Positions 1-36,460 of a stretch of DNA of 36,460 bases are shown piece by piece. Location: NCBI GenBank assembly GCA_030667965.1, contig DAOUUW010000009.1:1-36460 (forward strand), written 5' to 3'. Made by a program: the position numbers and the translations under genes. Numbering within the stretch: position 1 is the stretch's first letter; the number at the start of each line of letters is the position of its first letter. The notes beneath the pieces are model-generated. The model saw nothing but the letters and a program-made list of their open reading frames with translations. It was not told the DNA's origin and made no database searches. This DNA comes from Deltaproteobacteria bacterium (lineage in GTDB: Bacteria > Desulfobacterota > Desulfobulbia > Desulfobulbales > SURF-16).

Positions 1-80
1 AAGCTCTCTATATGGCTAAGGATGCCGGCCGCAACAAGGTCGTCGGCCTTTGCGGCCCGACAACCAGAATATCAAGATAA
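1..80 (+). CDS. C-terminal end of a GGDEF-domain diguanylate cyclase (partial, truncated by window start)
   Basis: Frame 3 reads ALYMAKDAGRNKVVGLCGPTTRISR*, matching the typical GGDEF domain end (ALYxAKxxGRN). Confidence 0.75.
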   Translation, partial: ALYMAKDAGRNKVVGLCGPTTRISR

Positions 81-144
81 GTCAACGCTTGAGTCTCTAC
101 CTCTCCGTTTAAAAAATTTTTTTCTATGTTTTCCTGTAGTTAAC

Positions 145-171
145 CCTTCGTGGCCTTCGTGTGCTTCGTGG
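145..171. repeat. Three-unit 9-nt tandem repeat (CCTTCGTGG CCTTCGTGT GCTTCGTGG)
   Basis: Read directly in the intergenic sequence between the GGDEF end and the carbohydrate kinase. Confidence 0.8.
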
Positions 172-316
172 TAAAACAACAATTCATACGAGACTTTGAC
201 GTTATCCTGAGCCCTCTCCGTACCAGTTTGACTTTTGCACTATTTCATTATATCATTTCGATATCTGATAAACATCGCCGCACTCAAGCCGGGAACAGCC
301 TCTGCGAGATAAAAAA

Positions 317-1213
317 ATGATCATTTCCATCGGTGAAATCGTCTGGGATATTTTTAACGAAAAAAAAATCCTTGGTGGCGCACCGTTAAATGCAGCCTAT
401 CACCTCTCCTCTCTTGACATGAATGTTCGTCTGGTCAGCCGTATCGGCCGGGACAAATTATCAAATCTGACCTTACAAAGTATTTCCGCCATCGGCCTGT
501 CTACTGAGGATGTCCAAATTGACGACGAACTGCCCACCGGACAGGTTGTTGTATCCCTTGACCGCAACAACCAGCCATCCTTTGACATTGTCGCTCCCGC
601 CGCATGGGACGCCATTGACGGGGCAGCAATAGACAACATCGCGCCAGGCGCCTTTCATCTGCTATTCGGCACCCTGGCCCAACGTTCGGAAAAAAGCCGC
701 AGGGCCATTCAATCTTTATGGGATATGGCGGATATCATCTTTTATGATGTCAATCTGCGCCCCCCTTTTACTCCGGTGGAGACAGTGCTGGCCTCTCTCC
801 AGGTGGCCGATGTGGTCAAATTAAACGACGATGAACTGCACAAGGCGGCCTCATGGTCGGACATCAACTCCGGCTCTCTACAGGAAAAGGCGGAACGTTT
901 TTTCCGCAGATGGAATCTGCATAGCCTGGCCGTTACCCTCGGAGAGAAGGGAGCCTTACTGATATGCCCTGACGGCGCTTTCAGTCATCCTGGTTTTCCG
1001 GCAAAGGTGGTTGACACCGTTGGCTCAGGTGATGCTTTTTTTGCCGGATTGATTGAAGGGATTATCAATAAGCGCCCCTGGCAGATATGCCTAGAGAGGG
1101 CCAACCGGCGTGGAGCCTATGTGGCAGGCAAAGCGGGTGCTACGCCGCCGATGAAAATAAACCTCAACCAGGAAAATTTCTCACAGAGCTCGCAGAGGCA
1201 CGGAAAAATATAA
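317..1213 (+). CDS. PfkB-family carbohydrate kinase, probable fructokinase
   Basis: 298 aa; GGAPLNAAYHL near the N-terminus and the DTVGSGDAFFAGLIEG ribokinase-family signature; next to sucrose genes. Confidence 0.88.
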   Translation: MIISIGEIVWDIFNEKKILGGAPLNAAYHLSSLDMNVRLVSRIGRDKLSNLTLQSISAIGLSTEDVQIDDELPTGQVVVSLDRNNQPSFDIVAPAAWDAIDGAAIDNIAPGAFHLLFGTLAQRSEKSRRAIQSLWDMADIIFYDVNLRPPFTPVETVLASLQVADVVKLNDDELHKAASWSDINSGSLQEKAERFFRRWNLHSLAVTLGEKGALLICPDGAFSHPGFPAKVVDTVGSGDAFFAGLIEGIINKRPWQICLERANRRGAYVAGKAGATPPMKINLNQENFSQSSQRHGKI

Positions 1214-1246
1214 AAAACGCTCTGTGATCTCTGTGCCCCTGTGAGA
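1179..1246. repeat. Inverted pair of degenerate 9-nt triplet repeats (TCTCACAGA GCTCGCAGA GGCACGG ... CTCTGTGAT CTCTGTGCC CCTGTGAGA)
   Basis: Left arm lies in the last codons of the kinase, right arm in the gap before the SPS gene; the arms are imperfect reverse complements. Confidence 0.75.
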
Positions 1247-1280
1247 GAATTACAGACAAACGCTTACCACATAGACAATC

Positions 1281-3458
1281 ATGACAAAATCAGGACTTTA
1301 CATTCAGCTTTTCAGCCTGCACGGACTTATCCGCGGGGAATCACCGGAGCTTGGCCGGGACGCCGACACCGGCGGCCAGGTAAAATATGTGCTGGAGCTT
1401 GCCCAGGTACTTGGCAAACATCCTGATGTGGATCAAGTCGATCTGGTGACCCGTCTCATTCAGGACAAAACCGTCTCCACCATCTATGCATCCCCCATGG
1501 AACGTTTGTCTGAAAATGTCCGCATTGTCCGTGTCCAATGCGGCGGCAGGAAATACATCCGCAAAGAACTCCTCTGGCCCCATCTTGATGAATTCATCGA
1601 CAAAACAATCAAAATGCTCAGGGCCTTTGGGCGCATTCCAGATATTTTCCACGGCCATTATGCCGACGGGGGCTATGTTGCCATGGAGCTTGCCGAAACA
1701 TTCGGCACACCCTTTATTTTCACCGGCCATTCTCTTGGCCGCAACAAAAAAGCCAAAATCCTGGCCGGAGGGATGAAAACCAGGGAGATAAACAAACGAT
1801 ACAAGATAGACAAGCGCATCAGCACTGAAGAAACAATTATTGAAAAAGCAAACTGCATCATTACCAGTACAAAACAGGAAATAGACAAACAATACGGACT
1901 TTACACAAACAGTCCGAAAAACGATTTTACCGTTATCCCGCCTGGAATCGATATTGACAGCTTTTACCCTTATTACCACAACCGGCTTGACCCGGAAAAC
2001 CAGAACGAATCGGCCAAACAGACAAGAATGACCCTGTTGCGAGAGCTACAGCGGTTCTGGTCGGATCCACAAAAGCCTTTTATTTTAGCTCTCTGCCGCC
2101 CGGATCAGCGCAAAAACATTGGCGGCCTGATTGAAGCCTATGGTCTGGATGGCGATCTGCGATCCATGGCAAACCTGGCAATTTTTGCCGGTATCCGTAA
2201 GAACATCAGCGAGATGGAGGACAATGAACGCAACGTTCTCACCAACATGCTGCTGAAAATGGATTTTTACGATCTTTATGGTAAACTGGCCATCCCGAAA
2301 AAACACGATTTTGCCTCGGAAGTCCCTGAACTGTACCGCCTCTGCGCCGACAGCGGCGGCGTTTTTGTCAACCCGGCCCTGGTAGAACCGTTCGGCCTGA
2401 CCCTCATTGAAGCATCAGCCTCCGGCCTGCCCATTATCGCCACCAATGACGGTGGCCCTGTTGACATTGTAGCCAACTGCGAAAACGGCATCTTGATTGA
2501 CGTAAGGGATTCATCAAATATCGCCTCCGCCATAAAGGAACTCCTTGCGAGTCCTGAAAAATGGGAAACCTGCTCCCGCAACGGCATTAACGGTGTGCGG
2601 CGTCACTATTCCTGGGAATCACACAGTGAAATAACCATAGCCTGCATACAAAAACTCCTGCCCCTGGCAAAGCGCAGCAAAAAGCAGGAAAAAACAGCAG
2701 CAAGCAGCAGGGACGCATTCGGTAAAAGGCTGACAGACTTAAACAAACTCCTTATCACCGACATCGACAACACCCTGGAAGGAAACAGCAAACGCCTGAT
2801 GGAGTTGCTGGAAATCCTGCATAAGAATAGTGCCTCCCTGGGATGGGGGGTTGCCACCGGACGCAGTCTGGAGATGACCCTGGATATCATGACGGAACAG
2901 AACATCCCCATTCCTGATATTCTCATATGCTCCGTGGGTACGGAAATCTACTACGGCCCGGATTTGCGCACCGACAAGGGCTGGCAGCAGCATCTCTCCC
3001 ATTTTTGGAAACCTGAAAAGGTCAAAGATACCCTGGGAAAACTGGACTTTATCACCCCTCAGGAAGCAGAAGGGCAACGGCGCTACAAGATCAGCTATTA
3101 CATGAAAAAGGAGCCGGAGTTTCTGGCCAGGGTTTACCATCAGCTGCAAAAGGCAAAGCTTCGCTGCCAGGTCATCTATTCCCATGGCCAGTTCCTTGAC
3201 ATCCTGCCCCACCGTGCCTCCAAAGGCAAGGCGATAAACTACATCAAATACAAATGGGGCATTTCTCCTGAAAATGTTATGGTGGCCGGCGACTCAGGCA
3301 ATGACGAAGACATGCTGCGCGGCCGCTCCTGCGGCCTGGTGGTGGGCAACCACGACAAGGACCTGGACCATCTCAAAGGCCAACGGAATATCTTTTTCAG
3401 CAAACATACCTATGCCGGCGGCATTATTGACGGGTTGACACACTTCAGGTTTGTCTGA
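1281..3458 (+). CDS. Sucrose-phosphate synthase with C-terminal HAD (sucrose-phosphatase-like) domain
   Basis: 725 aa; LFSLHGLIRGESPELGRDADTGGQVKYVLELA, FHGHYADGGYVAMELA, VEPFGLTLIEASASGLPIIATNDGGPVDI (GT4), then a HAD domain with ITDIDNTLEGN and GDSGNDEDML. Confidence 0.92.
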   Translation: MTKSGLYIQLFSLHGLIRGESPELGRDADTGGQVKYVLELAQVLGKHPDVDQVDLVTRLIQDKTVSTIYASPMERLSENVRIVRVQCGGRKYIRKELLWPHLDEFIDKTIKMLRAFGRIPDIFHGHYADGGYVAMELAETFGTPFIFTGHSLGRNKKAKILAGGMKTREINKRYKIDKRISTEETIIEKANCIITSTKQEIDKQYGLYTNSPKNDFTVIPPGIDIDSFYPYYHNRLDPENQNESAKQTRMTLLRELQRFWSDPQKPFILALCRPDQRKNIGGLIEAYGLDGDLRSMANLAIFAGIRKNISEMEDNERNVLTNMLLKMDFYDLYGKLAIPKKHDFASEVPELYRLCADSGGVFVNPALVEPFGLTLIEASASGLPIIATNDGGPVDIVANCENGILIDVRDSSNIASAIKELLASPEKWETCSRNGINGVRRHYSWESHSEITIACIQKLLPLAKRSKKQEKTAASSRDAFGKRLTDLNKLLITDIDNTLEGNSKRLMELLEILHKNSASLGWGVATGRSLEMTLDIMTEQNIPIPDILICSVGTEIYYGPDLRTDKGWQQHLSHFWKPEKVKDTLGKLDFITPQEAEGQRRYKISYYMKKEPEFLARVYHQLQKAKLRCQVIYSHGQFLDILPHRASKGKAINYIKYKWGISPENVMVAGDSGNDEDMLRGRSCGLVVGNHDKDLDHLKGQRNIFFSKHTYAGGIIDGLTHFRFV

Positions 3459-3473
3459 GAAAAGAGCTAATTA

Positions 3474-3494
3474 GGTTGAAGGTTGAAGGTTGAA
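3474..3494. repeat. Three perfect 7-nt tandem units (GGTTGAA x3)
   Basis: Read directly in the gap between the convergent SPS and SUS genes. Confidence 0.85.
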
Positions 3495-3559
3495 GGATAA
3501 TACGACATCCTCAGATATTCAGCCAATTACATTCCTTCTTCTGCAAACGAATGTCCAGT

Positions 3560-5950
3560 TTAGTCACCCCCAACCCCTTCAGCCAAATGCTTAAACTGGA
3601 GATTATAAAACATCTCCAGATATCGCTGTGTTTCCTGTCTGTCCAGATTAGTGGCAAATTTCCAAAAACCGTATATACATGAAAGAGACATGAGACGCTG
3701 GGCATAAAGCTGCCATGTATAACGTTCCTTTACCCGCTCAATGGCCCCTTTTGACAGATCATGCCAGTGCTCCTCGTCTGATGCGCATTGTTCAAAGAAA
3801 TCAGCTATTTTTTCTGCCGCCGCTGCACCGTGGTTGGGATCGATGTGAAATCCTGAGATGCCGTCTTCAATAATCTCAAGCGGCCCTCCATAGCAGGTGG
3901 CAAAGATGGGCAGCCCCGACCCCATGGCCTCGATGACAGTCAACCCAAAGGCCTCAAAAAAAGCGGGCTGCACAAAGGCTCCCCGCCTGTCGGCCAGGAA
4001 GCGATACAGTTCACCGGTCATTTTTTTATCAAGCCTTACGCCGAGCCAGCGCATTTGCCCTTCAAGTCCATGCCGGTCAATCAGCTGGTGCATGAGGCAA
4101 ATCTGTTCTTTCTCCTCGCTGTCATCGGACAGTGCCGGATCGATTGTACCGCCTATGACAAGCAGATTCACCCGACTTCTCAGGCGCTCGCAGGAGCCAT
4201 ACCAGTCAACCAGGCCGGTAAGATTTTTGATCTTGTCCAGACGGGCCATGGTGAAAAGAATCGGTTTTCCATTATCTTCCAGCATGCCCCGCGCGTCCCC
4301 ACGAGGGGATTTGCCAAAAACAAGATCCATTATTTCATCATGGAGAGAATGCAGTCGTTTTTCTTCTACAAAATAAGGAAAATAAATATCCTCATCCGCA
4401 CCCGGAGAAACGATATTAAATTTAGGATCAAAAACATCAATACCGTTAACCACCCGATAGAGATCCGGCATGGTATAAGAGGCATAACTCTCATACTGGC
4501 CGACAATCGTATCGCTGCCGGCAATCTCCTGGTAAGTGCTGGTGATGATGAAGTCCGCACTGTTCATGGCGATGAGATCTGCGGTGAACTGGCAGGAAAA
4601 ATGATATTTTTCCTCCATGTCCTTCCAGTAGAGAGCGGAAAAGAGATACTTTGTTTTTTCCAGGGCATGGGCAATATTGCACTGGGTCACTCCAAGTTTC
4701 TGGGAGAGCAGATAGGCCACCAGGTTACCGTCGGAATAGTTGCCGATGACAAGGTCGGGCCTGCATCCCAGCTCAGACATAATTTCTTCTTTTACATCAC
4801 TCGCAAAACGTTCCAGATAAGGCCATATATCGAAACGGGAAATCCAGTGGGGTACCTCGCCGCCCTCCTTGTCCCGGAATGGAACACGAAGAATCTGGAC
4901 ATTGTCTGTTCCGTTTACCTCTTCCAGGCGCTGGTTGCAGGTTGTATCACCCGCCTGGGGTATGAGGCGGGTGATGATGAGGATTCTCGGTATGATATCA
5001 AGGCCCTGTTCATAAATACGCTTGCGCATCTCTTTTTCCAGGGCACGAACCTGATCAAGAATATACACCACCTGCCCACCTGTATCCGGAAGGCCAAGGA
5101 CGTTTTCCTGACCAAAATAGCCATGGGGCGACAGGACAACGATATTAAATATCATGGGAATACGACTGAAAAACTGCTCCAGGGCCCGGTAATCCGGAGC
5201 CTCGAAAATATCGGCAAGCAAGGTGAAATTCTCCCTGATCATTTTCACCGTCCTTCCCCAGCCCGGCTCAAAACCAAGCGCTGTCAACTCATCTCCCACA
5301 TCCGCCCACTCCTCTCTGTCAGAGCGCATGGCAAGGCTTTCCAGACCGACTCGCAGAGAATGCTGCAGGGCGGCCAAGGTATCAATTCTCCGGCTTAGCA
5401 TGAAAGGGGTGCCACGATAACTATGCAGTCGCAGGAAAGAGAGGATGAGTTCATCGCCTTTGGACAAATCATGGGAAAGTTTACCGCTCATCCTGCGGTT
5501 AAGAAACTCAACGCCCCGGCCGATTGAACGGGCCTGGGTCATTTTGGGAAAATCACGCTCAAAAGGACCGAAATCTATTTCCAGTGCCCATCCATTTCTT
5601 TCACTGCAGACAACCCCTTCCTTAAAATAAAGAAACTCGCTGACAGATATTTCCTTCACCTCCAGGGTTTCGAGATGAACACGGAAATAATACCAGTGGG
5701 CCACACGGGGTCTGACGTCGAGGCAAAACCAGGGATGAACCAGTGTCGCCTCCTGGGTCCTGTAAATAACATCGGCAAGCGGCGAATCAAGCAAATCCTC
5801 GTCATCTGTCTCGGCAGCAAAGGATTTCAACTCATCCCACAGGTCCGATTGCAGAAAAAGTATTTTTCCGCACCCCACATACCTGGCGAGCAATGCGGAA
5901 ACCGTTTCCTTGTTCTGTTCGACATATTCGGCAAAATCCGTTGCTAACAT
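3560..5950 (-). CDS. Sucrose synthase
   Basis: 796 aa; [109 protein letters not shown]: classic sucrose synthase blocks. Confidence 0.93.
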
Positions 5951-5971
5951 GGACGATCCTCTTTGGAATTA

Positions 5972-7393
5972 TCAAGGAAATTCAAGGGTGAACTCCGTGC
6001 CCTGCCCTTCAACACTGACCACGGAAATTGTTCCAATATGGCTTTCAACGATATTTTTAACAATGGCCAGCCCCAGACCGGTCCCTCTGTTTTTGGTAGT
6101 ATAGAAAGGATTAAAAACCTGGGAAAGAACTGCATCACTCATTCCCTGGCCGCTGTCGGCAATCTGCAGAACAAAACCCGTCTTAGTCAGATTCCTGCTG
6201 CTGATAAAAATTGTTCCACCATCGGTCATGACCTGCACGGCATTCACCAGGATATTCATACACGCCTGGTAGAGCAGATGAAAATCCCCTTGAATTTTCC
6301 GTGGCGATTGCTCCAGATCAAGTTTTACCACAATACCATACCTGTCAAACTCCGACGCCATAAAATCCGTCACCTTGGCAACAACCTCATTTAATGATAT
6401 CTGATTTAATTTTGGCTGCTGGGGCCGGGCAAAGTCAAGAAATTCCCGCACGATCCCGTCAAGCCGGCTTGTCTCTTCAACGATAATATTTGCCAGATGG
6501 GCGTTTTCAGGGGAATTTTTAACAAGTCTTTTCCCGAGTATCTCCGCCGTGCTTCTGATAATCCCCAGGGGATTTTTGATCTCATGGGAAACCGAAGCGA
6601 CCATTTTCCCCAGGGAAGCCAGCCGTTTGGCCTGGCTGAGCTTCACCTCCAGCTTCTGCCTCTCTTCCGCCCTGGCGACAATGATGCGATCCGCCCTGGC
6701 AACTATAAAGCGCAGGGCCAGAAAGAGACCGCTCATAATAGCAAGGGAGGTAAAAATAATCCACGACTGCAGTTGAATAAGCGCCTCAAGATCGCTGGAA
6801 AGATCCTGGACGATTTCAATGACACCCATGACATCACGATTACGGCTAAAGGGCTTTTCCTGCCTCAAGGGAATAAATGTACGCAGCTGACAGGTTATTT
6901 CCTTGCCTCCCGGCAGCAGATTAAACAGTGACCCATGCAGATCCAAAACGGAAACGCTCTCTCCGGCCAACGCCCTTTCATACTCCCCTTTACCCAGATC
7001 CCTGACACCAATCAATTCGCTGATAGTACTATATGAAACCTGGTTTCCCTTGATGGAAAAAATCGTCACGGAATGAATATTAAGGCCATGTATGGCACTT
7101 CGCACGACTTTATCCAACTGCCTGAACTGCCGGGGATCTTCCACGGCAATGGGCCTGCTCTGCAAGGCAAGGGGCAGAACAAACTCCTGAAAAACATGAT
7201 TTCCCACTTTTTCCGCCAGAACAAGCATATAGGCTTCGTTGCGCTCCAGAACAACATCCTTTGTATAATTGGATATGATGAGGGACAGAATGATGGAGGT
7301 AATCAAAATAACGGCAAGACTTGTGAAGGAAAAAAATTTGACCAGCCTAAACGGCTTGATATTGACGCTGTCCGCATAGATATTACTGTCCAT
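5972..7393 (-). CDS. Membrane sensor histidine kinase (NtrB/ZraS-like), no adjacent response regulator
   Basis: Start chosen at MDSNIYADSV rather than the ORF start at 7504; two hydrophobic segments, VSHEIKNPLGIIRSTAEIL H-box, NILVNAVQ N-box, DSGQGM and GTGLGLAIVKNI G-boxes. Confidence 0.88.
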   Translation of the reverse strand: MDSNIYADSVNIKPFRLVKFFSFTSLAVILITSIILSLIISNYTKDVVLERNEAYMLVLAEKVGNHVFQEFVLPLALQSRPIAVEDPRQFRQLDKVVRSAIHGLNIHSVTIFSIKGNQVSYSTISELIGVRDLGKGEYERALAGESVSVLDLHGSLFNLLPGGKEITCQLRTFIPLRQEKPFSRNRDVMGVIEIVQDLSSDLEALIQLQSWIIFTSLAIMSGLFLALRFIVARADRIIVARAEERQKLEVKLSQAKRLASLGKMVASVSHEIKNPLGIIRSTAEILGKRLVKNSPENAHLANIIVEETSRLDGIVREFLDFARPQQPKLNQISLNEVVAKVTDFMASEFDRYGIVVKLDLEQSPRKIQGDFHLLYQACMNILVNAVQVMTDGGTIFISSRNLTKTGFVLQIADSGQGMSDAVLSQVFNPFYTTKNRGTGLGLAIVKNIVESHIGTISVVSVEGQGTEFTLEFP

Positions 7394-8996
7394 GGCAGAC
7401 CCCGCAGCGTTTACATTTTTTCGTATCACAGGGTGCTGTGTTCTTTTCCGCCATGGCCCGCTGATGCTCCGCCCACAGATACTCCCGCTTAATGCCGTGA
7501 TCAACTATATCCCAGGGGAAAATCTCACCGTCATGGCGCCGGCGCGTGTATTCTTCAGGATCAAACCCGTGCAGTCGAAAAAGCTGCCGCCAGTTTCTTG
7601 ACGACAGGGCCATGTGCAGAATCATCTCTCCCACCCTCCTGTCACCGCGTGCAAGCACGGCCTGAAAAAAAGCATTATCCGGCTTATCCACATTCATGCG
7701 GAGATTGGCTATGCCGGCAAACTCTTTTCGTAAAAATTTTATCTTTTGCTTCAACTGGGCAACTCCGGCAAAGGCGCAAAACTGGAAAGGAGTCCACGCC
7801 TTGGGAACAAAAGAATTCAAGCTGACTGTAAGAGAAGACAACCTTCCTCTCTTTCTGCCAATGGGCTTAATTTTTTCTCTGATGCGTAAGGTCAACCGCA
7901 CAAGCTCCGCCAAATCTTCATCGGTCTCGGTCGGCAGACCAATCATAAAATAAAGTTTGAGATTTGTCACCCCGGCACCGACAAGAGCCTGTGCCGCCCA
8001 AAGCAGCTCTTCTTCACTTATCCCCTTGTTGATAACGCGGCGCAACCGTTCTGATCCGCCATCCGGGGCGATTGCCGCTGTTTTAAGACCGCTGTTTTTC
8101 AACAATTCCAGCAAATCAGGGCTAATTGCATCGGCCCGTAATGAAGAAAATGACAACGCGCAATCCTGGGCAAGCAGCGTACGGGCGACTTTTGCCAGAT
8201 CATTGCTGCGGGCCATTTCCATGCCCAGCAGGCCGACCCTCTTTATTTTTCCAGGTTTCTCTGCCAAAGCCCTGATAATCGACTCCGCACTCCAAAGCCG
8301 GGGTGGACGGTAAACAAACCCTGCGGCACAAAACCGGCATCCACGGCTGCATCCCCTGCCGAGTTCTATCAGAAAAAGATCGGCAAATTCCGTTTCCGCA
8401 GTCAAGAGCTGTGAATGCCCGGCAATATCGGGCTCTGTCAATGTGGCTTTCCGCACCGGATTGGGCACATCGGCCACGGTTGTGATTGATGACAAACGGC
8501 CTGCCTCATACTCCATCCGGTAAAAAGCCGGTACATAACAGCCCGTTTTCTTTTGGGCCATTTCAAGCAGCAGACCTTGCCGGGAAGGCCAGCCCTGCTT
8601 TTGATGCTCAAGAAGCAATTGTAACACGTCCGGCAGCAGTTGTTCCACCTCCCCAAGCAGAAAAGCATCAATAAAAGGGGCCAGGGGTTCAGGATTGATA
8701 AAGGTTGCCACTCCACCTGCCAGAACAAGGGGGGAGCCCGCGGCCACTATATTTTCTTTGTACCGCTTGGCGGCATAGGGCTCAATGCCCCCTGCCAGAA
8801 AAAGACGCAGCAGATTGACATAATCCTGCTCAAAACTGACGGCACAGAGGATAACGGGAAAGTCGGATAAAGGACGGGAAGATTCTACGGAGCGGGGCGC
8901 GGAAGAAGGTGAATCGGGCAGAAATATCCTCTCACAGACAACCGAGTCGATATTATTGGCCAGTGCGTAAACGAGTTGCATGCCCAGATTGGACAT
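7383..8996 (-). CDS. B12-binding-type radical SAM protein (MSNLG...family), N-terminus possibly incomplete
   Basis: 537 aa; ELGRGCSRGCRFCAAGFVYRPPR (CxxxCxxC), GMEMARSNDLAK, LYFMIGLPTETDEDLAEL; cysteine-rich C-terminus CKRCGVC. Overlaps the start of the kinase gene by about 11 nt. Confidence 0.85.
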   Translation of the reverse strand: MSNLGMQLVYALANNIDSVVCERIFLPDSPSSAPRSVESSRPLSDFPVILCAVSFEQDYVNLLRLFLAGGIEPYAAKRYKENIVAAGSPLVLAGGVATFINPEPLAPFIDAFLLGEVEQLLPDVLQLLLEHQKQGWPSRQGLLLEMAQKKTGCYVPAFYRMEYEAGRLSSITTVADVPNPVRKATLTEPDIAGHSQLLTAETEFADLFLIELGRGCSRGCRFCAAGFVYRPPRLWSAESIIRALAEKPGKIKRVGLLGMEMARSNDLAKVARTLLAQDCALSFSSLRADAISPDLLELLKNSGLKTAAIAPDGGSERLRRVINKGISEEELLWAAQALVGAGVTNLKLYFMIGLPTETDEDLAELVRLTLRIREKIKPIGRKRGRLSSLTVSLNSFVPKAWTPFQFCAFAGVAQLKQKIKFLRKEFAGIANLRMNVDKPDNAFFQAVLARGDRRVGEMILHMALSSRNWRQLFRLHGFDPEEYTRRRHDGEIFPWDIVDHGIKREYLWAEHQRAMAEKNTAPCDTKKCKRCGVCHGQ

Positions 8997-9062
8997 ACCT
9001 AGCCGGTAGACATTTGGAAACAGCAGGGCAACCGGAAGTTTGCCGGTCCATTTTTTCCGGAT

Positions 9063-9107
9063 GGTTCCGGTTTCTGTTGGTTTTGTTGCTCTTATTGGTC
9101 TTGTCTA
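9063..9107. repeat. Degenerate 9-nt tandem repeat, about 5 units (TTCTGTTGG TTTTGTTGC TCTTATTGG TCTTGTCTA)
   Basis: Period-9 structure read directly; on the minus strand it reads ...ACCAATAAG AGCAACAAA ACCAACAGA.... Confidence 0.65.
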
Positions 9108-9157
9108 AAAAAATGTTAAGATTGAAGTTATAAAGCAAAAAAGAACCGCCTGTTCCG

Positions 9158-10348
9158 TTAATTCTCGTTGCGCCTTATGAATGTCGGCAAATCAAGGGCA
9201 TCTTCATCTAAAAACTTAACTTTATAGGGTTGACGTTTCATACCGATGTGCCTTGTCCCGCCTATTGCCTGTCTTGGCTCCTCCTCCTCCTCTTCCTCAT
9301 CAAAAGGAAGAACAGTTTTAACAGGAGTGTTTTCCGGATGAGATTTCAAGATGGGTGTCACCTTCTCCTGCAACGGCTCCATTTCCTCTTCCACCCGAAT
9401 ACCAGTGGCAACAACGGTTACCCGCAGCTCTTCCCCCAGGGACTCGTCAAAGATAACACCGAGGATAATATTTGCATCGTCATGCACTTCTTCATAGATT
9501 TTACTGGTGGCTTCCGTCACCTCGGCCATGGTCAGGGTATCTTCCCTGGCTGAGATATTCACCAGAACCCCTTTGGCGCCATCAATACTGATATCCTGCA
9601 GAAGAGGGCTGGATATGGCCATATTAACAGCGTCACTGGCCCTGTTTTCTCCCACACCGACGCCGGCGCCCATCAGGGCCGGACCCATTTCATTCATCAC
9701 GGTACGGACATCGGCAAAATCCGGATTAATGTAACCGGGCAGGTTAATCAGATCAGTGATACCCTTTACAGCCTGCACCAGAACATTGTCGGCCATTTTC
9801 ATACCATCGAGAAACCTGGTGTTTTTCTGGGTCAGGGAAAGGATGCGATCATTGGGGATGGTGATAATCGTATCCACATGTTTTTTAAGCTCTTCCCAGC
9901 CAATATCTGCATTTTTCTGGCGGGCCCGCCCTTCAAAGACAAAGGGTTTCGTCACAACAGCCACGGTCAGGGCGCCAAGCTCCTTGCTCAACTTTGCAAC
10001 AATGGGCGCAGCACCCGTGCCGGTTCCGCCGCCGAGACCGGCAGTGATAAAAACCATATCACTGCCCTTCAAGGCTTCACGGAGAATATCAATGCTTTCT
10101 TCAGCGGCTTCCCTGCCTTTTTCAGGTCTGGCGCCCGCACCAAGGCCTTTGCTGACACTTGGGCCAAGCTGCAGTGTAATATCTGCCCGGGAATGCTCCA
10201 ACGCCTGGAGATCGGTATTTGCGGCAATAAACTCAACGCCCATGAGGCGGCTTTCAACCATGGTATTAACGGCGTTTCCACCGCCGCCGCCGACACCAAA
10301 GACTTTAATCTTTGCTCTTGATGATTCTTCCGCCATCTTGAACTCCAT
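9158..10348 (-). CDS. ftsZ: Cell division protein FtsZ
   Basis: GVGGGGGNAVNTM, GLGGGTGTGAAPIVA, NIILGVIFDESLG; conserved C-terminal peptide LDLPTFIRR after an acidic linker. Confidence 0.98.
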   Translation of the reverse strand: MEFKMAEESSRAKIKVFGVGGGGGNAVNTMVESRLMGVEFIAANTDLQALEHSRADITLQLGPSVSKGLGAGARPEKGREAAEESIDILREALKGSDMVFITAGLGGGTGTGAAPIVAKLSKELGALTVAVVTKPFVFEGRARQKNADIGWEELKKHVDTIITIPNDRILSLTQKNTRFLDGMKMADNVLVQAVKGITDLINLPGYINPDFADVRTVMNEMGPALMGAGVGVGENRASDAVNMAISSPLLQDISIDGAKGVLVNISAREDTLTMAEVTEATSKIYEEVHDDANIILGVIFDESLGEELRVTVVATGIRVEEEMEPLQEKVTPILKSHPENTPVKTVLPFDEEEEEEEPRQAIGGTRHIGMKRQPYKVKFLDEDALDLPTFIRRNEN

Positions 10349-10429
10349 ACTGACCCCCTATCCTGATTCACCGTACCGGATTGCCGCTCCAGCATTGACA
10401 AACATACTACAACTAATGCTGAAGCAGCT

Positions 10430-11662
10430 CTACATAATTCTTCCAAACAGACCCTTAATTTTCCTGGCCAATCCGCCGATTCCCTTTTGCTCCAGGACCG
10501 TGCTGACTGATCGCGACTCGCTCTTCATTCCGTACACCACAAGACCCACTCCGGTGGCGCATTGAGGCGTATTAACAATATCAGTTACTCCGCCGATTTT
10601 TCGCGGATAACCGATGCGGACCGGCAGATCAAAAATCTGTTCGGCCAACTCAACAATATTAGTGAGCATGGCCGTCCCGCCGGTCAACACCACGCCTGCC
10701 GTGATAAGGGGTTTGACGCCGGAACTAACCAGCTCATGATTCACCAGGGTCAACATCTCCTCCATCCTCGGTTCCAGAATATCACCCATCACTCTTTGCG
10801 ATAATCTGCGAGACTTTCTGCCCCCCACACTTGGAACCTCAATGGCCTGATCCTTGTTGATCATGGCGGCAATGGCGCAGCCAAATTTTTCCTTGAGTCG
10901 TTCCGCATCCTTCATTGGCGTCCTGAGCCCGATTGACAGGTCATTTGTCAGGTTGTTGCCGCCAATACCCAGGACAAATGTCCTCTGGATGCAATTTTCA
11001 GAAAAAACAGCCAGATCCGTTGTTCCACCGCCAATATCGAGCAGCGCCACACCAAGCTCCATTTCCTCCGGCGTCAAAACAGCCTCGGCCGATGCAATGG
11101 GCTCAAGCACCACATCATCCACCTCGAGCCCTGCCCTGTTGCAACATTTGATAATATTGTGCACCGCCGTAACTGAACCGGTGACAATATGCACCTCAGC
11201 CTCCAGCCTTACACCGGTCATACCCAGGGGATCCTGAATACCTCCCCGACCATCCACATGAAACTGCTGGGGCAGCACATGAATAACCGACTGATCCTGG
11301 CCCAGAGGAATGGCCTTGGCATTTTCCACCACCTTGTCAATATCGTCTCTACTGATTTCCCTGTTTTTCACAGCAATAACGCCATGACTATTCTGCCCGG
11401 AAACATGGCTTCCGGCAATGCCCACATAGACCGATGTGATATCGCAGCCGGCCATCATTTCCGCTTCATGCATCGCCTTCTCAATGGATTTGACCGTGCT
11501 CTCGATATTGACAACAACGCCTTTACGCATACCAACCGAAGGATGGGATCCAACCCCGATAATATCTACCTGACCATCAAGCACCTCACCAACCACGGTG
11601 CAAATTTTTGTTGTGCCGATATCCAGACCAATGATCAATTTTCCTCTTTCCTGATGTGACAT
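10430..11662 (-). CDS. ftsA: Cell division protein FtsA
   Basis: Start chosen at MSHQERGKLIIGLDIGTTKI; LLDIGGGTTDLAVF, VVLTGGTAML; C-terminal amphipathic tail ARKIKGLFGRIM. Confidence 0.96.
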   Translation of the reverse strand: MSHQERGKLIIGLDIGTTKICTVVGEVLDGQVDIIGVGSHPSVGMRKGVVVNIESTVKSIEKAMHEAEMMAGCDITSVYVGIAGSHVSGQNSHGVIAVKNREISRDDIDKVVENAKAIPLGQDQSVIHVLPQQFHVDGRGGIQDPLGMTGVRLEAEVHIVTGSVTAVHNIIKCCNRAGLEVDDVVLEPIASAEAVLTPEEMELGVALLDIGGGTTDLAVFSENCIQRTFVLGIGGNNLTNDLSIGLRTPMKDAERLKEKFGCAIAAMINKDQAIEVPSVGGRKSRRLSQRVMGDILEPRMEEMLTLVNHELVSSGVKPLITAGVVLTGGTAMLTNIVELAEQIFDLPVRIGYPRKIGGVTDIVNTPQCATGVGLVVYGMKSESRSVSTVLEQKGIGGLARKIKGLFGRIM

Positions 11663-11717
11663 TCTTTCCCTCAATATACTGCTATACCTGACAGGCACGT
11701 TTCCAGTCTTTGCACTT

Positions 11718-12542
11718 TCAGGCTCCCTGCTCCTCGAAGCGCACTAGAACCCTGCCCCTTATTTTTTCAGCTGTCTGCATCCCGGACATGTAATTCATAT
11801 CAATGAAAACGGCAGTGTCAAATTTATTTTTTCTGTAAAGCCAGGAAAGCACCTTGCTCAACTGATGATATTTTGTTCCGATCTTATCCCGACCAAGTGA
11901 AATGGGAAAAGGATTATCTGCCAGAAAGAGAATCATATCCCCCTGCGGCTTCATATGTATTTCAGAAATATTTTGTTTTGGCAATGAGGTCGACCCCTTT
12001 GCTGCGTACCGGATAAACTCCAGAGCATTTTTCAGCCCTGTTTTTGATCCGTCTATCTTTTCATCTGCCGTGATAAGCGGATAATCATACATATCATGAG
12101 GCCCTACTTCTGTAAAAATTACGCCATTTTTATCAATATACGAGAGGCCCGTTTCCCGGTTCGTTATGGCAACAGCCTGCCGTTCATAAATCCTGATAGA
12201 CAAGCTGTTGGGCCAGTTTCTCTCAATGTCCGCACTTTTTATCCATGGGTCATTTTCCAGCTTTTTCTTCAGTTTTTTGATGCGCACTTCCCATAAATTT
12301 GTCTGCACATCAAGTCCGCTCCAGGCAAGAATCCGGTTGGGGGTCGTTCGGCTGCACCCCGTGACATCAACTTTTTCGATCTGAAAAAAAACCGATCGGC
12401 TCAGTACCTGATAGGAAAGCAGTAAAATGACGGCCAATGCAGCCGTCAGAGCAGCGGCAATGGAGACCATTTTCAACAACTGGTCCCCGAACCAGCTTTG
12501 CTTTCCGGCACCGAAAACCTGGATACTTTTTTTTCTTTTCAC
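11718..12542 (-). CDS. ftsQ: Cell division protein FtsQ/DivIB
   Basis: N-terminal TM helix followed by a POTRA-like region (FFQIEKVDVTGCSRTTPNRILAWSGL) and DPWIKSADIERNWPNSLSIRIYER; sits between murB and ftsA. Confidence 0.9.
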   Translation of the reverse strand: MKRKKSIQVFGAGKQSWFGDQLLKMVSIAAALTAALAVILLLSYQVLSRSVFFQIEKVDVTGCSRTTPNRILAWSGLDVQTNLWEVRIKKLKKKLENDPWIKSADIERNWPNSLSIRIYERQAVAITNRETGLSYIDKNGVIFTEVGPHDMYDYPLITADEKIDGSKTGLKNALEFIRYAAKGSTSLPKQNISEIHMKPQGDMILFLADNPFPISLGRDKIGTKYHQLSKVLSWLYRKNKFDTAVFIDMNYMSGMQTAEKIRGRVLVRFEEQGA

Positions 12543-13543
12543 GTCATTCCAAGAAATTTCACTTCCGGCTCAAGTGAAATTCCAAATTTTTCACGAACCC
12601 TCTGCTGGACACTATGCATTAATGCAACAATATCTGCGGCAGTGGCCCCTCCCGTATTAACAATGAAATTGGCATGGACAGGGGAAACCATAGCCCCTCC
12701 AACTCTATACCCTTTCAGGCCCGCCTCTTCGATTAACTGCCCGGCAACCTTGCCCTGTGCCGGATTTTTAAAAAAAGAGCCGCCACTGTCCATGTTCACT
12801 GGTTGTCGCTTGCGGCGCAGCTTCTGATATTCACGGCATTTTGCTTTTATCCTTTCAGAACTGTCCTTTTTTAAAGTAAAAAATCCTTCAAGGGCTATTT
12901 TCCCTCTTACCTCCCCCCAGGACCTGTATGCAAAATTCATTTCAGCTGTTTTTGTCAAACAGAAACAGCCTTTGGTATCCATTGTTGTCACCAGGGAAAG
13001 AACATCTTTCATCTCTCTCTGCCAGGCACCGGCATTCATGACGATTGCCCCGCCGACGGATCCAGGGATGCCCGCCGCAAATTCCAATCCCGTCAAACCC
13101 TGTTCGGCAGACCACTTCACCAACTTTGCCAGGGAACAACCGGCCTGAACCTTGACAACAGCCGATGCGTCATCCTTTTGATCCATTTCAATGGCAGCAA
13201 AATTACGCCCGAGAACAATGACCATTCCGCGAATCCCTTCATCGGCAACGACAAGATTGCTTCCCCTGCCAACCACCACCCAGGGCACATTTAACCTGCG
13301 CAATCCCTGGACAAGTAATGAAAATTCATTTCGCCCCCGGGGAAAAACAATGGCATCCGCCACGCCGCCCACCTTAAATGTCGTGTATTTTGCCATGGAT
13401 TCATTCCAAGTAACCTCTCCGCTCCAGAAATCAGCCATTTCATCATTAAAGGCACCGGACCATATGGGCAGTTTTACTCGCTTTTCCCCCACAGGAACCA
13501 TCATGTCACGATATTTCCTGCTGCACGAAATCGCTTTTTCCAT
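12539..13543 (-). CDS. murB: UDP-N-acetylenolpyruvoylglucosamine reductase
   Basis: TTFKVGGVADAIVFP, VVGRGSNLVV, GLEFAAGIPGSVGGAIVMNAGAW, GGSFFKNP, VHANFIVN; 4-nt overlap with ftsQ. Confidence 0.96.
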   Translation of the reverse strand: MEKAISCSRKYRDMMVPVGEKRVKLPIWSGAFNDEMADFWSGEVTWNESMAKYTTFKVGGVADAIVFPRGRNEFSLLVQGLRRLNVPWVVVGRGSNLVVADEGIRGMVIVLGRNFAAIEMDQKDDASAVVKVQAGCSLAKLVKWSAEQGLTGLEFAAGIPGSVGGAIVMNAGAWQREMKDVLSLVTTMDTKGCFCLTKTAEMNFAYRSWGEVRGKIALEGFFTLKKDSSERIKAKCREYQKLRRKRQPVNMDSGGSFFKNPAQGKVAGQLIEEAGLKGYRVGGAMVSPVHANFIVNTGGATAADIVALMHSVQQRVREKFGISLEPEVKFLGMT

Positions 13544-13603
13544 TGCTCCTGATCCCCCTTTGCAAACTCATCCGAAAGCAACATCTATCCCCGACAGATC
13601 ATC

Positions 13604-14983
13604 CTATCCGGCAGTCAGATCCGCCAGTACCTTCTCCCCGGCCCGCCATATATTTCCGGCACCGAGAGTGACAAGAATATCGCCATCCTCAAGCATGGGC
13701 AGAACCATGTCCGGCAAATCATCCACCGTATCGGCAAGGTACACCTGCCGTTGGCCGTGTTTCCTGATGCCGTTCATCAGGGCCTCGGCTGTAACTCCCT
13801 CTATGGGTTTTTCACCGGCAGGATAAATTTCCGTCAATATGAGAATATCACTATCATGAAAGGCCGTACAAAACTCCTGAAACAGGGCCTGTGTTCTCGT
13901 GTAACGATGGGGCTGAAACATGATGATACGTCGTCTGCTCGGCCAGGCATCTCGTAATGCTGACAGAGTTGCCTTTATCTCCGTGGGATGATGACCGTAA
14001 TCATCAATGACGGTTATGCCGTTTTTTTCACCCTTAATCTGCAAACGTCTCTGTACACCGCTAAATGAGGCAAGAGCCCGGCTGATCACATCAAATGGAA
14101 TCTCAAGTTCCAGGCCAACAGCAATGGCGGCCAGGCTGTTCAGTACGTTGTGCCTCCCAGGTGAGGCAAGGGTAATCTCCCCAAGTACCGCGCCGCCAAA
14201 ACAGACCTCAAAGTGGCTTGTCAGACCTTTGGTTCTCAGTTCACGACCATACACATCGGCCTGGGCGGTGAGGCCATAGGTGATGATTCGTTTCTGTATG
14301 CGAGGCAGCAATGAGGCAATATTATCATCATCAAGACAGAGAATGGCCGCCCCGTAAAAGGGAATCTTGTTGATAAATTTGACAAAGACATCCTTTATCT
14401 CATCAAGATCCCGGTAATAATCAAGATGCTCCATATCAATATTGGTCACCACTTCAACCACCGGCGAAAGCTGCAGAAAGGAACCGTCACTCTCATCGGC
14501 TTCCGCCACCAAAAACTCTCCCTGACCCAGCTTGGCATTGGTGCCGAGACTGTTGACCTGGCCGCCGATAACCACTGTGGGATCAAGTCCCGCTTCGGCC
14601 AGAATGCAGCCCACAAGGGATGTGGTTGAGGTCTTGCCGTGGCTGCCGGCCACGGCAATGCCGTATTTCTTCAGCCGCATCAGTTCAGCCAGCATTTCAG
14701 CCCTTGGAATGACAGGAATATAGGCATCCCGGGCGGCAATAACCTCAGGGTTGTCTTCTTTTACCGCCGATGACACGACCACCACATCGGCCTTGCCGAT
14801 ACAGGTTCCATCATGTCCTTTACAAACATGTGCCCCCAGGCCTTCCAGTCGCCGGGTAATGTCGGTCTGGCGCAGATCGGACCCGCTGACCGTATAGCCA
14901 AGATTCAGCAGAAGCTCGGCTATTCCGCTCATACCGATGCCGCCGATGCCGACAAAATGAATATGTTTTGTTTTTTTATACAA
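13604..14983 (-). CDS. murC: UDP-N-acetylmuramate--L-alanine ligase
   Basis: [46 protein letters not shown]. Confidence 0.97.
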
Positions 14984-15011
14984 GGAAGTCCTGTTATTTT
15001 AGGTTTTTAGA

Positions 15012-15032
15012 CTGAAGGCTGAAGGTTGAAGG
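15012..15032. repeat. Three-unit 7-nt tandem repeat (CTGAAGG CTGAAGG TTGAAGG)
   Basis: Read directly in the murC-murG gap. Confidence 0.8.
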
Positions 15033-15049
15033 CTGTTCAACTTTCATTA

Positions 15050-16141
15050 TCAGGCTGATATCATTTTTTTGCACTCCGCCAGAATTGCCTCGGTGGCCAG
15101 CGGTCTGGCATATGCTCCTGAATCCCGGGACATTTTTTCCCGTTTCTTTGTATCTTTAACAAGCTCTCTAATTGCAGCAGCCAGTTTTTTCTCTGTTATC
15201 TCTTTTTCTATGAACATTATTGCTGCACCATTTCGAACAAGATACTCACCATTTTTCTGCTGATGGTTGTCGGCTGCATATGGATATGGAATTAAAATCA
15301 TCGGCAGATTGAACACCGTCATCTCAGCCAGTGACGTAGCCCCTGCCCGGGCAACTGCAAGATCCGCCCTTTGATAAATATCCGCCATATCATGGAAAAA
15401 CCCAGACACCTCTGCGTTTATACCAAGCTCCTTATATCTTCCGGCAACAACCTGCTCATCTGCCGTGCCGGTCTGATGAATAACCTGTATACTTTCACCA
15501 CAGGACTTTTTCAGCTCTTCCATGACCACCGGCATCAGCATGTTTATGCGGTGCGCCCCCAAGCTTCCGCCAAGAACCAGCAGGGTAAACTGCGACCCGG
15601 CATTTTTTTTTTCTGCAGCGCGGGCAACTAACTCCTTTCTCACCGGATTGCCGGTTAAAACACATTTTACCTTGTCAAAGTACTGTTCGCTGCCTGGGAT
15701 AGAGAGAAAAATTCTATCTACAATTGCACCAAGTTTGCGGTTGGCCATGCCCGGCACCGAGTTTTGTTCATGTATGCAGGTTGCCACCCCCATCATCTTT
15801 GCCGCCAGCAGTACCGGTCCCGTCACATATCCCCCTACGCCAAGGACCAGATGAGGTCTGAAATTTCGTATCAGCCGGGCTGAAGCAAAGACAGCAAAGG
15901 GCAGTTGCAACAAGCTCATCAGTTTTGCAGATATGGTCTTTCCTTTTAAGCCGCTGCAGCGAATCACGGCTTTCTGAAAAGAACGTGTATCAAGCACCCG
16001 GGCATCTGTTCTGCGCCCCGTCCCGACAAAGAGCACCGTGCTTTCCGGTATGCCGGCCAGCACAGCATCAGCCACTGCAATTCCCGGAAAAAGATGCCCG
16101 CCAGTGCCGCCTCCGCATACTACCAGCCTAATCCCCACCAA
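15050..16141 (-). CDS. murG: Undecaprenyldiphospho-muramoylpentapeptide beta-N-acetylglucosaminyltransferase
   Basis: VCGGGTGGHLFPGIAVADA, LGVGGYVTGPVLLAA, HEQNSVPGMANR, LVLGGSLGAHRIN, ARAGATSLAEM. Start is TTG (16141) or GTG (16138). Confidence 0.96.
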   Translation of the reverse strand: MVGIRLVVCGGGTGGHLFPGIAVADAVLAGIPESTVLFVGTGRRTDARVLDTRSFQKAVIRCSGLKGKTISAKLMSLLQLPFAVFASARLIRNFRPHLVLGVGGYVTGPVLLAAKMMGVATCIHEQNSVPGMANRKLGAIVDRIFLSIPGSEQYFDKVKCVLTGNPVRKELVARAAEKKNAGSQFTLLVLGGSLGAHRINMLMPVVMEELKKSCGESIQVIHQTGTADEQVVAGRYKELGINAEVSGFFHDMADIYQRADLAVARAGATSLAEMTVFNLPMILIPYPYAADNHQQKNGEYLVRNGAAIMFIEKEITEKKLAAAIRELVKDTKKREKMSRDSGAYARPLATEAILAECKKMISA

Positions 16142-17516
16142 CTATCCTTTGCACAGCCCGCTTAAACACCTCTCCCCTCTGGGCATAACTTTGAAACATA
16201 TCAAAGCTGGCACAAGCCGGAGAGAGCAGTACCGCATCCCCGCTTTGTGCCCACTGGGCAGCCTTCCGTACCGCATTCTCAAGGCTCTGGGCCATTTCAA
16301 TCTGCGTGTCGCCTCCTAAAGCCTGTGCCATTGCTTCACGAGCTTCGCCGATGAGCAGCATTTTTTTGACAGTACGCCGAATGCTTGGGCTGAGCAGACG
16401 ATAATCCCCCCCCTTGCCCCGTCCTCCGGCAATGAGAATAACGGGTTGATTCATACCGTCAAGGGCGGCCTGTACTGCACCGATATTTGTCGCCTTCGAG
16501 TCGTCCAGATAGATCACCCCGTTTTTTTCCCCAACCATTTCCATTCTATGGGATGGCCGTTGAAATGCAGCAAGACCATGATCAATCGCCTTGCGTGGTA
16601 CATCCATCAACCGGGCGGCAATAATAGCTGCCATGGCATTTTCCCTGTTTGGCGATTCCTGCAAAGGCTCCGGCAATACGTATTCTTCCAGGTCAGTTCC
16701 CACACAAACATTCACCTTTGACTTTCCGGCAACAGCTGCCCCGGAACTCTTGCCCATGTCCCTGCCAAAAACAAACCTTCCAGCCGACATGGAAGTTTTT
16801 GACAACCTCGCCATTATTTCCCTGTCATCACCATTTATGATGGCCGCATCTTCCATCTGCTGATTCTGAAAAATGCTCATCTTTGAAGCAGCATAGTCTG
16901 CAAACGATGCATAGCGGTCAAGATGATCAGGGCTTATATTCAACAATAATGCCACATTGGGTCTGAAATCTCCTGCCGTATCCAGTTGAAAGCTACTCAC
17001 CTCCACCACCGCCACGTCCGCTTTTTGCCCGCTTAAAAGATAATCAGCCAGCGGGGTGCCGATGTTCCCGCCGACAAAGACTTTTTTGCCGCCGGACTGC
17101 AGCAATTCACCGATTAACTTGGTAACGGTTGTTTTGCCATTTGTTCCGGTAACTGCGATCATGGGAATATCCATAAAAGCCGATGCCAATCCCAGCTCAC
17201 CGATTATTTCAACACCTGCTTTGCGGGCGCCTGACAGCTCCGGTATATCCAGAGGTATACCCGGACTTACGATGATGAGATCGGAACCGGTAAACAACTC
17301 GAAACTGTGCCCACCTGTTTCATAAAAAATATCATTGTCAGCCAGCCATTGCAGCAATTCACTATCAAGTTGTGATTTTTGCGCCCTATCACTGAGCGCC
17401 ACCCTGCATCCCAGCCGGTGTAAAAATTTCAGGGCGGCAAATCCCGACTTGCCCGACCCCGCAACCAGCACGTTACATGAAGCGGGATGACGAATTACTT
17501 TCTTTAATCCTGTCAC
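16128..17516 (-). CDS. murD: UDP-N-acetylmuramoylalanine--D-glutamate ligase
   Basis: VTGTNGKTTVTKLIGELL, NISPDHLDRY, YLDDSKATNIGAV, LLSPACASFDMF; stop TAG at 16128 overlaps the murG start. Confidence 0.97.
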   Translation of the reverse strand: MTGLKKVIRHPASCNVLVAGSGKSGFAALKFLHRLGCRVALSDRAQKSQLDSELLQWLADNDIFYETGGHSFELFTGSDLIIVSPGIPLDIPELSGARKAGVEIIGELGLASAFMDIPMIAVTGTNGKTTVTKLIGELLQSGGKKVFVGGNIGTPLADYLLSGQKADVAVVEVSSFQLDTAGDFRPNVALLLNISPDHLDRYASFADYAASKMSIFQNQQMEDAAIINGDDREIMARLSKTSMSAGRFVFGRDMGKSSGAAVAGKSKVNVCVGTDLEEYVLPEPLQESPNRENAMAAIIAARLMDVPRKAIDHGLAAFQRPSHRMEMVGEKNGVIYLDDSKATNIGAVQAALDGMNQPVILIAGGRGKGGDYRLLSPSIRRTVKKMLLIGEAREAMAQALGGDTQIEMAQSLENAVRKAAQWAQSGDAVLLSPACASFDMFQSYAQRGEVFKRAVQRIVGGD

Positions 17517-17520
17517 GAGT

Positions 17521-18600
17521 TTACCTGAGCTTTAAGGTCGCTAGCGCCGTCAATCCGAGAATGATGGAGATGATCCAGAAACGCACCACGACTTTCGGCT
17601 CCTCCCACCCTTTTTTTTCAAAATGATGGTGAAATGGGGCCATGAGGAAAATCCGTTTACCACCTGAAGCCTTGAAATAACCCACCTGCAAAATCACCGA
17701 CAGGGCTTCCATGACAAAAATTCCGCCAACCAGCACCAGCAATATTTCCTGCTTAATAATGACTGCCACCATGCCCAGTGCGCCGCCAATGGCAAGGGAG
17801 CCCACATCACCCATAAAAAGCTGAGCCGGATACGCGTTGAACCACAAAAAACCCAGACTTGCCCCGGCCAGCGCCCCGCAGAAAACCGCGACTTCACCGG
17901 CACCGGCCACATAGGGAATCTGCAGATAGGCGGCAAGCCCGGCATGTCCGGCAAGATAAGAAAAAAGGACATAAACCCCGCTTGTCACCACGGTGGGCCC
18001 GGTGGCAAGTCCGTCCAGCCCATCAGTCAGATTTACCGCGTTTGAGGCTCCTGCCACAACCAGCACCATAAAAACAATATAAAACAGCCCCAGATCAGGT
18101 TTAATATCCTTAAAAAATGGAAAACTCAGCACCGTGTCAAAACCCGTCCGGCCGAGCAAAAATCCCCCCACCACAACGATTCCGGCAATCTGTAATGCCA
18201 TTTTCCCCCTGGCACTCAGTCCTTTTGAATTTTTCTTCTTTATCTTCCTGTAATCATCTAATCCGCCAATGGCGGCATACCATATTGTTATTGCCAGGAT
18301 GAGCCAGACATAAACATTACCCAGGTCAACCCACAGCAGGGTGGAAAAAGTGACCGCCGATATTATGAGAAGACCTCCCATGGTGGGGACACCCTGCTTA
18401 CTGAAATGGCTTTCCGGTCCATCTTGCCGTATCACCTGCCCCACCTGTCTGCTCTGCATAAAGCGAATGAATTTCGGCCCGAGAAACACGGTTATCAAAA
18501 AAGCCGTGACAATGGCGCCAATACATCTGAAAGTGATGTATCTGAAAACATTGAATCCACCAAACAGGTTATGGAGTGGAAAAAGAAGATAATAAATCAT
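17521..18600 (-). CDS. mraY: Phospho-N-acetylmuramoyl-pentapeptide transferase
   Basis: [61 protein letters not shown]. Confidence 0.98.
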
Positions 18601-18612
18601 TAATTATATTAT

Positions 18613-18640
18613 AATTGATAATTGAAAATTGATAGTTAAC
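18613..18640. repeat. 7-nt tandem repeat, 3-4 units (AATTGAT AATTGAA AATTGAT AGTTAAC)
   Basis: Read directly in the mraY-murF gap. Confidence 0.8.
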
Positions 18641-18662
18641 AAATCCTGACTGCTGTCCAACT

Positions 18663-20153
18663 TCACATCCTCTTTTTCAAATCCTCAATAATGGTTTCCA
18701 TGCGCATGCCGCGCGACCCTTTTACGAGCAGGAAATCACCTTTGCCAAGCTCACCGAGGTGGACAAAATTCATGATGGTTTCCACAATCGCTTCTTTACT
18801 TTCCATCTGTCGCGCCTGTTTCATGGTCATACTTGCATCAAGGGCTCCCTCAACGACTTTACGGGAAAATTCTCCATGGGCAAGCAGATAATCAAAATGT
18901 TTACAGGCAACTGTTTCGCCAAGATGCCTATGGGCCTTAAAGCTGGCCTCGCCCAGTTCCAGCATGTCACCGAGAATGGCTACGCTCTTTTTATTTTTCT
19001 TTATGCCCAGCACCGCATCAAGGGCGGCAAGCATGGAAGCGGGATTCGCGTTATAGCAATCGTTTATGATTTTCAGCCCTTTTATTTCTTCAATCTGCAT
19101 CCGCTTATCATAGGGCGTAAAATCAATGAGCCCCTGGACAATATGTTCCATTTTGACACCGGCAGCATGGGCCATGGCTGCCGCAGCAAGGGAATTTGTC
19201 ACATTATGCTCCCCAATACTGTGAATTTGCAGACGTTTTTTCTCCCGTCCTATGTGCAGCGTGAAAGCAACACCCTCTTCACCCTGGTTGCGAATATGGG
19301 TAGCTCTGACATGGGCCTTTTTCCCTCGACCGAATAAAATTTGCTCCCGGCTGTAGTTTCTCGCCAGTGTCCTCACCCTTTTATCATCAATATTGACACA
19401 GAGCCTGGACCACGACTTTAGTCCTGCAAACAGCTCTCCCTTTGCCCGGGCAACGCCTTCAATTGACTCCAGGCCGGACAGGTGTGCACTCTGCACATTA
19501 ACGATACAGGCTATATCAGGATCAGCTATTTCTGCCATTCTGGCTATTTCACCGGGTCGGTTCATACCCATTTCAAGAACTGCCACATCATGACATGAAT
19601 CAACTTTAAGAAGCGACAGGGGCATCCCGATGAGATTATTAAAATTTCCTTCTGTTTTCAGGACATTATATTCCCTGTTTAAGATTGCGGCACACATCTC
19701 CTTTACCGTCGTCTTGCCTGAACTACCGGTAATGGCGATGACCCGCAGATCATGCATGTGAGCCCTGCGGTAAGCGGCAAGATCTCCCAGTGCCCGCAGG
19801 GGATCCGCCACCAGAATAAACGGCACCGGCATATTAACATCAACCGGCTCCGAGACAATGACTCCGGCGGCTCCTTTTTTCAAAGCATCACGGACAAACT
19901 GCCGGCCGTCAAACCTGTCTCCGGATAAAGCCAGAAAAAGATCGCCCGGTTCCAGGGTTCGGGTATCTGTTGAAATCGAACGAAATTTCGCCTCTGTGCC
20001 ACCCGAGAGAATCCTCCCCCCCGTGGCCAGAAGCACCTGACTCAATGTCCAGACCGGATTCTGCATTGCAGCAAAACCATATCCGAAATCTGACATGATC
20101 CTTCCGGCTGCAGGTCGACTCTGCTCTCTTCTTGCACATTGCATCAGTTCCAT
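18663..20153 (-). CDS. murF: UDP-N-acetylmuramoyl-tripeptide--D-alanyl-D-alanine ligase
   Basis: ITGSSGKTTVKEMCAAIL, LEMGMNRPGEIARMAEIA, INDCYNANPASMLAALD, LLVKGSRGMRME. True start may be the internal MSDFGYGF at 20096. Confidence 0.96.
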   Translation of the reverse strand: MELMQCARREQSRPAAGRIMSDFGYGFAAMQNPVWTLSQVLLATGGRILSGGTEAKFRSISTDTRTLEPGDLFLALSGDRFDGRQFVRDALKKGAAGVIVSEPVDVNMPVPFILVADPLRALGDLAAYRRAHMHDLRVIAITGSSGKTTVKEMCAAILNREYNVLKTEGNFNNLIGMPLSLLKVDSCHDVAVLEMGMNRPGEIARMAEIADPDIACIVNVQSAHLSGLESIEGVARAKGELFAGLKSWSRLCVNIDDKRVRTLARNYSREQILFGRGKKAHVRATHIRNQGEEGVAFTLHIGREKKRLQIHSIGEHNVTNSLAAAAMAHAAGVKMEHIVQGLIDFTPYDKRMQIEEIKGLKIINDCYNANPASMLAALDAVLGIKKNKKSVAILGDMLELGEASFKAHRHLGETVACKHFDYLLAHGEFSRKVVEGALDASMTMKQARQMESKEAIVETIMNFVHLGELGKGDFLLVKGSRGMRMETIIEDLKKRM

Positions 20154-20171
20154 GATCTTTCTCCCATGCTT

Positions 20172-21725
20172 CTATAATCTCTCAAGCTGCAGTCTGGCCT
20201 GCTGCCGATCATCAAAAAAATATTTTTCAGTGCCGATAATCTGGTAATTTTCATGACCCTTACCACTGATAAAAACAACATCTCCCGTCTCAGCGCAGGT
20301 TATTGCCAACCCTATAGCCTCATCCCTTTTTTCAACAACGACATATCCGCGTTGACCCGCTTTTGTCTTGAGATCCCCAATCGTCATCAGGGCTAAATCA
20401 CCTTTCTTTACTCCCTGCTCAATATCCTGCAAAATTTTTCGCGGCGATTCGGTTCTTGCGTTATCCGTTGTCAACAAAATCACATCTGCCAGTTGCGCTG
20501 CAACCTCACCCATAAGAGGACGCTTGCCCCTGTCTCGATCACCACCGCAGCCGAACACGACAATAAACCGTAGCGGATTGAGATCCCTCAACGTTTGCAG
20601 CGCTTTCTCCAGGGCATCAGGAGTATGTGCGTAATCAACAAAAACTTTAACGCCGCTGTTTTTATCTCCTGTTACGCGCTCCATACGGCCCGGAACACTA
20701 TCTGCCCGGTTAAGCCCCAGGCAGATGGTATCAAGGTCCCAGCCCAGTGCCACGCCGCAACCGATTGCCCCTAATAAGTTTTTAAGATTAAACTCGCCAA
20801 CCAGTTGGCTCTTAAGACGGCACTGTTCTTCAGGAGTTACTATCTCTGCACATATCCCCTCAAGGCTATAATGAAAATTTCTCGCCTGAATAAGTCCCTT
20901 GCCTATTCCACAGGTCAAAAACGAATAATTGACATCTGCCATCATTCGCACCAGCTTTCCGCTCCAGCGCTCCTCGCTCTCCCCGTCACACATTCCGTCC
21001 AGAACAACGACACCTTTGCCGTTTTTTTTCAAGTGACGGGAAAAGAGTTTTTCCTTTTGCGAAAAATAGCTCTCCATACTGCCGTGAAAATCAAGATGAT
21101 CCCTGCTGAGATTGGTAAAAAGGGCAACATCAAAAAAAATCCCGTTCACCCTGTGCCGGGCAAGGGCATGGGATGAAACCTCCATGGCAACATGGGTTAC
21201 GCCGCTGTCTGCCATGCGGCGCAATGTCCGCTGCAGTTCCACCGACGGAGGAGTGGTCAGCAAAGCAGGGAACTCCTCTCCCTGGTAACGAACACTGACG
21301 GTTCCTATAACTCCCGGACGTCCCCCTGCCTCCGCAATGACCGCTTCAAGCAAATAACTACTGGTGGTTTTACCATTGGTGCCGGTAATGCCGATCATCT
21401 TCATGCTGTTAGCCGGATAATCATAAAAGGCAGCGGCAATAAAACCTAAAGCGGCCATTGTGTCGTCAACATGAATAATCGGCACTTCGTGGTCATCCAC
21501 CTCCCGGCAGACCAGCACTGCTGCACAACCTTTCTTCACTGCCTCACCGATGAAGAGATGTCCATCCACGGTCAGGCCTGCCACCGCCACAAAGAGCGTA
21601 CCAGGCTTCACCTGACGGGAATCATCGGTCACTCCGCATACTGCAACATCAGAGTAAAGAGCATCACAGGATGCCCCACAGGCAGCCAGCAGGTCGCCAA
21701 GCCGTTTGATCCTCTCACTTGCCAT
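20172..21725 (-). CDS. murE: UDP-N-acetylmuramoylalanyl-D-glutamate--diaminopimelate ligase
   Basis: ITGTNGKTTSSYLLEAVI, NLSRDHLDFHGSMESY, VFVDYAHTPDALEKAL, VFGCGGDRDRGKRPLMG, DNARTESP (variant of the DNPR-type motif that suggests meso-DAP). Confidence 0.96.
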   Translation of the reverse strand: MASERIKRLGDLLAACGASCDALYSDVAVCGVTDDSRQVKPGTLFVAVAGLTVDGHLFIGEAVKKGCAAVLVCREVDDHEVPIIHVDDTMAALGFIAAAFYDYPANSMKMIGITGTNGKTTSSYLLEAVIAEAGGRPGVIGTVSVRYQGEEFPALLTTPPSVELQRTLRRMADSGVTHVAMEVSSHALARHRVNGIFFDVALFTNLSRDHLDFHGSMESYFSQKEKLFSRHLKKNGKGVVVLDGMCDGESEERWSGKLVRMMADVNYSFLTCGIGKGLIQARNFHYSLEGICAEIVTPEEQCRLKSQLVGEFNLKNLLGAIGCGVALGWDLDTICLGLNRADSVPGRMERVTGDKNSGVKVFVDYAHTPDALEKALQTLRDLNPLRFIVVFGCGGDRDRGKRPLMGEVAAQLADVILLTTDNARTESPRKILQDIEQGVKKGDLALMTIGDLKTKAGQRGYVVVEKRDEAIGLAITCAETGDVVFISGKGHENYQIIGTEKYFFDDRQQARLQLERL

Positions 21726-23682
21726 GGGCGTGTGCCGCCTCCGCTTTTAAGACTACCACGGTCTGTTCAGTGATTTCCCCGCCTGGAGCGGGATGCTGAC
21801 TTTTAACTCTCCCTGATCCCTCTATCATTATTTTCACATCAAATCCATCCAGCACCTGCAGGGCCTTGCGAAGACTCATTCCCCTCACATCTCTCATCCT
21901 GCCCTCTTCCTGCCGTTCCGTTTGGACGCCCGGCACATTCTGTTGCCGGTACACCTGCCATTTTCTAAAAATATCTTCCCTGGATGCTTTATCAGGTTCG
22001 CTTTTTACCCCGGATTTTTTCCGGTGCATTTTCAGCGCAGCCGTTAAAAACGATGAAGCCTGTTCTTGCATCGGTGAGGGCTGGGCAAGATCAATACGCG
22101 CCTTGTCAAGGACAAGTACCATGACGATTTCAGGTTTTTTCAACGGCACCGCTGCCAGAAGTACGGTGCTGCAATTATCAATGACCGGCATGGACATCTT
22201 CTCCAGCCGGTCCGTTTTCGACTCCTGTATATCCTTTTTATCAGGATAGACAAAATCTTCCGGGGGATAGAGCACTTCACCCACAAGTGCGAAACCGGCA
22301 GGCGGGGCCGCTTCCTCCAGAAAACGAAAAAATCTCTTCTTCCCTTCACTCTCTTCCACCTGTTCCACCTTCTGCCATGGCCCCTCTTCCATTTCGCCTT
22401 GCGCTGAAATGGTGGATTGCAGAAAATGCGGCTTGACCGGATTGGCTCCGTTTACAAGACCGGCAAAACCACAAAGAAGACCAAGCCCGGTTTGGGTGCC
22501 TCCATGTTCTCCAGGGAGATCAACCTGACACAGGTCCCCGGGTCCGGTAAATTCTTCCATATCAAAAAACTCATCGTAAATGGAGAGAAGCAGCCTGTCC
22601 TCCCCGGACAGGGCTTCAGACAGCCAGACAGAAGAAAAACTACCATCAGCAAGCGCGGCCCATTCAGGCTTTTTCTTCTTGATGCGCAGATTCTTCACAA
22701 TACGGGGGTGCAAAACTTTTATATCATCGGGCAGTTCCTCTTCGCCGGCAACCACAGTCCGCCCTTTATTGTATGCTGCCCCTGCCTTAAAAAGCAGAAG
22801 GAGAGAGCCGGGATCAACTTCCGCCGACAAAAGGCGCCCGTGACGTCGATTCCCATCCTTGTCCTGCAGATCCGCCGGATCAGCAAAGGGCAGCTGGACG
22901 TAAGCAAGAATTTCTCCTGTGGCTGCTTCCATTGCAAGAGCGCTTACCATTGGATATTGTGCCGTGACATTGTTATTCCCCTCTATTTTTACCAGGAGAT
23001 CTTTCATCTTTTTTCCCAACAGGCTTTGCATTTGCACATCAAGAGTCAGGACAAGATCCCGACCTGCTACCTTTTCTCCCGCTCCATCTTCAGCTAATCC
23101 GTCACTGAGCATTTCATCATAATAAAACTCAATCCCTGACAAACCATGGCTGCCTTTCACCTCGCCGATTATATGGGATGTACTCTCACCTCCAGCATAA
23201 AAGCGTTTTTCCTGCCGAAAAAAATAAACTCCGGGCAACCCCAGAGCATCCACCTCTTCAGCCTTATCAGGAAAAATGTCCTTTGCCAGCCACTTGAAAC
23301 TTCGCTGGGTCTTCAGCTCCTCAAGCAGGCTTTGCTTTTCCAGGTTCAACACCTCCGCCAGACGGGCAACCGTCTCCTCGATATTGTCAAATTCCAGTGG
23401 TTTGACATAAATTGATATGGTCTCCAGACTGACAGCCAAATCTTCAAAATGACGGTCATAGATATTTCTTCGTCCTGTTTGCTCCTTTTCCTCGGGTAAC
23501 GCCTCCTGCGCAAGGGGCTCTTGCTCTACTACCTGCTGCGGGTCAGGCCGGTTAAGATACAAATAGCCGGCCCCGGAAACAGCAAAAAGCACAATTACAA
23601 AGGCCACTATCTTCCGGATGCTCTTTTTTTTACTTTGATCCTCCTGCCGGTACGCATCCTTTTTGGCCAAATCCCTGATCAT
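21715..23682 (-). CDS. ftsI: FtsI/PBP3-like protein with C-terminal PASTA domain; transpeptidase motifs apparently lost (predicted pseudo-transpeptidase)
   Basis: Uninterrupted 655 aa ORF in the ftsI slot; one N-terminal TM; FtsI-like blocks RRNIYDRHFEDLAVS, LGLPGVYFFRQEKRFYAGGE, GLSGIEFYYDEMLSDG, GRDLVLTLDVQMQ, VDLPGEHGG; PASTA-like MRDVRGMSLRKALQVLDGFDVKIMIEGSGRVKSQHPAPGG. Active-site block reads DPGSLLLLFKAG instead of PGSTFK; no SxN or KTG found. Confidence 0.88.
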   Translation of the reverse strand: MIRDLAKKDAYRQEDQSKKKSIRKIVAFVIVLFAVSGAGYLYLNRPDPQQVVEQEPLAQEALPEEKEQTGRRNIYDRHFEDLAVSLETISIYVKPLEFDNIEETVARLAEVLNLEKQSLLEELKTQRSFKWLAKDIFPDKAEEVDALGLPGVYFFRQEKRFYAGGESTSHIIGEVKGSHGLSGIEFYYDEMLSDGLAEDGAGEKVAGRDLVLTLDVQMQSLLGKKMKDLLVKIEGNNNVTAQYPMVSALAMEAATGEILAYVQLPFADPADLQDKDGNRRHGRLLSAEVDPGSLLLLFKAGAAYNKGRTVVAGEEELPDDIKVLHPRIVKNLRIKKKKPEWAALADGSFSSVWLSEALSGEDRLLLSIYDEFFDMEEFTGPGDLCQVDLPGEHGGTQTGLGLLCGFAGLVNGANPVKPHFLQSTISAQGEMEEGPWQKVEQVEESEGKKRFFRFLEEAAPPAGFALVGEVLYPPEDFVYPDKKDIQESKTDRLEKMSMPVIDNCSTVLLAAVPLKKPEIVMVLVLDKARIDLAQPSPMQEQASSFLTAALKMHRKKSGVKSEPDKASREDIFRKWQVYRQQNVPGVQTERQEEGRMRDVRGMSLRKALQVLDGFDVKIMIEGSGRVKSQHPAPGGEITEQTVVVLKAEAAHAHGK

Positions 23683-24053
23683 GGACTGGGGATCCTGACA
23701 GTTATGCCATCTCCTATATATTTTTCAGTGGAGGGATACAGGGCAAGATCTTTGGCCGCCACAGTCTCAATACGATCCCGGACAAGAAGCTTATCTGCTT
23801 CCCCCTGCAGCACAAGGCTTGCCTGACGCAGCTCCTGTTTTCGTCCCTGCTCTTTCGATAGATCATCCAGCCCGCTCCTGATCTTCCAGGAAAACCAGCA
23901 ACTGCCGGCCAAACCAATCAGGGTGGTTAAAATGACAATAATGCCGGACAACTTCCAGAACAAGTCGCTGATCGGCATTTTCCGATCCGGATCATACCTG
24001 TCCTTTTCCCTTTTAAGACCAGCCTTATAGCTGGGTGAGTAATCACTAATCAT
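23679..24053 (-). CDS. ftsL: FtsL-like cell division protein
   Basis: 124 aa, single TM then a coiled-coil-like segment; between rsmH and ftsI with 4-nt overlaps on both sides. Confidence 0.75.
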   Translation of the reverse strand: MISDYSPSYKAGLKREKDRYDPDRKMPISDLFWKLSGIIVILTTLIGLAGSCWFSWKIRSGLDDLSKEQGRKQELRQASLVLQGEADKLLVRDRIETVAAKDLALYPSTEKYIGDGITVRIPSP

Positions 24054-24931
24054 AGATTCTCCCGAACAGATGCAACCCGCAGCCTTGCGCTTCGTGCCCG
24101 TGGATTTTTCTGCATTTCCCCTGCGGAGGCCTTCACCGGCTTGGCGTTTACCGGGTTTAGAACAGGATTATTACGAAAAGTCCGTTTCACCAGACGGTCC
24201 TCCAGAGAATGGAAAGAAATTATGCAGATGCGCCCGCCCGGCCTGACAATGCCGCCTGCCGAGGCGAGAATGGTCTCCAGGTTTTCCAACTCTCTGTTGA
24301 CGGCGATGCGAAGGGCCTGAAAAACCTTGGTTGCCACGTGGATCTTTTTGGGCCAAAAACGGCGGGGCACCGCCTCTTCAATGACCTTGACCAGCTGATC
24401 TGTGGTGAAAAACAGGGCCTGCCTGCGGGCATCTATGACGCGGGATGCTATACGGCGGGCCTGCCTTTCATCTCCATAGTAATAAAAAATATCAGCCAGA
24501 TCTTCTTCCGCGGCCCGGTTCAGCAGGTCGGCCGCTGTCTGTCCTCCCCTGACATCCATACGCATGTCAAGGGGTTCTGACCCCTGGAATGAAAACCCAC
24601 GGCCTGCGGCATCAAGCTGCAGCGAAGAAAGACCGAGATCAAGAAGCAACCCGTCTATAGAGGCAACGCCTTTTTCCTGCAGAACCTCTTCAATCTCGGC
24701 AAAATTTCTTCTGACAAACTCGATACGGCCACTGTATTTCGCCAGGTTCTTCCTGGCCCGGGTCAGAGCCTCCTCGTCCCAGTCAAAACCGATGACCTTC
24801 CCCCCTGGACTGCTTGCCTCAAGAATTGCGCTGCTATGCCCGCCGAGCCCCAGGTTGCCATCCACATAAAGACCGCCATCCTGCGGGGCCAGGAACTCAA
24901 TAACTTCATCCAGCAGAACAGGAAGATGCAC
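24050..24931 (-). CDS. rsmH: 16S rRNA (cytosine(1402)-N(4))-methyltransferase (MraW)
   Basis: HLPVLLDEVIEFL, DGNLGLGGHSSAILE, GFDWDEEALTRA, LLLDLGLSSLQLD, RGFSFQGSEPLDMRMD, IISFHSLEDRLVKRTF. GTG at 24931 preferred; the ORF can extend to a TTG at 24967. Confidence 0.95.
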   Translation of the reverse strand: MHLPVLLDEVIEFLAPQDGGLYVDGNLGLGGHSSAILEASSPGGKVIGFDWDEEALTRARKNLAKYSGRIEFVRRNFAEIEEVLQEKGVASIDGLLLDLGLSSLQLDAAGRGFSFQGSEPLDMRMDVRGGQTAADLLNRAAEEDLADIFYYYGDERQARRIASRVIDARRQALFFTTDQLVKVIEEAVPRRFWPKKIHVATKVFQALRIAVNRELENLETILASAGGIVRPGGRICIISFHSLEDRLVKRTFRNNPVLNPVNAKPVKASAGEMQKNPRARSARLRVASVRENL

Positions 24932-24944
24932 CGGCCCGCCAGGG

Positions 24945-24972
24945 AATTGACAATTTATTATTGGCAATTACG
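24945..24972. repeat. Degenerate 7-nt tandem repeat, 4 units (AATTGAC AATTTAT TATTGGC AATTACG)
   Basis: Read directly at the 5' edge of rsmH; resembles the repeat at 18613. Confidence 0.6.
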
Positions 24973-25010
24973 TTCCAGCCCAACCCAGATATACTGGAAT
25001 TTTTAAAGTA

Positions 25011-25490
25011 CTAAAAAAGACCCTGATTATTAAATGTTGCTTCAAAATCCTTGAAATCCTGATCAGTTATGGTGCTTTCCGTCTCCCACCTCTCCTTATC
25101 CCATAACTCAAAAAAAGTGAGCATACCGTTCATCACGACGTCTTTTTTCAAATCAAGCTGGGAACGAAGCTGGGCAGGAAGGAGAATGCGGCCGTTCTTG
25201 TCTATCTGGCATTCCACCGAACCGCCGACAAGATAGCGGAACATCTTTTGAACCTGGGGAGTTTTCTGTTCTATGTTCAACAGAGTCATCTCCTGTTTTT
25301 CCCACTCTGCCAGGGGATAGATACGCAGACAATTAGGCCAGGGAGGAGTAATAATCAGACGTTCGTCGTATCCGCGCATGAGCACATCACGAAAACGAGC
25401 CGGTAGATTGAGCCTGCCTTTGCCGTCCAGGGCATGTTCGGACCGCCCCCTGAAACGACTTGACTGATTTTTCATGAACGACTCATTCAT
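25011..25490 (-). CDS. mraZ: Transcriptional regulator MraZ
   Basis: SSRFRGRSEHALDGKGRLNLPARFRDVL, GGSVECQIDKNGRILLPAQLRSQLDLKKDVVMNGMLTFFELWD; first gene of the dcw cluster. Met-5 or Met-10 of the ORF likely starts. Confidence 0.95.
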   Translation of the reverse strand: MNESFMKNQSSRFRGRSEHALDGKGRLNLPARFRDVLMRGYDERLIITPPWPNCLRIYPLAEWEKQEMTLLNIEQKTPQVQKMFRYLVGGSVECQIDKNGRILLPAQLRSQLDLKKDVVMNGMLTFFELWDKERWETESTITDQDFKDFEATFNNQGLF

Positions 25491-25498
25491 ACCTCTTT

Positions 25499-25524
25499 CC
25501 ACCCCTTCACACCCATTTAGCCCA
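25499..25524 (-). promoter_or_regulatory. Candidate MraZ-binding TGGG-type direct repeats upstream of mraZ
   Basis: Minus strand reads GTGGGCTAAATGGGTGTGAAGGGGTGG, i.e. TGGG/TGGG/AGGG spaced 9 nt just before the mraZ start. MraZ is known to bind short TGGG-containing direct repeats at its own promoter. Confidence 0.5.
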
Positions 25525-25804
25525 CTTTACACCATATTATATATGTTTATACGAGGCAAACAACAGACGTGTCAAGGAAAAAACTTTGATGTTTTTATAA
25601 GACTTGCAACTGGGGAAAACAGAAAAAAAAGAAATTACAACATATTGGGTACCACAAAGAAAAAACAACACTATATATAGAGAAAAAAGGGGGAAAACAG
25701 AAAAAAGGCAACTAAAAAAATGAAGAAAAAAAAGAGTATTTCACAAGGTGGGTACAAAGTGGGTGAAAAATCGTAACCCCGTGACCAACCAGCGAGAGAA
25801 TCAA

Positions 25805-25841
25805 GAGTCAGAAGTCTGCCTTCTGACTCCTGATTCCTGAC
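25805..25841. repeat. Perfect 10-bp inverted repeat (GAGTCAGAAG-TCTGC-CTTCTGACTC) fused to a 7-nt triplet (TTCTGAC TCCTGAT TCCTGAC)
   Basis: Read directly between mraZ and the LOG-family gene. Confidence 0.8.
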
Positions 25842-25843
25842 TT

Positions 25844-26566
25844 TCAAACAATCACACGCTGCCGAATAAATTTGACAATCTCATCCGCGCTGTCAAGAAC
25901 CTGAAAAATATCCAGATCATCCTCACGAATACTTCCTTTTGCCAGCATGGTATCACGGATCCAGCTAACCAGGCCACCCCAATACTCACTGCCCACCAGC
26001 ACAATGGGAAAAGGCTTGATGCGCTTTGTCTGAATAAGAGTGATGGCTTCAAAAAGCTCGTCAAGGGTACCGAAACCGCCAGGCATGGCAATAAAGGCCA
26101 TAGCGTACTTGATCAGCATGACCTTACGAACAAAAAAATACTTGAACGCCAAGGGAAGATTTGCATATTTATTGCCCTCCTGTTCAAAGGGCAAATGAAT
26201 ATTCAAGCCAATTGAAGGCGCCCCCACTTCGGCGGCCCCGCGATTACCCGCTTCCATAATTCCGGGCCCTCCGCCTGTCATAATGGCGTACCCTTCTTCA
26301 GCAAGACGTCTACTGACATCAACGGCCAGCTGGTAAAATGGATCATCCTCTCCAATACGTGCTGAACCGAAAATGGACACCACAGGCCTGTTGACTGCCG
26401 CCAGGGTATCAAACCCGTCAACAAACTCCGACATGATACGGAACAGGCGCCACGAATCGCCGACCTTAAAAGTGTCCAACCAATATTGCTGTTTTTCATC
26501 AACCGGACCGGAATTAAAAACCATGTTTTCCTCTTTTAGATATTGCGTGTTTTTTAGGCCCCCCAT
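25844..26566 (-). CDS. LOG-family (TIGR00730-type) Rossmann-fold protein, nucleoside 5'-monophosphate phosphoribohydrolase-like
   Basis: ITGGGPGIMEAGNRGA and AMPGGFGTLDELFEAITLIQT signatures. True start may be Met-15 (MVFNSGPVDEKQQYW). Confidence 0.9.
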   Translation of the reverse strand: MGGLKNTQYLKEENMVFNSGPVDEKQQYWLDTFKVGDSWRLFRIMSEFVDGFDTLAAVNRPVVSIFGSARIGEDDPFYQLAVDVSRRLAEEGYAIMTGGGPGIMEAGNRGAAEVGAPSIGLNIHLPFEQEGNKYANLPLAFKYFFVRKVMLIKYAMAFIAMPGGFGTLDELFEAITLIQTKRIKPFPIVLVGSEYWGGLVSWIRDTMLAKGSIREDDLDIFQVLDSADEIVKFIRQRVIV

Positions 26567-26744
26567 TTTTCGTTACAGGAAGCATAAAAAAATTAGTAAA
26601 GGTTTCATTAGGCCACTGCCAAGGTTTTTATTTTTTGAACCTCTTGCCCTTCACTTTCTTTCACTACGTCAATCTTATATTATAGCTGTAAGCGTAAAAA
26701 ATACCCTTCTGATACACCGAAATACTTTGACAAATGCGTTTCCC

Positions 26745-26927
26745 TTATTTTGGTTCAATTTTAGGCAATGATTGTGCCTGAGCCATTTCCATCATTGTTT
26801 CCAGGCGGACAATCCTCTTGTCCATTTCAACAGAGTACGAATCTAAACGCTCAACGCTCCTGTTTAGGCGTTTCACCTCGTCTGCAAGTTTGAGCATGTC
26901 TATCAACAAGTCTTTCCAGCTTCCCAT
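26745..26927 (-). CDS. Small coiled-coil hypothetical protein
   Basis: 60 aa with heptad-like LADEVKRLNRSVERLDSYSVEMDKRIVRLETMMEMA; shares its boundary nucleotide (26927) with the upstream gene, suggesting an operon. Confidence 0.6.
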   Translation of the reverse strand: MGSWKDLLIDMLKLADEVKRLNRSVERLDSYSVEMDKRIVRLETMMEMAQAQSLPKIEPK

Positions 26928-27202
26928 TAGACAGCTCCCGCAGATAATTTTTTCAAAGTTTTATCTAAACGTTTTCTGGTGTTGCGAGTATCGATAAGAG
27001 CCTCCTTGACCCTCGTTGAAACCAGTTCCAACAATTCGGATTCTTCGATGTCGGTCGGAACGTCAGGGTTATACGCGGTAATAGCATTGCGTACCATTTC
27101 AGCTGCCGAAGTGTTTTTTTGCTTGGCTAGAAGCTCTATCTTTTCAATCTGCGCCGGCGAAATCAAAAATTGTTTCCTGACTAATTTTTCAGCCGCTTGC
27201 AT
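26927..27202 (-). CDS. Ribbon-helix-helix-like small protein
   Basis: 91 aa; VRKQFLISPAQIEKIELLAKQKNTSAAEMVRNAITAY resembles an RHH fold; GGGAGG ribosome-binding site upstream. Confidence 0.6.
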   Translation of the reverse strand: MQAAEKLVRKQFLISPAQIEKIELLAKQKNTSAAEMVRNAITAYNPDVPTDIEESELLELVSTRVKEALIDTRNTRKRLDKTLKKLSAGAV

Positions 27203-27233
27203 GTGTCAACCTCCCGTTATTGATAAAAAGTAA

Positions 27234-27261
27234 GTATGTTACATTTACAATGTACACATAC
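27234..27261. promoter_or_regulatory. Imperfect 28-bp palindrome, candidate operator for the RHH gene
   Basis: GTATGTTACATT-TAC-AATGTACACATAC lies 32-59 nt upstream of the RHH start codon. Confidence 0.45.
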
Positions 27262-27263
27262 AC

Positions 27264-27410
27264 AAGGATATACACAAGATCTATAAAGAAATTGTCAGCG
27301 GCGCAAAGGCTGAGAGGAAAATATTAAATGAAGCCATTTCCTATCTCAGGCATGGTGATACCCTGGTCGTCCGGCGGCTGGATCGCCTGGGCCGGAGCCT
27401 GCGATCAAGA
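27264..27410 (+). pseudogene. Serine recombinase (resolvase/invertase family) N-terminal-domain remnant
   Basis: Frame from 27276 reads KIYKEIVSGAKAERKILNEAISYLRHGDTLVVRRLDRLGRSLRSR, matching the resolvase catalytic domain; the N-terminal YxRVS block and the DNA-binding domain are absent. Confidence 0.8.
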
Positions 27411-27573
27411 AACATCTCAAGTTTCAAGCCTTCGTTCAGGCTTGAGAGCGCCAGTGGATATCTTTCCCTGCCGAACTCCCGGCTTCTTTTTAAATATGGA
27501 AACGACCCGGAAAGTGTCCATAGTTGGCGGGATGGATTCTTTTACCTCCTCACTGCCACCAAATCGCTATGTA

Positions 27574-27613
27574 TTGACAACGGATACACGCTGATGTATA
27601 TTGATTGCATACA
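27574..27613 (+). promoter_or_regulatory. Sigma70-type promoter with dyad overlapping the -10, upstream of the DUF1778/GNAT module
   Basis: TTGACA (27574-27579), 17-nt spacer, TATATT (27597-27602); TGTAT...ATACA dyad overlaps the -10. Confidence 0.55.
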
Positions 27614-27629
27614 CAAGTGAGGTGTCATT

Positions 27630-27908
27630 ATGCAACATACGGAAACTCGTGAGGCTTCGATTAATATTCGTGCTTTACGTGCGCAGAGGGATCTGATTGA
27701 CAAGGCTGCGGCAGTGCGAAACAAAACCCGTTCGGACTTCATGCTTGAGGCTGCCTGCCAAGAGGCGGAAAATGTTTTGTTGGATCGGCGATTGTTCCAT
27801 CTCAAAGATGAAGAGTATGATGCTTTTGAATCAGCGATGAAAGCTCCTGTTGGTGACAATCCCGCGCTTCGTAAGCTTTTAACCAATAAAGCACCATGGG
27901 AAAGCTAA
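27630..27908 (+). CDS. DUF1778 (RHH) antitoxin of a GNAT toxin-antitoxin module
   Basis: 92 aa: ASINIRALRAQRDLIDKAAAVRNKTRSDFMLEAACQEAENVLLDRRLF, typical of DUF1778; overlaps the downstream GNAT gene. Confidence 0.9.
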   Translation: MQHTETREASINIRALRAQRDLIDKAAAVRNKTRSDFMLEAACQEAENVLLDRRLFHLKDEEYDAFESAMKAPVGDNPALRKLLTNKAPWES

Positions 27909-28402
27909 CACCGCCGGCACCAATCAATATGGTGCATATTACTGACAATTTTGATTGCGGAGTTTCTTCTCTTGATCAATGGATCCGCAGGCAGGCCTTG
28001 AAGAATGAGGCGTCAGGTGCTTCCCGGACTTTTGTTGTTTGCTTTGGGAAAGAGGTTGTCGGGTACTACGCTTTGGCCACCGGAAGTGTTTTACGGCAGC
28101 AGGCCCCGGGAAAAATCAAACATAAAATGCCTGAGCCTATTCCAGTAATGGTGCTTGGCCGTCTGGCGGTTGATCGTAAATGGCAAGGATCCGGACTTGG
28201 CAGCAGTTTGTTGCGAGATGCGTTGTTGCGAACCTATAATGTTTCCACGCAAGCGGGTATTCGGGCTCTGCTGGTCCATGCGTTATCAGAAAATGCCAAA
28301 GCATTTTACCTTCGACATGGCTTCTTGCAATCCCCCATAGATCCAATGACGCTGATGCTGAATTTGCAGGATGTGCAGCGTTATCTTGAAAAAGCAGAAT
28401 AA
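27896..28402 (+). CDS. GNAT acetyltransferase toxin (TacT/AtaT-like)
   Basis: 168 aa: FDCGVSSLDQWIRRQALKNEASGASRTFVVC...GYYALATGSV...VMVLGRLAVDRKWQGSGLGSSLLRDAL...FYLRHGFLQSP. Confidence 0.9.
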   Translation: MGKLTPPAPINMVHITDNFDCGVSSLDQWIRRQALKNEASGASRTFVVCFGKEVVGYYALATGSVLRQQAPGKIKHKMPEPIPVMVLGRLAVDRKWQGSGLGSSLLRDALLRTYNVSTQAGIRALLVHALSENAKAFYLRHGFLQSPIDPMTLMLNLQDVQRYLEKAE

Positions 28403-28449
28403 CCTCTTTAGATAAAATCTTCTCAGTTCGAGCTGTTTTCCTGTCAACT

Positions 28450-28691
28450 CCTTTCCAATCTTAATCCATACAGAATTGTTGCTTATTCACCCTTTTCGAG
28501 AAGGCAATGGCAGACTCGCAAGAATGCTTGCAACTTTGATGGCATTACAGGCAGGTTTGCCGCCTCTGAATTTCGAGAAGTTGCGAGGGAAAAAACGCCT
28601 TGAATATTTTAGCGCAGTACAGGCAGGTATGGATAATGGTATTTTGAAAAAAGCTGGCACTTTCTGCCATAAAAATGGCAGGATAAATTAG
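28450..28691 (+). pseudogene. Fic/DOC-family protein remnant
   Basis: In-frame reading ..ILIHTELLLIHPFREGNGRLARMLATLMALQAGLPPLNFEKLRGKKRLEYFSAVQAG contains the Fic motif HPFxxGNGR, but the N-terminal domain is missing. Confidence 0.75.
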
Positions 28692-28719
28692 TTGGATCAG
28701 CCTGCCATTTCTATGGCAT
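28665..28719. repeat. Two tandem hairpins sharing the same stem (CTGCCAT-AAAA-ATGGCAG and TGCCAT-TTCT-ATGGCA)
   Basis: Read directly downstream of the Fic remnant. Confidence 0.65.
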
Positions 28720-28785
28720 ATTAATAAAATATACAGGCCACAGAAAGCTATTTCTGTCTTCATAAAACACGAGGTGTTATTAAAT

Positions 28786-31383
28786 ATGCCCACCCTGCTC
28801 CAAAAATTCAGTCTGCACCTGCTCTGGTTCTGGGGGATTCTGGTCTTTGGTGGACTGTACCTGGTTTCTCTGCAGAGCTATCTTCTCTTTCATAGCCTGA
28901 TTGAAATATTTTCCGTAGTTGTCGCTTTCTCCATTTTTATCATCGCCTGGAATACCCGCAGGCTCCATGAAAATCATTTTTTTCTTTTTATCAGTATCGC
29001 CTATTTTTTTGTCGGCTCCCTTGATCTGATTCATACCCTGAGCTACAAGGGCATGGAGCTCTTTCCAAACCACGACGCCAACCTGCCAACCCAAATGTGG
29101 ATCAGCGCCAGGTATCTGGAAAGCGGCTCACTGCTCATTGCTCCGCTTTTTTTTCGAAAAAAACTGGCTGTCTCTTTCGTCATTGTCATTTATGCCCTTC
29201 TCTTTAACGCACTTATCGGGGCAATTTTTTACCGGCAGATTTTTCCTGACTGCTTTGTGGAAGGAAGCGGCCTGACCCAATTTAAAATAGGAAGCGAATA
29301 TCTTATCTGCCTGCTGCTGCTTATGGCAATAGTCCATCTTAACAGCTATCGCCATAATATCAGCCATGTCACTTTCAAACTCCTCATTGCCTCACTGGTT
29401 CTTTCCGTCCTGGCTGAATTGTCTTTCACTCTCTATTTCTCGATGTATGGTCACGCTAATATGGTAGGGCATTACTTCAAGTTGCTCTCCTTTTATTTCA
29501 TTTACAAGGCCCTGGTTCGTTCAGGGCTGACAAAGCCCACCGAGCTTTTATTTCGTAATCTGGAAGAAAAATCGAAACTCTACCAGGACCTCTATGATAA
29601 TGCCCCGGACATGTTTATCTCATGTGAAGCCAGGACCGGGAAAGTCAGGCAATGCAACCTGGCAACCGCAACAAATCTTGGTTATACCAGGGACGAGATA
29701 ATTGGCCGGCATATAAAGGATCTCTACCATCCAGACAGTGAGGAAAAGAGGAAAAAAGTATTCAAGACATTTGTCGAAAAAGGTACGGTTCGAGATGCTG
29801 AACTGCAGCTGTTACGAAAAGACGGCAGCCGCATGGATGTGAGCCTGAATATCTCTGCTGTGCGGGACGAGCAGGGCAAGGCTCTTTATAGCAGATCCAT
29901 CTGGCGTGACATCTCGGCCCGCAAGAAGGCAGAGAATGCGCTTCTTGAAACAGAAACGAGATACAGGGAGTTGTTCAATAACATGAACAGCGGATGCGCC
30001 GTGTATAAAAGGAACCACGAGGGGCATTACATCTTTTCTGATTTCAACCTGGCTGCTGAACGTATTGAAAAAATCAGGAAAGAGAATCTTTTTGGCCAAG
30101 AGATAACAAAAATTTTCCCCACGGTGAAGGACTTTGGTCTGCTGGATGTTTTAGAAAATGTCTGGGCAACAGGCATTCCGCAATATTTGCCTATTTCCTT
30201 GTATACAGACGAGCGAATATCCGGCTGGCGGGATAACTATGTATATAAACTGCCATCTGGAGAGATTGTGGCGGTGTATGATGATATAACCGCCAGGAAA
30301 CAGGCCGAAGAAAAATTACTGCTCTTCCGCCGGTTGATTGATAACTCCAATGACGCCATATTTGTTATCGAACCACAAACAGGAGGTTTCCTGGATGTGA
30401 ACCAGAAGGCCTGTGAGGCCTTGCAGTATAGCAGAGCTGAGTTCTTCCATTTAGATGCTACGGATATTGAGATGAAGTTTCCTGACGATTTTTCCTGGCA
30501 GGAAAATATAAAGCAACTCAAAGACCACGGCGGACAACACATCAAGGAGGGCATACACAGGCGCAAGGACGGGACAACATTCCCGGTTGAAGTAAATGCG
30601 AGTTATATCCAATTAGCCGACAGAGAATACCTGGTTTCCGTGGTCCGTGATATCAGCGAGAGAAAGGCGGCCGAGAAAGAGTTATTGCGCACGATGAAAG
30701 AGCTTCAGGATGCTAATGCAGAGCTTTCGCAGTTCAACTATGTCGTGGCCCATGATCTGAAGGCACCCATCAGGGCGATGAGTAACTACGCGTCTTTTTT
30801 ACAGGAAGACCTGGCGCCCGTGGTCTCCGGTGAAACGAAAAAATACCTGACACAGCTCAGACAAACCGCTGTTGAGACCGGCAAAATGGTTGAAGATTTG
30901 CTGACGCCGGCAAAAATCGGCAACCAAAAACAGGAGCCGAAAAAAATTGAGCTGGGAGATTTCATGGAAAAACTTGTCAACTCCATGGACCTGTCCCCGG
31001 ATATAGAGATCCGCCTGGGCAGTGAGTGGCCAACCATTGTGAGCGACCCGCTTCTGCTGCGCCAGGTTTTTCAAAATCTTATCGATAATGCCCGGAAATA
31101 TACTATCGCATCTTGCAAACGAATTGAAATAGGCTGCCTGCCGGGAGAAGATGAACTTACCGTTTTTGTCCGCGATAACGGCATAGGAATTGGAGCTGCG
31201 TACCATGAACAGATTTTCGGCTTATTTGAGCGGCTGCACACTTCAGCGGAGTACAGTGGAACCGGTGTCGGTCTTGCCATTGTCAAAAAAGCAGTGGGCA
31301 GGCTCGGCGGCACAATCAGGCTTGAATCAACCGAGGGCAAAGGCACAACCTTTTATGTTATACTGCCACTTGAAACTGCATGA
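28786..31383 (+). CDS. MASE3-like membrane domain, multi-PAS sensor histidine kinase
   Basis: Multiple N-terminal TMs with YFFVGSLDLIHTLSYKGMELFP (MASE3-like); PAS blocks; FNYVVAHDLKAPIRAMSNYASFL H-box; DNGIGIG and GTGVGLAIVKKAVGRLGG ATPase motifs. RBS GAGGTG supports ATG at 28786. Confidence 0.9.
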   Translation: MPTLLQKFSLHLLWFWGILVFGGLYLVSLQSYLLFHSLIEIFSVVVAFSIFIIAWNTRRLHENHFFLFISIAYFFVGSLDLIHTLSYKGMELFPNHDANLPTQMWISARYLESGSLLIAPLFFRKKLAVSFVIVIYALLFNALIGAIFYRQIFPDCFVEGSGLTQFKIGSEYLICLLLLMAIVHLNSYRHNISHVTFKLLIASLVLSVLAELSFTLYFSMYGHANMVGHYFKLLSFYFIYKALVRSGLTKPTELLFRNLEEKSKLYQDLYDNAPDMFISCEARTGKVRQCNLATATNLGYTRDEIIGRHIKDLYHPDSEEKRKKVFKTFVEKGTVRDAELQLLRKDGSRMDVSLNISAVRDEQGKALYSRSIWRDISARKKAENALLETETRYRELFNNMNSGCAVYKRNHEGHYIFSDFNLAAERIEKIRKENLFGQEITKIFPTVKDFGLLDVLENVWATGIPQYLPISLYTDERISGWRDNYVYKLPSGEIVAVYDDITARKQAEEKLLLFRRLIDNSNDAIFVIEPQTGGFLDVNQKACEALQYSRAEFFHLDATDIEMKFPDDFSWQENIKQLKDHGGQHIKEGIHRRKDGTTFPVEVNASYIQLADREYLVSVVRDISERKAAEKELLRTMKELQDANAELSQFNYVVAHDLKAPIRAMSNYASFLQEDLAPVVSGETKKYLTQLRQTAVETGKMVEDLLTPAKIGNQKQEPKKIELGDFMEKLVNSMDLSPDIEIRLGSEWPTIVSDPLLLRQVFQNLIDNARKYTIASCKRIEIGCLPGEDELTVFVRDNGIGIGAAYHEQIFGLFERLHTSAEYSGTGVGLAIVKKAVGRLGGTIRLESTEGKGTTFYVILPLETA

Positions 31384-31436
31384 TCAGGCAAGAAAGTTAA
31401 AGAACTGAAGGTTGCAGTTAAAAAAAGGAGCACACT

Positions 31437-34400
31437 ATGGATACCGGAAATAATTTCACCCCTTCACCCCTGCGGATCTTGCTCGTCGAAGATTCAGAGC
31501 ACGATACCGCCGCCTTCAACAGGGCTTTGGACAAAGGGGGGCTCAAAGCAGAAGTCACCCATTTTGTCAAAGCCGAAGAGGCCTTAAAGTCTCTTCAAAT
31601 TTCACCTCTTTCGTATGATCTTGTCGTTGCAGATTATAAACTGCCAGGCATGACAGGTTTGGAGTTATGTAAACAAATCATTAACCAGCAGATACCCTTA
31701 CCCTGCATTATTGTCACCAGCGCAGGCACAGAGCACATTGCCGTTGAGGCCCTCAAGGCGGGGGTGTTTGATTATCTGGTTAAAGATTTTCAGCAGAATT
31801 ATTTACAACTTCTGCCTCTTCTTCTGCCTGAAGTAGTCAGAAAATACCAGGATCGTCTCTCTTCCCGGATTTTCAGGAGAGAAAGAGAGGTTATTGCCGG
31901 AATATCTGAAATGTTCCTTGCTCCTGAAGATTTGGAAACGCTCTGTCGGAAATTACCGGATGCCATTGTCGCAGGATTTGCTTTTCCCGTATCCGCTATT
32001 CTGCTGCTGGATGAAAACAGAAAAGAGATGGTTGTCAAAGGCGTATCCGGTATTGCCGATACGACTCTCCTGAATAAGCGGGTACCGCTTGAAAAGACAA
32101 CCTGTTGCCAAACAATCGAGCAGGGACAACCGGTGCTCAAGCTGGATATCGCCGCCAATCCGGATCTACATTGTTTCCTGAAGGATAGCGGCATTAACAC
32201 CTGTCTGTCTGTTCCAATCAAGGGCAAGAGAAGCGGCGTGATGGGCGCCCTGGTACTTGCAGACTTTAGCACACGGTCTGATGCAGACATCCACATATCC
32301 GCTCTACAGGTTATTAGCCACCATCTTGGTCAGGAGATCGAACGGAAGCAGGTTGAGGATGAATTATGTCTTCGCAATGAAATAATGGGCAACATGGCTG
32401 AAGGAGTTTATTTAGTTCAGGCAAGCACGCTTCAGATTATCTATGCCAATCCTGTATTTGAGAAAATGTTTGGCTATGACCCAGGGGAAATGTTGGGCAA
32501 ACATGTTTCAATCGTCAATGCTCCGACAGTGAAAAGCCCGCAAGAGACGGCGACAATGATCCTTGAAGTTTTATCAGACAAAGGATTTTGGCAGGGTGAA
32601 GTAAAAAATATAAAAAAAGATGGCACGCCTTTCTGGTGCAGCGCCAGTGTTTCCGGCTTTGAGCATCATGAATACGGCAAGGTTTGGATTTCAATCCATA
32701 CTGACATCGCCGATCGCAAGCAGGCTGTTGAGACGCTGCGGGCAAGTGAAGCGCGCATGTATACATTGATCGAGGCATTGCCGGATCTTGTCTGGTTGAA
32801 AGATAAAGATGGTATTTTTCTGGTCTGTAACCGTAAATTTGAGCGTTTGTTTGGCACGCCGGCAACAGAGATTGTGGGTAAAACAGATTACGACTTCGTT
32901 GATACGAAGTTAGCAGACTTTTTCCGTGAGAAAGATAAAGTGGCCATGGCTGCCGGCAAATCCACGGTAAACGAAGAAGAAGTCGTCTACGCGGATAACG
33001 GCCACAGAGAAATCCTCGAAACAATCAAAACGCCAATGTTTGATCCCGCCGGCAAGCTGATTGGTATATTGGGGATTGCCCGCGACATAACTGATCGGAA
33101 AAAAACTGAGATTGCTCTTCGGAATAGTGAAAAACAGTGGAATCAGACTTTTAACTCTATTCCCGACATTGTCACCTTCCTGGATACTGACCTGCGCATA
33201 CTGAAAGTTAATCAGCAGGCATGCTCCATCCTTGATCTTTCCAGTGATGAGATTATCGGTAAGCATTGTTATGAGCTCTTTCATGACTCAAAGGAACCGT
33301 GTCAGGATTGTCCGCTAACGCAAACAAAGGAGAGCTTGAAAGCCTTTAGCGGGGAGATATACCATGAAAAACTGGGAAAAACCTTTTTGGTCTCGGAAAC
33401 TCCGGTATTTGGTGAACTGGGAGAACTTGAATATATCGCCCATGTGGCCAAGGATATCACGGCACAAAAACGGCTTGAGAAAGAGCTGTTTCAGGCCCAG
33501 AAGATGGAGGCCATCGGTACCCTGGCCGGCGGCATTGCCCATGATTTCAACAATATTCTTTCGGCAATCATCGGTTTTTCTGAAGTCGCAAAGCTTGAAA
33601 TGCCGGCCGACAGCCGGGCAGGAAAAGATATTGATAAAGTCATAAAAGCAGGCAGAAGAGCTGCGGAACTGGTGAAGCAAATCCTTACCTTCAGTCGTAT
33701 GACAGATCATCAACTGCAACCCATGATACCGAATCTGATTATCAAAGAAGCATTGAAGATGCTGCGCTCATCACTACCAACCACCATCTCCATCAAGGAA
33801 GCCATTGATACAGCATGCGGGTTAATTCTGGCAGATCCGACAAATGTCCATCAAATCGTAATGAACCTCTGTACCAATGCATTTCATGCCATGGAAAATG
33901 AAAAGGGCATCTTGACTGTCAACTTATACCGCAAAGAAATACGAGCGGAAGATATATGTGAAAGTGATGTGAGCGCGGGTCCTTTTGTTGTGCTGTCCGT
34001 CAGTGACACGGGACATGGCATGGACAAGATAACGATGGAACGAATATTTGAACCCTACTTCACCACGAAAGAGGTTGGTAAGGGGACCGGCCTCGGACTT
34101 GCTGTTATCCATGGAATTATTAAAGATTATAAAGGTTTTATCCGGGTGGAGAGTGAGCCTGAAAAAGGAACAACGTTTCATGTACATTTTCCGGCTTTGG
34201 TAAAGATTGCTTCAACACAGGAAAAAACAGAAGAAGATGTTCCCACAGGTACAGAACGGATTCTGATAGTTGATGACGAAAGCAGTATCGTCAACCTGCA
34301 CAAAACAGTGCTGCAACGTCTTGGCTATAGGGTAACAGCTACAACAAACAGTGAAGAGGCACTTGAAAAAATCCGCCTGCATCCGGAGCAATTTGATTTG

Positions 34401-34619
34401 CTGATCACAGATCAGACCATGCCTGGTTTATCCGGGTTTGAATTGGCAAAGAAAGTTTTGCAAATAAAGCCGAACATAGGGATTATCCTCAGCACCGGCT
34501 ACAGCTCTGCCATCACAGAAAAAGAAGCCCTGGCAATCGGCATAAAAAAATATGCCGAAAAACCGGTTGATAGAACAACGCTTGCTAAAATTGTCAGAGA
34601 GGTTTTGGGCAATAACTGA
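31437..34619 (+). CDS. Hybrid histidine kinase: REC-GAF-PAS(x3)-HisKA-HATPase-REC
   Basis: N-terminal REC RILLVEDSEHDTAAFNRAL...DLVVADYKLPGMTGLEL; H-box GGIAHDFNNILSAIIGFSEVA; GKGTGLGLAVIHGIIK; C-terminal REC RILIVDDESSIVNLHKTVLQRLGYRV...ITDQTMPGLSGFELA. RBS AAGGAG before the ATG. Confidence 0.93.
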   Translation: MDTGNNFTPSPLRILLVEDSEHDTAAFNRALDKGGLKAEVTHFVKAEEALKSLQISPLSYDLVVADYKLPGMTGLELCKQIINQQIPLPCIIVTSAGTEHIAVEALKAGVFDYLVKDFQQNYLQLLPLLLPEVVRKYQDRLSSRIFRREREVIAGISEMFLAPEDLETLCRKLPDAIVAGFAFPVSAILLLDENRKEMVVKGVSGIADTTLLNKRVPLEKTTCCQTIEQGQPVLKLDIAANPDLHCFLKDSGINTCLSVPIKGKRSGVMGALVLADFSTRSDADIHISALQVISHHLGQEIERKQVEDELCLRNEIMGNMAEGVYLVQASTLQIIYANPVFEKMFGYDPGEMLGKHVSIVNAPTVKSPQETATMILEVLSDKGFWQGEVKNIKKDGTPFWCSASVSGFEHHEYGKVWISIHTDIADRKQAVETLRASEARMYTLIEALPDLVWLKDKDGIFLVCNRKFERLFGTPATEIVGKTDYDFVDTKLADFFREKDKVAMAAGKSTVNEEEVVYADNGHREILETIKTPMFDPAGKLIGILGIARDITDRKKTEIALRNSEKQWNQTFNSIPDIVTFLDTDLRILKVNQQACSILDLSSDEIIGKHCYELFHDSKEPCQDCPLTQTKESLKAFSGEIYHEKLGKTFLVSETPVFGELGELEYIAHVAKDITAQKRLEKELFQAQKMEAIGTLAGGIAHDFNNILSAIIGFSEVAKLEMPADSRAGKDIDKVIKAGRRAAELVKQILTFSRMTDHQLQPMIPNLIIKEALKMLRSSLPTTISIKEAIDTACGLILADPTNVHQIVMNLCTNAFHAMENEKGILTVNLYRKEIRAEDICESDVSAGPFVVLSVSDTGHGMDKITMERIFEPYFTTKEVGKGTGLGLAVIHGIIKDYKGFIRVESEPEKGTTFHVHFPALVKIASTQEKTEEDVPTGTERILIVDDESSIVNLHKTVLQRLGYRVTATTNSEEALEKIRLHPEQFDLLITDQTMPGLSGFELAKKVLQIKPNIGIILSTGYSSAITEKEALAIGIKKYAEKPVDRTTLAKIVREVLGNN

Positions 34620-35018
34620 TAGTGCCCGTGCATAGTTTGTCCGGCTGTTTGCTTATCTGTAACACTTCAGCCTATCTGTGACTATGGTTTGCTCAAACCG
34701 TGAAACTCATCGTATTCTTTCTGTGTTGAGAAAGATCTTCGATTTGCCAATATTAACCATTTGTGTGTCTACGCCGACTTAATAGATCTACTGTTATGTT
34801 GCGAGTTGAACGTAACAAACTGCTTATATAAAATATCGAACCTATGAGAGAAAATGCCTAATGATAAACAAATATTCCGCCATCGCTCAGGCCAAAAATT
34901 ATCAATTCCGACATTTCCCGTCGGTTGACCAAGTCACCGACACTTTTCCGACCGGTAGCTCTACGCAATAGAAAAAATGGGGGGGGCAATGTGGGGACAA
35001 ATCTCACATGCAACAAGA

Positions 35019-35050
35019 AAGCCTTTAACTCAATTTAAGCTAAAAGGCTT
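35019..35050 (-). terminator. Hairpin next to the tRNA-Arg 3' fragment (AAGCCTTT...AAAGGCTT), terminator-like
   Basis: 8-bp perfect stem plus near-palindromic interior; on the minus strand followed by TCTTGTT. Confidence 0.5.
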
Positions 35051-35058
35051 GATATAAC

Positions 35059-35104
35059 TGGTGCGCCTGGCAGGATTCGAACCTGCTACCCTCGGATTCG
35101 TAGT
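35059..35104 (-). pseudogene. 3' fragment of tRNA-Arg(ACG): anticodon loop to CCA
   Basis: Minus strand reads CTACGAATCCGAGGGTAGCAGGTTCGAATCCTGCCAGGCGCACCA: anticodon loop CTACGAA, T-arm GCAGG-TTCGAAT-CCTGC, CCA end. Upstream sequence does not rebuild the anticodon 5' stem, D-arm or acceptor 5' strand. Confidence 0.8.
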
Positions 35105-35312
35105 CATTTACTTCTGGGCTTCACAAACCTCATCATTTGTGTAACCTCCTGTAATTGCTTGCATTGAATTTTCCACGTTTTGGCAGATATTGTATGCTTT
35201 ATCAGGTTTTGGATTATTTTTCTCACACAGATTCTCACACGGTCATTCCAATTTTGCGCATGAAAAAATGGACGGCAAGGACGATCTGGACGGTCTTTAT
35301 AAAATATCTATT

Positions 35313-35651
35313 TCAAAATTCCTCTATTTCGATTGGCTCTCTGCCAAAATCTATCACCGCATCTGCAACCAAAACAGTGAACCACTCCTGGAACATCTTA
35401 TAAGTCAATTTCTCCGGCCAGCAATCCGTATCAAGCATCCAGGCTTCCAGCTCCTGCTCAAATATCACCCGCCAGTTCTTCTTGACCCAGTTCTCGTAAT
35501 TATACTCGTCGTATGTATCTGGAATGAGAATCGCTGTGCCACGGTTTTTATCAGCAGAAAACAAAGGCCCACCGTCCTCAAAACTATTGGCCCAATCAAT
35601 GTATGGTTGTTGTGGTGTAACGAGAAGTACGGTGCGATTAATTGTTTTCAT
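35313..35651 (-). CDS. Conserved-looking small hypothetical protein
   Basis: 112 aa ORF with globular composition (MKTINRTVLLVTPQQPYIDWANSFEDGGPLF...); no family recognised. Confidence 0.65.
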   Translation of the reverse strand: MKTINRTVLLVTPQQPYIDWANSFEDGGPLFSADKNRGTAILIPDTYDEYNYENWVKKNWRVIFEQELEAWMLDTDCWPEKLTYKMFQEWFTVLVADAVIDFGREPIEIEEF

Positions 35652-35996
35652 GCAAAAGAATAATCAATTTGAAAGTGTATGTAATTGGGTGCCTGTGGCA
35701 TATCGGACAATCTGCCATCGTTTTACAATCTGCCAGCCATCGACAATCAATACATCATCGTTAAAATCTGTAATAGCAACAATCTACATCAATTACGTAC
35801 ACCCTTGTCTCATCGTCACCCTTTTTCATGCTGCAGAATGCTGTACCATCTCCAGATACAAAAGAAACTGCCCAGAAAAAGGACGATAAAGCCAGAAATA
35901 ACCGTCCAGAAATTATCCTGTAATCCTATAAGGTTGGACGGTGAGGTCGATCAGGACGATAGGAATAGCACAACCGGATCAACAAACAGATTATGT

Positions 35997-36275
35997 CTAC
36001 CTGTTATTCACCTCATCACCCAGCTTCTTCCCTGCTTTGAATTTGACCACTGTTTTAGCTGGAATCTTAATTTCTTTACCAGTCTGAGGATTCCTGCCGG
36101 TCCGGGCAGACCGTTCATTTGTTGAGAAAGTACCAAAGCCAATCAATGTAACACTCTCCCCTTTCTGCAGAGAATCCGTTATGCCTTCAAGCATTCCGAC
36201 TAATGCCTTGTCAGCTGCTGCTTTTGTAATATTTGCTGATTCAGCTATCTTGTTGATCAATTCAGTTTTGTTCAT
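35997..36275 (-). CDS. HU-family DNA-binding protein
   Basis: 92 aa MNKTELINKIAESANITKAAADKALVGMLEGITDSLQKGESVTLIGFGTFSTNERSARTGRNPQTGKEIKIPAKTVVKFKAGKKL, classic HU. Confidence 0.97.
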   Translation of the reverse strand: MNKTELINKIAESANITKAAADKALVGMLEGITDSLQKGESVTLIGFGTFSTNERSARTGRNPQTGKEIKIPAKTVVKFKAGKKLGDEVNNR

Positions 36276-36460
36276 GTTGCTCCCGTTCTGTTCGCTTGGT
36301 TGAATTTGTTGGTAAAGATAGAGATGATATTATATTTTTCCAGGTAGCTTTGGCAAGGAATAACAGACAGGAGGCTAAAACGTTTCTGATGCAGCGATGA
36401 AAACATAAGACCGGGGATGAAATTGTAATCTTCGATCTGGCTGTCCTAAGCCCAAGAAAA

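Follow-up and report, generated by a model that had tools for sequence, protein, structure and literature searches.

The dcw cluster and its murD–murG junction

The window, i.e., the whole analysed stretch of 36,460 nt, carries on its minus strand a dcw cluster with the gene order mraZ, rsmH, a gene in the ftsL position, ftsI, murE, murF, mraY, murD, murG, murC, murB, ftsQ, ftsA, and ftsZ. Domain matches identified mraZ (25011..25502), murE (20172..21725), murF (18663..20153), ftsA (10430..11698), and ftsZ (9158..10348); rsmH (mraW, 24050..24967) was assigned by a profile match, and ftsQ (11718..12542), by its POTRA and FtsQ C-terminal domains. Two further genes, murC (13604..14983) and murB (12539..13543), also served as BLAST references for the loci of relatives. 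The ftsL position is occupied by a gene for a small membrane protein of 124 aa (23679..24053), assigned by position and one hydrophobic segment, with no match in Pfam and NCBIfam searches. The ftsI slot (21715..23682) encodes a protein of 655 aa.

FtsW is normally held to build the bacterial dividing wall, with FtsI as its partner. In E. coli, used as a control, ftsW sits exactly between murD and murG, and it occupies the same slot in outgroup loci. In the window, by the ORF coordinates, murD (462 aa, 16128..17516) and murG (363 aa, 15050..16141) overlap at 16128..16141: the TAG stop codon of murD (16128–16130) lies inside the start region of murG, for which there are two candidate codons, TTG at 16141 and GTG at 16138. 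As the overlap is 14 nt with the TTG start or 11 nt with the GTG start, the slot is empty, which bears out the original prediction that ftsW is absent from its canonical place. Neither protein is truncated, and MurG scores above the curated cut-off of TIGR01133 (300 bits vs. 250). The same prediction held that no other ORF of the window has SEDS features and that mraY (17521..18600) is the only polytopic wall gene there; domain searches of the large ORFs agree, revealing no SEDS protein in the window.

The cluster is adjoined by a possible lysine decarboxylase (LOG-type) family gene (25844–26566). Past it, on the plus strand, are genes for two large PAS-domain sensor kinases, a MASE3-type-like histidine kinase (28774–31383) and one of the hybrid type (31437–34619).

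The sole SEDS protein and the FtsI of the cluster

The genome of origin is a draft of 3.06 Mb in 263 contigs, 94.5% complete. Its PF01098 profile search yielded a single SEDS match, on contig C177, that scores 412.7 bits with the RodA model TIGR02210 (cut-off 336.7) and 292 bits, under the cut-off of 337.5, with the ftsW model TIGR02614. The gene is directly downstream of mrdA, encoding PBP2 with intact motifs, and mreC is on the same contig. The protein has the HTDF motif at the position of E. coli RodA D262, and the matching residue is also kept in the other aligned SEDS proteins of ftsW-less genomes. In the maximum likelihood tree of 108 SEDS proteins, an FtsW clade (genes beside murD/murG) is separated from a RodA clade (genes mostly beside mrdA), and all placed SEDS proteins of ftsW-less genomes belong to the latter, except the distant outlier L249. 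This outlier, from genome G249 of family f57, is a second, very divergent SEDS-like match beside a non-catalytic PBP-like gene.

The original prediction considered a true loss of ftsW, to be distinguished from its relocation, in particular to the vicinity of a catalytic class B PBP gene. The only SEDS gene with such a neighbour is rodA beside the PBP2 gene, and the whole-genome SEDS searches together with the SEDS tree rule out a relocated ftsW. The empty slot is, on sequence grounds, a loss of ftsW and not a relocation.

The protein of the ftsI slot has the marks of a class B PBP, namely, the dcw place between ftsL and murE, a TM anchor, and the PBP_dimer domain, or pedestal (residues 70–178, 23149..23475; PF03717, 40.4 bits), followed by a degenerate transpeptidase domain and a C-terminal PASTA domain (residues 595–646, 21745..21900; PF03793). 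With the transpeptidase family PF00905 it scores 19.3 bits, under the cut-off of 22.1, and the SxxK, SxN, and KTG motifs are all missing; the lost SxxK site (22786..22812) reads PGSLLLLFK, the E. coli FtsI sequence being PGSTVKP. SxxK and KTG are likewise missing from their proper positions in all FtsI proteins of Desulfobulbales. As the AlphaFold model of the protein is confident (pLDDT 81) and matches in a Foldseek search of PDB the structures of SpoVD, PBP3, and PBP2x over most of the length (E 1e-25 to 1e-22), the protein is a degenerate PBP fold. By its sequence, FtsI of the cluster is a pseudoenzyme, with the fold, the pedestal, and PASTA kept and the active site gone.

In the alignment of 38 FtsI proteins the pedestal and PASTA are the best conserved parts, the PASTA domain having invariant columns G601, S603, R605, G622, G624, Q629, and P631, and full FtsI length is kept across the order. 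In comparisons between congeners dN/dS is mostly 0.03–0.12 for the pedestal, 0.09–0.21 for PASTA, and about 0.09–0.33 for the old transpeptidase region. Given this purifying selection at the codon level, the dead FtsI should still do a job.

Distribution of the loss in the order and the phylum

A scan of named genomes with the window's MurG assigns the window to Desulfobulbales, as judged by the names of the matches. The nearest ones come from MAGs and Candidatus Desulfobulbia-type record Candidatus Desulfobia, and the next ones, from Desulfurivibrio, Desulfobulbus, Desulforhopalus, Desulfosediminicola, Desulfogranum, Desulfopila, and the cable bacteria Electrothrix and Electronema. Each of 58 relatives from the order, representing 34 genera, has one SEDS protein, if broken fragments are disregarded and with the exception of a single genome that has no SEDS at all, and wherever typed, this protein is RodA. 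The searched named Desulfobulbales genomes, both cable-bacterium genera included, also have one SEDS each. In the single-contig genome G031, rodA (L410, 12576–13757) is interrupted by a frameshift, real or due to a sequencing error, within a stretch of consecutive C.

The dcw synteny in relatives, whose comparison had been suggested together with the original prediction, shows the same arrangement: murD is directly followed by murG in 19 out of 19 junction-spanning clusters, one from each of 19 further genomes of the order, and the remaining genes of the cluster are preserved too. Hence, the junction is not due to chance. An assembly artefact is ruled out as well, the same junction being present in single-contig genomes and many genera. 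In the named Desulfobulbales loci spanning the junction, murD adjoins murG save for a few loci with inserts, and ftsW was found between the two genes in no Desulfobulbales locus, including the insert-bearing L148 and L150.

Several loci of the order have peculiarities of their own. The inserts between murD and murG in L148 and L150 (Candidatus Electrothrix aarhusensis) are approximately 4–5 kb long, and the one in L150 also parts mraY from murD. No ftsI was found in the loci analysed from the two cable-bacterium genera. In L109–L116 from families f11 and f12, a single ORF of approximately 1020–1070 aa covers both MurE and MurF, read as a fusion.

The phylum sample comprised 295 genomes, each at least 95% complete, and many of the compared genomes are drafts or metagenome assemblies (loci are designated L, genomes G, and families in this comparison f). 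Most families have two SEDS proteins, and FtsW of other families of the phylum matches the SEDS HMM at 340–405 bits. Among the examined families with one SEDS, most keep RodA and a dead FtsI of 250–643 aa, like Desulfobulbales. Families f27, f31, and f88 present the reciprocal case, keeping FtsW and an intact FtsI and having no RodA and no MreC (L228, L229, L243; G069, G073, G234).

The state of FtsI follows that of ftsW in 67 dcw clusters of the phylum. All 29 clusters with ftsW have an intact FtsI, with KTG present in all 29 (SxxK was scored here by two patterns, and L341 alone matched neither), and among the clusters lacking ftsW, FtsI was identified in 35 and is dead in every one of them. 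Judged by these motifs, the loss of ftsW and the loss of the FtsI active site coincide across the 67 clusters. The gene tree of six concatenated dcw cluster proteins needs three losses, a number imposed by its starred branches. One falls in the common ancestor of Desulfobulbales and of the clade with a Thermodesulfobacteriales MAG, and the two others, in f26 and in f57/f32. In f26, FtsI reads YELGELAGF where the ftsW-bearing sister L186 has FEPGSTFKT, and f57 and f32 have a shortened FtsI of about 250–340 aa. The ftsW loss is thus reconstructed as true and ancient, ancestral to Desulfobulbales and related deep lineages.

In the ftsW-less families f57 and f32 (L290–L293), a membrane protein of 261–263 aa is encoded between murD and murG (e.g., at about 10585–11370 on the plus strand of L291). 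Its low-confidence model (pLDDT 51) has approximately ten helices and no credible PDB match, and the protein belongs to no Pfam family. It shows weak collinear similarity to the FtsW profile (hhalign P 0.03, probability <2%), with controls scoring lower.

Candidate enzymes of septal wall synthesis

Three class A PBPs (aPBPs) are encoded in the window's genome. In one of them, a 686-aa enzyme encoded on contig C105, the motifs for both glycosyltransferase and transpeptidase activity are complete (EDxxFxxHxG, PGSAFKP, KTGT). No genome of the phylum sample lacks an aPBP, and in those aPBPs read from ftsW-less genomes the glycosyltransferase and KTG motifs are intact. Compensation of the loss by a larger number of aPBPs was not seen, a single aPBP being common in ftsW-less families. 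The type of the enzyme differs: where an ftsW-less family has just one aPBP, and its length is listed, the enzyme is always short (614–714 aa) and can be aligned as a homologue with almost the entire C105 enzyme, whereas in the ftsW-bearing single-aPBP families the long type is found in 13 cases out of 14, and the short type, in one. The association of the short type with ftsW absence by family (Fisher P 7e-5) covers only about three independent events, since most ftsW-less families form one clade. In minimal ftsW-less genomes with a single aPBP, no intact transpeptidase was seen besides PBP2 and the aPBP, with FtsI remnants and unclassified 422–429 aa frames in G206 and G129 set aside. Moreover, almost every ftsW-less genome tested has MreC alongside RodA and PBP2, and as the three stay together, the elongasome still exists there.

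Elimination leaves two options for septal synthesis, an aPBP or a RodA–PBP2 pair on double duty. The former is favoured by the precedent of Clostridioides difficile, where the aPBP PBP1 builds the septum and RodA–PBP2 serves mainly elongation (PMC10693644), and the class B PBP3 promotes PBP1 septation without catalysis (PMC12539705). By this elimination and analogy we infer that cells of the order must rely on a different enzyme for the dividing wall, most likely a class A PBP. The starting point is the ancient loss of both ftsW and FtsI transpeptidase activity in the common ancestor of Desulfobulbales and related deep lineages. In the proposed scheme, RodA–PBP2–MreC would be responsible for elongation, and a bifunctional aPBP, in the window's genome most likely the 686-aa C105 enzyme, would polymerise and cross-link septal glycan. 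The dead FtsI, held by FtsZ–FtsA–FtsQ/L (FtsZ, FtsA, and FtsQ remain in the window's cluster), could be a non-catalytic recruiter or activator of the septal aPBP, that is, a fixed form of the non-catalytic role seen in C. difficile PBP3. We consider this explanation as a whole to be probable. A more tentative extension, doubtful at present, is that ftsW loss has repeatedly made FtsI a dedicated non-catalytic septal factor recruiting or activating a class A PBP, and that the slot protein of f57/f32 may be a SEDS relic devoid of the catalytic loop and paired with FtsI reduced to TM and PASTA, both persisting as a regulatory pseudoenzyme pair.

The pedestal is the part of FtsI that meets the SEDS protein in canonical complexes. 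Its retention, and the fact that RodA–PBP2 is the only catalytic SEDS–bPBP pair left, would fit a division of labour where this pair does both jobs, being passed on by the elongasome to the divisome, where the dead FtsI would dock it to FtsQ/L, and aPBPs engaged only in repair. C. difficile, having a similar enzyme set, nevertheless uses RodA–PBP2 mainly for elongation (PMC10693644), and the order contains a draft genome, G057, estimated as 99% complete, where the dcw cluster with a dead FtsI and three aPBPs are present and SEDS, PBP2, and MreC were all not found. As mreC, mrdA, and rodA form one operon, a gap over it is possible in the draft assembly, the parts read having no conserved synteny that bears on the absence of the three genes; if the assembly is complete at that operon, G057 would exclude RodA as the septal enzyme there. 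On balance, the double duty of RodA–PBP2 seems rather unlikely.

Two other explanations were considered. The dead FtsI could be a decaying leftover without a role, kept only by the operon structure, as the shrinkage of the protein in f57 and f32 might suggest; yet purifying selection acts in every domain (dN/dS mostly 0.03–0.33), PASTA and pedestal residues are invariant across the 38 proteins, the full length is preserved across the order, and FtsI has been retained after three independent losses, which makes such decay quite improbable. Given the 263-contig draft, ftsW could also have been missed, having fallen in an assembly gap or diverged too far for PF01098. However, the slot itself is assembled and empty, the gene is absent in all relatives from the order, including single-contig G024 and Desulfosediminicola flagellatus, and the HMM does detect FtsW in other families of the phylum at the scores given above, so that this reading is strongly disfavoured and has hardly any chance of being correct.

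FtsW–FtsI was regarded as the septal synthase common to all walled bacteria, C. difficile and other Clostridia being, to our knowledge, the first clear exception. The present data point to at least three losses of FtsW–FtsI activity in one phylum with FtsI kept as a pseudoenzyme, and to a whole order without FtsW that includes both the window's host, a sulfur-cycling bacterium, and cable bacteria. This natural experiment separates the structural role of FtsI from the catalytic one, and makes septation without SEDS–bPBP activity a testable question in culturable environmental species. It predicts bacteria that have no target for FtsI-specific beta-lactams, and whose division should be blocked by class A PBP inhibitors.

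The absence of ftsW in this lineage is already on record: a 2021 study of cable bacteria and two Desulfobulbus lists the gene, in a table, as absent from four Desulfobulbaceae genomes (PMC7873302). In the available part of this source septal synthesis is described as proceeding by FtsI activity, FtsI being treated as active, and there is no mention of a catalytically dead FtsI, of the order-wide or wider loss, or of replacement enzymes, all addressed here. What is added to the known absence in four genomes is, then, the dead FtsI, the order-wide and wider extent, and the repetition of the loss, none of which we found described in the open-access literature (subscription papers were outside the search).

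FtsI described here differs from that of the canonical FtsW–FtsI (PBP3) septal synthase in having lost its SEDS partner and all three transpeptidase motifs, whereas the TM anchor, the PBP_dimer pedestal, the PBP fold as a whole, and the place in the dcw cluster are the same. Several features are shared with C. difficile. Vegetative division proceeds there without a functional FtsW–FtsI pair, and here there is no FtsW and no catalytic FtsI; RodA–PBP2 is the only essential SEDS–bPBP pair there and the only catalytic one here; a class A PBP is present in C. difficile, and a catalytically complete one, in the window's genome too. C. difficile PBP3 is a class B PBP aiding septation non-catalytically, and the dead FtsI, whose purifying selection fits such a role, is a candidate counterpart. 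At the same time, PBP3 is still an intact enzyme, whereas here the dcw-encoded FtsI itself is the dead partner; the dcw-encoded SpoVE–SpoVD pair is kept in C. difficile for sporulation, whereas here ftsW is gone; and FtsA is absent in C. difficile, whereas the Desulfobacterota considered here have both FtsA and FtsZ.
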